Part shown: positions 1 through 64,000 of the stretch, piece by piece | How the letters are laid out: each line of letters begins with the position of its first letter | Numbering within the stretch: the first letter of the stretch is position 1 | Position numbers and translations under genes: made by a program | Origin: Hoeflea sp. | GTDB lineage: Bacteria; Pseudomonadota; Alphaproteobacteria; Rhizobiales; Rhizobiaceae | Direction: 5' to 3' | NCBI GenBank assembly: GCA_019084245.1 | Contig: JAHRFE010000004.1 | Location: 62,001-126,000, forward strand | Length of the DNA: 64,000 nucleotides | Notes under the pieces: model-generated | What the model was told of the DNA's origin: nothing | Seen by the model: the letters and a program-made list of their open reading frames with translations, nothing else | The model's database searches: none

Positions 1-560
1 GTGGACCACTCGATGCCGGCATCGCGGTTGCCGACGTCGGCTGCGGCTATGGCCATTCGACGCTGCTGATGGCGCAGGCATTCCCGAACTCGCGTTTCCA
101 CGGTTTCGACACCCATGCCGGCTCGCTCGACGAGGCGCGGCGCAATGCGGCGGCCGCGGGGGTTGCCGGTCGCGTCGAGTTCTCGCTCACACGGGCCGAC
201 GATTATCCCGATGGCGGCTACGGACTGATTTGTTTCTTCGACATCCTTCACGATCTGGGCGATCCGGTCGCGGCAGCCCGCCATGCGGAAAAGACCCTTG
301 CACCGGGCGGCACGGTGCTGCTGGTCGAGCCGTTCGCGCAAGACCAAGTCAAGGACAATCTCTCCCCGGTTGCGCAGCTCTATTATTCAGCGTCGACCAC
401 GATCTGTTGCGCGCACGCGGTGTCCGAAGGCGGCGCCATGGTGCTGGGCGCGCAAGCAGGCCAGGCGCGTCTGGCCGACGTGTTCCGCAAGGCCGGCTTC
501 ACCCATTTCCGCCGCGCCGCGGAAACCCCTTTCAACTTCATCTTCGAGGTGCGGCGCTGA
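1..560 (+). CDS. Class I SAM-dependent methyltransferase, 3' part (5' end outside window)
   Basis: The reading frame is open from the first bases of the window, so the start lies upstream. The visible part opens with the SAM-binding motif I (ADVGCGYGHST) and continues with an acidic motif after strand 2 (HGFD), then a post-I region and the motif LAPGGTVLLVEP typical of class I methyltransferases. The C-terminal half resembles proteins with an N-terminal winged-helix domain followed by a methyltransferase domain, but that N-terminus is not in the window. Substrate is unknown. The next gene, a GNAT acetyltransferase, follows after 40 bases and may be cotranscribed. Confidence 0.8.
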   Translation, partial: GPLDAGIAVADVGCGYGHSTLLMAQAFPNSRFHGFDTHAGSLDEARRNAAAAGVAGRVEFSLTRADDYPDGGYGLICFFDILHDLGDPVAAARHAEKTLAPGGTVLLVEPFAQDQVKDNLSPVAQLYYSASTTICCAHAVSEGGAMVLGAQAGQARLADVFRKAGFTHFRRAAETPFNFIFEVRR

Positions 561-600
561 GGCGCCGCATCCCCTCGGCCAGACTGAGAAAGACATACCG

Positions 601-1191
601 ATGACACCCGCCATAACCATGCTTCGCTTCTTCATTCGCCGCGCCCGCCCGGCCGACATCCCGTCGATCCGGGCCATGCAGGAGCGCTCGATGTGGATCC
701 TCGGCGGCCCTTATTACCAGGACGAAGAGATCGCCGGGTTCCTCACCCGCTACGGGACGATGGAGGACGCCGTCGTCGCTGAAGGCCATTTCTTCGTCGC
801 CGAGAACCCGGCCGGCAAGATCCTCGGCAGCGGAGGCTGGGCGCACAGGCAGCCGGCCTATGCAAAAAGGTTGGGCAAGAGCACCCGGACAGAGGCCTTG
901 CCCACCGTTCAAGGACTCTTCGTCGACCCTGCAGCGGCGCGGCGCGGCATTGCATCGTCGATCATGACTCACATCGAACGCGATGCGCGCGATCATTGCG
1001 TGCGGGACATCGCCCTGACGGCAACTCTCTCCGGCGCCGCACTCTTTGAGAGGCTCGGGTATCTGACCGGGGTGCGCGAACAACTGCCGCTGAAGAACAG
1101 CAGCAGCTTCGGCTGCATCCGGATGACGAAGCAGCTCGAGAGGTCCCGGGACCTGATCCCGGAGTCGGTGTACTGGCGGTTTTCAGCCTGA
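601..1191 (+). CDS. GNAT family N-acetyltransferase
   Basis: A 196-residue protein with the GNAT fold: the motif A segment VQGLFVDP followed by the acetyl-CoA pyrophosphate loop ARRGIAS, and the late motif LFERLGY. The ATG at 601 is preferred over upstream in-frame codons because those lie inside the methyltransferase gene and give sequence with no family resemblance. The acceptor substrate (small molecule or protein) cannot be inferred. It sits between a methyltransferase and a DUF1127 gene with no evident pathway link. Confidence 0.75.
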   Translation: MTPAITMLRFFIRRARPADIPSIRAMQERSMWILGGPYYQDEEIAGFLTRYGTMEDAVVAEGHFFVAENPAGKILGSGGWAHRQPAYAKRLGKSTRTEALPTVQGLFVDPAAARRGIASSIMTHIERDARDHCVRDIALTATLSGAALFERLGYLTGVREQLPLKNSSSFGCIRMTKQLERSRDLIPESVYWRFSA

Positions 1192-1360
1192 ACTCGGTCC
1201 GACGGCAACAAGCTTAGACGCGTCGATCGACTGAAACCGGTTCGCCTGCGCCAAGCCCTGACCCGAACCAATCGCTCGGGGTCGGCAGCTTGCGCGCCAT
1301 CAATGCCCCAGCGAACCGAAACGCCAACCGGACCAACGACCTGAACTTCCTGACTTCGCA

Positions 1361-1399
1361 GCGTGAAGGGCGCGCGGAGACAGACCGATCTGCCCTTCG
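1361..1399 (+). repeat. Duplicated 5' leader hairpin, copy 1 (ahead of DUF1127 gene)
   Basis: A 7-bp stem GAAGGGC (1365-1371) pairs with GCCCTTC (1392-1398). The same stem, with a closely similar loop beginning GCGCGGAGAC, recurs at 1676-1709. In both copies the stem ends exactly 31 bases before the start codon, and both are followed by an AAGGAAAA ribosome-binding segment. This suggests a duplicated regulatory leader or small-RNA-like element. Confidence 0.6.
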
Positions 1400-1428
1400 A
1401 TCAACAAGCAACACCAAGGAAAAGACCC

Positions 1429-1611
1429 ATGAGAACGACCATTGCTCGCGCGGCGACCAAAGCCGCAACGACCCTGCTCCGATTGCACCGCACGCGGCGC
1501 AATGCCTGGATGCTGAGCAGGCTCTCCGATGCCGAGCTCAAGGACATCGGCCTGAGACGATCCGACATCCCATTTGTCGCATCCGGTGCGAGAGAACACT
1601 TCGCAGACTGA
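1429..1611 (+). CDS. DUF1127 (YjiS-like) small protein
   Basis: A 60-residue basic protein whose C-terminal half carries the DUF1127 signature: a helix ending in LSRLSDAELKDIGL followed by RRSDI. The ATG at 1429 has an AAGGAAAA ribosome-binding site; a longer frame starting at 1363 would begin inside the leader hairpin and is rejected. DUF1127 proteins of alphaproteobacteria are small, positively charged and in some species bind RNA or affect phosphate and carbon metabolism; the role here is not shown by the sequence. It shares its leader with the following secreted protein, implying common post-transcriptional control. Confidence 0.8.
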   Translation: MRTTIARAATKAATTLLRLHRTRRNAWMLSRLSDAELKDIGLRRSDIPFVASGAREHFAD

Positions 1612-1675
1612 CTATGCAGATCTCTGCGAAAACCCCACCCGGCCCAAGACCCGGTTGGTTCCCTGCTCAGCGCGT

Positions 1676-1709
1676 GAAGGGCGCGCGGAGACGGACAACC
1701 CTGCCCTTC
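1676..1709 (+). repeat. Duplicated 5' leader hairpin, copy 2 (ahead of CMD-like gene)
   Basis: The stem GAAGGGC (1676-1682) with GCCCTTC (1703-1709) repeats the element at 1365-1398, including the GCGCGGAGAC loop start and the 31-base spacing to the next ATG (1740). The flanking AAGGAAAA ribosome-binding segment is also shared, so the duplication covers the whole leader. Confidence 0.6.
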
Positions 1710-1739
1710 GTTCAAGTGAAAGACACAAGGAAAACGACA

Positions 1740-2183
1740 ATGAAAAAGACGTTTGCAATCGCGACGCTTGCCGCCGCAACCCTGATGGGCGCCGTCTCCT
1801 TCGCCTCAGCGCAGGACCTGCCCTCGGTCGAGGACACCTACAAGGACATCGAAGCGACGTTCGGCGTCGTGCCGGGCCACTTCAAGTCCTATCCGCCAAC
1901 CGGCGTCGCAGGCGCATGGGCCATGACCAAGGGGTTGGTGGTCGACCCCGCCAACAAGCTGGAGCCGAAGGTGAAGTCGCTCATCGGTCTCGCAGTCGCG
2001 GCTCAAATCCCGTGTCAGTACTGCATCTGGCTCGAGACCAAGTTCGCCAAGGTCGCCGGCGCCACCGACGAAGAGGTCGCCGAGGCAGTCGCCCAGGCCG
2101 CCTATGTCCGGCACTGGAGCACATACCTCAACGGCATGCAGGTCGATTTTGAGACCTTCAAGACCGAGTTCGGCGGCGACTGA
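1740..2183 (+). CDS. Exported carboxymuconolactone decarboxylase / AhpD-like protein
   Basis: A 147-residue protein with a clear Sec signal peptide (MKK, hydrophobic core, cleavage after FASA-Q near residue 25). The mature part has the CMD/AhpD helical fold with the redox pair C92-x-x-C95 (PCQYC), the usual AhpD-type active site, and AAYVRHWSTYLNG after it. AhpD-family members reduce peroxides or act as disulfide relays. An exported version would work in the periplasm, which is less usual for this mostly cytoplasmic family. The start at 1740 is set by the AAGGAAAA site and the signal peptide. Confidence 0.75.
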   Translation: MKKTFAIATLAAATLMGAVSFASAQDLPSVEDTYKDIEATFGVVPGHFKSYPPTGVAGAWAMTKGLVVDPANKLEPKVKSLIGLAVAAQIPCQYCIWLETKFAKVAGATDEEVAEAVAQAAYVRHWSTYLNGMQVDFETFKTEFGGD

Positions 2184-2250
2184 CCGGCATCGGCGTCCGG
2201 CCCAGGCCGGGCGCCGCGCCCCCTCAATCCCCTTATCTGGAGTGCCAGAA

Positions 2251-3657
2251 ATGTCCATCGCCCACCTTGATGCCGCCCGCCAGACCGGGTCTGCCGTCGA
2301 ACCCTGCCTGGGTCTGCAGATTCGGGAAGGGCGATCCCTCCTCAGGCTTGCCGCTCCCATCATGCTCATCGCACTCGTCAATATGGGGATGAGCGTCACC
2401 GATGCCGCCATGGTTTCAGTCATGTTCGGCGCCGAGGCCCTGGCGGCCGTCGCGGTCGGCAGCGACTTCTACTCGATCGTGTTCTATCTCGGTGCGGGCA
2501 TACTCGGCGGGCTTGCCCCCTTCTACACGGCGGCGACCGTGCGATCGGATGCCGCCGAGACAGCCCGGCTACTGCGGATTGGCTGGCTGATGGTGGCGCT
2601 GATTGCCGCGCTGGCCGTTCCGCTGGTCTGGTTCTCGCCCGACTGGCTGCCGCTGCTTGGCCTCGACGCGACGCTCCTTCACCAAGGCCAGGGATACACC
2701 CGCGCAATGGCGCTGACGCTTGTGCCGATGCTCGGCGTCATGCTCTACCGCACCGTGCTCACGGCGGCCGAAAAGCCCAAGGTGTTCCTGAAAGTCACCG
2801 TCGTGATGCTGCCGCTGAATGCGCTCGGCAACTATGTTTTCATGAACGGCTTCGGCCCCGTCCCGGCATTCGGTCCCACCGGCACCGGCATCTCCACGCT
2901 GCTCGTCGCCTCGGTGAGCCTGGCGATCCTCATCGTCATCGCCCGCCGTGCCTCCATAAGAGCGATCGCCACGCCGGTCGATATGTCTGTCGCCTGGGCT
3001 TCCGTCGATTGGCGTGGCCTGGCCACGGTGATCCGTGTCGGCCTGCCCATCGGAATCACCACCGTCGCGGAAGTCGGTGTCTTCCTCGCCGCGACGATCT
3101 ATGCCGCAACACAGAGTGCCGCGGATGTCGCGGCCCACACACTCACCCTGCGCACCGCCGGAGTCGCCTATGCCATCCCGGCAGCACTGCTCCAGGCCTC
3201 GATGGTCCGGATGGCCCGTGCGCACAGCCAGGGCGATTCCCGCGCCGAGCGGGCCGTGTTCACGAGCAGCCTCGCAATCTCGCTCGCATTCGGCTCCCTC
3301 ATCGTTCTGCTGCTCGCAGGCGGCGCTGGACCGCTTTCCGGCGCCTTCTTCGACGACAGCCCGGCGGGTGTCGCTGCGGCCGGCCTTGCAGTGGGACTTC
3401 TGATCCTGCTCGGCGTCATGGAGTTCATCTTCACGCCAGGTGCTGCAGCGGCCGGGCTGCTTCGCGGACGCAAGGATACCCGCGTTCCGATGATCTATGC
3501 GCTGGTCGGGCATTGGGCTGTGGGCGCGCCGCTCGGCGTCTATCTCTGCGAGTGGCATGATCTGGGCGTCACAGGCATCTGGATCGGACTATCCGCCGGA
3601 ACGCTCCTCACCACGGTGCTGACGATCAGCCGCCTGTTCAGCCTGCGCCCCCGATAG
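2251..3657 (+). CDS. MATE family multidrug efflux transporter
   Basis: A 468-residue integral membrane protein with about 12 predicted transmembrane segments in two homologous halves, as in MATE (DinF/NorM) exporters that extrude cationic drugs or metabolites using Na+ or H+ gradients. The N-terminal half opens with RLAAPIMLIALVNMG and the second half with GLPIGITTVAEVG, the corresponding repeat positions. Start ATG at 2251 has TGGAG upstream. It lies 67 bases after the CMD-like gene and ends before a strong stem-loop at 3683-3709. Substrate unknown. Confidence 0.85.
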   Translation: MSIAHLDAARQTGSAVEPCLGLQIREGRSLLRLAAPIMLIALVNMGMSVTDAAMVSVMFGAEALAAVAVGSDFYSIVFYLGAGILGGLAPFYTAATVRSDAAETARLLRIGWLMVALIAALAVPLVWFSPDWLPLLGLDATLLHQGQGYTRAMALTLVPMLGVMLYRTVLTAAEKPKVFLKVTVVMLPLNALGNYVFMNGFGPVPAFGPTGTGISTLLVASVSLAILIVIARRASIRAIATPVDMSVAWASVDWRGLATVIRVGLPIGITTVAEVGVFLAATIYAATQSAADVAAHTLTLRTAGVAYAIPAALLQASMVRMARAHSQGDSRAERAVFTSSLAISLAFGSLIVLLLAGGAGPLSGAFFDDSPAGVAAAGLAVGLLILLGVMEFIFTPGAAAAGLLRGRKDTRVPMIYALVGHWAVGAPLGVYLCEWHDLGVTGIWIGLSAGTLLTTVLTISRLFSLRPR

Positions 3658-3682
3658 CAGGAGCCACGCTTATGGCGACAAT

Positions 3683-3709
3683 GGCGGTTGCGGCCAGTCC
3701 GCAACCGCC
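3683..3709 (+). terminator. Strong stem-loop downstream of MATE gene
   Basis: A perfect 11-bp stem GGCGGTTGCGG / CCGCAACCGCC with a 5-base loop lies 26 bases after the MATE stop codon. There is no uridine tract, so it may be a weak terminator or an mRNA-stabilising 3' structure. Confidence 0.5.
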
Positions 3710-3818
3710 CGCTATCTTCGGAGTGCCTCGACGGGACCCTTGACGAAGGCCTGCCACAGCTTTTGCTGAAACGCGCCCCAAAGCAGCCTTTCGCAAGCCG
3801 ATTTGTGCGGCGCGCAGT

Positions 3819-4811
3819 CTAGAGAATCGACTGTCGGGACTGCATTACCTGTTTTGCCTCGCGGTAGATTTCATCGACGATGTCAGCCGCCGACATGATG
3901 CTTCGCACGAGAGACACGCCCTGGCCGGCCCAAAGTGACATGGCTTCGACATCTCCCCTGGTGCCTGGACGTGGCGTATAGCTTTGGTACCTTAATACTG
4001 CATCACCACCGGGCCGATATCCGATAACCTCGTCTTCGCCGGGACGGTTGGACGGGGCTGGCGAGCCTGCCTCACGCCATATCCGTGAGGTCGAATTGGA
4101 CAAGGTGCGATGCGGCGCGTCTGGCCAATCAACATCATAAAGATCGTGACTCCATACCGTCTGCGTCTCGGTGGCGTTCAGAATGCGTTCGCGATAATCA
4201 TCGTGAATGGTTGCTTCCTTGCTCGCCAAAAAACGGGTGCCGATCCAGACGCCTGACGCACCGAGCATCATGGCAGCGGCCATTCCGCGCCCATCGGCAA
4301 TGCCACCTGCCGCAACGACAGGAATGCGAACGGCATCGACGATGGCGGGGATGAGCGCCATGGTAGATACCTGACCCCAGACATGGCCTCCAGCTTCCCA
4401 GCCCTGTGCTATGATGACATCCGCACCCGCGTCTTCGGCGATGCGCGCTTCTTCTGCGCTGCCCACGGTGACCAAAACGACCAGGCCGCCTTGCTTGGCT
4501 GTTGCGATGGCGGATGGCTTCATTCCCCAGAACAGCGACACCGCATGAACCTTCTTGTCGATGCACGCTTGCAACTGGTCCTCGTAAGGAAAGGACAGAT
4601 TCAGGTTCACGGCAAAACTCCGGTCCGTCAGCGCTCTAACCTGATCGATGCCGGCAATGACTTGATCTGCCGACTGGCCCCACAAGGGAATAACGCCATA
4701 ACCGCCTGCGCCACAAACGGCAGCGACCAGATCGGGACCAGCCGCACCCCCCATAGGCGCGGAGAGAATGGGTTTTTGAATTTTGAGGAGTTTGCAAAAA
4801 TCAGACTGCAT
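3819..4811 (-). CDS. Nitronate monooxygenase / 2-nitropropane dioxygenase-like FMN enzyme
   Basis: A 330-residue TIM-barrel flavoprotein. The N-terminal KPILSAPMGG segment, the catalytic-His motif AQGWEAGGHVWG, and the phosphate-binding pair VVAAGGIADG / GASGVWIGTRF are characteristic of the nitronate monooxygenase family, which oxidises alkyl nitronates using FMN. Many members act on other substrates, for example as enoyl reductase-like enzymes. It is on the same strand as the catabolic operon upstream but separated by 187 bases from the hydratase-like gene, so it is at most the last, loosely attached member. No operator-like site was found directly upstream. Confidence 0.75.
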   Translation of the reverse strand: MQSDFCKLLKIQKPILSAPMGGAAGPDLVAAVCGAGGYGVIPLWGQSADQVIAGIDQVRALTDRSFAVNLNLSFPYEDQLQACIDKKVHAVSLFWGMKPSAIATAKQGGLVVLVTVGSAEEARIAEDAGADVIIAQGWEAGGHVWGQVSTMALIPAIVDAVRIPVVAAGGIADGRGMAAAMMLGASGVWIGTRFLASKEATIHDDYRERILNATETQTVWSHDLYDVDWPDAPHRTLSNSTSRIWREAGSPAPSNRPGEDEVIGYRPGGDAVLRYQSYTPRPGTRGDVEAMSLWAGQGVSLVRSIMSAADIVDEIYREAKQVMQSRQSIL

Positions 4812-4998
4812 TTTCCGGCCCCACCCAAATGTCGATCATTGGATTTGGCCTCACATTTGAACGCACGTCAACTTTAGCTCCGCGGCATGAATCTGCCAGT
4901 GGTTGCACCACAGCAATCTGCCAGACGGGCCCGGAGCAGCCTATGTGAAGGTCGGATCTCAGCCGAAGGTGCCGGTTCCAAAAACCTGGCCGGTCTTC

Positions 4999-5832
4999 TT
5001 AGCAGGCGAATTCGACCCGTGCCTCCATGGCAAGTCCGCCTGTTCCCGAATGGGCCCAGAGGATGGCTCCGTCGTCTTCCATGCGACCCGAAATCTCGAA
5101 CGGGCTGGTGTCATAAAGCGGGCTGACAGCCTTGAAGCAGAAGCTGCGCAGAGGGTGCCAGCTGGCGTTGCGGCCAAGCAGGTCGACCAGCAATGTGGCG
5201 ATCAGCGGCCCGTGGACAACCAGGCCGCCGTGTCCTTCGGTCTCAACTGAATGGTTTCGGTCATAATGGATGCGGTGACTGTTGAAAGTCAGTGCCGAAT
5301 AGCGAAACAGCATCACCGGATCGGGCCTGACGGTCTCGCTGAACTGGGCGCCTTGCGGGGCCTCCATCCATTCCGGCTTGCCTGCGGCTGGACCCCGCGC
5401 CGCCTCGCGATAAACAAGATCCTGCTCTTCGCGGATGCACAGAACGCCATCGGCATTAATCTCGTGGGAAACCGTCACGAAGCACAATTTTCCGCTGCGG
5501 CCTTCCTTTGGCGTGATCGCCTTGACGGAGGAGACTTTCCTGAGCGCGGCTCCCGCATGGAGCGGAGCAAGGAATTCAACCCGGCTTCCGGCCCACATCC
5601 GGCGCGGCAGGCCTGTATCCGGGATGAAGTCTCCCACCTTGGGATGGCCATCGGGTCCGACATCGGCGAGGGCCACGGCCTGGTGGAACTGGCACCAGTG
5701 GCTGAGGAAGGGAAGTTCGGATCCGTCCTCAAGCGGCCTTGGAACAGGCAGGATCGATTGCAGCAACCGCGCCCGCTGAAGGTCGGCGCGGTCTTCCAGT
5801 ACCTGCACCGCGTTGTGCCCGGTCGATGTCAT
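4999..5832 (-). CDS. MaoC/HTD2-type hydratase (mesaconyl-C4-CoA hydratase-like)
   Basis: A 277-residue protein with an N-terminal FAS1-like dehydratase (hot-dog) half and a C-terminal half carrying LFRYSALTFNSHRIHYDR, the catalytic-loop signature of the HTD2/mesaconyl-CoA hydratase group, followed by VVHGPLIATLL. Such enzymes hydrate or dehydrate enoyl-CoA thioesters, e.g. mesaconyl-C4-CoA to citramalyl-CoA. It follows the MmgE/PrpD gene by 3 bases, so it belongs to the long minus-strand operon beginning near 17.2 kb. The nearby CoA-transferase and acyl-CoA dehydrogenase fit a CoA-thioester branch of that pathway; the real acyl substrate is not known. Confidence 0.75.
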   Translation of the reverse strand: MTSTGHNAVQVLEDRADLQRARLLQSILPVPRPLEDGSELPFLSHWCQFHQAVALADVGPDGHPKVGDFIPDTGLPRRMWAGSRVEFLAPLHAGAALRKVSSVKAITPKEGRSGKLCFVTVSHEINADGVLCIREEQDLVYREAARGPAAGKPEWMEAPQGAQFSETVRPDPVMLFRYSALTFNSHRIHYDRNHSVETEGHGGLVVHGPLIATLLVDLLGRNASWHPLRSFCFKAVSPLYDTSPFEISGRMEDDGAILWAHSGTGGLAMEARVEFAC

Positions 5833-5835
5833 CGC

Positions 5836-7290
5836 CTATCCCCACTCCAGGAGATCATAAAGACGGCCGATATCGGGCGCGTCCTCAAGGCTCCAGACCA
5901 TGTCGAAGACCTGTCTCAAGCGCTCGACAGGCAGCAGGCCTGCGGCGCAGTCGGTAAATTTTGCCTCAAGTTCGTCATCCGACAAGGGATTGTGCGGGCT
6001 GCCGCGATAGGCTTCATCGGCCCATCGTTCAAAGGAGCGGCCGTCATGGGTGACAACTTCGATCTTCGAGCGGATCCGGTCCCAACCCATGTCCTCGATC
6101 GATTGATCGAAGATCGTTTCCACCCTGCCCTGCATGTCCTGGCAGGCGTCCGACAGCACGAACTCATCGGTGAATTCGGCCTTGCCCGCGCGCCCTTCCA
6201 GAATAATGGCCGCGAGAAGGAACGCGAATGAGAACTTGCCTTCCAGTTCGGTGCGGGCGATGCGGAAGCGGATCGGCCCCAGCACATTGCTGCCGGCCTT
6301 TAGCGTCACGGATTTGATGTCGGCGGCGTTCAGGCCATTCTCGCGCATCAGAAACAGCATCGCGTCCATGCTCGGATGGGTCAGCACGCCGGATGGATAG
6401 GGCTTGATGCTGACGCCGGGGCTTTCCATGCTGTGCGGCGCGCCGAAGCGGTCGCGCACCAGCCCGGGGTCGCCGCCGGGTCCGGCAATGGCGAGGTAGC
6501 CCCAGCGGCCGTCGAGCGCCTCCGGATTGGCCGACATGCCGAACCGCGCCAGCAGGGCTGCGGTGACGCCATTCTCGGCGGCGCGGCCGACATGCATCGG
6601 CTTGGTCATGGTACCGAAGCCGGCGCGGATGCCCGAGGCCATGGAGGCCGCAAGGCCGAGCGCGCGGGCCGTTGCCTCTTCATCCAGACCCAGCATGTGG
6701 GCCGCAGCGGCCGCTGCCGCAAAGGTGCCGATGGTGCCGGAGGTGTGGAAGCCGCGCATGTAATGATCGGGATTGATCGCCTCGGCAATCTTGCAGCCAA
6801 CTTCAAAGCCAGCGGTGAAACTGGCGATGAACCTCTTTCCGTCCACCGGCGCGCCCTGTTCCTGGGAGACGAGATCGGACAGTGTGAGTGCCGCCACCAG
6901 CGGCGGCATGGTCGGATGCATCAAGAGCCCGTAGGGCCGTCCCGGGCCTTCGGCGAGCTGCGTGTCATCCCAATCCATGGCATGTCCCGCCGTGCCGCCC
7001 CACAGGGCTGCGAGATGGGCGGGGACCCGTGCGGCCGACTTGCCGAGCAGACGCGCCTGCGGCGCGCCCCCCAGGCTTGCGATATAGTCGCCGACCGGCT
7101 TCATGCCAGGCTGCTCGCTGCCCGCAAGCGCTACCGCCAGGCCGTCCAGAATGCAGCGGCGGGCAAGACGCAGCGTCTCCGCGCTCATATCCTCATAGCG
7201 GTGATTGGCGACAAAGCGGCTTGCTGCAACGGTCAACCCGGTGAGCGAGGCCCATGGATCACTTGCAGGCACGGTTGTGTCATTGCTCAT
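5836..7290 (-). CDS. MmgE/PrpD family protein (copy A)
   Basis: A 484-residue MmgE/PrpD enzyme, the family of 2-methylcitrate dehydratase, cis-aconitate decarboxylase and iminodisuccinate epimerase. Visible active-site segments are AMDWDDTQLA, GFHTSGTIGTF, GTMTKPMH (Lys and His) and KPYPSGVLTHP. The start at 7290 (MSNDTTVP) is chosen because it lies one base past the stop of the preceding CoA-transferase gene; the longer open frame reaches back into that gene. It shares several distinctive motifs (DDTQLA, GLLxHPT, IAEAINP-HY) with copy C at 24559, so the two seem closest relatives. Reaction not deducible. Confidence 0.85.
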   Translation of the reverse strand: MSNDTTVPASDPWASLTGLTVAASRFVANHRYEDMSAETLRLARRCILDGLAVALAGSEQPGMKPVGDYIASLGGAPQARLLGKSAARVPAHLAALWGGTAGHAMDWDDTQLAEGPGRPYGLLMHPTMPPLVAALTLSDLVSQEQGAPVDGKRFIASFTAGFEVGCKIAEAINPDHYMRGFHTSGTIGTFAAAAAAAHMLGLDEEATARALGLAASMASGIRAGFGTMTKPMHVGRAAENGVTAALLARFGMSANPEALDGRWGYLAIAGPGGDPGLVRDRFGAPHSMESPGVSIKPYPSGVLTHPSMDAMLFLMRENGLNAADIKSVTLKAGSNVLGPIRFRIARTELEGKFSFAFLLAAIILEGRAGKAEFTDEFVLSDACQDMQGRVETIFDQSIEDMGWDRIRSKIEVVTHDGRSFERWADEAYRGSPHNPLSDDELEAKFTDCAAGLLPVERLRQVFDMVWSLEDAPDIGRLYDLLEWG

Positions 7291-7291
7291 C

Positions 7292-8446
7292 TCAGTCAGC
7301 CTTCTTTGGATCTTGCATGTCGTTCGCGAATTCGCGGCGAATGGCGTCGCCGTCGCCATCGAGCTCCGGAACGCGGCCGTAGGATTGCGTTTCTCCACGC
7401 CGGATCGCGGGTGGTGCAGGCATGGCGACACTGCCCTCTCCGGCCTCAACCGCGATCTGCCGCAGATGTGGATGGGCCAGAACATCCTTGACCGTGTTGG
7501 CGAGGCCATTGGCGATGCGGGCTCTGTCGAGACTTGCCAGGATTTCTGCGGCCGTTGATCGGGCAAGCACCTCAAGAATGATCGCGTCGAGCTCGCCGCG
7601 ATTGGCCGTGCGCGCCGATGGGCTTGAAAACCGGACGTCGGTTGCGACGTCCGGTCGGCCCAGCACTCCGGTGCAAAAGCTCAGCCATTCGCGTTCGTTC
7701 TGGATGGAAAAAAGAACATCCCGGTCATCGCCGCAGCGATAGGCGCCGTAGGGCGCGATGGAGGCGTGATGCAGCCCCAGACGGGGCGGGTTCTCGCCGC
7801 TGCCGCGTGTCTGCAGCAGCGGTACGGTCATCCAGTCGGCCATGGCGTCAAACATCGAGACATCCAGAATGGCGCCCTCCCCGGTCACGCCACGCACCGC
7901 CAGCGCCTCCAGGATCGCGGCATAGGCATACATGCCGGTGGCGATGTCGCAGACCGAGACGCCAACCCGCGCCGGCGCCTCGGCGGTGCCGGTGATCGAC
8001 GCAAGCCCGGCCTCCGCCTGCACCAGCAGGTCATAGGCCTTCTTGTCCTTGTAGGGACCGGTTTCGCCAAAGCCGCTGATGTTGCACTGGATCAGGCGGG
8101 GATGGTCCGCCTTGAGCTTTTCCGCGTCCAGTCCCAGGCGCGCCATGGCGCCGCGGGCGAGATTCTGGATCAGCACATCGGCGCGCGCCAGCATCGACTT
8201 CAAAACCGCCCTGTCGGCGGGCTGCTTGAGATCAAGCGCCACCGATTGCTTGCCCCGGTTGAGCCAGACGAAATAGGAGGAATGGCCATCGGCCAGCCGG
8301 TCGTAATTGCGGGCGAAATCACCTTCGGGGCGCTCGACCTTGATCACGCGAGCGCCGGCATCGGCGAGCTTGCAGCTGCAAAAGGGAGCGGCGACAGCCT
8401 GTTCGATGCTGATGACGAGGAGGTTCTTGAAGGGTTGGGCGGCCAT
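7292..8446 (-). CDS. CaiB/BaiF (class III) CoA-transferase
   Basis: A 384-residue family III CoA-transferase, which moves CoA between organic acids through an aspartyl-CoA intermediate. The N-terminus ARVIKVERPEGD, the NRGKQSVALDL segment and SGFGETGPYKDKKAYDLLVQAEAG are classical, and the likely catalytic Asp is in VCDIATG. The ATG at 8446 has a GAGG site; a TTG at 8458 overlapping the preceding stop is possible but less likely. It lies between the acyl-CoA dehydrogenase and PrpD copy A with almost no spacing, so it probably activates an acid produced in this operon. Confidence 0.85.
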   Translation of the reverse strand: MAAQPFKNLLVISIEQAVAAPFCSCKLADAGARVIKVERPEGDFARNYDRLADGHSSYFVWLNRGKQSVALDLKQPADRAVLKSMLARADVLIQNLARGAMARLGLDAEKLKADHPRLIQCNISGFGETGPYKDKKAYDLLVQAEAGLASITGTAEAPARVGVSVCDIATGMYAYAAILEALAVRGVTGEGAILDVSMFDAMADWMTVPLLQTRGSGENPPRLGLHHASIAPYGAYRCGDDRDVLFSIQNEREWLSFCTGVLGRPDVATDVRFSSPSARTANRGELDAIILEVLARSTAAEILASLDRARIANGLANTVKDVLAHPHLRQIAVEAGEGSVAMPAPPAIRRGETQSYGRVPELDGDGDAIRREFANDMQDPKKAD

Positions 8447-8454
8447 CTTCAACC

Positions 8455-9618
8455 TCAATAGGAACGCGGCATGCCAAGCACATGCTCGCCGATATAGGAC
8501 AGGATCAGGTTGGTCGAGATTGGCGCCACCTGGTAGAGCCGGGTTTCGCGGAACTTGCGCTCGACATCATATTCCTCGGCAAAGCCAAAGCCGCCATGAG
8601 TTTGCAGACAGGTGTCGGCGGCTTTCCAGGAAGCTTCCGAAGCCAGAAGCTTGGCCATGTTGGCCTCCGCCGCGCAGGGCTCTCCCGCATCAAACAGGCC
8701 CGCCGCCTGATAGACCATCAGACGCGCCGCGGCGGATTCGGCATGAGCGCGGGCGATCGGAAACTGGACGCCCTGGTTCTTGCCGATCGGACGGCCAAAG
8801 ACCACACGCTCATTGGCGTAGCTCGTCGATTTGCGGGTGAACCAGGTGGCGTCGCCAATGCACTCGGCAGCGATCAATATGCGCTCGGCATTCATGCCGT
8901 CGAGAATGTAGCGGAAGCCCTTGCCCTCCTCGCCGATCAGGCAGTCGGCCGGGATCTCCAGATCGTCGAAAAAGACCTCGGTGGTGGAATGGTTGATCAT
9001 GGCGCGGATCGGCTTGATGGTCATGCCGTGGCCGAGCGCCTTCTTCATGTCGACCAGGAAGACCGACAGGCCGTCGCTTCGCCGGGCCACGTCTTCCTTG
9101 CGGGTGGTGCGGGCAAGCAAGATCATCAGGTCGGAGTGCTCGGCCCGCGAGGTCCATACCTTCTGTCCGTTGATCACATAGGTCCCGCCGCGCCGTTCCG
9201 CCGTAGTCCGGATCGAGGTGGTGTCGGTGCCCGCCGCCGGTTCGGTCACGCCAAAGGCCTGCAGCCGGACGTCGCCCGTGGCAATCTTCGGCAGCCACAT
9301 CTCCTTCTGCGCCGCACTGCCATGCCTGAGCAACGTCCCCATCGTGTACATCTGGGCGTGGATGGCGGCCGCGTTGGCCCCGCAGGCATGAACTTCCTCG
9401 AGAATGTTGGCCGCCACCACCAGGCCCTGGCCGACGCCGCCATAGGCTTCAGGCACAAGCACGCCCAAAAACCCCGATTGCGTCATGGCATTGACGAAGT
9501 CGGAAGGATATTTGCGCTCGCGGTCGAGCTCGCGCCAATATTCATTGCCGAAGCGGTCACACAGCGCGGCAACGGAGCGGCGGATTTCAGCGATGTCTTC
9601 GGCGTTGGTCGGTTCCAT
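8455..9618 (-). CDS. Acyl-CoA dehydrogenase family flavoprotein
   Basis: A 387-residue acyl-CoA dehydrogenase with the FAD-binding middle domain (FGVTEPAAGTDTTSIRTTA, VINGQKVWTSRAE) and the helical C-terminal domain including QTHGGFGFAEEYDVER. The position that is usually catalytic Glu (YEG-type) reads LYQVAPIST here, so the base is not in the most familiar position; this variant C-terminus occurs in a subgroup of the family as I recall it. It precedes the CoA-transferase gene and follows the TarD-like gene by 41 bases. The acyl substrate is probably the CoA ester made by the neighbouring transferase. Confidence 0.85.
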   Translation of the reverse strand: MEPTNAEDIAEIRRSVAALCDRFGNEYWRELDRERKYPSDFVNAMTQSGFLGVLVPEAYGGVGQGLVVAANILEEVHACGANAAAIHAQMYTMGTLLRHGSAAQKEMWLPKIATGDVRLQAFGVTEPAAGTDTTSIRTTAERRGGTYVINGQKVWTSRAEHSDLMILLARTTRKEDVARRSDGLSVFLVDMKKALGHGMTIKPIRAMINHSTTEVFFDDLEIPADCLIGEEGKGFRYILDGMNAERILIAAECIGDATWFTRKSTSYANERVVFGRPIGKNQGVQFPIARAHAESAAARLMVYQAAGLFDAGEPCAAEANMAKLLASEASWKAADTCLQTHGGFGFAEEYDVERKFRETRLYQVAPISTNLILSYIGEHVLGMPRSY

Positions 9619-9659
9619 GCATGTCTTCCGTTTGTTGTGTTGCGGCGGCCGTAGTGTAC

Positions 9660-10829
9660 TCAGGTTTCAGTGATGGCGCGCATGGTCTTGATCAGTTCGG
9701 ATTTTTGCTCAAAGCCGATACCCGGCGCATCCGGAAGGCCGACGCGGCCGTTCTCGACCCTGATGCCGTCGGCAAATCCGCCAAACGGCGCAAAGACTTC
9801 AGGATAGGATTCATTGCCGCCCAGCTTGAGGCCGGCGGCGATGTTCAGCGACAGCTGATGGCCGCCATGCGGGATACAGTTGCGGCTGGAAAAACCCTCC
9901 TTGCCGATCGCCTCGAGCGTGCGCAGATATTCCACCAGACCATAGCTCAGCGCGCAGTCAAATTGCAGCCAGTCCCGGTCGGGGCGCATGCCGCCATGAC
10001 GAACGAGGTTGCGGGCGTCCTGATGGGAGAACAGGTTCTCCCCGGTGGCCATGGCGCCCGGATAGGCTTTCGCAAGTTCGGCCTGCAACTGGTAATCCAG
10101 CGGGTCGCCCGCCTCCTCATACCAGAACAGATCATATTTCCTCATCGCCTCGGCATAGGCCAAGGCGGTCTCCAGGTCGAACCTTCCATTGGCGTCGACG
10201 GCCAGATGCTGGCCGCCGCCGACCACTTCGAGTACGGACTCGATCCGCCGCATGTCCTCGTCAAGCGACGCCCCGCCGATCTTCATCTTGACCACCGAAT
10301 AGCCCATGTCGAGATAGCGGCGCATTTCGGCCTGAAGCTGGCTGTCGTCCTTGCCGGGATAATAGTACCCGCCGGCCGCATAGACAAAGACACTGGCATC
10401 GGGCTGACCGTCGCCAAAGGCGCTGGCAAGGTGCTTGTAGAGCGGCACGCCGGCGATCTTTGCCACTGCATCCCACACGGCCATATCGACCACGCCGACG
10501 GCCACCGAGCGCTCGCCATGGCCGCCGGGCTTTTCATTCGACATCATCACCGACCAGATCTTGTGCGGGTCCAGATTGTCGCCGGCATCATTGATCAGTG
10601 CATCGGGATCGGCCTCACGCAGACGCGGCAGAAAACGCTCGTTCAGCAGTCCGCTCGCGGCATAGCGGCCGTTGGAATTGAACCCGTAGCCTATGACCGG
10701 CTTGCCGTCGCGGATCACATCGGTAATCACCGCGACGACGCTGACCGTCATCTTGGAAAAATCGATATAGGCATTGCGGATGGGTGAGGCGATCGAGGCG
10801 ACTGCCTCCCTTATCTCAAGGATTTTCAT
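9660..10829 (-). CDS. tarD: D(-)-tartrate dehydratase-like enolase superfamily enzyme
   Basis: A 389-residue enolase-superfamily protein that closely matches my memory of Bradyrhizobium D-tartrate dehydratase in length and in long conserved stretches: SSPIRNAYIDF-type N-terminus, GYGFNSNGRY, EKPGGHGERSVAVG, FVYAAGGYYYPGK, VVKMKIGG (catalytic KxK), AVDANGRF, MATGENLFSHQDARN, RPDRDWLQFDCALSYG and IPHGGHQ (catalytic His). The enzyme dehydrates D-tartrate to oxaloacetate using Mg2+. It overlaps AbrB-1 by 4 bases, firmly within the operon. The match is by recall only; a related hydroxyacid could be the true substrate. Confidence 0.8.
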   Translation of the reverse strand: MKILEIREAVASIASPIRNAYIDFSKMTVSVVAVITDVIRDGKPVIGYGFNSNGRYAASGLLNERFLPRLREADPDALINDAGDNLDPHKIWSVMMSNEKPGGHGERSVAVGVVDMAVWDAVAKIAGVPLYKHLASAFGDGQPDASVFVYAAGGYYYPGKDDSQLQAEMRRYLDMGYSVVKMKIGGASLDEDMRRIESVLEVVGGGQHLAVDANGRFDLETALAYAEAMRKYDLFWYEEAGDPLDYQLQAELAKAYPGAMATGENLFSHQDARNLVRHGGMRPDRDWLQFDCALSYGLVEYLRTLEAIGKEGFSSRNCIPHGGHQLSLNIAAGLKLGGNESYPEVFAPFGGFADGIRVENGRVGLPDAPGIGFEQKSELIKTMRAITET

Positions 10830-11875
10830 TTGGAACTCCCCTTCTTGGGCGGCCGTCCGGTAAACCGGAGAAGCAAGGACGGAACAATCATATTGGTGAG
10901 GAACGAGCGGACAAACTGGAAACCGGCCACCAGCGCGGAGGCAACGCCCAGCGCCTTGGCCGAGGCAATCATCTCGCCCAGTCCCCCTGGCGCCGTGCCC
11001 AGCACCAGGACGGAGAGATCCGTTCCGGTCATCGCGGTCAGCAGCGGCGCCACGGCAAGCGCCATGAAGGCAATCAGCGCAAGTCCGCAGACCACGCCAG
11101 CCAGGGCGGCGCGCGGCATGCGGGCGAAATCGTCCCGCTTCAGGCGCGCCCCGAGGGAGAACCCGATCAGCACCTGGGCGGCGATCAGCAGCGGAACCGG
11201 CATCTGGGCGATCGGAAAACCGCCAAAGACGAAGAAGATGCCGACCAGCATCGGCATGATGATGTAGGGATTGAGCAGGCCAAGCCGATCAGACACAAGC
11301 GCAAAAGCCAGTCCCAGGCCAAAGCAGGCAAGAAGCGCGCCGACGCTGCCTCCATTGTCGACGGCGTCGGGTATTCCGGACCCGGATATGCCGAGAAACA
11401 CCGGAACGCACAGCACCACCAGAATGACCCGGATCGTATGCACCACGGTGACCACTTCGGTCCGGGCGTTGACCTGCCTTGCCAGCGACGCCATCTCCGC
11501 CATGCCTGCGGGCAGCGAGGACAAGAGTGCCGTGGTCCGGTCAGTGCCGGCGATGTAGGCGAGCGGCCAGGCGAGCAGCAGCCCAAAGGCGTTGGCGGCG
11601 ATGGCGGCAGCCACCATGGCCGGAAACAGGCCGCCCATCGTATCAAGAAGCGCCGGCGTGAGCACGCCCGCCGTGGCGGTACCGACCAGCAATTGTCCGG
11701 CGCGGCGCAGGTAGCGCGTCCTGCCCGACAGGCCTGCCGTGTTGCCATAGAGGGCAGCGCCCGCCATGGCGCCCAGGATCCAGCCCAGCGGCACGCCGGC
11801 CCAGGTGAACGCGGCGCCGAAAAGCGCCGAGACCAGCAGGCCGAGGGCAAGGGACAGGATCGGGTTCTTGATCAT
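10826..11875 (-). CDS. AbrB-family (GntP-fold) membrane transporter, copy 1
   Basis: A 349-residue membrane protein with about 10 hydrophobic segments and the internal duplication typical of the AbrB (E. coli type) family, seen in the paired GWILGAMAGA and GTAPGGLGEMI type stretches. Databases often call these transcriptional regulators by confusion with Bacillus AbrB; the sequence is clearly an integral membrane protein, related to putative carboxylate or small-molecule permeases and exporters. It overlaps the SDR upstream and the tarD-like gene downstream by 4 bases each. A second copy is at 26020. Confidence 0.75.
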   Translation of the reverse strand: MIKNPILSLALGLLVSALFGAAFTWAGVPLGWILGAMAGAALYGNTAGLSGRTRYLRRAGQLLVGTATAGVLTPALLDTMGGLFPAMVAAAIAANAFGLLLAWPLAYIAGTDRTTALLSSLPAGMAEMASLARQVNARTEVVTVVHTIRVILVVLCVPVFLGISGSGIPDAVDNGGSVGALLACFGLGLAFALVSDRLGLLNPYIIMPMLVGIFFVFGGFPIAQMPVPLLIAAQVLIGFSLGARLKRDDFARMPRAALAGVVCGLALIAFMALAVAPLLTAMTGTDLSVLVLGTAPGGLGEMIASAKALGVASALVAGFQFVRSFLTNMIVPSLLLRFTGRPPKKGSSK

Positions 11876-12636
11876 GCGAGATACGCACCGCCGTTCACAT
11901 GCAGGGTCTCGCCGGTGATGTAGCGGCTTGCCGGACCGCAGAGGAAGGCGACGGCTTCGGCCACATCTTCCGGCGAGCCGCGGTGTCCAACCAGATTGGT
12001 GCGGGTGTCATGGTGCTTGGGCGCGTGGGCCGCGGCACCAAGCCGGGCCGTCTGGATCAGGCCCGGCGAGACGCAATTGATGGTGATCCCTAAGGGCGAC
12101 AATTCGTGGGCCATGGCCTTGGTGAGCCCGACCAGGCCGGCCTTGGCGGTGATCACATGGGCGCGCTCAGTTGCCCCCGTATGGCCGGTCAGTCCGCCGA
12201 TATTGACGACGGAGGCCATGTCGCTTGCCTTGAGATGGGGCAGTGCTGCCTGCGACACCAGAAACACCGCATCAAGCGCGATGCCCATGACCTTGCGCCA
12301 GTTCTCGTAGGTGAGCTCGGCAAAGGGCGCTTCGGGCCGGATGGCCGCATTGTTGATGACCATGTCCAACCGGCCGAACTGGCCAGCGGCATTGGCCACC
12401 ACCGACCGCGCAATATCGGGGTTGGACAGGTCGCCGCTCAGCACATGGGCCTCGCCGCCTGCTGCCCGGACCGCCGCGGCGGTCTCCTCGCCCGCGGCGT
12501 GGTCCTGGCCGACATGGACGGCAATGTTTGCGCCGCGGCTCGCGAGCGCGACAGCGATGGCGCGGCCAATGTTGCGCGAGGCGCCGGTGACGAGCGCCAC
12601 GCGGCCTTGAAGATCCTGATTGCTTGCCGATGTCAT
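11872..12636 (-). CDS. SDR family protein with atypical active site, copy 1
   Basis: A 254-residue short-chain dehydrogenase/reductase with an intact NAD(P)-binding loop (VTGASRNIGRA), the NNA motif (DMVINNAAI) and the C-terminal VNGGAYL. The expected catalytic Ser and Tyr are missing: the strand usually reading ISS is NIGG, and the YxxxK motif reads V-I-T-A-K, keeping only the Lys. It may use another mechanism, belong to a subgroup with an alternative acid/base (a His directly precedes the Val), or not be an oxidoreductase. It sits between PrpD copy B and AbrB-1, overlapping both by 4 bases. The other island SDR (27113) is degenerate at the same sites. Confidence 0.8.
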   Translation of the reverse strand: MTSASNQDLQGRVALVTGASRNIGRAIAVALASRGANIAVHVGQDHAAGEETAAAVRAAGGEAHVLSGDLSNPDIARSVVANAAGQFGRLDMVINNAAIRPEAPFAELTYENWRKVMGIALDAVFLVSQAALPHLKASDMASVVNIGGLTGHTGATERAHVITAKAGLVGLTKAMAHELSPLGITINCVSPGLIQTARLGAAAHAPKHHDTRTNLVGHRGSPEDVAEAVAFLCGPASRYITGETLHVNGGAYLA

Positions 12637-14021
12637 GTCTGTCCCAACTCCCTGATGATGGCGTCATTGCCTTCGCCGGCGGCGATGCGGTCGCAAAGGG
12701 CGAGCACCGCGTCCGGGACGGCATGGCCGCCAAAGCGCATATTGGCGCGAAACTTGTCGTCGATTTCCTGCCGGCTGAGCGGTTCGATCGCCCCGCCGCG
12801 CATATGGCCGCGCTCGGCCTCCTCAATCCGCCCATCCTCGTATTCGATGCGGACATGACCGGTGAATGCCGCCGGATACGGATTGCCGGGATCGATCTCG
12901 AAATCGACCTTGGCGGCAATCGCCAGCAGATCCGGATCGGTGACCGATTGATCGGTGAAATCGCCGAGGTCGGCATGGCCACGGACAAGCCCGAGCGCGA
13001 CGCCATAGGGCACGGAGAACTTGGCAGCATAGGCGGTGGGCGGCTGTTGCTTGAGTTCAAGCGGCTCCCACAGCCGATGGACGATGCCTTCGGCGGTCTT
13101 GCAGACGATGCGCTTGATGCCGGAGGTGCTCACGGACCGCGCCTTCAGCGCCATGGCGCAATCGATATAGGGCTGGACCATGGTGCCACAGGGATAGGGC
13201 TTGAAGGTGATCAGGTCCATCACCCAGACCTTGCCCAGATCGGTAAACAATTTGTCCGTCAATGGCGTGATCGAGGGGGCAAATGCGGAAAAAGCGCCGT
13301 GGGTGCCTTCGAACACCTGGCGCGGTCCCTTGAAGCCGGCCTTCGCCATGCCATAGGCGCGAAGGGATGACTGGGCGGCCCAGCCAGGGTGCATCCTTTT
13401 CGTCCAGGTGCCATCACCCAGATACTCGATGATGCCGGACGCCATGCTGCCCGCGATACCGAGCGCATTGGCGGTGGTCTTCCTGTCGGCCTGGCAAGCC
13501 GCGCATATCCCGGCGGTTGCCGCGAAAGCGCCCAACACCGCGGTCGGATGAAAGCCTGCCTTGTGCACGGCTTTTGGCAAGGTCAACGCGAGCCGGCACA
13601 GCACCTCGACACCTACGGCAATCCCCAGCATCACACGCTCATTGCTCAGGCCATGCATCTGGCCCGCAGCCATCAGCGCGGGAACCAGAACAACTCCGGA
13701 ATGAACCGGTCCACCTTCGAAGGTATCGTCAAAATCCTCCCCATGGGCCGCCGTCCCGTTGATCAAGGCGGCGCTTGATGGCGAGACCCGTTCCGCGTGG
13801 CCAATGATGATGTGATCACCCGGTTCGGCGGCCGCCTTGACGGCTCTGACATAGTCGGTGTCGCGGGCGGCGACGCAGAGGCCGACAACATCAACAAGGA
13901 TATTGCGTGCGGTTGCGGAAGTGGTCGCCGAGACATCTTCAGTGGAGATCGTTTCGATCCACGCGGCAAGACGTTCCGAGACGCTTGCGCTGTCTTGTGG
14001 TGCAGTCTGGTTGGAATTCAT
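12633..14021 (-). CDS. MmgE/PrpD family protein (copy B)
   Basis: A 462-residue MmgE/PrpD protein, close to the family's usual length. Recognisable active-site segments are HGEDFDDTFEGG, AGFHPTAVLGAF, DGTWTKRMHPGW (Lys/His) and FKPYPCGTMVQP. The family includes 2-methylcitrate dehydratase, aconitate decarboxylases and epimerases; the substrate here is unknown. Its start overlaps the stop of TctA-1 by 4 bases and its end overlaps the SDR, so it is translationally coupled within the first operon. It is clearly divergent from copies A and C. Confidence 0.85.
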   Translation of the reverse strand: MNSNQTAPQDSASVSERLAAWIETISTEDVSATTSATARNILVDVVGLCVAARDTDYVRAVKAAAEPGDHIIIGHAERVSPSSAALINGTAAHGEDFDDTFEGGPVHSGVVLVPALMAAGQMHGLSNERVMLGIAVGVEVLCRLALTLPKAVHKAGFHPTAVLGAFAATAGICAACQADRKTTANALGIAGSMASGIIEYLGDGTWTKRMHPGWAAQSSLRAYGMAKAGFKGPRQVFEGTHGAFSAFAPSITPLTDKLFTDLGKVWVMDLITFKPYPCGTMVQPYIDCAMALKARSVSTSGIKRIVCKTAEGIVHRLWEPLELKQQPPTAYAAKFSVPYGVALGLVRGHADLGDFTDQSVTDPDLLAIAAKVDFEIDPGNPYPAAFTGHVRIEYEDGRIEEAERGHMRGGAIEPLSRQEIDDKFRANMRFGGHAVPDAVLALCDRIAAGEGNDAIIRELGQT

Positions 14022-15529
14022 TCCGAACCCTCCGAATATTTGGCTGATGGGCGATGGCGAACAGCATCGAGAATGCGTTTGCCAACGGAACCGGCGACAA
14101 ACAGGAAGGCGACGACAAGCAGCGCCAGGGAGACTTTGTCGGTGAAAAAGATCGACATATCATCCCCCGACACCACCAGTGACCGGCGAAAGCTGCTCTC
14201 GACCAGATAGCCGAGCACAAGACCGAGAACGGCAGGCAGGAACGGAATGCGCAGCATGCGCATGAAGAAGCCGACCGTTCCCGCAACCAGCATGATCGCG
14301 AGATCAAACAGCGAGGCGTGAATGGAGTAGATGCCCGACAGGATCAAGGCGAATATGAAGGCACTGAGGTAGGGCCGCGGGCGATTGACCAGCCAGATGC
14401 AGACCGGCAGCATCAACATGCCGATCGCCAGCAGGCTGAGCGCCGCAATGAACAGCCCTGCATAAAGCCCGTAGACCACGTCCGCGGAACGGGTGAACAG
14501 CATCGGACCCGGCACCAGACCATGGATGAGAAAGCCTCCGAGCAGGATGGCGGTCGAGTTTGAACCCGGAATGCCGAAGGAGAGAAGCGGCACAAGCGCG
14601 GTCTCGGCCACGGCATTGTTGGCGGTTTCCGGCGCCGCTATGCCTTCGGGAGAGCCCTTGCCGAATTCATCCTTGTGACGCGACCAGCGCCGCGCTTCAT
14701 TGTAGGACATGAACGACGCGATGGTGCCGCCTGCTCCGGGCATTACCCCTTCAAATGTTCCGATCGACGCTCCGATTGCCTGCGGGAACGCCAACCGCTT
14801 TGCGAGCTTGCGGCCGGGGAATTCCATACGCGGACGCGACAAAACCTTGATGCCCTCGCTGCGGTCGGACGCCTGAACCAGGAGTTCGCTCATGGCAAAC
14901 ATGCCGACCATGATCAGCACCGGCGCAATGCCGGTCAGCAGGTCCGAACTGCCAAAGGTGAAGCGGTTCGAGCCGGTTACGGGATCGGTCCCGATCGTGG
15001 CGATCATCAACCCCAGAAGTGCGGCGACAAACCCCTTGAGCAGCGATTCACCCGACAATGTCGCAATCACGCTCAATCCCAAGATGCCAAGGGCGAAATA
15101 GGCGGGCGGGGTGAAAGCAAGAGCCACCGAAGCCAGCGGCTTGGAGAGCAGCATGAGCATCATCAGGCCGAACAGGCTGCCCAGAACTCCCGAATAGAGC
15201 GAGATCCCGAGCGCCAGGCCCGCCTTGCCCTGCTTGTTCATCTCATAGCCGTCGATGACTGTGGCAGCGGCGGCATTGGTGCCGGGCGTGCGGATGAGGA
15301 TGGCGGGGATGGATCCGCCATATTCAGCCCCGACATAGGTGGAAGCCAACAGCACAATCGCCCCCGTCGGCTCCATCGTGTAGGTGAAGGGGAGCAGCAG
15401 TGCCATGGCAATCGATGGCGAAATGCCAGGCATGGCGCCACCGAGAATCCCCCAGGCGACACCAGCGGCGGCGGCCAGAAACAAGTAGGGATCACCGAGG
15501 TGAACGGCGGTTTGGTAGAGGATTTCCAT
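14018..15529 (-). CDS. tctA: Tripartite tricarboxylate transporter permease TctA, system 1
   Basis: A 503-residue TctA large permease with about 11-12 transmembrane segments. Family hallmarks include GILGGAMPGISPSIAMALLL near the N-terminus, AILIRTPGTNAA, and the central GTFEGVMPGAGGTIASF segment. Start ATG at 15529 (MEILYQTAVHL) gives the usual family length; the longer open frame runs through the TctB gene in another frame and is rejected. With TctB (15586) and TctC (16230) it forms a Na+ or H+ coupled carboxylate importer supplying the island's enzymes. Confidence 0.9.
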   Translation of the reverse strand: MEILYQTAVHLGDPYLFLAAAAGVAWGILGGAMPGISPSIAMALLLPFTYTMEPTGAIVLLASTYVGAEYGGSIPAILIRTPGTNAAAATVIDGYEMNKQGKAGLALGISLYSGVLGSLFGLMMLMLLSKPLASVALAFTPPAYFALGILGLSVIATLSGESLLKGFVAALLGLMIATIGTDPVTGSNRFTFGSSDLLTGIAPVLIMVGMFAMSELLVQASDRSEGIKVLSRPRMEFPGRKLAKRLAFPQAIGASIGTFEGVMPGAGGTIASFMSYNEARRWSRHKDEFGKGSPEGIAAPETANNAVAETALVPLLSFGIPGSNSTAILLGGFLIHGLVPGPMLFTRSADVVYGLYAGLFIAALSLLAIGMLMLPVCIWLVNRPRPYLSAFIFALILSGIYSIHASLFDLAIMLVAGTVGFFMRMLRIPFLPAVLGLVLGYLVESSFRRSLVVSGDDMSIFFTDKVSLALLVVAFLFVAGSVGKRILDAVRHRPSAKYSEGSE

Positions 15530-15585
15530 TGGCTCAATCCAGTTGGCCGGACCCCGCAAGGGATTCCGTGCAGGAACGCTGCAAT

Positions 15586-16065
15586 TTAAAGAAAAGCGAA
15601 CAACCCCATGGGCATGGAAACACCCAGCACGAGAACGAACACCGCCCATAGAAAAGCGGCGCCGCCAATTCCGATGGCTGCGATGTGAAGTCCGGGACGT
15701 GCGCCCTGATAAAGCGCGACAGCAGCGAGCAACAAGGCGATGGCCAGCGGATAGCCGAGCGTGCTGACGCCGGCGATATAGCAAATCCCAATCGCCAGCA
15801 GGCCGCCAGCCCAGACAATGCGCCGGCCCTGACCCTTCCATTCCAGCTTCAGATCGAGAGCCGTGCCTGACCTGATCTGTTTGATGAGGGCGCCAGCGGC
15901 GATCAACAGGCCGAGCGTCAACAGCAACCAGCCATAAGTTCTGGGCAAACCTCCGGGCCCGACCGAGTCGTCAAGCGCACTGGTCCTGAGTTGGTAGGCA
16001 AAGACCAGGTAGACAGCGCCAATCAAGACGGCAGCCAGACCGCTGACAAAATCGCGACTGAGCAT
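15586..16065 (-). CDS. tctB: Tripartite tricarboxylate transporter small permease TctB, system 1
   Basis: A 159-residue protein with four hydrophobic segments, the size and layout of TctB. Family features are the N-terminal FVSGLAAVLIGAVYLVFA helix and a periplasmic stretch DDSVGPGGLPR. Its position between TctC and TctA, 56 bases before TctA and 164 bases after TctC, supports the assignment. Function: small membrane subunit needed for TTT uptake. Confidence 0.8.
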   Translation of the reverse strand: MLSRDFVSGLAAVLIGAVYLVFAYQLRTSALDDSVGPGGLPRTYGWLLLTLGLLIAAGALIKQIRSGTALDLKLEWKGQGRRIVWAGGLLAIGICYIAGVSTLGYPLAIALLLAAVALYQGARPGLHIAAIGIGGAAFLWAVFVLVLGVSMPMGLFAFL

Positions 16066-16229
16066 GGTGTGTCCTTTGCATCCGAGTGGTGGTGGCTGGC
16101 GTCCGGGATAAAATGACCTCCAGAGGTCACGTGAACGCGACTGAGGTCATACAAGCCTGTGCATGGCAGAACAGGTACGAGAAGCCGGGACCGCGCCTCG
16201 TCAGCGCGGCCCAGATCATGTTGCAGCGG

Positions 16230-17180
16230 CTATTGGATCACGCCGGTTTCGCGCAGAAAGGTCTCGGTCTCATTGGCAAAGTCGTCAATGAACTGGCCGT
16301 ATTCCGTGTGGGACATGTAATTGGCCCTGAGATTGTTGGCCTCATAGGCTTTCTTGTAGTCGGGCGAAGCCAGGACCGCCTGGGTGGCCTTCTCCCATGC
16401 CGCGATCACGTCCGCCGGCAAGCCTTTTGGCCCGGCGATGCCGCGGAACTTCCGCACCACCACGCCGTAGCCGAGTTCTTCGACGGTCGGCAGATCCGGA
16501 TAGTTGTCGAGGCGTGTATCGGAGAAAGTCGCGAGCAGGCGGACTTCGCCAGCTTCGAGCTGGGATTGAATTTCCTGAACCTCACCAACGCCAATCTGAA
16601 GCGTACCATTGAGCACGTTTATCATCAGATCGCCGCCGCCCTCATGGGAGACGATGCCCGCATCGACGCCGGTTGCAGCCTTGAGCTGTTCAAGAGCCTG
16701 GCGCTCCAGCGAGGCGGGGTTTGCCGCGCCCCAGCGGCCTCGGCTTTCGCGCGACTCCTTGATGACGTCTTCAAGCGTCTGATAGGCGCTGCCGGTGGCG
16801 GTGTAGATCACTTCAGGGTCGATGAAGAAATTCACCAGCGGCTCGAGATCGGTATATTTGAACTCCGGTTCGGAGAGCAGCGATGTGTAGATGAAGGTCG
16901 GCGTGGTCGCATAAAAACGCGAGCCATCCGCAGGCGCCTGGGCGAGATCGGCCATGGCCTTGGCGCCGGAGCCGCCACTCACGTTTTCGACAACAACATT
17001 CACACCCAGTTCGGGTGCCAGGTATTTCGACATTTCGCGCAGGAACACATCACTGCCGCCACCGGGGCTAGAATGCGTGACCAAGGTTACGGTGGGCACC
17101 GGATAATCCGCGGCGGCTGCCGGAAAAACCGACATTGCTGTTGCAGCCAATGTGGCTGCAATGAAGTGCTGAAAACGCAT
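16230..17180 (-). CDS. tctC: Tripartite tricarboxylate transporter substrate-binding protein TctC, system 1
   Basis: A 316-residue periplasmic protein of the TctC/Bug family with a Sec signal peptide (MRFQHFIAATLAATAMS, cleavage near AAAADYP). Typical family segments: SPGGGSDVFLREMS, NVSGGSGAKAMADLA and the C-terminal GIAGPKGLPADVI. It binds a carboxylic acid for delivery to TctBA. It is the first gene of the large minus-strand operon; an operator-like palindrome (17264-17275) lies 84 bases upstream, matching four other sites in the island. Confidence 0.9.
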   Translation of the reverse strand: MRFQHFIAATLAATAMSVFPAAAADYPVPTVTLVTHSSPGGGSDVFLREMSKYLAPELGVNVVVENVSGGSGAKAMADLAQAPADGSRFYATTPTFIYTSLLSEPEFKYTDLEPLVNFFIDPEVIYTATGSAYQTLEDVIKESRESRGRWGAANPASLERQALEQLKAATGVDAGIVSHEGGGDLMINVLNGTLQIGVGEVQEIQSQLEAGEVRLLATFSDTRLDNYPDLPTVEELGYGVVVRKFRGIAGPKGLPADVIAAWEKATQAVLASPDYKKAYEANNLRANYMSHTEYGQFIDDFANETETFLRETGVIQ

Positions 17181-17263
17181 TTGGTTTCCTCCCGAGAAAC
17201 TATGAAACTGACAAGACAGAGCTTGATTGCCCGGCCCTGCGGAGGGTGAATGTATTTCTGTCG

Positions 17264-17275
17264 ATTGTCAACAAT
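17264..17275. promoter_or_regulatory. Operator-like site A (ATTGTCAACAAT), ahead of tctC-1 operon
   Basis: The 12-mer ATTGTCAACAAT is a near-palindrome of the TTGT-n-ACAA kind bound by FadR/FCD-type GntR regulators. An identical copy precedes the second tctC (24278) and close variants occur at 18474, 24455 and 31512. It sits between tctC-1 and the upstream enolase gene. Confidence 0.65.
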
Positions 17276-17292
17276 TTGGTCGAATATCCTTT

Positions 17293-18402
17293 TCAGACGA
17301 CCAATGTGTCGCGAAAGGCGTCCTCGTTCAACGTCAACCCAAGCCCTGGACGGTCAGGGATAACCAACCAGCCATTCTGGGGCTTGGGCGCATCGGTAAA
17401 CAGGGTTTCTCCGACTGCGACCATGCCGAGATGCCATTCCGCTATCCAACCGTTCATCATGCCCGCCAGAAGATGCATGTTGAACAAGGGCCAGCCGCCG
17501 CCATTGGCAATCGGCATGTTGTAGGTCTGGGCGAGATGCGCGATCTTCCGCGCCTCGGTGAAGCCGCCGCAATAGGTCACGTTCGGCTGGAGAATATCCA
17601 CCGACTGATGCTCGATGAACTCCCGGTGCCGCCAGCGGTGCCCTTCCATCTGCCCTGCAGCAATCGGAATCCGGGTAGACCGGCGCAGGTCGCCCAGCGC
17701 ACGGGCATCATTCTGCGTTACCGGTTCTTCAAACCAGGTGATGCGGCAATCCTCGATTTCGCGGCAGAGATAGCTGGCCTCGACCGGATTGAAGAGATAG
17801 TTGGCGTCGATCATGATGTCGATGTCAGGGCCGACAGCGTCGCGAATTGCCTTGATTCGCCGGGCATCCTCACGCCAGCCGCCCTTGTCGACAGCCACAA
17901 CGGATTTCAATGCGGTAAACCCGTTGGCGACATGAAGTCGGGCCGCATCGGCCAGCTGATCGATGTCATATTGCGGAAAACCGAAGGTCACATAGGCCGG
18001 AATCCGGTCGCGGGCATTGCCCAGCATGGCGGCGACGCTGCGGCCGGACTGCTTGCCCGCAATGTCCCAAAGCGCGATATCCAGGCACGACAACGCCATC
18101 GATATTGTCCCCGACATGGCGCGCGGATTGAGCTTCTGCCAGATCTGCTGATGGATCTTTTCAACGTCACGCACGTCCATGCCCTTGACCACCGGCAGGA
18201 TGTGTTCGTGCAGCGCCACGATCACCGATCTGGCGAGAAAATGGCCGGTCAGCCCGAAGCCGATTGTGCCGTCCTCAGTTTCGACCTGGCAGAAGACAAA
18301 GTGTGTCTGCTCGGCTCTGCCATAGCCTTCGACGCGGCCCTCCAGCAGCGGAATGGTTATGGAAAATTTGTGCAGGCTGGCGCGAATGTCCTTGATGATC
18401 AC
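17293..18402 (-). CDS. Mandelate racemase/muconate lactonizing (enolase superfamily) protein, atypical
   Basis: A 369-residue enolase-superfamily protein. The metal ligands are visible: Asp in IMIDANYLF, Glu in WFEEPV and Glu in AAGQMEG. The catalytic bases are less clear: the KxK motif reads LKSVV (second Lys absent), and where acid-sugar dehydratases have PH-GG, this one has ANGGGWP, so the His of the His-Asp dyad seems replaced. Function is therefore uncertain; dehydration or epimerisation by another residue is possible. It is transcribed divergently from the dehalogenase-like gene with operator site B between them. Confidence 0.8.
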   Translation of the reverse strand: MIIKDIRASLHKFSITIPLLEGRVEGYGRAEQTHFVFCQVETEDGTIGFGLTGHFLARSVIVALHEHILPVVKGMDVRDVEKIHQQIWQKLNPRAMSGTISMALSCLDIALWDIAGKQSGRSVAAMLGNARDRIPAYVTFGFPQYDIDQLADAARLHVANGFTALKSVVAVDKGGWREDARRIKAIRDAVGPDIDIMIDANYLFNPVEASYLCREIEDCRITWFEEPVTQNDARALGDLRRSTRIPIAAGQMEGHRWRHREFIEHQSVDILQPNVTYCGGFTEARKIAHLAQTYNMPIANGGGWPLFNMHLLAGMMNGWIAEWHLGMVAVGETLFTDAPKPQNGWLVIPDRPGLGLTLNEDAFRDTLVV

Positions 18403-18473
18403 GATCGGTCTCCCTCAAATATCGCCATGGCGGGGCAAATTTTCCGCTCCGCAATTGTGTAGCAGCCTTTTGT

Positions 18474-18492
18474 ATTGTAAACAATTTACAAT
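18474..18492. promoter_or_regulatory. Operator-like site B: perfect 19-bp inverted repeat in divergent promoter
   Basis: ATTGTAAA-CAA-TTTACAAT is a perfect palindrome with 8-bp arms and a 3-base spacer, 15 bases before the dehalogenase-like start and 72 bases from the enolase gene start. Its 15-base core TGTAAACAATTTACA is the exact reverse complement of the site in front of the GntR gene (31512-31526), which strongly links the two. Confidence 0.75.
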
Positions 18493-18506
18493 ATGGAGAA
18501 ATCATC

Positions 18507-19457
18507 ATGTCATCAGTTGCACCGCCGCCGCTCAAGACCTCCGCCACCCTGATGGAAGGGTTTCGGCGACAAACCGTGAAGACAAGGGGCGCAGAGATTC
18601 AGGTCGCCATCGCCGGCGAAGGCCCCCCGCTTCTGCTCATCCACGGCAATCCGCTGACCCTTGTGAGCTGGCACAAGGTCGCGCCTTCGCTGGCGCAAGG
18701 ATTCACTGTCATCGCCATGGACCTGCGCGGATATGGCGACAGTTCCAAGCCAGATGGACAACCCGACCATTCTGCCTACACCTTCCGGGCGATGGGTGAG
18801 GACGCCTTCGATGTCATGGATCATTTCGGCTTTGAGAAATTCGCGGTAGCGGGTCATGACCGGGGCGCAAGGGTCGGGTTCCGGATGGCGCTCGACCAGC
18901 CGCAGCGCGTCACCCACCTTGCGGCTCTCGATATCGTGCCGACCCACACGGTGTTGACCAATGTGACCATGGGCTGGGGGCTCGAAAGCTATCACTGGTT
19001 CTTCATGGCGCAGAAGGCGCCGTTTCCCGAGCGGCTGATTGGCGCCGATCTCGACTATTACATCCATTACAAGCTCAACAAGAAGGGGGTTGGATTGGAA
19101 ATCTTCACGCCCGAAGCCATGGCCGAATATGTCCGCTGCACCACCCATGAGCAGATCCATGCCGTCTGCGAGGACTACCGGGCGACGGTGACGCTGGATC
19201 TCAAGATGGACAAGGCCGATTTCGGAAAGCGGCGGATCACGTGTCCGGTGCTTGTGCTGTGGGGGTCCAACAGTCATTGCGGCCGCCATTTCAATCCGGT
19301 GCAGGCATGGGGGGAATGGGCCGATCATCTCCAGGGATGTGCAATCCCTACCGGGCACTATCCGGCGGAACACAGGCCGGACCTGGTTTATCAGGCATTC
19401 TGGTCCTTCTTTCATGACGACCCGGTAGTGTTGCCGGAACCAGGCGGCGACGCATGA
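18507..19457 (+). CDS. Alpha/beta hydrolase of the fluoroacetate/haloacetate dehalogenase type
   Basis: A 316-residue alpha/beta hydrolase. Every residue I recall as diagnostic of fluoroacetate dehalogenase can be placed: Asp118 nucleophile with Arg119 and Arg122 (GHDRGARVG), Asp142 in LDIVPT, His163-Trp164 (SYHWFF) and Tyr224 (EDYRA) of the halide pocket, and His284 (TGHYPAEHRP). Family members hydrolyse haloacetates to glycolate, but related hydrolases with this signature can act on other small esters. The gene is divergent from the enolase-superfamily gene across operator site B and overlaps the rhodanese gene by 4 bases. Confidence 0.8.
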   Translation: MSSVAPPPLKTSATLMEGFRRQTVKTRGAEIQVAIAGEGPPLLLIHGNPLTLVSWHKVAPSLAQGFTVIAMDLRGYGDSSKPDGQPDHSAYTFRAMGEDAFDVMDHFGFEKFAVAGHDRGARVGFRMALDQPQRVTHLAALDIVPTHTVLTNVTMGWGLESYHWFFMAQKAPFPERLIGADLDYYIHYKLNKKGVGLEIFTPEAMAEYVRCTTHEQIHAVCEDYRATVTLDLKMDKADFGKRRITCPVLVLWGSNSHCGRHFNPVQAWGEWADHLQGCAIPTGHYPAEHRPDLVYQAFWSFFHDDPVVLPEPGGDA

Positions 19458-21019
19458 CTTCGCTTGGCGTCAAGGACGCACGCACACGGGTTCATGGCGG
19501 ACAGGAAATTGCATTCCTCGATATTCGCGAGGCCGGTCAGTTTGCCGAAGGCCATCCGCTGTTTGCCACACCCCTGCCCTTCAGCCAGTTGGAACAGCGG
19601 ATCGGCGCCTTGGCGCCGCGGCTGACAGTGCCGCTGCTGCTCATCGACAATGGCGACGGCGTCGCGCAACGGGCCCATCGCCGCCTGAGGGAAATCGGAT
19701 ACACGGACATCCGCTGGATCGAGGGAGGCATGCCGGCCTGGGAGAAGGCCGGCTACCCTGTCTACAAGGGTGTCAATGTTCCCTCCAAGACGCTGGGCGA
19801 GATGGCCGAGCACATCTGGCGGCCGAAAATGATGACGGCGGATGAGCTTGCACAGGCGATTGCTGAAGGCCGGGCTCCCGCGTTTTTCGATGCGCGTCCG
19901 GCTGCCGAATACGCCAAGATGCGGGTGCCGGGCTCTGTCTGCCTGCCCAATGGCGAATTGGCCCACCGGATATCCACGCTTGGCGACGCGCCGCAGGTCC
20001 TTATTACCTGTGCGGGCCGGACTCGTGGAATCACCGGTGCAATCGGACTGATGCTCACAGGCATTGACGGCTCGGTCGCGGCACTGGAAAACGGCACGCA
20101 GGGATGGGCCCTGTCAGGCCGCGATCTCGAGCGGGACAACCGGCCAGGCCCATTTCCCGCGCTGGATGCGGCCGGACTTGCCGCATCAAGAAAACGGGCG
20201 GAGGCGCTGATTGAGCGCTTCTCGCTGCAAGAAGCAAATTGCGTTGACGTCAAGCGGATGATGGGCGAGCTCGATCGAACCACTTACGTGTTCGATGTTC
20301 GCTCCCCGGATGAAGCACGAGGCGATCCCCTCGCTGTTGCCAACCATGCGGCTTCTGGACAATTGGTGCAGGCAACCGATCAATGGGTCAGCGTCCGCAA
20401 TTCGCGGCTCATCCTGTGTTGCGACACCGGTCTGCGTGCAGCGCTTGCAGCATTCTGGCTCGGCCAGTTGGGTTATGAGGTGCTTGTCGTCCGTATCGAT
20501 GACGCTTTGCGCGATCTGCCGGAACGTCCCGCAGTCGGCTCCCCGGCAATTCCCCAGACAGCAACCGTAAGCGCTGCTGAGCTGCTGGCGATGCCCAACG
20601 CAACCCTCCTTGACATGCGGCCGTCACCTGATTTTCGTGCATCCCATGTAAAGGGAGCCATCTGGACGACCAGACCGGGCCTGCCAGAGACGCTGGCGCG
20701 GAGCGGCGGCGGACCGGTTGTGATCCTGGCTGACTCCGGGGACCGGGCACGAATTTTCGCGCGGGACGCTGCGGAACTTGGTTTTGCCAATAGCTTCGCA
20801 CTCAGTGATGGCCACGCGGCGCTGGTCAATGCCGGCGCTGAGGTGGATGTGGATTCCCCTCACCCGGAGCCGTCCGAGGCGATCGATTTCCCCTGGTTCG
20901 TGCATGACAGGCATGACGGTAACCTGGACGCTTCCCGGCGTTATCTGGCCTGGGAAACCGGATTGATCGATCAATTGGACGATGTCGAGCGAGCGGAATA
21001 CCGGCTGGTGCGTCCCTAA
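19454..21019 (+). CDS. Four-domain rhodanese-like (sulfurtransferase) protein
   Basis: A 521-residue protein made of four rhodanese domains at about residues 15-105, 125-225, 255-355 and 370-465, then a conserved-looking tail (IDFPWFVHDRHDG). Domain 2 keeps an active-loop Cys (TCAGRTRG, C186) and domain 3 has CCDTGLRA (C322/C323). Domains 1 (IDNGDG) and 4 (ADSGDR) have Asp or Ala where Cys is expected, so active and inactive modules are arranged as 1-inactive, 2-3 active, 4-inactive. Rhodaneses transfer sulfane sulfur to thiophilic acceptors. Translation is coupled (ATGA) to the dehalogenase-like gene. Confidence 0.85.
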   Translation: MTSLGVKDARTRVHGGQEIAFLDIREAGQFAEGHPLFATPLPFSQLEQRIGALAPRLTVPLLLIDNGDGVAQRAHRRLREIGYTDIRWIEGGMPAWEKAGYPVYKGVNVPSKTLGEMAEHIWRPKMMTADELAQAIAEGRAPAFFDARPAAEYAKMRVPGSVCLPNGELAHRISTLGDAPQVLITCAGRTRGITGAIGLMLTGIDGSVAALENGTQGWALSGRDLERDNRPGPFPALDAAGLAASRKRAEALIERFSLQEANCVDVKRMMGELDRTTYVFDVRSPDEARGDPLAVANHAASGQLVQATDQWVSVRNSRLILCCDTGLRAALAAFWLGQLGYEVLVVRIDDALRDLPERPAVGSPAIPQTATVSAAELLAMPNATLLDMRPSPDFRASHVKGAIWTTRPGLPETLARSGGGPVVILADSGDRARIFARDAAELGFANSFALSDGHAALVNAGAEVDVDSPHPEPSEAIDFPWFVHDRHDGNLDASRRYLAWETGLIDQLDDVERAEYRLVRP

Positions 21020-21025
21020 TGCAAC

Positions 21026-21061
21026 GGGCCGGCAGCGCCCTCTCCTGGTGACTGCCGGCCC
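21026..21061. terminator. Stem-loop between convergent rhodanese and tctA-2 genes
   Basis: Perfect 10-bp stem GGGCCGGCAG (21026-21035) / CTGCCGGCCC (21052-21061) with a 16-base loop, directly after the rhodanese stop and 30 bases past the tctA-2 stop on the other strand. No T-tract, so a bidirectional but possibly factor-assisted terminator. Confidence 0.5.
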
Positions 21062-21090
21062 ATGATCGCTTGATCGGTTTGCTTCGAAGT

Positions 21091-22614
21091 CTAGCTCGAC
21101 GACCCTGTGGACAAGAACGCCTCTTTCGCCCGGCGGCGCTTCGAGACAATTTGCAGCAGGATGGAGCCGATCATCAGCGCGAAGATCACCAGCGCCCACG
21201 GCCGCTCCAGGCCATAGCCGATAAAATCGCCGCCGCTGATCTGGTTTGTCCTCAGCAGATTTCCCTCCAGCAAGCCGCCGAGCAACAGGCCGACGACGGC
21301 TGCCGCGACCGGATAGCCGTAGCGCACCATCCCCCAGCCGAGCACCGAGAACACCCAGAGCGTGATCGGGCCTGCGGAACTGCCTTCGATGGCATAGGCG
21401 CCGAAGGTCGAGACCACGAGCACGCTCGGGATCAGGAAGCGCAACGGAACCCTGACGACATAGCCCGCCACGTAGACGAAGCCGAGACCAACGAAGAACA
21501 GCAGGATTGCCTGTGCGAAGTTGGAGAACATGATGGCGTAGACGATGTCCTTGTTGTGGGCGATGAAGCTTGGTCCGCCGACGATATTGTGCATCGCGAA
21601 CGCCGCGAGCAGGATCGCCGTCGCGCCGCCGCCGGGAATGCCGAGCGCCAGCATCGTTGCCATGGCGCCGCCTTCGGAGGAGGAGTTTGCGGCCTCGGCC
21701 GCGATCACGCCCTTCGGGTTGCCTTCACCGAAAGTGTCTCCGTCGGGCGCGTTGCGTTTCGTCTCGGAATAGGAAAGCAGGTTGGAAATTGAGGATCCCA
21801 CGCCGGGTATGGCGCCAATGATGACGCCGATCAGCGACCCGCGGAAGATGATCGTTGGGTAGCGAAAGCACTGCCGGACGCCGCCCAGGATCTTGGCGAA
21901 GCTGATCTTGCGGGAGCTCTCATCCTCGATCAGGTATGTCGTGTTGATGAGACCGATCAACTGGCTGGCAGCAAGCAGACCCATCATCGCAGGGATCTGG
22001 GGCACGCCATCAAGAAGCCACGGAATGCCAACCGTCCCCCGGACGAAACCAGCCGTGTTCATGCCTATGGTTCCCAGCAATACGCCGAAAGTGCCTGCCA
22101 GGATGCCGCGGCTGATATGCGCGCCGGCAAGCGAACCGAGCAGCAGCATGCCCCAGACAGCCACCGCAAACATTTCCAGCGGCCCGAGCTTCAGGACGAC
22201 GCCCGAAATCGGGACGATCAGCACGAAGAGCATGGCGTAGCTTGCGAGGCAGCCAATGACCGAGGAGGCAAGCGCGATGCCCAGCGCCTCGCTGTGTAGC
22301 CCCTTGCGCGCCATCGGATAGCCGTCGAAGGTGGTGGCCACGGCCGACGACGTGCCGGGAATTCCCATAAGAACCGCAGGAACGGAACCACCGAAGCCGG
22401 CGCCCGTGTAGATAGCGGTCAGGAAGATGATGGCCGGCAGAAAATCCATGTAGAGCGTTGCCGGCAGGGCAAACGCCATGGCCATGGTGATCGATATGCC
22501 CGGCATCGCGCCGAAGACCAGCCCGATCAACAGACCGGGAAGCAGATAGAGCCAGGCATTGCCGTCGGAGGACAGCAATGTGAAGGCACCGTATACAGAA
22601 TCCAGCTCGATCAC
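21091..22614 (-). CDS. tctA: Tripartite tricarboxylate transporter permease TctA, system 2
   Basis: A 507-residue TctA permease with about 12 hydrophobic segments and family segments GLVFGAMPGISITMAMAFAL, AVLMGIPGTSSAVATTFDG and GAIPGVGSSISNLLSYSE. It follows TctB-2 by 10 bases and TctC-2 heads the unit. It is clearly distinct in sequence from system 1 (14018), so this is a second, non-redundant TTT importer rather than a fresh duplication. Function: carboxylate uptake across the inner membrane. Confidence 0.9.
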   Translation of the reverse strand: MIELDSVYGAFTLLSSDGNAWLYLLPGLLIGLVFGAMPGISITMAMAFALPATLYMDFLPAIIFLTAIYTGAGFGGSVPAVLMGIPGTSSAVATTFDGYPMARKGLHSEALGIALASSVIGCLASYAMLFVLIVPISGVVLKLGPLEMFAVAVWGMLLLGSLAGAHISRGILAGTFGVLLGTIGMNTAGFVRGTVGIPWLLDGVPQIPAMMGLLAASQLIGLINTTYLIEDESSRKISFAKILGGVRQCFRYPTIIFRGSLIGVIIGAIPGVGSSISNLLSYSETKRNAPDGDTFGEGNPKGVIAAEAANSSSEGGAMATMLALGIPGGGATAILLAAFAMHNIVGGPSFIAHNKDIVYAIMFSNFAQAILLFFVGLGFVYVAGYVVRVPLRFLIPSVLVVSTFGAYAIEGSSAGPITLWVFSVLGWGMVRYGYPVAAAVVGLLLGGLLEGNLLRTNQISGGDFIGYGLERPWALVIFALMIGSILLQIVSKRRRAKEAFLSTGSSS

Positions 22615-22624
22615 GGCGCCACAC

Positions 22625-23110
22625 TCAAAGGATTGTCAGAGGGAAAGGGAAAGGCGTGATTGTTCCATATCCGTAGATCAGGAACACGGTGAAGAGCGCG
22701 CTGAACAGGATGATGACCCACCAGCGCTTTTCCCCGCAGACCGCAAGCCCGATGACCATGAAGGCGAATGTGGCAACGTCGAAGCCCACCACTTCCAGCG
22801 AAAAGGCCAGACCCGCGAGTGCGGCGATCAGGATGAAGATACGAAAAAGGTCGCCCCGCGTCTCTACCTTGGTTTCCACCTCCTCCTTGGTTTCCACCTC
22901 CTCGGTCGCCTCGACTCGCGGAAAGATGCTCGGAAGGATGAAAGCCGCAAGCACCAGCGCGAGGATCGCGGCCGGCTGAACGAGCAGGAGGTTGTTGGTG
23001 CGCAACGAAACGCCGCGCGCATCCAAGAGATAGGCGACGACGACCCCGACGATCACGGTCAGGAGAATCAAATGACCCCAGACGACCGTCCGGCCTGATC
23101 TATTGCTCAT
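22625..23110 (-). CDS. tctB: Tripartite tricarboxylate transporter small permease TctB, system 2
   Basis: A 161-residue protein with about four transmembrane helices and TctB size and position. A charged linker between helices contains two tandem copies of a six-residue unit (EEVETK), encoded by an exact 18-bp tandem repeat (22867-22902). The start at 23110 (MSNRSG) has GGAGAG at a good distance; an ATG five codons earlier is possible. It lies between TctC-2 and TctA-2. Confidence 0.8.
   Translation of the reverse strand: MSNRSGRTVVWGHLILLTVIVGVVVAYLLDARGVSLRTNNLLLVQPAAILALVLAAFILPSIFPRVEATEEVETKEEVETKVETRGDLFRIFILIAALAGLAFSLEVVGFDVATFAFMVIGLAVCGEKRWWVIILFSALFTVFLIYGYGTITPFPFPLTIL
22867..22902 (-). 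repeat. Exact 18-bp tandem duplication inside tctB-2
   Basis: The 18-mer CCTTGGTTTCCACCTCCT occurs twice back to back (22867-22884, 22885-22902), giving a repeated acidic/basic linker in the TctB-2 cytoplasmic loop. The exact identity suggests a recent slippage event. Confidence 0.8.
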
Positions 23111-23180
23111 AGGCGTACTCTCCATCGTCCGGGGGGAGTGTCGGCGTTGACCGTCACTCCCCGCACACGTTTTGCGACGA

Positions 23181-24179
23181 CTAGTTGCCCTTCAGCAGAT
23201 CGATATACTGCTCCATCACCTTCGCGGTGCGAGCCAGCATCTGGTTCGACTCTTCGGGACCATACCAGTCGGTGGCGAGCTGCTGGTTCTTCAGCCCCTC
23301 GATCGCGGCCGGGTCCTTCGAGGCGGCTTCAATGGCGCTCACGAGTGTCTGAAAGACCTCCGGGTTCGACGTTTGCATGGAGCCATGCAGACCCCAGCCG
23401 CGCTGGGAACCGACCACAAAATCGGCGTCGGCGCCGAGAACGTCGGTCACGATCGCGCCGTCCCAATTGTCGCGCTTGCGGGTGTCGAAGGTCATCAGCG
23501 GACGGATCTGCTCCGCCAGCGGCAGGAAGCCTTCGCCACCGACGAGACCGACGTCGACCACGCCGCCCGCGACCGCGTTGCGTGCAGGTCCGCCGCCGTC
23601 ATAAGTCACGACGCGAACAGCGTTTGTATCGATCTCGTTGGCCGCGCACAGGATGCTGAAGTTAACCAGGTCGGCCGACGCCGGCTGGAGACCGACGGAA
23701 AGGCTGCCCGGATCGGCCTTGAGTCGGGAAATGACGTCATCCACCGTCTGGATGTCGGACCCGGCGCTGGTCGCCATCAGGGTATAGTCCTGCGACGGCA
23801 GGTTGACCATGTAGAAGTCTTCCAGCTTGAAGGCAGCATCCTGGGTCAGAATGTTAAGCGGAAGATAGGGTGCGGCCGAGGTGCAAAGAAGGGTGTAGCC
23901 GTCGTCCGGCTGCTGCAGGAAGAACGTGTGGCCGAGCAGCGCGCCAGCGCCGCCCCGATTGATGATTGTCAGCGGCTGACCGAGCTTCTCCTGCAGGAAC
24001 GGGGCAAAGGCCCGGGCCAGACGGTCATTGTAGCCGCCGGTGTCAAATGGAACGACGATATTGATCGGACGATCCGGATAGGCGCCCTGGGCGCGCAGGA
24101 TCGCCGGCATCGCGAACGATGCCGCAAGTCCGCCAGACGCGACCTTGAGGATTGTACGGCGTGTAAGTGTCTTGCTCAT
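23181..24179 (-). CDS. tctC: Tripartite tricarboxylate transporter substrate-binding protein TctC, system 2
   Basis: A 332-residue TctC/Bug periplasmic protein. The N-terminus has a twin-arginine-like motif (LTRRTILKVASGG) rather than the plain Sec signal of TctC-1, hinting at Tat export of a folded protein. Family segments: YPDRPINIVVPFDTGG, IINRGGAGALLGH. Start ATG at 24179 is preceded by GGAGG. Operator-like site C lies 99 bases upstream. It is the first gene of the tctCBA-2 unit, transcribed divergently from the PrpD-C operon. Confidence 0.9.
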   Translation of the reverse strand: MSKTLTRRTILKVASGGLAASFAMPAILRAQGAYPDRPINIVVPFDTGGYNDRLARAFAPFLQEKLGQPLTIINRGGAGALLGHTFFLQQPDDGYTLLCTSAAPYLPLNILTQDAAFKLEDFYMVNLPSQDYTLMATSAGSDIQTVDDVISRLKADPGSLSVGLQPASADLVNFSILCAANEIDTNAVRVVTYDGGGPARNAVAGGVVDVGLVGGEGFLPLAEQIRPLMTFDTRKRDNWDGAIVTDVLGADADFVVGSQRGWGLHGSMQTSNPEVFQTLVSAIEAASKDPAAIEGLKNQQLATDWYGPEESNQMLARTAKVMEQYIDLLKGN

Positions 24180-24277
24180 GAATTCCTCCACTGCGGGGCA
24201 TAATGCGAAATTTCCCCTGCGACGCAATGCGTCGCTGTCTCTCCCCGACTGTCCGCAGGGTAGGTTCGTGAAATCCA

Positions 24278-24289
24278 ATTGTCAACAAT
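24278..24289. promoter_or_regulatory. Operator-like site C (ATTGTCAACAAT), ahead of tctC-2
   Basis: Identical 12-mer to site A at 17264. It lies in the divergent 379-base region between tctC-2 and PrpD copy C, on the tctC-2 side. Identity of a 12-mer at the same relative place before two tctC genes argues for shared control. Confidence 0.65.
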
Positions 24290-24379
24290 AATGAGATTTT
24301 TGGGATATAATTGATAAGCTTGAGACAGATGAACACACGGAAACAAGGGTATCAAAGGCACCGAGATTTGTGATTTATG

Positions 24380-24397
24380 ACATGTTTTACAACATGT
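24380..24397. promoter_or_regulatory. 18-bp palindrome in tctC-2/PrpD-C divergent promoter
   Basis: ACATGTT-TTAC-AACATGT: perfect 7-bp arms around a 4-base spacer, midway between operator-like sites C and D. Its centre, read on the minus strand as TTGTAAAACA, resembles the GntR core, so it may be an additional weaker site or the target of another regulator. Confidence 0.45.
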
Positions 24398-24454
24398 TAT
24401 GTTGATATTCGCGCCCACGTGATGTGATTTGGCAATCCGATCTGAATATCAAAA

Positions 24455-24466
24455 GTTGTTGACAAT
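24455..24466. promoter_or_regulatory. Operator-like site D (GTTGTTGACAAT), ahead of PrpD-C operon
   Basis: On the minus strand this reads ATTGTCAACAAC, matching sites A and C at 11 of 12 positions. It lies 92 bases before the PrpD copy C start codon. The rest of the 24180-24558 intergenic stretch is AT-rich compared with the surroundings and contains no gene. Confidence 0.6.
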
Positions 24467-24558
24467 TGGCAGATAAGGTCGTTCAAGGGGGCAAGCGAGA
24501 CTGGACGAGTTCACGCGCATCGTCGTCCAGCCAAATGAAATTACGGGAGACACCAAAC

Positions 24559-25992
24559 ATGAGCAGTTCAGCAGCAGACCGGGCAATTGGTTCCAACAAC
24601 GATTTGGGTTTGAGCCAGGAAGTCGCCAATTTTGTTGTCGGCGCTGCCATCAGCGACTTGCCTGCCATCGTGATCGAGAACGGCAAGAAATCGATCCTCG
24701 ACGGGCTTGGCCTGGCGCTTTCCGGTTCGGTGGCTCAATCGGGCGAGTATGTCCGCACGCATCTTGCCGATATCGGACACCCTGAGGGTGCGGCAACCGT
24801 GATCGGCTCCGCTCTGATGATGCCGCCCCGCTTTGCCGCCTTCGCCAACGGGGTCGGAATTCATGCCGATGATTATGACGATACCCAGCTCGCAGTGGCG
24901 CGGGATCGCGTCTATGGCCTTCTCACGCACCCCACCGCACCCGCCCTGCCCGCAGCACTCGCCCTTGGCGAGGCGCACAAAAGCACGGGCGCCGAGGTGA
25001 TGCTCGCCTACCATCTGGGCGTTGAAGTCGAATGCAAGATCGCCGAGGCGATCAACCCCAGGCACTACCAGACAGGCTTTCATGCGACCGCGACATGCGG
25101 CACGTTTGCCGCGGCATCCGCAGCGGGACGCCTGATGGGCCTGAACAATGAGCAAATGGCGCGCGCGCTCTCGATCGCCGGCAGCCAGTCGGCCGGCCTG
25201 CGCGAGAATTTCGGCACCATGACCAAGCCCTTCCATGCCGGGCGCTCTTCCGAAAGCGGCGTTGTTGCGGCGCAGTTTGCCTCCTACGGCTGGACGGCGA
25301 CCGACAAGATCCTCGAGGCCCCGCGCGGATTCTTCTCAGCGGCTGGCGGCGGATACGATGCCACTGCCATCCACGGAAAGTTTGGCGCCCCATGGACCTT
25401 CGAGACGCCAGGTGTTTCGATCAAGCCACATCCATCGGGATCTTTGACCCATCCCGGAATGACCGAGATGATGCGGCTGATCCATGAACATGACATCAAG
25501 GCGGAGGACGTGGTCTCGGTCCGGGTCGGCACCAATTCGAACATGCCCAATGCCCTGATCCATCATCGTCCGACCAATGAGCTGCAGGCCAAGTTCTCGA
25601 TGGAGTTCTGCATGGCGATCCTTCTGATTGAACGCCGCGCCGGCCTGCCCGAGTTTCTCGACGAAACCGTCCTGCGTCCCGACGTCAAGGCGATGATCGA
25701 AAAGGTGGATTTCTGCATTGACGACCGCGCGGAAGCCGCAGGCTATCACCTTATGACCACCTATATCGACATCAAGCTCAAGGATGGCAGCACGATCAGC
25801 GGCATGGCCGACTTCGGCAAGGGCAGCCCGGCCAACCCGATGTCCTATCAGGAAGTGTCCGGCAAGTTCCTGGAGAATGCCGAGTTTGCCCGCTGGGACA
25901 TGGGCAAAGCCGGAACCGTGGTCGACATGGTGGCCGATTTCGAGAACCTGAAATCCATTGAGGCATTGATGTCTCTGCTCAGAACCGCCTGA
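24559..25992 (+). CDS. MmgE/PrpD family protein (copy C)
   Basis: A 477-residue MmgE/PrpD enzyme heading the plus-strand operon. Motifs: ADDYDDTQLA, GLLTHPTAPALPAA, VECKIAEAINP, GFHATATCGTF, FGTMTKPFHAGR and VSIKPHPSGSLTHP. These are very like copy A (5836), so copies A and C are probably a paralogous pair divided between the two operons. The ATG at 24559 has GGGAGA upstream; the open frame extends further 5' through the promoter region and is rejected. Reaction unknown; dehydratase, decarboxylase or epimerase are all precedented. Confidence 0.85.
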   Translation: MSSSAADRAIGSNNDLGLSQEVANFVVGAAISDLPAIVIENGKKSILDGLGLALSGSVAQSGEYVRTHLADIGHPEGAATVIGSALMMPPRFAAFANGVGIHADDYDDTQLAVARDRVYGLLTHPTAPALPAALALGEAHKSTGAEVMLAYHLGVEVECKIAEAINPRHYQTGFHATATCGTFAAASAAGRLMGLNNEQMARALSIAGSQSAGLRENFGTMTKPFHAGRSSESGVVAAQFASYGWTATDKILEAPRGFFSAAGGGYDATAIHGKFGAPWTFETPGVSIKPHPSGSLTHPGMTEMMRLIHEHDIKAEDVVSVRVGTNSNMPNALIHHRPTNELQAKFSMEFCMAILLIERRAGLPEFLDETVLRPDVKAMIEKVDFCIDDRAEAAGYHLMTTYIDIKLKDGSTISGMADFGKGSPANPMSYQEVSGKFLENAEFARWDMGKAGTVVDMVADFENLKSIEALMSLLRTA

Positions 25993-26019
25993 GCGACAGA
26001 ACCCAGAGGCACCGTGACA

Positions 26020-27129
26020 ATGGCACCGCAACCGGAGGATAAGGCTGAGAAGGGGAAACAAGCGTCACGCATGTCGCCGCGCAGCCTTGCCCTGCTCTGC
26101 CTGACCTATGTCCTTGCCAGCGTCGCGGGGTATCTTGCGACGCTGGTCGGGATGCCGTTGCCATGGATGCTCGGTCCATTCTTTCTTCTGGCTGCGGCAT
26201 CCGTTCTTGGCTACGTGTCGCCGATCATTCCGATGGGCAGGGAACTGGGCCAGGTGGCGATCGGCCTTGCTGTGGGCATGCGCTTCACGCCTGCGGTGCT
26301 GCTGGCGACTGCCACTCTTGTGCCGCACATGATGATTTCGACGCTTTACGTGATCGCCTACACATTCCTTGCCGCATTCCTGATCAAGCCGCTCGCGCGG
26401 ATCGACAATGTCTCTGCCTTTTTCGCGACCGCTGCGGGCGGCGTTGCCGACATGGCGTCGGTGTCGCGTGAATATGGCGGCGACCCCGGCTCGGTGGCGA
26501 TCGTTCACGCCATGCGGGTGGCGCTCGTGGTGGCGGTCGTTCCCTTTCTCGTCTTCTTTCTTGGCGAACATGGAAGCATGCCTGCGGAAACCGCTGCCGG
26601 GCCGGTCAATTATCTGACGCTGGCGCTCGCGCTGGTGCTTGCCTATCTGGTCGCAGTCGCGCTCAAGCCCACGCCCTTGCCCAATCCATGGCTTGTCGGG
26701 CCTATCCTTACCGGCATGGTTCTGGGGGTAAGCGAGATCCTGGTCGTCCAGGTGCCGCCCCTTCTGATCATTGTGGCCCAGATCATGCTGGGAACCTGGC
26801 TCGGATGCCAGTTCAAGCGAAGCCTGCTGGTGCGCCTGCCGCGCGTGACGTTTTCGGCGATGGCTGCGGCGCTGTTCATGATTTTGTGCGCCGCGCTCGG
26901 CGCCGTGGTGCTGTCCTATTTTGGCGACCTGCCCTACGCGACCAGCTTTCTCGCGCTCGCTCCCGCGGCGGTCACCGAAATGGTGCTGACCGCCAAGGTG
27001 ATGAACCTTGATGCGGAAATCGTCACCGCATTTCACGTCATGCGAATCGCCTTGGTCTCCTCCACGGTTCTCCTGGTCTTCAAACTCTACATGCGCATGA
27101 AAGGATCACACAGTGGATCTGGGATATAG
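26020..27129 (+). CDS. AbrB-family (GntP-fold) membrane transporter, copy 2
   Basis: A 369-residue membrane protein with about 10 hydrophobic segments in two halves, each with a PWMLGP / NPWLVGP entry and a GGVADMAS / PAAVTEMVLTAK partner motif, the internal duplication of the family. ATG at 26020 is preferred; a GTG six bases upstream (26014) is also in frame. It overlaps the SDR-2 start by 17 bases. Together with copy 1 it shows that each island operon carries a PrpD, an AbrB and an SDR. Substrate unknown. Confidence 0.75.
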   Translation: MAPQPEDKAEKGKQASRMSPRSLALLCLTYVLASVAGYLATLVGMPLPWMLGPFFLLAAASVLGYVSPIIPMGRELGQVAIGLAVGMRFTPAVLLATATLVPHMMISTLYVIAYTFLAAFLIKPLARIDNVSAFFATAAGGVADMASVSREYGGDPGSVAIVHAMRVALVVAVVPFLVFFLGEHGSMPAETAAGPVNYLTLALALVLAYLVAVALKPTPLPNPWLVGPILTGMVLGVSEILVVQVPPLLIIVAQIMLGTWLGCQFKRSLLVRLPRVTFSAMAAALFMILCAALGAVVLSYFGDLPYATSFLALAPAAVTEMVLTAKVMNLDAEIVTAFHVMRIALVSSTVLLVFKLYMRMKGSHSGSGI

Positions 27130-27907
27130 AGAGCGCCGCACCCTGATCGTCGGGGGCAGCTACGGCATCGGCAAGGCATCAGCCCAGCTGATGGCCAATG
27201 AGGGTGCACACGTCATTGTCGCCTCCCGCAGCAAGGAAAATCTCGATGTCGCCGTCGCGGAGATTGCCGAAACCGCCACGAAAAAACCGTCGAGCCTCGT
27301 CTGCGACGTGACGCAGCAGGGCTCGGGCAAGGTGCTTGCCGATGCTGTGGACCAACAATGGGCTGGCGAACTGGATGTCCTGGTCACGGCCGTCGGCGGC
27401 AGCATCCGCTCGGCCTTTGCGGACCTTGCCGATGAAGACTGGGTGGAAAACTACAACTTCAACATTCTGTCGACGGTTCGCGCAATCAGGGCATTGCTGC
27501 CAGCACTGGAAAAAGGCCGCAATCCGGCGATTGTCACCCTTGGTGCTGCGGCATCGAAAATGCCCTACCAGCACCAGATCGTCTCCAATGTGCACAAGGC
27601 AGGATTGCTGGGCCTGACTAAGACATTGGCGGCTGAACTCGCCGATCGCAACATCCGGATCAATTGCGTGGCGCCCGGCCGGACACTGACTCCGCTCTGG
27701 ACCAATCGCGCCGACAAAATGGCCGCGGAACAGGGCCGAACCCGCTCGGAAATCCTCGAAGATTTCTCCAAGGACATTCCGCTCGGCCGCTTCGGAAAAC
27801 CGGAAGAAGTGGCTGCCATGGTCGTCTGGCTCGCGTCTCCGCTTGCAAGCTATGTGACCGGCCAGGCGGTTAATGTTGATGGCGGCATTGCCCGCGGATT
27901 GCTTTAG
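27113..27907 (+). CDS. SDR family protein with atypical active site, copy 2
   Basis: A 264-residue SDR-fold protein with a glycine-rich loop (IVGGSYGIGKA) and C-terminal VNVDGGIARG. The usual NNAG is VTAVGG, the catalytic-Ser strand reads TLGAAAS, and the YxxxK motif is S-N-V-H-K, so the Tyr is replaced by Ser while the Lys remains. As in copy 1 (11872) the canonical triad is missing, though the replaced residues differ, which suggests separate subfamilies rather than one recent duplication. Its start overlaps AbrB-2, and PrpD copy D follows by 13 bases. Confidence 0.8.
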   Translation: MDLGYRERRTLIVGGSYGIGKASAQLMANEGAHVIVASRSKENLDVAVAEIAETATKKPSSLVCDVTQQGSGKVLADAVDQQWAGELDVLVTAVGGSIRSAFADLADEDWVENYNFNILSTVRAIRALLPALEKGRNPAIVTLGAAASKMPYQHQIVSNVHKAGLLGLTKTLAAELADRNIRINCVAPGRTLTPLWTNRADKMAAEQGRTRSEILEDFSKDIPLGRFGKPEEVAAMVVWLASPLASYVTGQAVNVDGGIARGLL

Positions 27908-27920
27908 GAAAGGACTATCA

Positions 27921-29321
27921 ATGTCGTCTCATACACATATCGCCACCAATGCCGAGGTTCCCGCGGTCACCAGACAGCTGGTAGACTGGATTGTCGACAT
28001 CAAGGGAAGCGACATCCCTGCGGACGTTCGCCGGGAAGGCCTGCGCACATTCGTCAACTGGGTCGGGTGTGCGGTCGGAGGTGCGCGTCATGAAACGATT
28101 GACCGGGCGCTCGCCGCAGTGACGCCGTTCTCAGGCAAGGCCACGTCTACTGTCCTTGGCCGGCCCGAGCGGCTCGACGCGCTGCATGCCGCACTTCTGA
28201 ACGGCATCACCTCGCATGTGCTTGACTATGACGACACCCATCTCAAGACCATCATCCATCCGGCGGGCCCGGTGGCCTCGGCGCTCCTCTCGCTCGCCGA
28301 ACTCCGCCCGATGTCAGGGGAGGATTTCCTCACCGCGCTCATCGTCGGCATTGAAGTCGAATGCCGGATCGGCAACGCGGTCTATCCCAACCATTATGAT
28401 CGCGGCTGGCACATCACCGGCACCGCAGGGGTGTTTGGCGCGGCAGCCGCCACCGGCAAGGCCATCGGCCTTTCCAGGCAGCAGATGCGCTGGGCGTTCG
28501 GAATTGCCGCAACCCAATCCTCGGGCTTGCGCGAAATGTTTGGAACGATGACCAAGAGCTTTCATCCGGGCCGCGCCGCACAGAACGGGTTGTTCTCAGC
28601 CTTGCTCGCCGAAGCGAATTTCGACAGTTCCGAGCGCGCCATCGAAGCCCCGCGCGGTTTCGCCAATGTGACATCGACAAAGCAGGACTATTCCGAGATA
28701 CTCGACGATCTCGGCACCCGGTGGGAATCTGCGCTCAACAGCTACAAGCCGTTTGCCTGCGGCATCGTCATTCACCCAACCATCGATGGCTGCCAGCAGA
28801 TCCGCAGCGAGATCGGCGATCGGGTCAACGCGATCAAGTCCGTTCATCTGACGACCCATCCGCTGGTTCTCGAACTCACCGGCAAGAAGACCCCGCGCAC
28901 CGGCCTTGAAGGCAAGTTCAGCGTCTTCCATTCGGCAGCTGCGGCGCTGCTCAAGGGTGATGGCGCGCCAACGGCCTTCACCGATGAACTGGTCAATCTG
29001 CCCGAAATAATCTCGCTCAGGGACCGGATTTCGGCCACCTCCGATCCGGACTGCCATGAAGCATCCGTAACGATCGACGTGACTTTCGAGGATGGCTCGA
29101 CCCTGACCAAACACATCGAGCGCGCGCTGGGCTCGAAAGATGTGCCGCTGACCGACGAGCAGATCGATACAAAGTTCATCACCCAGTCATCACTTGTGAT
29201 CGGGGAGCAAGCGACCAGGGCGCTGCTCGCCATTTCCTGGGATCTCGAATCTCTTTCCAGCGTCGCCGAGGTCGCCCGCATCTCCGTCGGCGGCTCAAAA
29301 GCAAACGCGAAGGCAGTCTGA
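27921..29321 (+). CDS. MmgE/PrpD family protein (copy D)
   Basis: A 466-residue MmgE/PrpD enzyme with HVLDYDDTHLKTIIHP, GWHITGTAGVFGAA, FGTMTKSFHPGRAA and YKPFACGIVIHP active-site segments. ATG at 27921 has an AGGAAAGGA ribosome-binding site; a longer frame begins inside the SDR gene. It is followed after 2 bases by the first of two beta-decarboxylating dehydrogenases, so its product may feed an oxidative decarboxylation. Substrate not deducible. Confidence 0.85.
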   Translation: MSSHTHIATNAEVPAVTRQLVDWIVDIKGSDIPADVRREGLRTFVNWVGCAVGGARHETIDRALAAVTPFSGKATSTVLGRPERLDALHAALLNGITSHVLDYDDTHLKTIIHPAGPVASALLSLAELRPMSGEDFLTALIVGIEVECRIGNAVYPNHYDRGWHITGTAGVFGAAAATGKAIGLSRQQMRWAFGIAATQSSGLREMFGTMTKSFHPGRAAQNGLFSALLAEANFDSSERAIEAPRGFANVTSTKQDYSEILDDLGTRWESALNSYKPFACGIVIHPTIDGCQQIRSEIGDRVNAIKSVHLTTHPLVLELTGKKTPRTGLEGKFSVFHSAAAALLKGDGAPTAFTDELVNLPEIISLRDRISATSDPDCHEASVTIDVTFEDGSTLTKHIERALGSKDVPLTDEQIDTKFITQSSLVIGEQATRALLAISWDLESLSSVAEVARISVGGSKANAKAV

Positions 29322-29323
29322 TC

Positions 29324-30421
29324 ATGGCATCCACGGCAACCAAGTCCCATCTCAAGTTGGGCATCCTCGAAGGCGATGATATCGGCCACGAGATTGTTCC
29401 GGCGTCGGTCCGGATCGCCAAGGCCGCCGCTGCAGCCACCGGTCTGGAAATCGATTGGGTGGATGTCCCCATCGGCCGCCGTGCGCTCGATGAACTCGGC
29501 CACACCATGCCGGAGGGGACGCTCGAAACACTGGGCGGGCTGGATGGCTGGATCCTCGGGCCGATCGGGCACCGGGAATACCCCAAGGTGCCTGAAGCGA
29601 TCAATCCGCACCCGATCCTGCGCAAGCGGTTCGACCTGTTTGCCAATGTGCGGCCGACGCGGTCCTTCCCGGACATCGGCTGCCTGCACGACGATATCGA
29701 CATGGTGATCGTGCGCGAAAACAATGAGGGCTTCCAGCCCGACCGCAACGTGGTGATGGGATCGGGGGAATTCCGGCCGACCCACGACGTGACGATTTCC
29801 GTCCGCGTGATCACCGTGGAGGGATCTTCCAAGGTGGCGCGCGCTGCTTTTGAGATCGCGCGATCCCGCAAGAAACGGTTGACGCTCGTCCACAAGAACA
29901 CGGTCTACAAGCTCGGCTGCGGCATGTTTGTCGACAGCTGCTATGAGGTCGCCAAGGATTTTCCGGATGTGACCGTCGACGAAGTGATCGTCGACACGAT
30001 GGCGATGCGGCTGGTGCGCGATCCGCAAAGCTTCGACACGATCGTCACCACCAACATGTTCGGCGACATCCTGACCGATGAGGCTGCCGGTCTGGTTGGC
30101 GGCCTCGGCATGGCGCCCGGACTGTGCATCGGCCGCGGCTCGATTGCCATGGCGCAGGCAACCCACGGATCCGCTCCCGACATTACCGGCAAGAACATTG
30201 CGAACCCTTTTGCCATGATCGAATCAACCCGCATGTTGCTTGACTGGCTGGGGAGGCGTCACGGCCTTGATGCGGCGATTGAAGCATCGGAGTTGATGAA
30301 AAAAGGCATAGACGCAGCGATTTCCAATCCGGCCACCCGCACCCCGGATATCCGCGGAACTGCGAGCCAATCGCAAATGATCGACGGGATCCTCGCGGGC
30401 ATGGGTGCCACCGATGCGTAG
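29324..30421 (+). CDS. Isocitrate/isopropylmalate dehydrogenase family protein
   Basis: A 365-residue NAD-dependent beta-decarboxylating dehydrogenase. Seen: ANVRPTRSFP substrate-loop region, VIVRENNEGFQ, the catalytic-Lys strand LVHKNTVYK, DTMAMRLVRDP, NMFGDILTDEAAGL (metal-binding Asp) and HGSAPDITGKNIANP near the NAD site. These enzymes oxidise and decarboxylate 2-hydroxy acids with a 3-carboxyl. It is not a standard LeuB or Icd by its substrate loop (RENNEGFQPDRN), so substrate is open. It overlaps the next, paralogous gene by 8 bases. Confidence 0.85.
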   Translation: MASTATKSHLKLGILEGDDIGHEIVPASVRIAKAAAAATGLEIDWVDVPIGRRALDELGHTMPEGTLETLGGLDGWILGPIGHREYPKVPEAINPHPILRKRFDLFANVRPTRSFPDIGCLHDDIDMVIVRENNEGFQPDRNVVMGSGEFRPTHDVTISVRVITVEGSSKVARAAFEIARSRKKRLTLVHKNTVYKLGCGMFVDSCYEVAKDFPDVTVDEVIVDTMAMRLVRDPQSFDTIVTTNMFGDILTDEAAGLVGGLGMAPGLCIGRGSIAMAQATHGSAPDITGKNIANPFAMIESTRMLLDWLGRRHGLDAAIEASELMKKGIDAAISNPATRTPDIRGTASQSQMIDGILAGMGATDA

Positions 30422-31490
30422 GCACCGAATCGCGGCCATCGGTGGCGACGGCGTCGGTCCGGAAGTCATTTCCGCGGGCCTCGAGGTGATCACGGCGCTG
30501 TCCGCCAAACTAGGTGATTTCCAGATCGAGGCGCAGAGTTTTGACTGGGGATCGGAGCTTTACCGCAACACCGGAGTGATGATGCCCGCGGACGGCGCCG
30601 ACAGGTTGCGTGGGTTCGACGCGATCTTCTTCGGCGCCGTCGGCGCCCCTGACATCGCTGACCACATCACGCTATGGGAATTGCGGCTGGCTATCTGCCA
30701 GGGACTGGACCAATACGCCAATGTACGGCCGACAAAACTTCTGCCCGGCATGCGCGGCCCATTGATGCCGGAACTGGGCGCACAGATTGACTGGGTCATC
30801 GTTCGCGAGAACTCCGAAGGTGAATATGCCGGCGTTGGCGGCAGGGCACATGCGGCATTGTCGCTTGAACTGGCAATGGATGTCTCGGTATTCACGCGTG
30901 CAGGTATTGAGCGGATTGCGCGATATGCCTGCGAACTGGCGATGAAGCGTCCGCGAAAGCGGCTGACCGTGGTGACGAAATCGAATGCGCAACGGCATGG
31001 CATGGTGCTGTGGGATCAGGTCTGCCGCGAGGTGCTGATCGATTACCCCGAGCTTGAGACCGACTTCATGCTGGTTGACGCCATGGCCGCCAAGATGGTG
31101 ACCAGCCCCGGGACCTATGACACGATCCTCGCGACAAATCTGCATGCCGACATCCTATCCGACCTTGCGTCCGCGTTGACCGGCAGCCTGGGCAATGGCG
31201 CGACGGCCAATCTCAATCCTTCGGGCGATGCGCCGTCGATGTTTGAACCGATCCATGGTTCCGCATTCGACATCACCGGCAAGGGAATCGCCAACCCCAT
31301 CGGCGCATTCTGGACAGCCGCCATGATGCTGGACCATCTGGGAGAGAGGCAGGCCGCAGATGTCCTGATGGAGGCAATCGGATCGGTCTGCCAGTCCGGA
31401 CCCCATACGCCCGATATGGGCGGACAAGCCAGTACGGCTGCCGTGACTCAGGCCGTCATCCAGGCGATCTCAGAATTGGGGATGGGCTAG
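30414..31490 (+). CDS. D-malate/tartrate dehydrogenase-like protein (TtuC/DmlA type)
   Basis: A 358-residue enzyme of the same superfamily as its neighbour but of the tartrate dehydrogenase/D-malate dehydrogenase type: RIAAIGGDGVGPEV, DAIFFGAVGAPDIADHITLW, QYANVRPTKLLPG, VRENSEGEYAGVGG, TKSNAQRHGM, NLHADILSDL and FEPIHGSAFDITGKGIANP line up with my memory of E. coli DmlA. Such enzymes act on D-malate, L- or meso-tartrate. ATG at 30414 overlaps the preceding stop; a GTG at 30405 is possible. It fits the TarD-like gene in pointing to tartrate-like substrates. Confidence 0.85.
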   Translation: MRRHRIAAIGGDGVGPEVISAGLEVITALSAKLGDFQIEAQSFDWGSELYRNTGVMMPADGADRLRGFDAIFFGAVGAPDIADHITLWELRLAICQGLDQYANVRPTKLLPGMRGPLMPELGAQIDWVIVRENSEGEYAGVGGRAHAALSLELAMDVSVFTRAGIERIARYACELAMKRPRKRLTVVTKSNAQRHGMVLWDQVCREVLIDYPELETDFMLVDAMAAKMVTSPGTYDTILATNLHADILSDLASALTGSLGNGATANLNPSGDAPSMFEPIHGSAFDITGKGIANPIGAFWTAAMMLDHLGERQAADVLMEAIGSVCQSGPHTPDMGGQASTAAVTQAVIQAISELGMG

Positions 31491-31511
31491 ATATTGGGCT
31501 TTATAGATTAG

Positions 31512-31526
31512 TGTAAATTGTTTACA
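31512..31526. promoter_or_regulatory. Operator-like site E: inverted repeat directly ahead of GntR gene
   Basis: TGTAAA-TTG-TTTACA is a perfect palindrome with 6-bp arms, ending 8 bases before the regulator's ATG. It is the exact reverse complement of the core of site B (18474-18492), which implies autoregulation and shared control of the distant divergent promoter. Confidence 0.75.
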
Positions 31527-31534
31527 TAGCGCGC

Positions 31535-32236
31535 ATGGATAGTTCGATGGACAACAGTACATCAAGTCAAACAGCGCAAAACGATTTGCAGGTTCTGCGC
31601 ACGTCGTCCCTGACAGGCGCGCTCGTGCGTGAGTTGGAGCACCTTATTCTGACCGGGGAACTCAAACCCGGCGAGCGCCTCAACGAAATCCAGCTGTCGG
31701 CACGATTTGGCACCAGCCGCGGCCCCCTCCGCGAAGCCACCCGCACACTTGAGGCCAAGGGCCTTGTCGACGCCATCCGCAACCGGGGTGTATTCGTCCG
31801 CTCAATATCTTCGGAAGAAGCGCTTGAGATTTACGACATAAGGGCGGCCCTGTTCGGTCTCGCCGGCCGTCTGCTGACCGACATGATCACGGATGCCATG
31901 CTGGTAAGGCTCAACGAGTTCCTGAATCAAATGGATGAAATAGCCCAGCAGCGCGACTTCGACCGCTATTATCCGCTCAATCTTCAGTTTCATGATTTTC
32001 TGATCAAATCGACCAACAACAAGACGCTTGCCCGGGAATACAAAAGTCTTGTCAACAAGTTGCACCTCTGCCGCGCGCGCGGCCTGGTGCAGGCGGGTGG
32101 CCTGGCTGTTTCAAATCACGAGCACCGCGAAATGGTCGATGCCCTCGCTTCGGGCAACCGGGAGCGTGCCCAAGAGGCATTCTTCCGCCATGTCGAGCGC
32201 TCAAAGCAGCGATTTACCACAACACTGGCGAAATAG
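31535..32236 (+). CDS. GntR family (FadR/FCD) transcriptional regulator
   Basis: A 233-residue regulator with an N-terminal winged helix-turn-helix (LILTGELKPGERLNEIQLSA, then SRGPLREATRTLEAKGL) and a C-terminal helical FCD ligand-binding domain (EIYDIRAALFGLAGR, LNLQFHDFLIKS with metal-ligand-type His, and HREMVDALASGN). FCD regulators typically bind TTGT-n-ACAA type palindromes and respond to carboxylic acids. The gene lies at the end of the PrpD-C operon, with operator-like site E overlapping its 5' region and no strong ribosome-binding site. It is the natural candidate for control of all five sites A-E. Confidence 0.9.
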   Translation: MDSSMDNSTSSQTAQNDLQVLRTSSLTGALVRELEHLILTGELKPGERLNEIQLSARFGTSRGPLREATRTLEAKGLVDAIRNRGVFVRSISSEEALEIYDIRAALFGLAGRLLTDMITDAMLVRLNEFLNQMDEIAQQRDFDRYYPLNLQFHDFLIKSTNNKTLAREYKSLVNKLHLCRARGLVQAGGLAVSNHEHREMVDALASGNRERAQEAFFRHVERSKQRFTTTLAK

Positions 32237-32237
32237 T

Positions 32238-32633
32238 TCAGTAGTCCATTGCGACACCAACGCTTGGGGCGGTCAGCGCATGGCCGTCTTCGCGGGTCAC
32301 GCCTCCGGACGCATCGGCTCGCGCATACTCCGCGTCACCGGCCCTGATTGCGCCCGGCAGGCGCCCATCTCGTGACAGCAAGGCGCGACCTGCAAGGCCA
32401 AAGAAGCCAGCCCGATCATGAGAGCCCTAGGTTTTCAAGTCTCTCACCGCCCCCCATGCAACTCCCAATGTCTCCGGTACAATCCGCAACCTATCTCTCA
32501 GGTCGGGCACCAGCACCTCACCTGCATGTCGTTCCTGATGATGATCAGGGAGACCCGCCATCGCCAGCACCGCCGTCATGAAGGTGTGGCGCAAAATGCT
32601 GCGGCGCGGCCAAAGGTTGCGGGACAGGCCAGT
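32238..32633 (-). pseudogene. Possible degenerate gene remnant, unidentified
   Basis: On the minus strand one frame stays open from 32633 to 32430, meets a single in-frame TAG at 32427-32429, and continues in the same frame to a TGA at 32238-32240. Both parts have protein-like composition (e.g. SILRHTFMTAVLAMAGLPD upstream and ASGGVTREDGHALTAPS downstream), suggesting the 3' part of a gene disrupted by a nonsense change. I cannot name the family. The rest of the 32237-32889 intergenic region shows nothing else that I can support. Confidence 0.3.
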
Positions 32634-32889
32634 TCATCGCGCTGAAAAATTAGGCGGTCTGCCCATGCGGCAGACAATTATCGCCTTGTCCCGTTCGCAG
32701 ATGACACTCAGATGAAGGCCACACTGCATCGTTGCTCCAACGCGCTTGACCGAATGGTAAATTCAGGCAACCTTTACCTCCAACGGCACGCCATTTGGGA
32801 ATGCCGGCCGACAGGTTTGCGCGCTTCCGCAGTGCAGCAACGCTGCAGTTTGGAAGACTTGACGCGGGCATTCAAAACCAGGAGTGATC

Positions 32890-33897
32890 ATGATCCGTAC
32901 CATCTTTGCATCAGCCGCCGTCGTTCTGACCCTTGCCGCCCCGGTGGCCGCCCAGACAGAAATGCCTTTCGCGCTGGACTGGAAATTCGAAGGGCCCGCA
33001 GCGCCGTATTTCGTGGCCGTCGACAACGGCCATTTCGCAGCCGAGGGTCTGACTGTCGAAGTGTCCGAAGGGGCCGGCTCGCTCGATGCGATCCCGAAGG
33101 TGGCCACCGGCGCCTTCCCCGTCGGTTTCGCCGATATCAACAGCCTGATGAAATTCCTGGATCAGAACCCGGGCGCGCCGGTTACGGCCGTGATGATGGT
33201 CTATGACAAGCCGCCCTTCGCGGTCGTGGGCCGCAAGTCGCTCGGTATCGAGACCCCTGCCGATCTGGAAGGCAAGGTACTTGGCGCGCCACCCCCGGAT
33301 GGCGCATGGGCGCAGTTCCCGATCTTTGCCGCTGAAAACGGCCTCGACATGGCGGCGATCACGGTAGAGCCTGTGGGCTTCCCGACACGTGAACCGATGC
33401 TGGCCGAGGGCAAGGTCGCGTCTGTCACCGGCTTCTCCTTCTCCGCGACGCTGAACCTGATCCGTCTGGGTGTACCGGAGGAGGACATCACCATCCTGCT
33501 GATGGCCGATCATGGCGTCGCGCTCTACGGCAACGCGGTGATCGTCAACACCGATTTTGCCAAGGCCAATCCCGAAGCAGTGACCGGCTTCATCCGCGCC
33601 ATCGCCAAGGGTTGGAAGGATTCGATTGCCGATCCCGACATGGCCATGGAAGCGCTGATCAAGCGCAATCCGGCCGCCGATGCAGCCCTTGAGAAGCGCC
33701 GCTTTGAGATGTCGGTTGAGGCGAATGTGCTGACCGACTGGGTCAAGGCCAATGGCATGGGCGGCATTGATGAAGCACGGATGGCAACGGCCATCGAGCA
33801 GACCAAATCGGTCTACGAATTCGTCAATGCCCCGGATGCAGCGCTGTACTTCACGTCGGATTATCTTCCGACGGATGGCAGCCTGACGCTTGAGTGA
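32890..33897 (+). CDS. ABC transporter substrate-binding protein (NMT1/THI5, SsuA/TauA type)
   Basis: A 335-residue periplasmic binding protein with a Sec signal peptide (cleavage near APVAAQ-T). The FALDWKFEGPAAPYFVAVDNGHFAAEG segment is the family hallmark of NMT1/THI5-like receptors that bind pyrimidines, riboflavin, sulfonates or nitrate-like ligands. ATG at 32890 has AGGAG at good spacing; a GTG at 32884 overlaps that site. It is the first gene of a three-gene importer; ligand not deducible. Confidence 0.85.
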   Translation: MIRTIFASAAVVLTLAAPVAAQTEMPFALDWKFEGPAAPYFVAVDNGHFAAEGLTVEVSEGAGSLDAIPKVATGAFPVGFADINSLMKFLDQNPGAPVTAVMMVYDKPPFAVVGRKSLGIETPADLEGKVLGAPPPDGAWAQFPIFAAENGLDMAAITVEPVGFPTREPMLAEGKVASVTGFSFSATLNLIRLGVPEEDITILLMADHGVALYGNAVIVNTDFAKANPEAVTGFIRAIAKGWKDSIADPDMAMEALIKRNPAADAALEKRRFEMSVEANVLTDWVKANGMGGIDEARMATAIEQTKSVYEFVNAPDAALYFTSDYLPTDGSLTLE

Positions 33898-33915
33898 TCC
33901 GCTAGATTGAATATC

Positions 33916-33950
33916 CGGCGCCCCCTGAATTACGGGGGCGCCGTTTCTTT
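33916..33950 (+). terminator. Hairpin between ABC binding-protein and ATPase genes
   Basis: A 10-bp perfect stem CGGCGCCCCC (33916-33925) / GGGGGCGCCG (33934-33943) with an 8-base loop is followed by TTTCTTT. It looks like a leaky intrinsic terminator or mRNA-stabilising structure giving more binding protein than ATPase and permease, a common arrangement in ABC importer operons. Confidence 0.7.
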
Positions 33951-33978
33951 GGCACCCGCTCGAAGGCCGATTTTCCGC

Positions 33979-34767
33979 ATGACCAACCTGATCGAGATCA
34001 AGGGGGTAACCCACGCCTACCGCACCAAGGCGGGCCCCCTGCCCGTGCTGGACAACCTGGATGTATCCGTCCCCGAGGGCGAATTCTGTGCCGTCGTCGG
34101 ACCATCCGGCTGTGGCAAATCCACCCTGACGCGGCTGATCGCCGGGCTGATGAAACCGGACCAGGGGGAAGTCTGGCTGCATGGCGAACGGGTCACATCG
34201 CCGCGCAAGACGGTGGGCATGGCGTTTCAGAACCCCGTGCTGCTGGAATGGCGCACGATCATCGACAACGTGATCCTGCCGCTTGAGATTGTCGCCCCCC
34301 GGATGCCCAGGCGCGACCGCGAGGACCGGGCGATGCATCTGTTGGAAATGGTCGGCCTCAAGGGGTTCGAGCGCAAACGCCCCTCCGAATTGTCCGGCGG
34401 CATGCGGCAGCGCGCATCGCTGTGCCGCTCCATCGTCCACAAGCCCGACGTGCTGATCATGGACGAGCCCTTCGGGGCGCTCGACGCCTTCACCCGCGAG
34501 GATCTGTGGCAGACGATGCGCGATCTGCGCGCGGCTGAACCCTTTACCTGCGTGCTGATCACCCATGATCTGCGCGAATCCGTCTTTCTGGGGGATCAGG
34601 TGATCGTGCTGTCAGGCCGCCCTGCCCGCGCCCAGCATGTGCTGAATGTGGATCTGCCGGCCGACCGCACGATTGAAAGCCTCTACACCCCGAAGGCGAC
34701 AGAGATGCTGCACCTGCTGCGCGACCAGATCCGCATTGCGCAGGGCCGTGACGGAGTCCCGCACTGA
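33979..34767 (+). CDS. ABC transporter ATP-binding protein (SsuB/TauB type)
   Basis: A 262-residue ATPase with Walker A (VGPSGCGKSTL), signature (LSGGMRQRA), Walker B (VLIMDEPFGALD) and the H-loop (CVLITHDLRES). Start ATG at 33979 (MTNLIEIKG) is chosen since the preceding in-frame sequence spans the hairpin. It overlaps the permease start by one base (TGATG). It energises uptake of the ligand bound by the preceding protein. Confidence 0.9.
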   Translation: MTNLIEIKGVTHAYRTKAGPLPVLDNLDVSVPEGEFCAVVGPSGCGKSTLTRLIAGLMKPDQGEVWLHGERVTSPRKTVGMAFQNPVLLEWRTIIDNVILPLEIVAPRMPRRDREDRAMHLLEMVGLKGFERKRPSELSGGMRQRASLCRSIVHKPDVLIMDEPFGALDAFTREDLWQTMRDLRAAEPFTCVLITHDLRESVFLGDQVIVLSGRPARAQHVLNVDLPADRTIESLYTPKATEMLHLLRDQIRIAQGRDGVPH

Positions 34768-35531
34768 TGGAAACGCTCAAGAAAATCGCCGTCCCCAGCC
34801 TTGCGATCCTTGCCTTCCTGGCGTTCTGGGAATTCATCGTCTGGATCAACGACTGGCCGAACTACAAGATGGCCTCGCCCTCGGACCTGCCGCCCGCATT
34901 CGCGCGCTACAGCCATCTGTTCATCGAGATGGGCTGGCAGACACTGTGGCGCACGGTCGCCGGCCTTGGGCTGGCCGTGATCGTCGGCACGCTGCTGGGC
35001 ATGGCGATGGGTTTTTCAAAAATCGCTCGCGATGCGCTTTATCCGCTCCTGGTCGGCTTCAACGCCATCCCAAAGGCCACGCTGGTGCCGGTGATCGCGC
35101 TGATTTTCATCGGCCAGCATGATTTCAACACCGTGCTGATGGCCTTCCTGATCTCGTTTTTTCCGATTGCCGTGTCGGTCGGCATCGGCCTGTCGACGCT
35201 GGAGCCCGAGTATCGCGATATCCTGCGCAGCCTTGGCGCGTCGAAGATCACCATCTTCCGCAAGATCGCGCTTCCCAAGACCCTGCCCGAATTTTTCGGC
35301 GCGCTCAAAGTCTCGGTGACACTCGCTTTCATCGGCACAAATCTGGTCGAGATTGTCTCTCCCCATGGCCGGGGCCTGGGGGCCCTGTTCAAATCGGGGG
35401 AAACCAACGGCGATTATCCGCTGATGTTTGCCGTTCTGATCGCCCTCGCGGTGCTGGGGATCGTGCTTTATTACGCCGTTGTGGCGCTGGAGCGGATCTT
35501 CGCAGGCTGGGCCGAGCGTCCACAGGGTTGA
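34767..35531 (+). CDS. ABC transporter permease (SsuC/TauC type)
   Basis: A 254-residue membrane protein with about six transmembrane segments and the ATPase-contact EAA loop (EYRDILRSLGASKITIFRKI). It pairs with the ATPase immediately upstream. Its stop is directly adjacent to the end of the convergent nosX gene, with no intergenic space, so the two transcripts may overlap. Confidence 0.9.
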   Translation: METLKKIAVPSLAILAFLAFWEFIVWINDWPNYKMASPSDLPPAFARYSHLFIEMGWQTLWRTVAGLGLAVIVGTLLGMAMGFSKIARDALYPLLVGFNAIPKATLVPVIALIFIGQHDFNTVLMAFLISFFPIAVSVGIGLSTLEPEYRDILRSLGASKITIFRKIALPKTLPEFFGALKVSVTLAFIGTNLVEIVSPHGRGLGALFKSGETNGDYPLMFAVLIALAVLGIVLYYAVVALERIFAGWAERPQG

Positions 35532-36479
35532 TCAGACCAGCAGCAGATCGCCATTATGGCCCAGTGCATGAACCGAAGTTCCGGGAAACTGCCTGGCCAT
35601 GTTTCGCAATTGCTCCGCACTGTGCAGAACGCCGGCCGTGGAAAGCCCGTCCGCCATCGCCGCGGAGCGATGAATGACGCTGACCCTTCGCCAGCGTGCC
35701 GTGGCAGCCAAACCGGATCGAGGGTCGAGAATGTGGCCGTCAGGCCCTGCCCCGAACAGGGTTCCGTTCGGACTTGATGTCGCGACCGTCTTGTCGCGCA
35801 AATGGATCGTGGCGTCGGCTGCAGCATCTTCGTGACCGGCCAGCCCGATCGCCCAATCCTTCCCGCCGGGCGCGGCTCCCACGGCGGCAATCTCACCGAC
35901 GGAAACCAGTCCGGCTTCAAGGCCTTGCGCCTTGAGAAGGCTGACCACCCTGTCGGTGATGAAACCCTGGGCGATGCCATTGAAGGTCAGCGCGGCGCCG
36001 GGCTCGAGCCGGATCCGATCAACAGAGATATCAACCTTGCTCCATCCGGCAACTGCCCGCGCCGCTTCCAATGCCTTGGGCTCCGGAACGCCCCTGGCGC
36101 GCGCATAGGCCGCCCACAGCGGCTGGACGCTGGGGTCGAACATCCCCGAACTTGCCTGGTGGATGGTGGACACAAGCGAGCACAATTCGAGCATATCGGG
36201 GCCTGGCTGTTCCAGAACCCCCATCGCGTTGAGCCGGGCCAGCGCGCTATCGGTACGGTAGAGGCTGAACAGCTGTTCCAGCCGCTCGATTTCGCCGCGG
36301 GCTGCAACCAGCAGCCGCTCGGCGTCGCGCGCCGGCAATCCGACCAGTCGAAGATCGGCATGGGCGCCAAGCGCGACCCCCTGCCAACGCGCGCCAGCAT
36401 TGTCCGCTGCCATGGCATGATGCGCGCCAAGCATGCCGGCTGCCGTGATAGTGATGAAGCGGCGGCGGGAAAGTCTCAT
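35532..36479 (-). CDS. nosX: FAD:protein FMN transferase NosX (ApbE family)
   Basis: A 315-residue ApbE-family protein with a twin-arginine-like signal (SRRRFITITAAGML). Family segments: ALTFNGIAQGFITDRVV and the late TSPNGTLFG / HILDPRSG. In denitrifiers this enzyme covalently attaches FMN to NosR; the matching target SGAT is present in NosR here. It is the last gene of the nos operon, overlapping nosL by 4 bases, so the symbol follows from context as well as family. Confidence 0.9.
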   Translation of the reverse strand: MRLSRRRFITITAAGMLGAHHAMAADNAGARWQGVALGAHADLRLVGLPARDAERLLVAARGEIERLEQLFSLYRTDSALARLNAMGVLEQPGPDMLELCSLVSTIHQASSGMFDPSVQPLWAAYARARGVPEPKALEAARAVAGWSKVDISVDRIRLEPGAALTFNGIAQGFITDRVVSLLKAQGLEAGLVSVGEIAAVGAAPGGKDWAIGLAGHEDAAADATIHLRDKTVATSSPNGTLFGAGPDGHILDPRSGLAATARWRRVSVIHRSAAMADGLSTAGVLHSAEQLRNMARQFPGTSVHALGHNGDLLLV

Positions 36480-37027
36480 TGGATCGCTCCTGTGACGGGA
36501 TCGCCATTCTCTGGGTCGAGACCCGTCGGTCCGAGCACATAGGCATCGGGAATTTCGGCCAGTCGCACCACCACACCACCGTTTTCTTCTGCAAAGCCGG
36601 ATGCGGTTTGCTCGGTGCCGAACGGGATGACTTCCGGCGTCCCCATGCCCCCGGTCTTTCGCGATCCGATCACGAACCAGGCCTCACGAGCATCGATCCA
36701 TGTCTCGAAGCCGGGAAAATCCCAGTCCTCCGCCTTGCCCATGTCGTTGACGTAAACGACGACAGTTTCGTAGTTCTCCTCGGGAGACCGGGTAAAGGCG
36801 ATGCCGTCGCGCACCTGACTGAACCAGATCGGATGCGGATTGCCGGCCAGATGGATCTGCGCCTTGGGTCCTGTGTGCTCCAGGATCGTCATGTTGCAAT
36901 AGTGCCCGACGGATTCCTCCGAAAGGGCCACCGGCAGCGGCGCCTCGGTGTTTGATTGCTGCTCGCTGCAAGCCGAGATCGTGATCGCCACAGCAGCAAG
37001 GACTGCCAACCGCACCAGCATGTTCAT
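36476..37027 (-). CDS. nosL: NosL, copper-binding outer/periplasmic lipoprotein for NosZ maturation
   Basis: A 183-residue NosL protein with a lipoprotein signal (ITISAC, lipidated Cys20). NosL delivers copper for the CuZ centre of nitrous oxide reductase. The mature part carries the family's Met- and Cys-containing CNMTILEH segment, whose residues are Cu(I) ligand candidates. It overlaps nosY and nosX by 4 bases each, consistent with one operon. Confidence 0.9.
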   Translation of the reverse strand: MNMLVRLAVLAAVAITISACSEQQSNTEAPLPVALSEESVGHYCNMTILEHTGPKAQIHLAGNPHPIWFSQVRDGIAFTRSPEENYETVVVYVNDMGKAEDWDFPGFETWIDAREAWFVIGSRKTGGMGTPEVIPFGTEQTASGFAEENGGVVVRLAEIPDAYVLGPTGLDPENGDPVTGAIQ

Positions 37028-37860
37028 GGCCGGATCCTTTTGAGAATGAAGGTGGAAAGCCCCAGTGCCATGCCAGCCCAGATGACGGGACTCGCCATGG
37101 TGGCAAGCCCGGAAATCGGCAGGGCCGATCCAGCGCCGCCACCCAGATTGCTGCCGACAGCCGCCGCATCAATGGCACTCATGTTGTAGAGGCGAAACGC
37201 ATCCGCCGGATTGAGAACCAGCAGCCAGGGAAAAACCTCGCTTGCGAAGAAGCCGTCCTGGCTCGCCAGCAGCCCGCCCAGCAGCGCCAGATCATAGAGT
37301 ACCACGGCGAACAGCCAGATTGCGATGGCGAGTGCGGCGGCGGTTCCCGTCTGGCGCACGCTTGCGCTGGCGATGTAGCCGATGGCGATGAAGGTTGCGC
37401 CGAGAATGATCGAGGTCACGATCAGACGACCGACGCCGATCAGCGCGCCCAGCTCGCCGCCGCCATTGGCGAGATAAGTGACGATCCCGGCAATGCCGTA
37501 TCCGAAGCTCACCGCAATGCCCAGGACCGCGACATGGCCCAGGAACTTGCCGACCAGCACCGCGCCGCGGGAAACAGGGCTTGCGAGTACCAGTTGCAGC
37601 GTGCCGCGGTCGATTTCTCCGGCAATGGCGTCGAACGACAACAGCAGCGCGATCAGCGGCACCAGATAGACCGAAAGTGTCGACAGGCTGGCGACGACCA
37701 CGGTGACCGCGTCGGTCTTGACTTCGCCGCCCGGCGCGCTGCCGAGAAGCACGAGGATGAGGGCGAAGGCCAGAAGGATCATCGACGACAGGATGATCCA
37801 GCGGTTGCGCAGCCCGATGCGGATTTCGGTTGCAGCTATGGTCAGGACGCCGTGCATCAC
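37024..37860 (-). CDS. nosY: NosY, ABC-type permease for CuZ sulfur assembly
   Basis: A 278-residue membrane protein with six transmembrane helices of the ABC-2 type. It contains the typical FDAIAGEIDRGTLQLVLASPVSRG cytosolic segment. With the NosF ATPase and periplasmic NosD it forms the NosDFY complex that supplies sulfur to the tetranuclear CuZ cluster. It overlaps NosF and NosL by 4 bases. Confidence 0.9.
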   Translation of the reverse strand: MMHGVLTIAATEIRIGLRNRWIILSSMILLAFALILVLLGSAPGGEVKTDAVTVVVASLSTLSVYLVPLIALLLSFDAIAGEIDRGTLQLVLASPVSRGAVLVGKFLGHVAVLGIAVSFGYGIAGIVTYLANGGGELGALIGVGRLIVTSIILGATFIAIGYIASASVRQTGTAAALAIAIWLFAVVLYDLALLGGLLASQDGFFASEVFPWLLVLNPADAFRLYNMSAIDAAAVGSNLGGGAGSALPISGLATMASPVIWAGMALGLSTFILKRIRP

Positions 37861-38774
37861 AATGTCCCCCGCAAGGCTTCGTCGACGCCGATTTTCGAGA
37901 AATGCCGGTAGACCTCGTCGAGCGTCGGAGCGGCGACATCGACGTCTTCCACTTTCGCGCCAAGTCCGCTGATCTTGGAAAGAATACGCATTTTTTCTCC
38001 TCGGGCGCAGAACAGTTCGACCGATGCGCCGTTGATGCGTCCGCCGCCGATTTCCGCATGGACCTTATCAATGGCAGTGGCAGCGGCCCGGACGCGGATC
38101 CTGACCGGCAGATTGGCCTCGTCCTGAAGTGCTGCCAGCGGCCCGTTGGCCACCAGCCGACCGTTGCGCAGGATGGCCACCCGGTCGGTCTTGGCTTCGA
38201 GTTCACTCAGTCCGTGCGAGGACAGAAGCACCGAACCGCCCTGGCGGGCGACATCGGCGATCAGCTCGTAGAAATGCTGCCGCGACAGCGGGTCGAGGCC
38301 GGAGGTCGGCTCGTCAAGCAGCAGCAGGGCCGGCTTGCCGACCAGCGCCTGCGCCAGTCCCAGGCGCTGCCGCATGCCTTTCGAATAGGTCTCAACCCGA
38401 CGGTCCGCCGCATCCACGAGATCGACCTTGGCAAGCACGGACTGCACATCGTCAAGCGGCGCTCCTTTGAGTCTCGCGTAGAAGCGGACGACCTCCCGGC
38501 CGGTCAACATTTTCGGAAACGCAACCTGCTCGGGCAGGTAGGAAACGATCCTCCGTGCCTCATTGCTGCCCGGCGCGAAGCCGGCGATGGAGATCGAACC
38601 CGCGGTCGGCTTGATGAAGCCGAGCATGATTCGGAACAGCGTGGTCTTGCCCGCGCCATTGTGGCCGAGCAACGCCACCTGTTCACCCGGCGCGACGTCG
38701 AGCGAGACATCTGTCAGGGCGTCGACCGCCTTGAATTTCATGCTCACATTCCGGGCTTTGACGATCTCGGTCAT
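37857..38774 (-). CDS. nosF: NosF, ABC ATPase of the NosDFY complex
   Basis: A 305-residue ATPase: Walker A (LGHNGAGKTTLF), signature (YSKGMRQRLGLAQ), Walker B (ALLLLDEPTSGLDP), and the H-loop (SHGLSELE). It powers NosY. The C-terminal region after the ATPase core is a NosF-typical regulatory extension. It overlaps NosD and NosY by 4 bases. Confidence 0.9.
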   Translation of the reverse strand: MTEIVKARNVSMKFKAVDALTDVSLDVAPGEQVALLGHNGAGKTTLFRIMLGFIKPTAGSISIAGFAPGSNEARRIVSYLPEQVAFPKMLTGREVVRFYARLKGAPLDDVQSVLAKVDLVDAADRRVETYSKGMRQRLGLAQALVGKPALLLLDEPTSGLDPLSRQHFYELIADVARQGGSVLLSSHGLSELEAKTDRVAILRNGRLVANGPLAALQDEANLPVRIRVRAAATAIDKVHAEIGGGRINGASVELFCARGEKMRILSKISGLGAKVEDVDVAAPTLDEVYRHFSKIGVDEALRGTL

Positions 38775-40039
38775 TGCAGCGATGCCTTCCAGTTGCGTGC
38801 GGTTTCGGGCAACTCATGGGGTTTCATCAGGGGCCGGTCGTCGACGATGCCGCCGGGCAGCAAGGCCGGAAACTCGCTTTGCGCCCAGCGCAGCAATTGC
38901 ACGGCCGGGCTGCCAAGCAGCAGTTTTGCCGATGGCTGGGTCCACAGCACCTGATCCATCGCGTCGTTGGGCCGGAATGCCTGGTCGGCGATGCCGTCAC
39001 CGTTGACATCATAGGCCGCGTGGTCGCTCCAGTAATTGCCCGACCAGACGTGGTCCTTGGTGCTGACGAACTTGATCTGGGTGCGATTGCCGACAAAGGC
39101 ATTGCCGGAGATCTCGTTCCTTGCCGAGCCGCCGGTGAAGTGGATGCCGATCTCGCAGCCTTCGATGCGGTTGCCTCTGATGAGGTTCTTGTTGGCATTG
39201 TAGACGAAGAGGCATTTTTCGCCGCCACCGACCACGGCGTTGCCTTCGATGACGGCATCATTGGCGTAATTGAGCATGATGCCGTGATCGCGATCATCAA
39301 GCGAGATGTTGTCGCGCATGGTGACGCGTTTTGAGAACATGATGGCGTAACCCAGATGGTTGCCGATCGAGATATTTCCCGAAACCTCGCTGTCATCGGC
39401 ATTCATATAGTGAATGGCAAAGCGCAAATCTTCGAAACGGTTGTTGATGAAGGTATTGTCCTGGCTGGTATTGACGAAGATGCCGTCCCTGCCCTGCCGG
39501 ATCGTGTTGCCTGACGCTGTGGCGCCGGGTGCGTTCCAGACATAGACTCCGTTGCCGCGACGGTTCATCAACCTGTCGTCGCCGCCGATGATGGTGTTGT
39601 TCTCAACCAGCGCATCGCGCGCGCCATGGATGTCGACGCCATAGAGATTGTCTTCAAGCCAGTTGTTCCGGACGATGGCGCGAAGCGCCTTCTTGGTCAT
39701 CTGCACGCCGCTGTCGATGGTTTCGTGCGATGTGCCCGATCCGGTCAGTTTCAAGCCTTCGATGACCACGTCCGGCGCATCGATGGTGATGACCGAACCG
39801 ATGCCGGTGCCGGCGACGTGTGCCTCGCCATTGCCGACGATCTCGATCGGCCTGGTCAAGACCAACCCACCCTGATAGGAGCCGCTGGCCAAAATCAGGC
39901 GGTCGCCCGGCTGGGCCAGTTCGACCGCCCGCACCAGTGCATCCGGACCCGGTTCGACGCGGATATCGGCAGCAAAGGCCGCCCCCGCGAGAAGCGTGGA
40001 TCCGAGGAGCACCGAGACTGTGCGGACGGTCAGGTTCAT
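38771..40039 (-). CDS. nosD: NosD, periplasmic right-handed beta-helix copper maturation factor
   Basis: A 422-residue protein with a Sec signal peptide (cleavage near AGAAFAAD) and many short beta-helix repeats of the pattern N-x-I-x-x-N (NTIIGGDDR, NTIRQGRDG, NISLDDRDHG, NAVVGGGEK and so on), as in NosD of the periplasmic copper-processing family. It works with NosFY in CuZ assembly. Located between NosZ and NosF. Confidence 0.9.
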   Translation of the reverse strand: MNLTVRTVSVLLGSTLLAGAAFAADIRVEPGPDALVRAVELAQPGDRLILASGSYQGGLVLTRPIEIVGNGEAHVAGTGIGSVITIDAPDVVIEGLKLTGSGTSHETIDSGVQMTKKALRAIVRNNWLEDNLYGVDIHGARDALVENNTIIGGDDRLMNRRGNGVYVWNAPGATASGNTIRQGRDGIFVNTSQDNTFINNRFEDLRFAIHYMNADDSEVSGNISIGNHLGYAIMFSKRVTMRDNISLDDRDHGIMLNYANDAVIEGNAVVGGGEKCLFVYNANKNLIRGNRIEGCEIGIHFTGGSARNEISGNAFVGNRTQIKFVSTKDHVWSGNYWSDHAAYDVNGDGIADQAFRPNDAMDQVLWTQPSAKLLLGSPAVQLLRWAQSEFPALLPGGIVDDRPLMKPHELPETARNWKASLQ

Positions 40040-40051
40040 GGTCGAATGGCC

Positions 40052-41971
40052 TTAAGCGTTGCGCGGTTCGACAAGCATGCGTCCGCGCATTTCCATGTGC
40101 AGGGCATGGCAGAACCACTGGCAGTAGAACCAGTGAACGCCCGGACGGTCGGCGGTGAAGGTGACCGATGCGGTCGCCTGCGGCGCCACTTCCATCGCGA
40201 TCCCGTAGTTGGAAATGCAGAAGCCGTGGGTCACGTCGTCGACATCGTCGAGGTTGGTCACATAGACGGTGACTTCCTGTCCCTGCTTGACCGTGAACTT
40301 TTCAAGGCCGAACTGCGGGGCGACCGATGTCATGTAGACGCGCACCTTGTCGCCATCCTCGATGACGACATCGTCGCCTTCAAGGTCGACACCATCGGCC
40401 TTCGCCTGGGCAACGGCATCGGCGAACATCGGGTCGTCACGCAACCACACATTCATCGGATTGACGATGTCGGCACGAACGATCACGCTGTCATGCGGCT
40501 CGGCGAAAGTCGGGCCGTCATGAACCACCTTCATCTCATCGCTGGAGATATCGATGAGCTGTTCGTTCTCCGGCTTCAACGGGCCGACATTGAGGAAGCG
40601 GTCCTTGGAGAACTTGTTCATCGAGATCAGCCAGGCGCCGTCTGCCTCAAGGGTCTCGCCCATCGAGGTGGAGTTGTGGCCCGGCTGGTAGTGAACATCG
40701 ACCTTGGAGACGATCGGATCGACGTCCTCGCCGGCATAGGAGCGGACGGCCTTGTCGATGTCCCATTTGACGATCTGGCTGTCGAGGAACAGCGTGGTGT
40801 AGGCAAATCCCTTGCCATCGAAGGCTGTGTGAAGCGGGCCAAGGCCCAGTTCGGGTTCGCCGACAATGCAGGAGCGCGGATCTGCATCTTCCTCAAACAG
40901 GGCGTCAACCTTGGTGACATCGATGATCGAAACGGTCGGCGACAGCTTGCCCGCGATCATGATGTGCTTCTTGTCCGGCGCTGTGTTGACGCCGTGCGGG
41001 CTGTTGGGGATCGGGATGTAGCGGGTGTATTTCTTGTTTTGCCCCTTGCGGCCGTCAATCACCGGTATGCCGTTGAGGATCTGCACGTCGCCCGCGGCAA
41101 CGCCTTCCTCGATGGCCTTCAGGTTGAACACCACGACATGATCGAGTTCGTTCGCGGTCATTTCGGTCAGGTTCATGCCCATTTCCGAGTTGTAGCTCGA
41201 TGAAAAGGCATATTTGCCCTGATAGTCGCAGTCGGTGTTGTCGAGGTTGCCCGAGACGATGACCTGCCAGGCCACCTTCATCTCGTCGCCATCGATGGCA
41301 CTGAAGATGTTCACATACTGTGACGGATCATCAAGGATCGTGCCGTCATTGACCAGCGGCGCTTCATGTTCGCCATTGGCGAAGATATAGCCGGTGCGCG
41401 GGAATTTCTGCGGACGCATGCCGTGAATGTCACTGGCGTTCGGGATCTCGATGATCTTGTCGCACTTCATCACGTCGCACCGAATGCGCGCGACCCGCGT
41501 GTTGGCCTTGTCGTTCATGAACAGATAGCGGCCATCATAGGTGCCGTCGGTGAAAGACATGTGCGGATGGTGCAGATCGCCATTGTCATAGGTCTTCATG
41601 CCCTTGGCCGCGAGAAACGTCTTGGTCTCCTCGGTCAGGCCTTCGGTGAGCACTTTCAGGCTCTCATTGGTCTGTCCCCAGCCGGTGGCCGAGCAGCGGT
41701 TGAACACCGGCACGCGCATCAGTTCGCGCATCGACGGAAAGCCCAGGATACGCAGTTCGCCGCACTGCCCCGATGACCAGAACCCGTAATAGGGGTCGAG
41801 CTCGCCCGGTTCGAAATTGAGCTTTGCTGACGCGGCATGCGCCTTGGAAACGACGCCGCCGCTGAGCAGGCTCGCTCCCAGTCCGGAGCCGGCGACCAAG
41901 GCGCCTCCGGCGGTGGCAGTCATCAGGCTTCTGCGCGAGAAGCCTTTGCTTCTGGTTTCTTCAGCTGACAT
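40052..41971 (-). CDS. nosZ: NosZ, nitrous oxide reductase (clade I, Tat-exported)
   Basis: A 639-residue multicopper enzyme reducing N2O to N2 in the periplasm. The N-terminus has a Tat signal ([15 protein letters not shown]), marking clade I. The beta-propeller with CuZ ligands is marked by [12 protein letters not shown]. The CuA cupredoxin domain ends in [13 protein letters not shown], giving Cys617, Trp619, Cys621, His625 and Met628. All ligand motifs look intact, so the enzyme should be functional. It follows nosR by 12 bases. Confidence 0.95.
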
Positions 41972-41983
41972 TTTTTTGTCCTT

Positions 41984-44233
41984 TCAGTTAGCAGGCTGGG
42001 ATGGGGATGAGACTTGAGGCAGCGGCTGACCGGTTCCGCCAGACGGCGGGATGGGTTCGAGACCGTTGCGGATTCGGAACTTTGCCCGTTTGGTTTCCTT
42101 CTTGATGCAGACCGGGCACTTGGTGGCGCTCTGGTAGAGCACCTGGCAGTGAAGGCACTGAACACACTCGTTGGGATTGATATTGCCCTCGGGATGGATG
42201 GCCTGGACCGGGCACTCCTTGGCGCAGCGCTGGCACGGATCGCCGCATTCCTTGTAGCGCTTGAGCCAGTCGAACATCCGCATCCGTGCCGGGATCGCCA
42301 GCGCCGCGCCGAGCGGGCACAGATAGCGGCAGTAGAAGCGTTCGATGAACAGGCCCGCGCCAAGCAGCACGACGACGAACAGGATATACGGCCAGCCGCG
42401 CTGGAATTTCAGGATGATGGCGGTCTTGAAAGGCTCGATTTCGGCATAGCGCTCCGCCATTTCCAGCGAGTAGAGCGAGAGGCCGAAGAGACCCAGAAAG
42501 ACCATGTACTTGATCGGCCAAAGCCGCTCATGCAGGCCCCAGGGAAGCGTGTATTGCGGAACCTTGAAGAAGCGGGCGATCTGGTTGGTCAGTTCCTGCA
42601 GAGCGCCGAACGGGCACAGCCAGCCGCAATACACACCGCGGCCCCAGAACAAGAGCGACGCCGCCACCGAGAACCAGAGGATGAAGATCAGCGGATCCAT
42701 CAGGAAGGAGGACCAGGAAAAATCCGTCGTCACCGCCGAGAAGAAGGCCAGAATATTGACCACCGACAATTGTCCGTTGGCATACCAGCCCAACCCCACA
42801 AGCGTGAAGGTCAGGAAGCCGATGCGGAACCAGTAGGTGAAGCGCTCATGCCGCGTCACCTGCATCTGGAAGAAGAAGACCCCGGTCAGCAGGATCAGCG
42901 CCGCCATCAGCACGACGACCTCAAAGCGTTTCTGCAGCCAGATCCGTTTCCACAGATGGCTGAGCTCGCTGGTGTCGGATACGGCAACTTCGCTGCGGAT
43001 CTCCGGATTGCTGGCGACGGCAGTGTCGATGGCGAGCTTTTCCGTGTAGCGGTCGGGAATGCGGTAGCCGAGATCGAAGGTGAGGAAGGTCTTGTCGATG
43101 GCGCCCACCGCGCGCTGCACCAGCAACTGCAGCCGGAACGGTTCCGCCGGATCAAATCCGCTGTCGGCGGGGACCCTGAAGATGTCGAGCTCGGAGAACG
43201 ACGGCGCGTCGTCCGTGGCCAGCTTGCCCAGGCGCCGATGCTGCTTGTCGTTGAACCGGACTGCGGTGTCGCCCTGGATCAGCTGGATGCGGTCAAAAAT
43301 GCCGCCGCGCACATAGCCCGACCCCTTGAAGGAATATTTGCCCCGGCCGAGCACCAGGATGGCCTGGTCGCCTTCGTTCAGCCAGGCTTGCAGCTGTGCA
43401 TAGTCCGCGTCACCAAGCAGCGTACGGCCGATTTCCGGCGCGCTGACCAGCGCCATGTGCATGTCGATGAAGGTGTCTTCGGGCGCGCCCTTTTCCGGGC
43501 GCTTGATGGCGCGGGCGTCACCGGTTTCTTCAAAGGCCGTGTTCACCTGCCCGATATCGAGCAGCAAACTGCGGACGGATCCATCTCCGGCAAGGGTTTG
43601 CCAGTCCGATGTGGCAACTTCATCATCGCCGGGCATGACAAGCCGTTTTGTCGGACCGGCACTCGCCAGTTCAGGCTTGAGACCCCCCAGCCCGAGCGAT
43701 CGCGCCACTTTCAGGCCAGCGCGGACGATGGAATCGTCGATGACGATAATGGTCACGGTTGCGCCGGAGACGATATCGAGATCATGCGCCGAGCCGCCGG
43801 CGGCAGCCTCCGCGATCAGATCTAGCCCGGCATATTTCTCGGTGACGGCGGTGATCTTGGCCTCGGGAATGCCGATGAGCACGATGGGTTCAGAGTGTTT
43901 GACGAGGCGGACCCCGGTGACCTTTGCCGCCTCGTCGACGCCCATCAGCGTGTGGATCGGCTTGCCGGAGTATCCGGTGGTCGTGACAAAGTCGGACGTG
44001 AGGAACACGTAGCCCACGACCTTGCCATCTTTCAAAGCTTCGACCACGGGAATGTCAGGGCGCAGCTGACCGTATTCCGTGGCGCCCGGCACGATCTCGC
44101 CCACGGCCGCCATGTCCAGGAACTTCATGACCAGCGGGTCGGCCTGCGCAGCGACGACGCCTAACAGAAGGCTCGCGATCATTCCACATGCCGCAGCTGC
44201 CCAATTGCGGATACCGTTTGGCTTGGCCATCAT
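41984..44233 (-). CDS. nosR: NosR, membrane FMN/Fe-S protein for N2O reduction
   Basis: A 749-residue protein: signal-like N-terminus, periplasmic FMN domain with the SGAT motif (Thr159, expected site of covalent FMN attached by NosX), several transmembrane helices, cytosolic CxxxCP motifs (YCGWLCPFGA, YCRYLCPLGA), and two ferredoxin-like clusters (CQRCAKECP, then a final Cys set CVQCLHC/CPVC). NosR feeds electrons to NosZ and supports its maturation. First gene of the operon, with an FNR/CRP-type box 59 bases upstream. Confidence 0.95.
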   Translation of the reverse strand: MMAKPNGIRNWAAAACGMIASLLLGVVAAQADPLVMKFLDMAAVGEIVPGATEYGQLRPDIPVVEALKDGKVVGYVFLTSDFVTTTGYSGKPIHTLMGVDEAAKVTGVRLVKHSEPIVLIGIPEAKITAVTEKYAGLDLIAEAAAGGSAHDLDIVSGATVTIIVIDDSIVRAGLKVARSLGLGGLKPELASAGPTKRLVMPGDDEVATSDWQTLAGDGSVRSLLLDIGQVNTAFEETGDARAIKRPEKGAPEDTFIDMHMALVSAPEIGRTLLGDADYAQLQAWLNEGDQAILVLGRGKYSFKGSGYVRGGIFDRIQLIQGDTAVRFNDKQHRRLGKLATDDAPSFSELDIFRVPADSGFDPAEPFRLQLLVQRAVGAIDKTFLTFDLGYRIPDRYTEKLAIDTAVASNPEIRSEVAVSDTSELSHLWKRIWLQKRFEVVVLMAALILLTGVFFFQMQVTRHERFTYWFRIGFLTFTLVGLGWYANGQLSVVNILAFFSAVTTDFSWSSFLMDPLIFILWFSVAASLLFWGRGVYCGWLCPFGALQELTNQIARFFKVPQYTLPWGLHERLWPIKYMVFLGLFGLSLYSLEMAERYAEIEPFKTAIILKFQRGWPYILFVVVLLGAGLFIERFYCRYLCPLGAALAIPARMRMFDWLKRYKECGDPCQRCAKECPVQAIHPEGNINPNECVQCLHCQVLYQSATKCPVCIKKETKRAKFRIRNGLEPIPPSGGTGQPLPQVSSPSQPAN

Positions 44234-44291
44234 GTCTCAACTTGTTCGATCGTTTCTGTCGTGAACCTAGGCTCGTGGCGGGACCGGCTCT

Positions 44292-44305
44292 TTGCTTTTA
44301 TGCAA
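44292..44305. promoter_or_regulatory. FNR/CRP-family box (TTGCTTTTATGCAA) ahead of nosR
   Basis: A 14-base inverted repeat of the FNR/NNR shape (TTGnn-n4-nnCAA) lies 59 bases before the nosR start, the position expected for a class II activator site. The Crp/Fnr regulator encoded just beyond (44857) is a likely partner. A second short palindrome, TTGC-GT-GCAA, lies near 44454 but does not have FNR spacing. Confidence 0.6.
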
Positions 44306-44856
44306 ACACGCCGTCGAAACATGCGGAGACACAGAGAATATGAATATCTAACATCGCAGATATTTTATGTACTAGGCGCGGCGCCCAAATCCACTTTGAA
44401 CTGACTGATGTCCAGCCCAACATTTTTCCGCACTTAGTGGGAGTTGCCTGATTTTGCGTGCAAACGACACAAATTCCTACGGATTATTTCCTCATTATAC
44501 ACAATAGGTATGGGAAATGGAGAAAAACCGAGAATTCAGGTTCTTTTTAAGCCGGGACTTCGACCCGACGCAGCGTTACCGGGCAGTTGAGACCGAAAAC
44601 GCCTTTGCCGCGCATTGCCTTCAGGATGGCGTTATCGACAAATGGCTCGCCCTTCCGGATCGCCTTGTCGGCAACCTCAGGCAGAGCTGGTTAGGCACGC
44701 ATATCGCTGCCGCAATCTGCACCTATCCAATCGGCAGATGGGCCTGACGCATATCTGTGTTCTACCGTCCACACGCCGGGTTGCCTTGGCGCGATGGAAT
44801 GCCTAACAGTCTGGCCAATCAGGCCTTTGCTTTGCCGCCGACCGGAGAGAACTTTT
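44306..44856. other. Intergenic region between nosR and the Crp/Fnr gene
   Basis: About 550 bases. The left half is AT-rich, as expected for a divergent promoter region. A possible 76-codon frame at 44517-44747 on the plus strand (MEKNREFRFFLSRDF...) has no convincing ribosome-binding site and no recognised family; I see no other gene. Part of it might be a decayed reading frame. Confidence 0.4.
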
Positions 44857-45552
44857 TTGAACCGTCTTGATGCTTCCCTTCTTGTGGACCTGCCTCCCTT
44901 TGCGGGAATGAGCAGGGACGCGCTCGAAGACATGATCGCGCGTGCTGCCTCCTTGCGGCACGCCAAGGACGGCTACATTTTCCGGGAAGGTGGGGAAGCC
45001 CACGCCTTCTTTCTGCTGCTTGACGGCTATGTGCGGGTGGTCAAGATCACGCCCGACGGCGAACAGGTAATCGTCCGCTACATCGCAGCCGGCGAATTGC
45101 TCGGCATCGCAAAGGCGATCGGGCGGGATACCTATCCGGCCAATGCCGTGGCGGCAACGGATTGCGTCTTGCTGTCCTGGCCTTCGAGCTCCTGGGAGGC
45201 CATTGTCGCGGCCCATCCGGGTTTTGCCACCAACACCTATGCCACGGTCGGCAACCGGCTGATCGGCACCCAGGAGCGGGTCGTCGAACTGGCCACGGAG
45301 CGGGTCGAGCAAAGGGTCGCCAACGCCGTTCTCAACCTCGCCCGGCAGACTGGACGCAAGACCGACGAGGGGATTGTGATCGATTTTGCGATCTCCCGGC
45401 AGGATATTTCCGAAATGACCGGGACGACGCTTCACACCGTATCGCGCCTGCTCAGCGGCTGGGATTCAAAAGGCTGGATCAAGGGCGGACGCCAGAAGAT
45501 CACGCTTGTCGAAGGCCACAAGCTGATGACGGTTGCCTCCGCACGGGACTAG
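44857..45552 (+). CDS. Crp/Fnr family transcriptional regulator (NnrR/Dnr-like)
   Basis: A 231-residue regulator from a TTG start at 44857, which has GGAGA upstream; the open frame continues upstream but that part lacks family features. N-terminal cyclic-nucleotide-type beta-roll (GYIFREGGEAHAFFLLLDG), then a C-terminal HTH (ISRQDISEMTGTTLHTVSRLLSGW). The N-terminal Cys motif of FNR is absent, so it is not a 4Fe-4S sensor and instead resembles the NnrR/Dnr group that senses NO or is otherwise redox-linked. Next to nosR, it is the natural regulator of the nos operon. Confidence 0.8.
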   Translation: MNRLDASLLVDLPPFAGMSRDALEDMIARAASLRHAKDGYIFREGGEAHAFFLLLDGYVRVVKITPDGEQVIVRYIAAGELLGIAKAIGRDTYPANAVAATDCVLLSWPSSSWEAIVAAHPGFATNTYATVGNRLIGTQERVVELATERVEQRVANAVLNLARQTGRKTDEGIVIDFAISRQDISEMTGTTLHTVSRLLSGWDSKGWIKGGRQKITLVEGHKLMTVASARD

Positions 45553-45871
45553 TGGCGTTCCCCGCGATCAAGAAACCCGAAACAGGACCCGAGCATACGA
45601 TCACCGGCGTATTCAAGTGTGATACCCGCCCTTGATTGAATTGACCTGCTCGCGCATCGCCTTTTCAAGCAACGATAGGTCGCGCCACGACCCGGAATGC
45701 ACCTTTTGAAATACACAGATTCACCAGGCCCGGGACGTTCTGTCTCCGGCTTGTAATCGCGGCTTAGACAAGACAGCCCGGAAAGGACGGTTAAGCATAG
45801 ATCAGCAAAGCGTTTGCAATTCATTCACCAAGACCAAATTATGAAGGCAATCCGACTTGGGGAGGCGAATC
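45553..45871. other. Intergenic region ahead of the DltA-like gene
   Basis: A 319-base stretch between two plus-strand genes. I see no coding frame with support, no clear terminator and no convincing FNR-type box. It probably holds the promoter of the DltA/MBOAT/ACP cassette; the GGGGAGG at 45859-45865 is its ribosome-binding site. Confidence 0.4.
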
Positions 45872-47434
45872 ATGAACTGCAATGTAGCGAACAGATTTGC
45901 GAATGCGGCATCGCGATATCCGGACAACATGGCGCTTGCTGCGGGCAAGACTCAACTGACCTACGGCAAGCTGAGACAACTCGTGCAACAGGTTTCCGCA
46001 CAAGTTAGGCCGGCCCTGCGGCAGGGCCGCGTTGGCGTTCTGGGCTCGCGGAGCATCGAGGCCTGTGCGGCGTTCCTGGGAATTGCCTGGGCTGGCGGCA
46101 CCTATGTGCCACTCGGGCTCAACCACCCCGACCAGCGGTTGATCGCCCTGTTGGAACTTCTCGAGCTCGACGCGTTGATTGTTGATCGCGCGGGATTCCA
46201 GCGCCTGTCACCGGAGCTCCGCCGGGCCGCGCCGCCGCTCATCCTGGCGCCCCAGGACGAGCCAGGCACATTCGCGCCGCTGGACGCTGAATTGCCGGCA
46301 GCGGATTTGGAATTGTCCAAGCAACCCGCAGAAGTTGGTCCGGATCATCTCGCCTACATCATCTTCACCTCGGGAACCACCGGCATGCCCAAGGGCGTCA
46401 TGGTCAATTCCAGATCCATCGGGCTCTATCTCGACGCCATTCATCCCTGGTACGAACTCAGACCGCAGGACCGTGCGGCGGAAACCTGCGAGGCCAATTT
46501 CGACCTGTCGATCCACAACATGCTCACCGCATGGTCGGCAGGCGCCGGACTTTACATCATGCGTCCGCTCGACATGGTGGCGCCGGCGCGGTTCATTCGC
46601 GCCAATCAGATCACCACCTGGCTGTCGGTTCCCTCGATCGTCGCACTGATGCGCCAAGCGGGCGGGCTTACCGCAAGCAGCCTGACTTCGCTGCGTCTGA
46701 CCTGGTTCTGCGGTGAGCCGCTGTCGGTGCAGGCGGTGCGTGACTGGTCGGAAGCTGCACCCAACAGCATCATCGAGAATTTCTACGGCCCAACCGAGAT
46801 CACCGTCGCGGTGTTGCGGCAACGCTGGGACGGTGAAGGCCCGGTCACCCGCGAGCGCGGAATTGTCGCCATCGGCGAGCCAATCCAAGGCGTGGAGGCG
46901 ATCATCGTCGATGCGGCCGGACAACCGGTCCCTGACGGAATCCCGGGAGAGATCGTGCTGGCGGCCGAGCAATGTTCGCAAGGCTATTTCAAGCTGCCGG
47001 ACCTGACAGCGGAGAAATTCCGCGAATTTAACGGCAAGCCCGGCTATCTGACCGGCGACCGCGGCTACAGGGACCACACCGGGGTCTTCCACCATCTCGG
47101 ACGGCTCGACAACCAGATCAAGTACAAGGGCCACCGCATTGAGCTTGAAGAGATCGATGCGCGCCTGCGCGAGGCGGCGGAAGCCGAACTGGTGGGCACG
47201 GTGACATGGCCGATGACCGGCGACGTGGTCGGCGGCCTCGCCGCTTTCTATTCCTCCGGCACGTTGGAGCCCGAGCAGGTGAGAGCGAGGCTGAGACAGC
47301 TGTTGCCGCCCTACATGGTGCCGGAGCTTCTGGAGAACATCGCGGACATGCCGCTCAGCAGCAACGGCAAGGTGGATCGCAAGGCGCTTGTCGCGCTGCT
47401 CAATGGCCGCGACCAGGCGCGGGCCGCGAGCTGA
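45872..47434 (+). CDS. AMP-forming amino acid adenylation enzyme (DltA-like)
   Basis: A 520-residue ANL-superfamily adenylating enzyme. Core motifs: A3 YIIFTSGTTGMPKG, A4/A5 region FDLSIHNML and NFYGPTEITV, A7 GYLTGDRG, A8 GRLDNQIKYKGHRIE and A10 SSNGKVDRKAL, which matches DltA-type D-alanine carrier protein ligases and stand-alone NRPS adenylation domains. It should activate an amino or related acid and load it on the small carrier protein encoded at 48927. Start at 45872 has a strong GGGGAGG site. The amino acid specificity cannot be read with confidence. Confidence 0.8.
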   Translation: MNCNVANRFANAASRYPDNMALAAGKTQLTYGKLRQLVQQVSAQVRPALRQGRVGVLGSRSIEACAAFLGIAWAGGTYVPLGLNHPDQRLIALLELLELDALIVDRAGFQRLSPELRRAAPPLILAPQDEPGTFAPLDAELPAADLELSKQPAEVGPDHLAYIIFTSGTTGMPKGVMVNSRSIGLYLDAIHPWYELRPQDRAAETCEANFDLSIHNMLTAWSAGAGLYIMRPLDMVAPARFIRANQITTWLSVPSIVALMRQAGGLTASSLTSLRLTWFCGEPLSVQAVRDWSEAAPNSIIENFYGPTEITVAVLRQRWDGEGPVTRERGIVAIGEPIQGVEAIIVDAAGQPVPDGIPGEIVLAAEQCSQGYFKLPDLTAEKFREFNGKPGYLTGDRGYRDHTGVFHHLGRLDNQIKYKGHRIELEEIDARLREAAEAELVGTVTWPMTGDVVGGLAAFYSSGTLEPEQVRARLRQLLPPYMVPELLENIADMPLSSNGKVDRKALVALLNGRDQARAAS

Positions 47435-48930
47435 TGACCATGCTTTCCACGGCCATCCCGGGCGTCCGCAAGACCTCCCGGTCCAATCCGCTGGAGTGGC
47501 GGCGCTGGTGGCTGGCGATCGACCGCAACGAGGCGGCGATAGCCTGGGCGCAGACCCTTCCCGGTCAGGCCGTGCTGCACGCGGCGCTGCTGGCAACGCT
47601 TCTGCTCATTCCGATCCTTAGGACAAACCATGTCGCCCTGATGTCAGTCGCTCTGATGCTGTGCTGGGCCTTCCCGCAGCGCAGGCTCATTGTGCTCACC
47701 GTGACCGGGCTGACCTATTTTCTTTTGCGGCCCTTCAAGATGGGCCCGCATTACGAGTATTTCGAACAGATCGCGGTGCCGCTGCTGCCCATGCTTCCGG
47801 TGGCATTGATCTCGGTGCCGTTCGGCCTGCTGTTTCTGGTTTTCGCCGTCGCCATGCTGCGCAACCAGGATTTCAAGTTCGTGGCTTTCGCGAGCAACCG
47901 CCCGCTGATGTTCATGTTCCTGATCGGCTGCGCGCTTGCCGCAGCCACCCTTGTCCTGCCGCGCGAGCATGGCCTGTTCGCGCCAGCCTGGATCGCCCTG
48001 GTCTATCTCACCTCAACTTTCTTCTTCCTGGGCTATGTGCTTCTGGACAACCGCTCGAAAACCAAGGCGCCGATCCACACCCAACTCGGTTTTATGCGGC
48101 CGTTCTGGGCGGGTTTTGCGCCGCCGATGAAGGGACCTGCCTTTTTCCTCAAGGCCGAGGCGAAGTCGGATGCCGATCTGGCGGCTTCACGGCTGAAGGG
48201 CGTGAAGCTCGCGGTCTGGGCGCTGATCCTGTTCCTGACATGGGATTGGGGGTTCAACCGCCTCATCCATGATGTCTGGGCCTTTCCGCGGCTCGATGAT
48301 CTGATCATTGCCTCCGCGTCAGGTGATCCGGCCTCGCTGGGCGTGCGCTGGGGCGCAGTCGCAATCGAGTTCATGGCGATGGTCATCTACATGGGCGCGG
48401 CGATTCATGCCGTCGTCGCGGTGATCCGAGTTGCCGGGTTCTGCATACCGCGCGGCATGGTGAGCCCGCTCGGCTCGCGCACCATCGCCGAGTTCTGGGG
48501 CCGCTATCTTTTCTATTTCAAGGAAATGCTGGTCGACTTCTTCTTCTACCCGACCTTCCGCCGCTATTTCAAGGACCACCCTCGCCTCAGGATGGCGTTT
48601 GCGACCTTCGCGGCCGCCTTTGTCGGCAACGTGCTGTTCGATTTCATCCACGCCATGCCCTCTGTTGCCTTCGAGGGCAGCGAGCGCTACCTGCAGGGGC
48701 TGATGAGCTATTGCGTCTATGCCGGCGTTCTGACCGCCGGGATAATCTGGTCGCAACTGGCGCAATCGACACCGCGCAAGGAGGATGGCTTTGTTCGCTA
48801 CAGCCTCCTGCCCCGCGCCCAGGTCATCCTGTTCTTCGCCCTGCTCCAGGTGATCGACGATTCCAGTGCGAATGTGCTGATCGGTGACCGGATGAGCTAT
48901 CTCACGGGACTTTTCGGAGTGAACCTATGA
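47434..48930 (+). CDS. MBOAT-like polytopic membrane acyltransferase (DltB-like)
   Basis: A 498-residue membrane protein with about 11 hydrophobic segments. The C-terminal half has the MBOAT pattern: TIAEFWGRYLFYFKEMLVDFF, then a basic FFYPTFRRYFK loop and a His in FDFIHAM at the place of the catalytic His. The N-terminal half is less typical. The start overlaps the DltA-like stop (ATGA), and the carrier protein start overlaps its stop, so the three are translationally coupled. Role by analogy: moving a carrier-bound acyl or aminoacyl group across the membrane to an exported acceptor. No DltD-like gene was seen. Confidence 0.65.
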   Translation: MTMLSTAIPGVRKTSRSNPLEWRRWWLAIDRNEAAIAWAQTLPGQAVLHAALLATLLLIPILRTNHVALMSVALMLCWAFPQRRLIVLTVTGLTYFLLRPFKMGPHYEYFEQIAVPLLPMLPVALISVPFGLLFLVFAVAMLRNQDFKFVAFASNRPLMFMFLIGCALAAATLVLPREHGLFAPAWIALVYLTSTFFFLGYVLLDNRSKTKAPIHTQLGFMRPFWAGFAPPMKGPAFFLKAEAKSDADLAASRLKGVKLAVWALILFLTWDWGFNRLIHDVWAFPRLDDLIIASASGDPASLGVRWGAVAIEFMAMVIYMGAAIHAVVAVIRVAGFCIPRGMVSPLGSRTIAEFWGRYLFYFKEMLVDFFFYPTFRRYFKDHPRLRMAFATFAAAFVGNVLFDFIHAMPSVAFEGSERYLQGLMSYCVYAGVLTAGIIWSQLAQSTPRKEDGFVRYSLLPRAQVILFFALLQVIDDSSANVLIGDRMSYLTGLFGVNL

Positions 48931-49175
48931 CCAATGCAAAACTCGACAGCCTGCGTCAGACCATCAGCGAGATGCTTGCCAAACGCGGCCAGTCGCCGGA
49001 ATTCTCCGACGAGGACTCCCTGTTTGACAGCGGACGTCTTGATTCAGCCTCCGCGGTGAACATCCTGCTGGAGCTGGAATCGGCCTTCGGAATTGATCTG
49101 GGCGATCCAGATTTCGACATTTCGCAAATCGACAGCTTTGCCGAAATCACACAGCTGGCCCAAAGCCAGGGCTGA
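48927..49175 (+). CDS. Acyl/peptidyl carrier protein (DltC-like)
   Basis: An 82-residue carrier protein. The phosphopantetheine attachment Ser40 lies in LFDSGRLDSASAVNIL, where the usual DSL or DSM is DSA. The helix-rich acidic sequence is otherwise typical (AFGIDLGDPDFDIS). It overlaps the MBOAT-like gene by 4 bases and ends the cassette; a short GTCCGG/CCGGAC stem after it (49200-49223) may mark its end. Likely loaded by the adenylation enzyme at 45872. Confidence 0.85.
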   Translation: MTNAKLDSLRQTISEMLAKRGQSPEFSDEDSLFDSGRLDSASAVNILLELESAFGIDLGDPDFDISQIDSFAEITQLAQSQG

Positions 49176-49240
49176 GGCGGGGCGCGGGCAAATCGCGAGG
49201 TCCGGCATCGCCCCGGCCCGGACTATTCAAGCTGTTGTTC

Positions 49241-50404
49241 TCAGGATGGGCTTGGGCCGGGTCGTCCCCGCGCCAGTACACCGCCTGTCGCGGGCTCCTT
49301 CACGCCGGTGGTGCCGGGATAGGTGAGCGGCAGCCCCCGGAGCGAGCGTACCGCGAGCCAGGCCCAGGCCTCGGCCTCCATCGAATCGCCGTTGAGCCCG
49401 GCCTCTTCGGCGACGATCACCTGGCCGGTGTGCCGGGTCGCCACCGTCAGGTCCTCGACGATCAGCCTGTTGTGCCGCCCGCCGCCGCTCAGGATCCACA
49501 GTTTGGGTTTTTCAGGCAGATGCGCCTGCGCCTTGGCGATGGCCGCAGCAGTGACAAAGGCCAGCGTCCGCGCCCCGTCCTCGAGACCCGCCTCGGTGTC
49601 ATCGGGCAGCACAAAATCGTTCCGGTCGAGCGAGATGCGTTCCTTCGCGGTGAAGAACGGGGAGGACAGATAGCGGATGGCAAGTCCCGACAGCACCCGG
49701 CCCTCAGACGCGATAGCGCCGCCCGAATCGTAAGGGATGCCGGCATGGCGCGCCACCCATTGGTCAATCAGCGTGTTGCCGGGACCGCTGTCAAAGGCCA
49801 GCAGTTCGCCGTTGTCCCCAATATAAGTGATGTTGGAGATGCCGCCGATATTGACGAAGACGACCGGTGTTTCGCCCGCCCATTCGCCGGTGAGGCCTGA
49901 AGCCAGCGCCCGGTGATAGGCTGGAACCAGCGGCGCGCCCTGCCCGCCGAGTTTCATGTCATTGGCGCGCAGGTCATGCACCACATCAATGCCAAGCCGG
50001 GCTGCCAGCCGCGCGCCGTCGCCCAGTTGCACGGTCAGCGCCTCACCCGGCCGGTGCAGCACCGTCTGGCCGTGAAAACCGATCACGTCGATATCTTTTG
50101 CAGCCAACCCTTCGCGCGCCAGAAACGCCTCGACGGCCATCGCGTGACGGTCGGTCAATTCGGCTTCAAGTTCTGCAAGATCGCCCGGACGCTCGCCGCG
50201 CTCCTTTATGGTCTTTGCGGTCTCAAGTGCCTGTTCGAGTCGTTTGCGGAACTTCGCGTCATAGGGCGTGAAAGACGACGCGCCGCGGCGCACGATCCGG
50301 TCCCCGTCGGTGTCGAGCATGGCGAGATCGATCCCGTCCATCGAGGTGCCGCTCATCAGTCCGATTGCCCGTCTGACATGAGGTTGCCCGGTCATCAAAT
50401 CCAT
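49241..50404 (-). CDS. anmK: Anhydro-N-acetylmuramic acid kinase
   Basis: A 387-residue AnmK of full length. The N-terminal [15 protein letters not shown] phosphate-binding loop, [23 protein letters not shown] and [12 protein letters not shown] are family hallmarks. AnmK phosphorylates anhydro-MurNAc from recycled peptidoglycan using ATP. The start at 50404 or the ATG nine bases inside (50395) are both plausible. It is transcribed divergently from tyrS, a gene pairing common in Rhizobiaceae. Confidence 0.95.
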
Positions 50405-50619
50405 TCCAGTTCGCTTGAGCCGCGCGTTCCCCGTCAGCGAGAAGCGGACAGGTGTTCATCGCGGTGATTCTGCCCGGCAACCAAGTCCATGCCTGTCGCC
50501 AGCAGCTTTGGTTGAACGTGCGGCACGCTAGTGCTAAACGCGCCCGCAGGGTGCCCGTGTTTTCCCGCGGCGCCCGTGCTCGTTTGCGGTATTTCCGTCA
50601 TAAATTCAAGGACAGTGTC

Positions 50620-51873
50620 ATGTCAGCCTTCAAGTCCGATTTCCTGCGCACGCTTTCAGAACGCGGGTTCATTCACCAACTCTCCGACGAGACTGGCCTG
50701 GATGACCTGTTCGCCAGGGAAACCGTGACGGCCTATATCGGCTATGACCCGACGGCTTCAAGCCTTCATGTCGGACACCTGACGCAGACCATGATGCTGC
50801 ACTGGCTGCAGGCGACCGGCCATCGGCCGATCTCGCTGATGGGCGGCGGCACCGGCATGGTCGGCGACCCGTCCTTCAAGGAGGAGGCGCGCAAGCTGAT
50901 GACGATCGACATGATCGAGGACAACATCGCCTCGCTCAAGCAGTGCTTCGGCAACTACCTCGACTACGATCGCGCCGACAATCCGGCCCTGATGATCAAC
51001 AATGCCGACTGGCTGCGCGGGCTCAACTACCTTGAATTCCTGCGCGACGTTGGCCGGCATTTCTCCGTCAACCGCATGCTGGCCTTCGATTCGGTGAAGA
51101 CTCGGCTCGACCGGGATCAATCGTTGTCGTTCCTGGAATTCAACTACATGATCCTCCAGGCCTATGATTTCGTCGAGCTGAATAAGCGCTACGGCTGCCG
51201 CGTGCAGATGGGCGGGTCCGACCAGTGGGGCAACATCATCAACGGCATCGATTTGGGCCACCGCATGGGCTGCCCGCAGCTCTACGCGCTGACCTCGCCA
51301 CTCTTGACCACCTCGTCGGGCGCGAAGATGGGCAAGACCGCGAATGGCGCGGTCTGGCTCAATGCCGACCTGCTGCCGGTCTATGATTTCTGGCAGTTCT
51401 GGCGCAACACCGAAGACGCCGATGTCGGCCGGTTCCTCAAGCTCTACACCACCCTGCCGATGGACGAAATCCGCCGGCTCGAAGCGCTAGAGGGCGCGGA
51501 GATGAACGAGGCCAAAAAATCCCTGGCGACCGAGGTCACAGCGATGCTGCATGGCCGCGCGGCGGCAGAGGAAGCTGCCGAGACCGCCCGCAAGACCTTC
51601 GAGGAAGGCGCGATCTCGGACAATCTGCCGACGATCATCATAGCTTCTTCAGAGCTTGAAGAAGGCGTCGGCCTGCTGGCGTTGTTCGTCCGCGCTGGTC
51701 TCGCAGGCTCGAATGGCGAGGCCCGTCGGCATGTTCAGGGCGGCGCCATCCGGCTCAATGACGTCGCGATCACCAACGACAAGATCCTCGTCAATGCGGG
51801 CTATCTCAACGATGACGGTGTAATCAAGCTGTCGCTCGGCAGGAAGAAGCACGTTCTCGTGCGCCCACAGTAA
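50620..51873 (+). CDS. tyrS: Tyrosyl-tRNA synthetase
   Basis: A 417-residue class I aminoacyl-tRNA synthetase that charges tRNA-Tyr. Seen: the HIGH-type [19 protein letters not shown]-type [12 protein letters not shown], the tyrosine pocket GYDPTASSL and a C-terminal S4 RNA-binding domain ([18 protein letters not shown]). Start ATG at 50620 (MSAFKSDFL) is the usual length; upstream in-frame codons extend into the promoter region. A terminator hairpin follows at 51902. Confidence 0.95.
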
Positions 51874-51901
51874 AGCCTGCCAAATCAGTCAATAGCGCCA
51901 G

Positions 51902-51936
51902 ATCCGCCGGATCATTCAGGTCCGGCGGATTCTTCT
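51902..51936 (+). terminator. Intrinsic terminator of tyrS
   Basis: 10-bp stem ATCCGCCGGA (51902-51911) / TCCGGCGGAT (51921-51930), 9-base loop, then TCTTCT. It lies 28 bases after the tyrS stop and abuts the end of the convergent AsmA-like gene, so it can serve both directions. Confidence 0.75.
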
Positions 51937-54900
51937 ACGGTCTGTACTCGAAGATCGAGCGGAACACGCCCGGCGCGATCACTGACAGCGGATTGACCTG
52001 CAGAAGCGGCGATTCGGTCTTGCCTGCAAGCCGGAAGGTGATGCCGAACAATCCCTGATCTCGGCCATTGCCAAGAAGAAGACCGATCACCGGCAATTCC
52101 GCGAACAGCCGGTTGATGCCATAGGCCAGCATCAGGGTTCCGGTCATATCTGTATTGCCCTTTGCATCGCTGACCAGTCCCTGGAACGACGCGCCGATCT
52201 GCGGGCCGCGGATAATCCCATCGCTGATCCGCAGTTCGCCATTTCCCATCAACAATTGGGCATTGGCCACCTCGAAACTCGCCTGCGACACGTTGACATC
52301 GGCCTTGACTGCATCCTTGAGGCTTCGACCGTCCTGCTTGCTCGGCGTCGACACCAGAGATTCAAGCCGCGGTTCACCCACAAGCGTGAAATTCCGCACG
52401 TCGATCGTGCCGCGTCTCAGCGGTCCGTCTTGGCGGTTGAGCCTGATGTTGAGCAGCCCGCCCTGCATCCGGGCGTAAATCCCGGCAAACCTGGCGACGG
52501 CGCCCGCATCACCGCTGGCAACCTCAATGGATTCAATGGCCTTGCCGCCCGAAACCTTCATCACCAGCGCTTGGCCGCTCTTGGTGACGGCCTTGAAATC
52601 GAGAAGATCGATACGCCCGCCCTGCCCCTTGTAGCTGACAGTGCCCGATGACATCCGTTCATCGGAATAGCCGTGGACCGTGTCAACGGCGCCGGACAGC
52701 TCGATCTGCAAGGCCTTCGCATTGTCCGCCGAAGTGGCCGTTTCTTCGGATTTGGCGCGCGCAATCAGCGGGCGCGCATCGATCGCCTTGCCGCCGATCC
52801 TGACCTGGTAGCTTCCGCCCTTGGCGGTGATGTCCACCCTGTAATCATCCCGGGGCGAAAGGGCTACCTGATCGAATGTCGCGGCAGACAATTGCCCTTT
52901 TGAGAGCGTCACCGCGCCACTTGCTTGAAATCCGTCACCGGACAGTTTCAGGTCGGAGAGCTTTGTAACATCGCCCTCGGTCTTCATTGCAAACCTTAAA
53001 CTCGCTGCGATGCCCTTGTCCTTAGTCCAGCCGATTCCCGGAACGGTGAGTTTCGCCGGCTTGAGGTCGAGCGTAACGATCTGCCGGCCGTTGGCTTCGG
53101 CCTTCAGGACAAACCCCACCGGTCCGGATATCAATTCGCCGGTGCCGGGGGCCATCTTCTCGCGTGCTTCGGGGCTGAGCGTTCCCGACAGTTCCCGCGC
53201 TGCGGTGACGGCCGAGCCGCCGACCGGCTGCAGCACATCGAGCGTCATCCTGGCCCCGTCCACAAGGGCATCAGCCTTGAGTTCGGCCCGGTCCGGCGTG
53301 ACATAAAGGCTGCCATCCATATCCGTCAGCATCCGGCCCTCGACCGGCCTGGCGATATCGACGCCGGTCATCTTGAGGTCAACGGTCCAGTCCGGCGGTG
53401 GCGGCGACTGCCCGGCGATGAGACCGAAGCGCGCCGTGACGACCGAGGAAATCTCTCCGCTGAGGTCTGCCGCCTCAAAACCAATCTGTTCCAGAGCATT
53501 GATCGGACGGTAGCTGATCAACTCCGCGACCGCATCGGCATTGCCGCTGACCGACATGACCAGATCCGCCATCAAGGGCTGCTTGTCGGCCGCGGGAATC
53601 GAAAAACTCGCATCCGTCACGTCGACGGTCCGTCCGGTCGGAAAGAAAGCGGTTGCGGAATCGATGGTCAAACTGACATTTGATCCTCTCAGGCGCATGT
53701 GGCCTTTGGTGTCACGCAGAGGCGGAATATCGCCTGCCACATTCATGCGCGCGCGCTCGACATCAAAATCGATCTGCAACTGGTTTTCGTCAAAACTGGC
53801 GTCACCGGTCGGCGTGTAATGGCCGGAAGGCACCGCCAGTTGGATGCGCCCATTGCTCACGATGCCGCCGTAGAGATTGTCGAGCACCCAGTTTCGGGCC
53901 ATCTTGCCGACCCAGTAAGGCCAGAACTGCTTGACCGCGGCCAGCGACATTCGCGGTACCCGGGCCACAAGGTTTATCTCCGGCGAAATGCCTTCGACGA
54001 AACGCCACGACGCCGATCCGTAGAGGTCGCCCTGGGGCGTGGCCAATGCCAGTTCCTCCGCCACCAGAAACCGCTCTGCGGCGTCAAAGCGACCAAACGC
54101 CTTTCCGTCAAACGGGATCGGCGCCTCGTCGGAATCACCCGGCGCGGCGAGGCCTTCCTTGACCACGAAGTCAAAGGCGATGCCGGCGCCCTCGATGTCG
54201 TCGATCCTGTCGGCGTCGATCAGTCCGCCGGTAAACGGCAGAACCGTTTCGCCTATACGGATGACCGACGGCGTGATCTCAAGCTTGTTCTGGGCCGGCA
54301 TGTAAACCAGACGAATGCGGGCGTCGCGCAGGGCCGCTTGTGTGCCGCCCATGGTGATAGTGCCATCAAGCGCGCTCAGATTGACCGACAGGGTCGCCTG
54401 TTTGCCGGCTATGCCGCGCGAGGCTCTGAAGGAGATCGCCAGCGGCGTCGACACGCCGTTTTGACGATCAGCAACCTCTCCCGTGGCAAACTCCAGGACA
54501 AAACCCTCGATCTTCGCGGTGATTTCCGATAGACCGGTGTCGTGGACCGGCCCCTTTGCTGTGGCTTCGACCGAAATCGACTGTCCGGCGCGCACCAGTT
54601 CCGCGTCAATTTCATAGTTCAGTCCGTCAATCCTGCGTACTTCGGCATTGGCGATCTCGATGTTCTCTCCGGTTCCAGCTATGGTAATGTCGGAAAAGCG
54701 GAATGCCCCGGCCTCGACCGCGTCGATCTGCCCCGCCACACGGTTGAGAGCCAGAAACATCTCTTCGATCATCGCGCCCGTGGCATCCACCCGGAAACTG
54801 GCAAGATCGGTGAGGTTGAAACCATTGCTTTCTGGCGCCGTGAATCCGACGCCCGCGATATCGACGGACTTGACCGATATCTCTCCCGAAAGCAGCGCCA

Positions 54901-55318
54901 GGGGATTCAATCCGATCAGGACGCTTTTGACATAATTGGCGTCCGATGAGCCGTCCCGCCGTTCAACCGAGACGTCGCGTGCCTCAAGCGCAAGATGTCC
55001 GCGCCGCGTCAATCGGAGCACCGCGGAGCTCAGTTCCGCCCGGTTTGCAGGCCCAACCGCCTGAGCCAGCGCACGCTGCGCCCTGTCCCGGACGAAACCA
55101 TCGGCCATCCCGGCTTCCAGCGCCGCCAGCAACCCGCCGCTCATCAGCGCCAGCACCAGTAGGGAACCCAGAACCCAGCGCAGCATCGAGACATGCCAGC
55201 GCCGCGGATGATGGCCCCGCACCAGGATCTGGCCTTCGGCAGTGGCTGACGGATACTCATGCAGCGCGACAATGTCACGTTTTCTGAATTGAACCTTGTC
55301 TGTCGGTTGATCCGGCAT
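51935..55318 (-). CDS. AsmA/YhdP-like large membrane-anchored protein
   Basis: A 1127-residue protein with an N-terminal transmembrane anchor (about residues 45-70, WVLGSLLVLALMSGG) and a long, repetitive beta-rich periplasmic part in which glycine and charged residues recur, ending in a conserved C-terminal GVTFRLAGKTE-like region (GITFRLAGKTESPLLQVN PLSVIAPG). This is the AsmA/YhdP/DUF3971 type, bridging inner and outer membranes and helping phospholipid transport to the outer membrane. Transcribed divergently from bcp. Length is at the large end of the family. Confidence 0.85.
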   Translation of the reverse strand: MPDQPTDKVQFRKRDIVALHEYPSATAEGQILVRGHHPRRWHVSMLRWVLGSLLVLALMSGGLLAALEAGMADGFVRDRAQRALAQAVGPANRAELSSAVLRLTRRGHLALEARDVSVERRDGSSDANYVKSVLIGLNPLALLSGEISVKSVDIAGVGFTAPESNGFNLTDLASFRVDATGAMIEEMFLALNRVAGQIDAVEAGAFRFSDITIAGTGENIEIANAEVRRIDGLNYEIDAELVRAGQSISVEATAKGPVHDTGLSEITAKIEGFVLEFATGEVADRQNGVSTPLAISFRASRGIAGKQATLSVNLSALDGTITMGGTQAALRDARIRLVYMPAQNKLEITPSVIRIGETVLPFTGGLIDADRIDDIEGAGIAFDFVVKEGLAAPGDSDEAPIPFDGKAFGRFDAAERFLVAEELALATPQGDLYGSASWRFVEGISPEINLVARVPRMSLAAVKQFWPYWVGKMARNWVLDNLYGGIVSNGRIQLAVPSGHYTPTGDASFDENQLQIDFDVERARMNVAGDIPPLRDTKGHMRLRGSNVSLTIDSATAFFPTGRTVDVTDASFSIPAADKQPLMADLVMSVSGNADAVAELISYRPINALEQIGFEAADLSGEISSVVTARFGLIAGQSPPPPDWTVDLKMTGVDIARPVEGRMLTDMDGSLYVTPDRAELKADALVDGARMTLDVLQPVGGSAVTAARELSGTLSPEAREKMAPGTGELISGPVGFVLKAEANGRQIVTLDLKPAKLTVPGIGWTKDKGIAASLRFAMKTEGDVTKLSDLKLSGDGFQASGAVTLSKGQLSAATFDQVALSPRDDYRVDITAKGGSYQVRIGGKAIDARPLIARAKSEETATSADNAKALQIELSGAVDTVHGYSDERMSSGTVSYKGQGGRIDLLDFKAVTKSGQALVMKVSGGKAIESIEVASGDAGAVARFAGIYARMQGGLLNIRLNRQDGPLRRGTIDVRNFTLVGEPRLESLVSTPSKQDGRSLKDAVKADVNVSQASFEVANAQLLMGNGELRISDGIIRGPQIGASFQGLVSDAKGNTDMTGTLMLAYGINRLFAELPVIGLLLGNGRDQGLFGITFRLAGKTESPLLQVNPLSVIAPGVFRSIFEYRP

Positions 55319-55442
55319 GAGGGTGCGATGGTCCGCTTTCTTTTTGGGTGATTCTGTTGGACTGTTGCGCTTGCGTTTATATATCGCCTCGGGACAGGGT
55401 CACCTGCAAAACAATTCCATTGAACGGCGAAAGGTTTTCATG

Positions 55443-55910
55443 ATGAGTGAAGTTGGCGAAGGCATGACAGCCCCGGATTTTGATCTGCCACGCGATGGCG
55501 GCGGAAACGTGTCGCTGGCCGGTCTGGCTGGCAAGATTGTCGTGCTATATTTCTACCCCAAGGACGACACCAGCGGCTGCACGGTCGAGGCCGTTGATTT
55601 TACCGCTCTCTCCGATGAGTTCGCCAAGGCGGGCGCCGTGGTGGTCGGCATGTCGCCCGATCCGGTCAAGGCCCATGACAAGTTCATCGCCAAGCACAAT
55701 CTCGGCGTCATCCTCGCCTCCGACGAGGACAAGTCGGCTCTCGAGGCCTATGGCGTCTGGAAGGAAAAGAGCATGTACGGGCGCACCTACATGGGCGTCG
55801 AGCGCTCCACCTTCCTCATCGGCACGGACGGCAAGATTGCCAGGGTCTGGCGCAAGGTGAAGGTTCCGGGCCACGCCAAGGACGTGCTCGACGCCGTGAA
55901 GGCACTGTGA
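55443..55910 (+). CDS. bcp: Thioredoxin-dependent peroxiredoxin (Bcp/PrxQ type)
   Basis: A 155-residue peroxiredoxin, with the peroxidatic Cys in YPKDDTSGCTVEAVDF and the late GVERSTFLIG. The resolving Cys at +5, present in many Bcp proteins, is absent here (GCTVEAVDF), so it likely works as a 1-Cys enzyme. It reduces hydroperoxides with thiol donors. The ATG at 55443 has AAAGG eight bases upstream; an ATG directly before it (55440) is an alternative. The ferritin-like gene follows by 10 bases. Confidence 0.9.
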   Translation: MSEVGEGMTAPDFDLPRDGGGNVSLAGLAGKIVVLYFYPKDDTSGCTVEAVDFTALSDEFAKAGAVVVGMSPDPVKAHDKFIAKHNLGVILASDEDKSALEAYGVWKEKSMYGRTYMGVERSTFLIGTDGKIARVWRKVKVPGHAKDVLDAVKAL

Positions 55911-55920
55911 GATCAGGCTG

Positions 55921-56748
55921 GTGAGCAGTGACCAGCCGGTTCTTTCCCTACGCGACGGGGCGGCGCGGGCCATTCTCGCCGAGGACCTCGACGTCAAGAC
56001 CGCGCTTGCCCAGGATGTCGCCACCCGCTGGCATGCGCGACGGCTGTCGCTGCGCTCGCCTCTCGACACGCTGCCGCCGCTCAGGCCCGGCCGCCCGGAA
56101 AGACCCGAGCTTGTCTCGCCCACGCAGGTCAAGCGCCGCTCGCTGCATTCGCCGCACGGGCGGATCGCGCTTCTGCACGCCATAGCCCATATCGAACTCA
56201 ACGCAACCGATCTGGCGCTGGATATCGTCGCACGGTTCGCCGCGGCTCCCATGCCGCAGAGCTTCTTCGACGGCTGGATGCAGGTTGCCTTCGAAGAAGC
56301 CAAGCATTTCAACATGGTGCGTGAACGTCTTCGTGCGCTGGGTGCGGATTACGGCGACGTCCCCGCCCATGACGGGTTGTGGCAGGCGGCCCACGACACC
56401 CGCAACGACCTGACCGCGCGGCTCGCCGTGGTGCCGCTCATCCTCGAAGCGAGGGGCCTCGATGTGACGCCATCGCTCAGGGCCAAGATGCGCGAGGCGG
56501 GCGATGAGGAAAGCGCCGCGGTTCTCGACGTGATCTATGAGGACGAGAAGAAACATGTGGCGATCGGCGCCAAATGGTTCCGCTTCCTCTGCGCCCGCGA
56601 AGGCAAGGATGCGGCGCAGACCTTCCGGCTTCTGGTGCGGGCCAATTTCCGCGGCGCGCCAAAACCGCCCTTCAACGACCTTGCCCGCGCAGCAGCCGGC
56701 CTCACGCCCACATTCTACCGCGCATTGTCCAGCCAGAGCATGTCCTGA
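55921..56748 (+). CDS. DUF455 ferritin-like di-metal protein
   Basis: A 275-residue ferritin-like helical protein. Metal-ligand motifs appear in order: HAIAHIELNA, AFEEAKHF and EDEKKHVAIG, giving the four carboxylates and two His of a di-iron or di-manganese site. The start is a GTG at 55921, close behind bcp. Members of this family are uncharacterised; links to radical generation or metal storage are only inferred. Conserved order bcp then DUF455 is seen in rhizobial relatives as I recall it. Confidence 0.85.
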   Translation: MSSDQPVLSLRDGAARAILAEDLDVKTALAQDVATRWHARRLSLRSPLDTLPPLRPGRPERPELVSPTQVKRRSLHSPHGRIALLHAIAHIELNATDLALDIVARFAAAPMPQSFFDGWMQVAFEEAKHFNMVRERLRALGADYGDVPAHDGLWQAAHDTRNDLTARLAVVPLILEARGLDVTPSLRAKMREAGDEESAAVLDVIYEDEKKHVAIGAKWFRFLCAREGKDAAQTFRLLVRANFRGAPKPPFNDLARAAAGLTPTFYRALSSQSMS

Positions 56749-56858
56749 AGCGCCACAATCGGCATTTCGCGATCCGGGCTCAAATGTTTGTTAACCTTAA
56801 CAGGGTGTAATCAACCTCGATCAATCAACGGCAAACCGTTCTGACGAGGATTTATTCA

Positions 56859-58160
56859 GTGTCGCAGAGGCAGGACAGCCGCGTATTTGGCAAACGGCCA
56901 AAACGTTCCCACACCATCATCTTCGCCAGTGGCGACACCATTCGGCACATGACGATCCGGCCCTGGATCGCGGGCCTTTGCATGTCCGTGCTCGGCGTCA
57001 TGGCCATCGGCTATCTGGCCGCGACTTCCTATCTCGTGTTGCGTGACGACCTGATCGGCGCCTCGATGGCGCGCCAGGCCCGCATGCAGCACGCTTACGA
57101 GGACCGCATCGCCGCATTGCGCTCTCAAGTCGACCGGGTCACCAGCCGGCAATTGCTCGATCAGCAGTTGATGGAGCAAAAGGTGGCGGAACTTATTGCC
57201 CGGCAGGATGCGCTGACCAACCGCCACGGCAAGCTCGGCCCGCTTCTCGACCGGGTCGGCGGCATTCCGGCAGAAATTCCGATACCGATTGAAAATCCGA
57301 AAAAACAGGCAGGCCTTGGCTCAAGCTCCGCCAAGACCCAGCGCCTGGCCGCCCTCGCCGCACAGCCCGAAGCCCTGGCAGACCCGGTCCGGTTGACCGC
57401 AAATCCTCTCGCTTACGTGGCCCCGACAGGAACGGGCGCCGGGGAATCTGTCAGCGAAAAGGCTGACCGGGTCTTCTCGACCGTCACCCTGTCGCTCAAA
57501 TCCATTGAACGCGAACAGATTGAAAAGATGCAAGGGCTGGCGATCGACGCCTTCGAGACCGCATCCGAGATCGACGAGATCATCCAGTCCGCAGGGCTTC
57601 CGGCGGCGGCCGTCGATGACAGCGCGATCGGCGGTCCCTTCGTTCGCCCCAACGATCCCAATGCCTTTGAATCGACGCTCGATGACCTCGATCAGGCGCT
57701 TGATCGCCTCGACACGGTCAGGCGCCATGCCCGCAAGCTGCCGATCGGGATCCCGGCTCCAGGCCAGCAGATCACCTCGAAATTCGGCAATCGCCGGGAT
57801 CCGTTTCTGGGCCGGCTGGCCTTTCACGGCGGCATCGATTTTCGCGCGCCCACCGGAACGCCGATCCACAGTTCGGGATCCGGCGTCGTCACCCATGCTG
57901 GCCGCAATGGCGGCTACGGCAAGATGGTCGAGATCGACCACGGCAACGGCATCACCACCCGCTATGCCCATCTCTCCCGCGTAGAGGTCCGCGAAGGCGA
58001 TCACGTGGCCATGGGCGCCCCGATCGGCAAGGCGGGCTCGACCGGCCGCTCCACCGGCCCTCACCTGCATTATGAAGTCCGCCGCAACGGCGATGCTATC
58101 GACCCGATGCATTATCTCAAGGCGGCCCGGAAGCTGCAGCCGCTGCTGGTGGCCGATTGA
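56859..58160 (+). CDS. M23 family peptidoglycan endopeptidase
   Basis: A 433-residue membrane-anchored peptidase with one N-terminal transmembrane helix (about residues 34-58), a coiled-coil stretch (residues 70-120, RIAALRSQVDR) and a C-terminal LytM domain (AFHGGIDFRAPTGTPI, RYAHLSRVEV, GPHLHYEVR). The zinc ligands His/Asp (HGGID) and the HLH His are all present, so it should be active. Start is a GTG at 56859 with GACGAGG upstream. Such enzymes cleave peptidoglycan cross-links during cell growth. Confidence 0.9.
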   Translation: MSQRQDSRVFGKRPKRSHTIIFASGDTIRHMTIRPWIAGLCMSVLGVMAIGYLAATSYLVLRDDLIGASMARQARMQHAYEDRIAALRSQVDRVTSRQLLDQQLMEQKVAELIARQDALTNRHGKLGPLLDRVGGIPAEIPIPIENPKKQAGLGSSSAKTQRLAALAAQPEALADPVRLTANPLAYVAPTGTGAGESVSEKADRVFSTVTLSLKSIEREQIEKMQGLAIDAFETASEIDEIIQSAGLPAAAVDDSAIGGPFVRPNDPNAFESTLDDLDQALDRLDTVRRHARKLPIGIPAPGQQITSKFGNRRDPFLGRLAFHGGIDFRAPTGTPIHSSGSGVVTHAGRNGGYGKMVEIDHGNGITTRYAHLSRVEVREGDHVAMGAPIGKAGSTGRSTGPHLHYEVRRNGDAIDPMHYLKAARKLQPLLVAD

Positions 58161-58203
58161 TTGCCCGGCTCTGCCGGCCGCCATTCACCCAAATGAATCC
58201 ATG

Positions 58204-58230
58204 AAAAAGGGGCCGCATCCGCGCGGCCCC
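58204..58230 (-). terminator. Intrinsic terminator of fasciclin gene
   Basis: Stem GGGGCCGC (58209-58216) / GCGGCCCC (58223-58230) with a 6-base loop; the plus-strand A-run at 58204-58208 gives a TTTTT tract after the hairpin for minus-strand transcripts. It lies between the convergent M23 peptidase and fasciclin genes. Confidence 0.8.
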
Positions 58231-58264
58231 CAACTTCGATCTAGGCGCTCGGGCCGAGTTTGAT

Positions 58265-58762
58265 TTACAGCACGCCTTCCGGCACCAGAACCTTGTCAAT
58301 CACGTGAATCACGCCATTGGAGGTTTCGATGTCGGCAGTCACCACCTTGGCATCATTGACCATGGCGCCATTGTCGAGATCGATCGTCACCGTCGAACCC
58401 TGTACGGTGGCAGGCGTGGAATCATCAACCAGATCGGTCGACATCACCTTGCCCGCAACCACGTGATAGGTGAGAACGGCGACCAGCTTGTCCTTGTTTT
58501 CCGGCTTGAGCAGATCTTCCACTGTGGTTCCAAGCGCTGCGAAAGCCTCGTCGGTCGGTGCGAATACGGTGAAAGGTCCCTCACCCTTCAAGGTTTCCAC
58601 CAGACCTGCGGCCTGCACCGCAGCCACCAGCGTGTCGAAACCGTCGGCCTCGACGGCCGTGTCGACGATATCCTTGGCGCCGGAATGCGAAGCGGCCATG
58701 GCCGACCCGCCTGCGATGCCGATCGCGATGAAGGCTGCTGCGATTGTCTTGATCAGTTTCAT
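58265..58762 (-). CDS. Exported fasciclin (FAS1) domain protein
   Basis: A 165-residue protein with a Sec signal peptide ([15 protein letters not shown], cleavage near AMAASH) and one FAS1 domain: [33 protein letters not shown] and the conserved YHVVAG, ending in [16 protein letters not shown]1 proteins mediate adhesion or matrix interactions; in rhizobia similar secreted proteins are linked to surface attachment. Monocistronic with its own terminator; the 58763-59058 region upstream is a divergent promoter area shared with the helicase gene. Confidence 0.9.
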
Positions 58763-59058
58763 AAATGTAACTCCCTTGTGAGCTTTGAATGCCCCCTGCG
58801 CCTCCTTTCACGAAGATCGGGCCCCGGTGGTTCACTGCATCGCAACATGATTGAGGGTTAAAGTGTTGTGCCAGTTTTCTCAGTTCCTCGGCCTTGATTT
58901 TTTTGGTCCGTGCCTATGCCGACGCGCGGCAAGGCGGCGCAATTCCGGGCTTTTCCTTGACTTAATGCACTGCAGCGACTAAGCGGAGCACATTGGGTTC
59001 GCGCTCAGGGCGCGCGCCCGCGCATCGTCGCAAACTCCGAAACGGAAAACGCTCTCAA

Positions 59059-60651
59059 TTGACCACTTTTGCTGATCTTGGCTTAAGCCAAAAAGTACTG
59101 TCCGCCGTCACCGACGCCGGCTACACGACGCCAACCCCGATCCAGGAAGGCGCAATCCCCCCCGCGCTCGAACGGCGCGACATTCTGGGCATCGCCCAGA
59201 CCGGAACGGGCAAGACGGCGGGCTTCGTGCTGCCGATGCTGACCATGCTGGAACGGGGCCGGGCCCGGGCGCGCATGCCGCGCACCCTCATCCTTGAACC
59301 GACGCGCGAACTCGCGGCGCAGGTTCACGAGAATTTCGAGAAATACGGCAAGAATCACCGCCTCAACATCGTGCTGCTGATCGGCGGCGTCTCGTTTGAC
59401 GAGCAGGATCGCAAGCTCGAGCGCGGCGCAGATGTGCTGATCGCCACGCCTGGCCGCCTGCTCGACCACACCGAACGCGGCAAGCTGCTGATGACCGGCG
59501 TCGAGATCCTGGTCATCGACGAAGCCGACCGGATGCTCGACATGGGCTTCATTCCCGACATCGAACGCATCGTCAAATTCATTCCCTTTACCCGCCAGAC
59601 GCTGTTTTTCTCGGCCACAATGCCGCCGGAAATCCAGAAGCTCGCCGACACCTTCCTGCAGAACCCGGTCCGCATCGAGGTGGCCCCGCCGTCATCGACC
59701 GCAGCCACGGTGGTCCAGAGGCTTGTTGCCTGCGGCGGCAAGGATTTCGAAAAACGCGAACGCCTGCGCGATCTGATCCGCAGCCAGACGGAACTCACCA
59801 ACGCCATCATCTTCTGCAATCGCAAGAAGGATGTGGCCGAGCTTTACAAATCTCTCGAAAAGCACGGCTTCTCGGTCGGCGCCCTGCATGGCGACATGGA
59901 TCAGCGCTCGCGCACCAACATGCTGCAGGGTTTCAAGGACAACGAGATCACGCTGCTGGTGGCCTCCGATGTCGCCGCCCGCGGGCTCGACATTCCGGCC
60001 GTCAGCCATGTCTTCAATTTCGATGTGCCGATCCATGCCGAGGACTATGTCCACCGCATCGGCCGCACCGGCCGCGCGGGCCGCGCCGGCGCATCCTTCA
60101 CAATGGTCACCCGCCGCGACGCCAAATATGTTGACGCCATCACCAAGCTGATCGACCGCGAGATCGAATGGCTCGACGGCAAGGACGCCATCAATGCGTC
60201 CTCTGATGAGAGTGACGACAAGCCCGGGCGCGGCCGTCGCACGGACAGCAAGGGCACCGCGCGCCGCTCCGGTCGTGACGACAAGCGCCCCCGCGGCGAA
60301 AAGCCCGCGCCGGTTGCCGCAGAGGAAACCATCGCGGATATCGCGGCAAGCGCCGACCCTGTCGAGACAGCTGCCAAGCCGGCTCACAATCGCGAAGAGC
60401 GTCAGCCGCGCGATGAGCGCCCTGCGCGTCAGGACCGTGAAGAGCGCCAGCCGAAGCCGGCCCGCGAAGAGCGCCCTGCGCGTCAGGAGCGCGAGGAACG
60501 CCAGCCGCGTCAGCGCGCGCCCGAGCCGGCCAATGCCAATGATGACCGCAACCGGGGTCGCAGCCGCCATGGCCGCGACAATGACGATCGCGAAAATACG
60601 CCCGTCGGCTTCGGCGACGAGATCCCCGCCTTCATGATGATCGGCAGCTAA
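59059..60651 (+). CDS. DEAD-box RNA helicase (RhlE type)
   Basis: A 530-residue DEAD-box helicase from a TTG start at 59059 (TTFADLGLSQKVLSA), preferred over an upstream open stretch with no family match. Motifs: Q (TPTPIQEGAI), I (AQTGTGKT), DEAD (VIDEADRMLD), SAT (FSATMPPE), V-VI (ASDVAARGLD, HRIGRTGRAGR). A long basic C-terminal tail has imperfect tandem repeats of the type REERPARQ, presumably an RNA-binding extension. It remodels structured RNA, probably in ribosome assembly or cold response. A terminator follows. Confidence 0.9.
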   Translation: MTTFADLGLSQKVLSAVTDAGYTTPTPIQEGAIPPALERRDILGIAQTGTGKTAGFVLPMLTMLERGRARARMPRTLILEPTRELAAQVHENFEKYGKNHRLNIVLLIGGVSFDEQDRKLERGADVLIATPGRLLDHTERGKLLMTGVEILVIDEADRMLDMGFIPDIERIVKFIPFTRQTLFFSATMPPEIQKLADTFLQNPVRIEVAPPSSTAATVVQRLVACGGKDFEKRERLRDLIRSQTELTNAIIFCNRKKDVAELYKSLEKHGFSVGALHGDMDQRSRTNMLQGFKDNEITLLVASDVAARGLDIPAVSHVFNFDVPIHAEDYVHRIGRTGRAGRAGASFTMVTRRDAKYVDAITKLIDREIEWLDGKDAINASSDESDDKPGRGRRTDSKGTARRSGRDDKRPRGEKPAPVAAEETIADIAASADPVETAAKPAHNREERQPRDERPARQDREERQPKPAREERPARQEREERQPRQRAPEPANANDDRNRGRSRHGRDNDDRENTPVGFGDEIPAFMMIGS

Positions 60652-60677
60652 GGCCGCCGAAACGCTGAACAGATCAG

Positions 60678-60706
60678 GCCGCCGGCAGAGATGCCGGCGG
60701 CTTTTT
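60678..60706 (+). terminator. Intrinsic terminator of helicase gene
   Basis: Perfect 10-bp stem GCCGCCGGCA (60678-60687) / TGCCGGCGGC (60692-60701), GAGA loop and a TTTTT tract. Confidence 0.9.
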
Positions 60707-60756
60707 CATGCGCAGCCTCCTGCCTCGGCCACCGCCCCGGGGAAGCGAGGAAACGG

Positions 60757-61080
60757 CTACTTCTTCGCCCTCAGCGCCGCCTCCCAGGCAAGCCGGACCC
60801 AGTACGCCAGCTCGTCGGGCTCATCCAGCGCCGTTTCGGGAATGGACCAGTAGGGCATTGCCACAGGCCCGGCCCGCGCCTTGCCCTCATAGACCCACTG
60901 CCGGGCGCCCGCCTCCCTGAAGGCCGGTGCGCTCTCGGCATCCGCCTTGAGCAGGATCTCGCCATCCACCTCCAGCGCCAGGATCTTGCCCTGGTGATAG
61001 ATGCCCTTGCCGCCAAACATACGCTTGATCGTCACCTCGCCCAGGCTGTCGAACATCTCGCGGATCAGCTCATTGTCCAT
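60757..61080 (-). CDS. TfoX/Sxy N-terminal domain protein
   Basis: A 107-residue protein with the TfoX N-terminal signature (FDSLGEVTIKRMFGGKGIYH, then LALEVDGEILLKAD). In enteric and Vibrio relatives this domain is part of competence regulators; stand-alone rhizobial versions are uncharacterised. ATG at 61080 has GGGAGGG upstream; a longer frame up to 61323 would cover the opposite-strand DUF2256 gene. Confidence 0.85.
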   Translation of the reverse strand: MDNELIREMFDSLGEVTIKRMFGGKGIYHQGKILALEVDGEILLKADAESAPAFREAGARQWVYEGKARAGPVAMPYWSIPETALDEPDELAYWVRLAWEAALRAKK

Positions 61081-61178
61081 CTGGCCCTCCCTGGCAGGCA
61101 CAGCGCGCCAATAGCGTGCGCGGCGGCAATTCCGTCGTCCGCGCTTGCCGCCCATCCGGCGCGCGCCATATCTTGCCC

Positions 61179-61339
61179 ATGCCGAAACATGTTGCCAAAT
61201 CCGATCTCGCTCAGAAGAGCTGCACCCACTGCAACCGCCCCTTCGCCTGGCGGCGCAAATGGCGCGGGTCTGGGACGAGGTCAAGTACTGCTCCGACCGG
61301 TGCCGCACCGAAGCCCGGCGCAAACCGGCGGCAGGTTAG
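61179..61339 (+). pseudogene. DUF2256 small zinc-ribbon-like protein, frameshifted
   Basis: The N-terminal half MPKHVAKSDLAQKSCTHCNR is in one frame and the C-terminal half ARVWDEVKYCSDRCRTEARR is in another, with the join after W at 61260-61262. Restoring one G (AAATGGG rather than AAATGG) joins them into a normal 53-residue DUF2256 protein with its CxxC...CSDRC cysteines. Either a real one-base deletion or a sequencing/assembly error. It overlaps the end of the MoeA/MobA-like gene on the other strand by 4 bases. Confidence 0.8.
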
Positions 61340-62976
61340 TCCCGCGCCGGTGTTTCGGTGACGCCGCCGGCTGCCTGCACCGCCTCCGGCGTGTCCACAT
61401 CGATCCGCGCAGCCGGTCCGATCTCGACATCGATCACCGGCCATGCGCCGCTTTCAATCAGCGCTCGCGCGCCGACATCGCCTGACAGTTGCATCACGTC
61501 AGCAAAGGCCGCGCGCGGCAGGATCACCGGATTGCCGCGGCGCTCGCCGTCGCAGGCCCGGACGATGGCCAAGCCATTGCTTTTGGCAAAGCGCTCGATC
61601 AACGCATTCAGGTGCTCCGGTCGCAGCGCAGGCATGTCGCCCAACAGCACCAGCGCCCCCGCGATCGTGTCGTCGAGTGAACCCAGACCGCGCTGGAGCG
61701 ACGACGCCATGCCTGATGCAAACTCCGGATTGGCTGCCACTTGCACATCGAGGCCTTCGAGCTCTGCGGCAATGTCTTCGCCGCGATGACCGGTCACCAC
61801 GATGGTCGCAGCCACCTTCGAGGCGAGCGCCGTCCGCGCCATTCGCCGGATCAACGCTTCGCCATCAAACTCGGCCAGAAGTTTGTGGCCCGCCCCCTCG
61901 CCCATCCGGCTCGCCCGGCCCGCCGCCAGCACCACCACCCCGACCGGGACCGCGGATCGATTCTCGTCCCTCCCCCGGACCGGCTGCCTTGGCTGCGGCC
62001 GGGTTGCGATTTCCGTGAGCAGCCCGCCCACGCCCATGCGGGTGATATCCAGCGCCGTGGGCGTCTGCCCCGACAGGATGCGCGCCAGCACCCAGTCAAA
62101 GCCGTTTTCCTTGGGACTGCGGGCGCAGCCGGGTGCGCCGATCACCGGCACCTCACCGACCGATCCCAGCACCAGCAGATTGCCCGGATCCACGGGCATG
62201 CCGACCCGTTCGACCCTGCCGCCGGCCTTGCGGATCGCCGCGGGAACGACATCATCGGGATCGGTGACGGCCGAGGCGCCAAAGACGACAATCAGGTTAT
62301 AGAGCCCGGCCATCCGGACGATTTCGGCGCTGACCGCATCGACATCATGGGCAACCCGGCTTTCCTCATTGAGACTGGAGCCGCTCACCGCCAGGCGGCC
62401 CGCCAGCAGCGCGCGCGTCTTGTCCATCACCGTGGGCTTGAGCGTCGGCAGCATCGTGGCGATCAGGCCCGCGCGCACCGGCTTGAACGGCAGGACGTGA
62501 GCCATGTTGCGCGCCGAAATCGCCGATTGGGCCTGCTTCAGCGAAGCGCCCGCCACCGCCAGCGGAATGATCTTGATGGTGGCCACCATCTCGCCCGGCT
62601 GCACCGGCGTCTGGTCGGCGAGACAGGCGAAGGTGATGGCCGGATCGATCCCGTTGAAATGATCGACAAGCAGCCGTTCGGCGCGGAACATCCCGGCACA
62701 CTTCGCATGCAGATTGACCCGTCCGGTGGACGCGTTGGCGGCGCGGATATGGGCGCCGGCGAAAGCCCGCGCCAAAGCCTCGGCGGCCGCGTCCTCGCCG
62801 ACATCGCCTTCCTGCAACCGCGCCACGATCACTTCGATGATCCCGCTCTGGCTCAGCAGCATCACATCGGTTGCATTGAGCACATGGCCCTTCTTCAGCC
62901 GCAGCGTGCCCACGGACAGGGAATGCGCCAGAACAGCACCCTGGGATGTTTCAAGCGGAACCGGGCCGAAGATCAT
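61336..62976 (-). CDS. MoeA-like/MobA-like molybdopterin fusion protein
   Basis: A 546-residue two-part protein. The N-terminal two thirds resemble a molybdopterin-binding MoeA/MogA-type domain (GLYNLIVVFGASAVTDPDD, MPVDPGNLLVLGSVGEVPVIGAPGCARSPKENGFD). The C-terminal third (from about residue 350) is an NTP-transferase of the MocA/MobA type (GVVVLAAGRASRMGEGAGHKLL, VLLGDMPALRPEHL, RGNPVILPR). Such fusions make molybdopterin cytosine dinucleotide for xanthine dehydrogenase-family enzymes. It follows the XdhC gene on the same strand, consistent with that role. Confidence 0.85.
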   Translation of the reverse strand: MIFGPVPLETSQGAVLAHSLSVGTLRLKKGHVLNATDVMLLSQSGIIEVIVARLQEGDVGEDAAAEALARAFAGAHIRAANASTGRVNLHAKCAGMFRAERLLVDHFNGIDPAITFACLADQTPVQPGEMVATIKIIPLAVAGASLKQAQSAISARNMAHVLPFKPVRAGLIATMLPTLKPTVMDKTRALLAGRLAVSGSSLNEESRVAHDVDAVSAEIVRMAGLYNLIVVFGASAVTDPDDVVPAAIRKAGGRVERVGMPVDPGNLLVLGSVGEVPVIGAPGCARSPKENGFDWVLARILSGQTPTALDITRMGVGGLLTEIATRPQPRQPVRGRDENRSAVPVGVVVLAAGRASRMGEGAGHKLLAEFDGEALIRRMARTALASKVAATIVVTGHRGEDIAAELEGLDVQVAANPEFASGMASSLQRGLGSLDDTIAGALVLLGDMPALRPEHLNALIERFAKSNGLAIVRACDGERRGNPVILPRAAFADVMQLSGDVGARALIESGAWPVIDVEIGPAARIDVDTPEAVQAAGGVTETPARD

Positions 62977-62979
62977 GGT

Positions 62980-63675
62980 TCAGGCGCCGCCCGTGTCTTC
63001 GGGTTTGCGCAGCGCCGCAATCGTCTGCGCGAGAATCGCCACCGCGATCTCCTCGGGGCTCTGTGCGCCGATATCGAGCCCGATCGGTGCTGCGATCCGC
63101 GCGATCTGACCCTGGCTCAGACCCGCTTGCATGAGCCGCTCCACGCGCTTGGCGTGGGTCTTGCGCGAGCCGAGCGCGCCGACATAGAACGCCTGCGTCT
63201 GAAGCGCCGAAATCAGCGGCCAGTCGTCGATCTTCGGATCGTGGGTCACCGCCACCAGCGCCGTGAACGCATCAAGCGGCCGGTCCCTGAGCGCGTCCTC
63301 CGGCCAGTCGGCGACCAGATCGACGTTTGCAAACCGGTCCTGAGTGGCAAAAGCCGTGCGCGGATCGATCACCTTGACGTCGAACCCGGTCATCGCCGCC
63401 ATCGGCGCGAGCGCCTGCGAGATATGCACCGCGCCGATGATCACCATGCGCGGCGACGGCAGATGCACATTGAGAAAGAACCGCTCGCCATCGGCCTCCA
63501 CCACGCCGGATTTGCCAGTCAGAAACGTCTTGCCGATCGCCGCCCCCAGATCGCCCGCGACGGATTCGCTGCGCATCACCAGCCGCGCATTTCCGCCCTC
63601 GAGCTCGGTGACGAGCACGGCCGCCTGCCGGTTGCGACGCGCCGCATTAAGTGTTGTGAGGAGTTGCGGATCCAT
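62980..63675 (-). CDS. XdhC family protein, Rossmann-domain partner
   Basis: A 231-residue XdhC-type protein with the C-terminal Rossmann fold (MVIIGAVHISQALAPMA, VKVIDPRTAFA, DAFTALVAVTHDPKIDDWP, YVGALGSRKTH). XdhC proteins bind the molybdenum cofactor and insert it into xanthine dehydrogenase-family enzymes after sulfuration. It lies between a second XdhC-like gene (one-base overlap) and the MoeA/MobA-like fusion (3 bases), so the three probably form a cofactor-insertion operon. Confidence 0.9.
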   Translation of the reverse strand: MDPQLLTTLNAARRNRQAAVLVTELEGGNARLVMRSESVAGDLGAAIGKTFLTGKSGVVEADGERFFLNVHLPSPRMVIIGAVHISQALAPMAAMTGFDVKVIDPRTAFATQDRFANVDLVADWPEDALRDRPLDAFTALVAVTHDPKIDDWPLISALQTQAFYVGALGSRKTHAKRVERLMQAGLSQGQIARIAAPIGLDIGAQSPEEIAVAILAQTIAALRKPEDTGGA

Positions 63676-64000
63676 CAGCCGACCCGCTCGAGATAGACCT
63701 GGATCCGGCCGCCGCAGGACAATCCCACCCGCCAGGCGGTCTCGTCGGCCACGCCGAACTCGAGCATTTTCGGCGCGCCGCTGGCAATCACATCGGTGGC
63801 CTCGGCAATCACCGCGCCTTCGACGCAGCCACCAGAAACGGAGCCGCTGAAATTACCCATCCCATCAATCACCAGATGGCTGCCAACCGGCCGCGGCGCC
63901 GAGCCCCAGGTCTCGATCACCGTGGCCACAGCCACCGCGCGGCCATCCAGCATCCAGCGCTCGGCTACCATCAGCGGATCAAGCTGGCCCTCGGCGCCAC
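63675..64000 (-). CDS. XdhC/CoxI family protein, N-terminal part (5' end beyond window)
   Basis: The N-terminal XdhC_CoxI domain: VAVATVIETWGSAPRPVGSHL and SGSVSGGCVEGAVIAEA, ending LSCGGRIQVYLERVG. The same frame continues upstream past the ATG at 63971 to the window edge (reading AEGQLDPLM), so the gene probably starts outside. With the neighbouring XdhC it forms the split XdhC pair often seen in alphaproteobacteria. Confidence 0.85.
   Translation of the reverse strand, partial: GAEGQLDPLMVAERWMLDGRAVAVATVIETWGSAPRPVGSHLVIDGMGNFSGSVSGGCVEGAVIAEATDVIASGAPKMLEFGVADETAWRVGLSCGGRIQVYLERVG

Follow-up and report, generated by a model that had tools for sequence, protein, structure and literature searches.

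Five candidate operators and a VanR-like GntR/FCD regulator in an island of carboxylate-type genes

Similar inverted repeats recur between the genes of an island within the 64,000-nucleotide stretch of DNA analysed here (the window), and the question raised by this locus is whether they are the operators of one regulator encoded in the same island. The reading preferred here, with a probability of roughly 0.86, assigns the five sites as operators to the VanR-like GntR/FCD protein of the gene at 31535–32236, which would repress the units behind the sites as well as its own gene, and would be released by a carboxylate.

Candidate operators and the genes behind them

All five sequences of the preliminary description were found where it had placed them. 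The motif TTGT-N2-ACAA was common to the sites at 17264, 18474, 24278 and 24455. The sequence ATTGTCAACAAT was present at 17264 and again, identical, at 24278, and GTTGTTGACAAT at 24455 matched it on the minus strand (reverse complement ATTGTCAACAAC) at 11 of 12 positions. The site at 18474, ATTGTAAACAATTTACAAT, had been described as a perfect 19-bp palindrome and is instead a pair of perfect 8-bp arms separated by the 3 bp CAA. The sequence at 31512, TGTAAATTGTTTACA, when reverse-complemented, matches the 15-base core of the 18474 site exactly, as claimed, but it lies two mismatches from ATTGTNNACAAT and lacks an exact TTGT-N2-ACAA, and it belongs to the set via the three-half-site pattern. 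Since TGT-N2-ACAR-N3-RCA matched four of the five sites in one register and the fifth (24278) contained the inverted pair, a division into two motifs, the 12-mer and the 15/19-mer, was rejected; both fit a single asymmetric operator, TTGT-N2-ACAA-N3-ACA.

The predicted tctC-1 operator (17258–17275, minus strand) reads TTGT TG ACAA TCG ACAG, with three half-sites and TTGACA directed toward tctC-1. The genes of the proposed operon (3819–17180, minus strand) are probably co-transcribed and encode first TctC, TctB, TctA, an MmgE/PrpD protein, an SDR and an AbrB-family membrane protein, then an enolase-superfamily protein, an acyl-CoA dehydrogenase and a class III CoA-transferase, and finally a further MmgE/PrpD protein, a FAS1-like dehydratase and an NMO-family flavoprotein. 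Several genes overlap by 4 bp, and gaps of 164 bp and 187 bp lie between tctC-1 and tctB-1 and before the last gene, respectively. The predicted operator at 18474–18492 (plus strand; TTGT AA ACAA TTT ACAA) lies between divergent genes, an enolase-superfamily (mandelate racemase/muconate lactonizing) gene at 17293–18402 on the minus strand and, at 18507–21019 on the plus strand, an alpha/beta hydrolase gene and a multi-rhodanese gene with a 4-bp overlap.

The predicted tctC-2 operator (24278–24289, minus strand; TTGT TG ACAA) has a poor third half-site, GATT, and TTGACA toward tctC-2; its unit is the putative transporter operon tctC-2, tctB-2 and tctA-2 (21091–24179, minus strand). The predicted prpD-B operator (24455–24472, plus strand; TTGT TG ACAA TTG GCAG) has TTGACA at 24459–24464, toward a unit of prpD-B, an AbrB-family gene, an SDR gene, prpD-C and two dehydrogenase-type genes (24559–31490, plus strand), the last two encoding an isocitrate/isopropylmalate-type dehydrogenase and a tartrate-dehydrogenase-type enzyme (TIGR02089, 496.9 bits against a cut-off of 470.4). 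Each site had been said to front a separate unit; the sites do stand upstream of units, but those at 24278 and 24455 share one 379-bp divergent intergenic region, 177 bp apart. The predicted gntR operator (31511–31527, minus strand; ATGT AA ACAA TTT ACAC, with the 15-bp core at 31512–31526) lies just upstream of the gene and ends 7 bp ahead of its start codon. The inverted pair and a -35-like TTGACA box overlap at prpD-B and both tctC sites; the prpD-B -10 box in the window, read by eye, is poor (TTCAAG, 3 of 6).

The regulator and its proposed control of the island

The gene at 31535–32236 (plus strand) encodes a protein of 233 aa with an N-terminal GntR winged helix (PF00392, 60.1 bits against a cut-off of 27) and a C-terminal FCD domain (PF07729, 84.4 bits against 24.3). 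Residues N149, H153, H197 and H219, read by eye as N-x3-H ... H-x21-H, have a spacing that fits the FCD metal site. The best NCBIfam match was TIGR03338 (phnR_burk) at 228.3 bits, below the membership cut-off of 271.5 bits; that family is associated with phosphonate utilisation, whereas the neighbours in the island are carboxylate-type genes. TTGT-N2-ACAA agrees with the FCD operator consensus given in the available part of PMC4494728, a palindrome with GT/AC cores, NyGT-Nx-ACNy.

The FCD/VanR-group repressor AlkR, with the footprint ATTGTCAGACAAT, resembles the island system in its family, in its ATTGT/ACAAT arms and in an operator that overlaps promoter boxes, and its stoichiometry suggests a tetramer; it differs in an arm spacer of 3 rather than 2, in its studied target, alkB2, and in its release by long-chain acyl-CoA (available text of PMC12042122). 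Atu1419 of Agrobacterium fabrum is a tetrameric VanR-group FCD repressor with the operator ATGTATACAT, whose TGT-N2-ACA core has the same spacing as the island sites, and a divergent gap contains its two palindromes at a distance of 190 bp, compared with 177 bp in the island. An Asn/His metal site in the FCD domain is common to both proteins, formed in Atu1419 by Asn137, His141, His192 and His214 and recognised in the island GntR by spacing, and Atu1419 crystals bind citrate. Unlike the island system, Atu1419 is concerned with hydroxycinnamate degradation, methylene-tetrahydrofolate is its proposed effector, and a third half-site is not mentioned in the available part of the report (PMC7797058). 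Weaker extra half-sites 7–12 nt from the site centre were reported by Suvorova et al. (PMC4494728) for FadR-, HutC- and YtrA-subfamily regulators; the third half-site of the island differs from those cases in being gene-proximal and mostly ACA at prpD-B, tctC-1 and the hydrolase gene. The island regulon was not found in the available part of that study, and no paper listed in the literature searches describes it in its title or the opening of its abstract.

In the control proposed here a dimer would bind the inverted pair TTGT-N2-ACAA, and the third half-site ACA, seven bases further in most sites, could be where a second dimer, or a tetramer, binds. Because the inverted pair overlaps the TTGACA -35-like box at prpD-B and tctC, a regulator bound there would keep RNA polymerase off these promoters, and the site before gntR would confer autoregulation. 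The releasing ligand would be a carboxylate that the island imports or makes and that would sit at the FCD metal site; with GntR freed, both TctABC transporters would come on together with the PrpD and dehydrogenase enzymes. Such control would be of an ordinary bacterial kind, for which AlkR and Atu1419 are solid precedents. Loosely annotated transporter and PrpD-family genes would become one regulated unit whose substrate is testable, as the inducer releasing GntR should be the substrate or a product of the pathway, and the island would exemplify a conserved, directional operator of three half-sites belonging to a VanR-like FCD regulator.

A more elaborate and rather doubtful extension sees the island GntR as a looping repressor, of which one tetramer would bridge the paired operators of the tctC-2/prpD-B divergent region. 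The operators would stand about whole helical turns apart across genera, the gene-proximal third half-site would give each of them a direction, and a tricarboxylate-type inducer would be shared in a pathway, rich in PrpD-family enzymes, that is yet to be described. The spacing of the paired sites at 20 divergent tctC loci gave R of 0.56 at 10.4 bp (0.8% under the jitter null) and an in-phase value at 10.5 bp of 2.5%, and 17 of these loci (without L058, L162 and L166) gave 1.4% and 9.6%, all of which are too favourable because the loci are related. The G840 family is a single genome in the collection, and class sampling yielded few divergent loci. The helical phasing, and the looping with it, is suggestive but not convincing.

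Rarity of the sites in the window and the genome

When all 256 four-base arms with spacers of 0–6 were ranked over the 1,887 bp of intergenic DNA from 3819 to 32890 (gaps of at least 20 bp, including the 653 bp after gntR), TTGT-N2-ACAA was the commonest short inverted repeat (n=4, rank first). Across 100 dinucleotide shuffles no combination of arm and spacer exceeded a count of 3, which was obtained in 3 of them. The window contained TTGTNNACAA 5 times where 0.35 matches were expected, a number reached in 0 of 100 shuffles; the fifth of these matches is at 32049, inside the gntR coding sequence, and not at 31512.

Frequent occurrence elsewhere in the genome had been named beforehand as evidence against a regulon, and both the exact and the three-half-site forms proved to be rare. 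The 4.82-Mb genome contained exact ATTGTNNACAAT four times: three copies belong to the island, and the remaining one adjoins another FCD gene. With one mismatch allowed the count rose to 88 places, and this looser form is not rare. TTGTNNACAA was found at 47 places, 42 of them outside the window, which a simple codon-usage gene caller divided into 9 intergenic and 33 coding matches; 4 of its 13 intergenic places in the genome fall in the island. Short palindromes do recur, and the 33 coding matches are presumably due to chance; that an AT-rich inverted repeat recurred between genes by chance is nevertheless a negligible explanation of the five sites, given the shuffle counts and the conservation across genera described below. 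The relaxed three-half-site pattern TGTNNACARNNNRCA gave 20 matches in the genome and its reversed control pattern 4. Fourteen of the 20 were coding and 6 intergenic, and 4 of those 6 were island sites. The others were C12:50605, where a clear target is lacking, and C28:8875, which lies some 100 bp ahead of an AlkB-type alkane monooxygenase gene (read by eye); the available text of PMC12042122 describes another FCD regulator that uses a similar operator at an alkB gene.

Conservation of the sites among relatives

In genomes of the Rhizobium, Hoeflea, Chelativorans and Rhodobacteraceae types the sites were conserved before the orthologous units, and most of these genomes, though not all, also had a site before gntR itself. 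Matches to the 12-mer with at most 2 mismatches were counted in distinct 220-bp upstream sequences, leaving out relatives that fell below the identity limits, those whose match began beyond residue 40, genes with less than 150 bp upstream and exact duplicates. With our own sequence included, a site was present upstream of prpD-B in 36 of 36 sequences (shuffles 2.0), of tctC-1 in 10 of 10 (0.6), of tctC-2 in 19 of 20 (1.6; absent in L165) and of the hydrolase gene in 8 of 9 (0.7; absent in L053). Upstream of gntR it was present in 17 of 25 distinct sequences of relatives (shuffles 1.3) and absent in L050, L051, L052, L054, L058, L059, L062 and L070. The third half-site was ACA in 8 of 8 hydrolase sites, and a full ACA occurred in none of the 19 tctC-2 sites.

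The prpD-B loci of this set carried the site in 44 of 44 cases (L039, a cut sequence, was left out), giving 36 distinct sequences and 31 of at least 60 bases, which were aligned on the gene-proximal site with a GACA centre. TGT-W-GACA-R-T was nearly invariant in these 31, the constancy of GACA being partly chosen because sites having that centre were picked; the third ACA was kept (25, 29 and 28 of 31), and most flanking columns carried little information. The conserved sequence might be explained as a mere -35 box of constitutive promoters, as three of the five sites contain TTGACA facing the gene, and in the prpD-B alignment a spacer of 17 bp and then a tendency to T-W-N3-T follow it. Conservation in that alignment nevertheless extends to the left TGT and the third ACA, both outside the box, and the hydrolase/enolase and gntR sites keep their half-sites without TTGACA; plain -35 boxes were rejected on this evidence, and the explanation is very improbable.

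Another possibility is that a different FCD/GntR paralogue binds all or some of the sites, with cross-talk, and that control by the island GntR is limited to a part of them. There are 17 FCD proteins in the genome, and GT/AC palindromes are a family-level theme in the available parts of PMC4494728 and PMC12042122. The inverted pair alone is not specific, because a perfect ATTGTATACAAT stands at C30:174091, in the divergent gap in front of another own FCD gene (C30:174451). Against a paralogue, the sites accompany the island units from genus to genus and stand before gntR in the majority of relatives, the island holds most of the intergenic three-half-site matches, and the recognition helix SRGPLREA occurs in none of the 16 other FCD proteins of the genome, the nearest being SRGTLREA (L022). 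These observations make control by a paralogue distinctly unlikely. The earlier proposal of one FCD regulator for the island is upheld by the conserved sites, the rare forms and the unique helix; its binding to all five sites is a prediction, and some cross-talk may occur.

Among prpD-B loci at 60–68% identity the site was found in only 1 of 5. The genome of the locus with the site, G1141, gave no GntR match at E 1e-15, and G853 and G823 have FCD relatives (36% and 31%) and lack the prpD-B site. In L167–L180 a different, related GntR (40–45% identical) stands before prpD-B; the operator was kept in 14 of 14, and the recognition helix was SRGPIREA in all 14.

The probable operator sites and their layout

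The preliminary description placed five regulatory sites in the island, a set of carboxylate-use gene units at about 3819–32236, and each was found at its position when the window was re-read. The sites are real and form a conserved local regulon, which, as judged from sequence, most likely belongs to a GntR/FCD repressor of VanR-like type whose operator has three half-sites. The regulon is of an ordinary kind, its value being in the detail, and no paper describing it was found, judged by titles and abstract openings.

In a common register the sites read TTGT TG ACAA TCG ACAG at 17264 (tctC-1, minus strand), TTGT AA ACAA TTT ACAA at 18474 (enolase/hydrolase, plus), TTGT TG ACAA TTG GATT at 24278 (tctC-2, minus), TTGT TG ACAA TTG GCAG at 24455 (prpD-B, plus) and ATGT AA ACAA TTT ACAC at 31512 (gntR, minus). 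Two separate motifs were considered and dropped, since all five sites align in one register as a single operator. The 15-base core described previously is present, and is read instead as an inverted pair overlapping a tandem third half-site at 7 bp.

The pattern TTGTNNACAA occurs five times in the 64-kb window compared to 0.35 expected, a count reached in none of 100 shuffles; the copies are four of the reported sites and one at 32049. With one mismatch allowed, ATTGTNNACAAT gave five window matches compared to 0.76 expected, comprising four sites and 44494. When all 256 four-base arms with spacers of 0–6 were ranked in the 1,887 bp of intergenic DNA within 3819–32890, TTGT-N2-ACAA came first with four copies, while the best count for any arm in 100 dinucleotide shuffles was three, seen in three shuffles. 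The match at 32049–32064, TTGTCAACAAGTTGCA, falls within the gntR coding sequence and is probably a chance coding coincidence; a comparable coding match occurs in one related locus (L039). The known VanR-group repressor Atu1419 does, however, have a degenerate operator within one of its target genes.

Genome-wide occurrence and the regulator

The whole genome (4,822,139 bases in 46 contigs) was scanned with the same patterns. Exact ATTGTNNACAAT was found at four places, 17264, 18474, 24278 and position 174091 of contig C30, and with one mismatch at 88 compared to 8 for the reversed control. TTGTNNACAA gave 47 places (control 13), of which 42 were outside the window; a simple gene caller that had learned codon usage from 19 window genes assigned 33 of these as coding and 9 as intergenic, so that the island holds 4 of 13 intergenic places. 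The three-half-site pattern TGTNNACARNNNRCA gave 20 matches (control 4), 14 coding, including 32050 in gntR, and 6 intergenic, four of which are island sites, with 24278 the one missing.

The inverted pair is not exclusive to the island GntR. The C30 site (locus L094), a perfect ATTGTATACAAT, stands between two divergent genes, one with an ABC-transporter-ATPase-like translation and the other encoding another FCD regulator, and is likely the operator of that adjoining regulator. An intergenic TTGTAGACAAGTTGCA at position 8875 of contig C28 (loci L087 and L204) lies approximately 100 bp upstream of a gene resembling an AlkB-type alkane monooxygenase, its translation judged by eye.

The island GntR protein (31535–32236, plus strand) contains a GntR and an FCD domain, and its N149, H153, H197 and H219 have the same spacing as the Asn/His metal-site residues published for Atu1419 (PMC7797058). 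The recognition helix SRGPLREA is identical in all 10 orthologues examined within L040–L062 and differs by one residue in three sampled Roseomonas-type relatives (SRGPVREA) and in 14 related GntR proteins preceding prpD-B (SRGPIREA, L167–L180). None of the other 16 FCD proteins of the genome carries SRGPLREA, the closest being SRGTLREA in L022. At L167–L180 the related GntR gene (product 40–45% identical) stands immediately before prpD-B with the same operator in between. Upstream of gntR in six Roseomonas-type loci (L064–L069) the sequence is CTGT-TG-ACAG-N3-ACAR, the same three-half-site layout with the outer base changed.

Conservation and promoter overlap

Relatives comprised 32 loci with a GntR relative and further loci from genome searches with GntR, PrpD-B and the enolase-family protein. 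Among the loci with a GntR relative and those from the PrpD-B search of the family, a site within two mismatches was present at 44 of 44 with prpD-B above 60% identity and upstream DNA, L039 being set aside for its cut sequence; among distant loci from the class search (60–68% identity) it was present at one of five. In distinct 220-bp upstream sequences, many of them from related species, the 12-mer with at most two mismatches was found for prpD-B in 36/36 (shuffles 2.0; identity at least 70%), tctC-1 in 10/10 (0.6; at least 60%), tctC-2 in 19/20 (1.6; at least 50%) and the hydrolase in 8/9 (0.7; at least 60%), own genome included, and for gntR, relatives only, in 17/25 (1.3; at least 50%), being absent in eight. 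The third half-site reads ACA on the side nearer the gene in 31 of 36 prpD-B sites, 7 of 10 tctC-1 sites and all 8 hydrolase sites. For gntR it lies on the opposite side (12 of 17 sites), and none of 19 tctC-2 sites has a complete ACA. The tctC-1 and enolase/hydrolase sites were both kept in seven enolase-family relatives at 83–95% identity among 12 loci including our own; four loci at 51–53%, without tctC-1 and hydrolase neighbours, were left uncounted.

Distribution among relatives is patchy. GntR was matched in 20 of 397 genomes of the order (E 1e-40) and prpD-B in 28 of 394 of the family (E 1e-150), own genome included in both. Site and GntR relative are both present in genomes G840, G807 and G1107 and both absent in G882 and G1073; FCD relatives (36% and 31%) occur in G853 and G823 without the site, and G1141 has a site before a distant prpD relative, yet no GntR match at E 1e-15.

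Alignment of 31 distinct prpD-B sites, leaving out five rows under 60 bases, gave a nearly invariant TGT-W-GACA-R-T and little information in most flanking columns; each locus was represented by its gene-proximal, GACA-centred site, a rule that decided between sites at two-site loci and excluded no locus. These sites contain TTGACA (TAGACA in L165 and L166) oriented toward the gene, with a T-W-N3-T tendency 17 bp beyond (columns +27, +28 and +32); the window's own –10 before prpD-B is poor. The tctC sites share the centre in opposite orientation. A plain promoter element was rejected because the hydrolase/enolase and gntR sites keep the half-sites with TTGACA absent, and the conserved element is therefore more than a promoter. 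A repressor occupying this DNA would be in competition with RNA polymerase.

Paired sites and gene content

The tctC-2 and prpD-B sites are spaced 177 bp in the window and 114–240 bp across 20 divergent tctC loci, where spacings cluster at a 10.4-bp period (R 0.56). A jitter null attained the best R (periods 10–11 bp) in 0.8% of trials and matched the in-phase value for a period of exactly 10.5 bp in 2.5%, compared to 1.4% and 9.6% in an earlier run with 17 of the loci; all four figures are too favourable, as the loci are related. Atu1419 forms a tetramer that loops across 190 bp (PMC7797058), and looping between the paired sites here is a possible, less likely reading whose probability the phasing figures did not alter.

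Genes in the units that these sites precede code for two TctABC transporters, four MmgE/PrpD proteins, two AbrB-family membrane proteins, two SDRs, two enolase-superfamily proteins, one class III CoA-transferase and one acyl-CoA dehydrogenase. They also include two dehydrogenases of isocitrate/isopropylmalate type, one exceeding the tartrate dehydrogenase cut-off. Together, the MmgE/PrpD proteins, CoA-transferase and acyl-CoA dehydrogenase bring to mind the cluster for itaconate/methylsuccinate (PMC12290011), but no citramalyl-CoA lyase was found among the proteins scanned. The tctC-1 unit (3819–17180), which likewise resembles such clusters, contains MmgE/PrpD, the class III CoA-transferase, the acyl-CoA dehydrogenase and a FAS1-like dehydratase.
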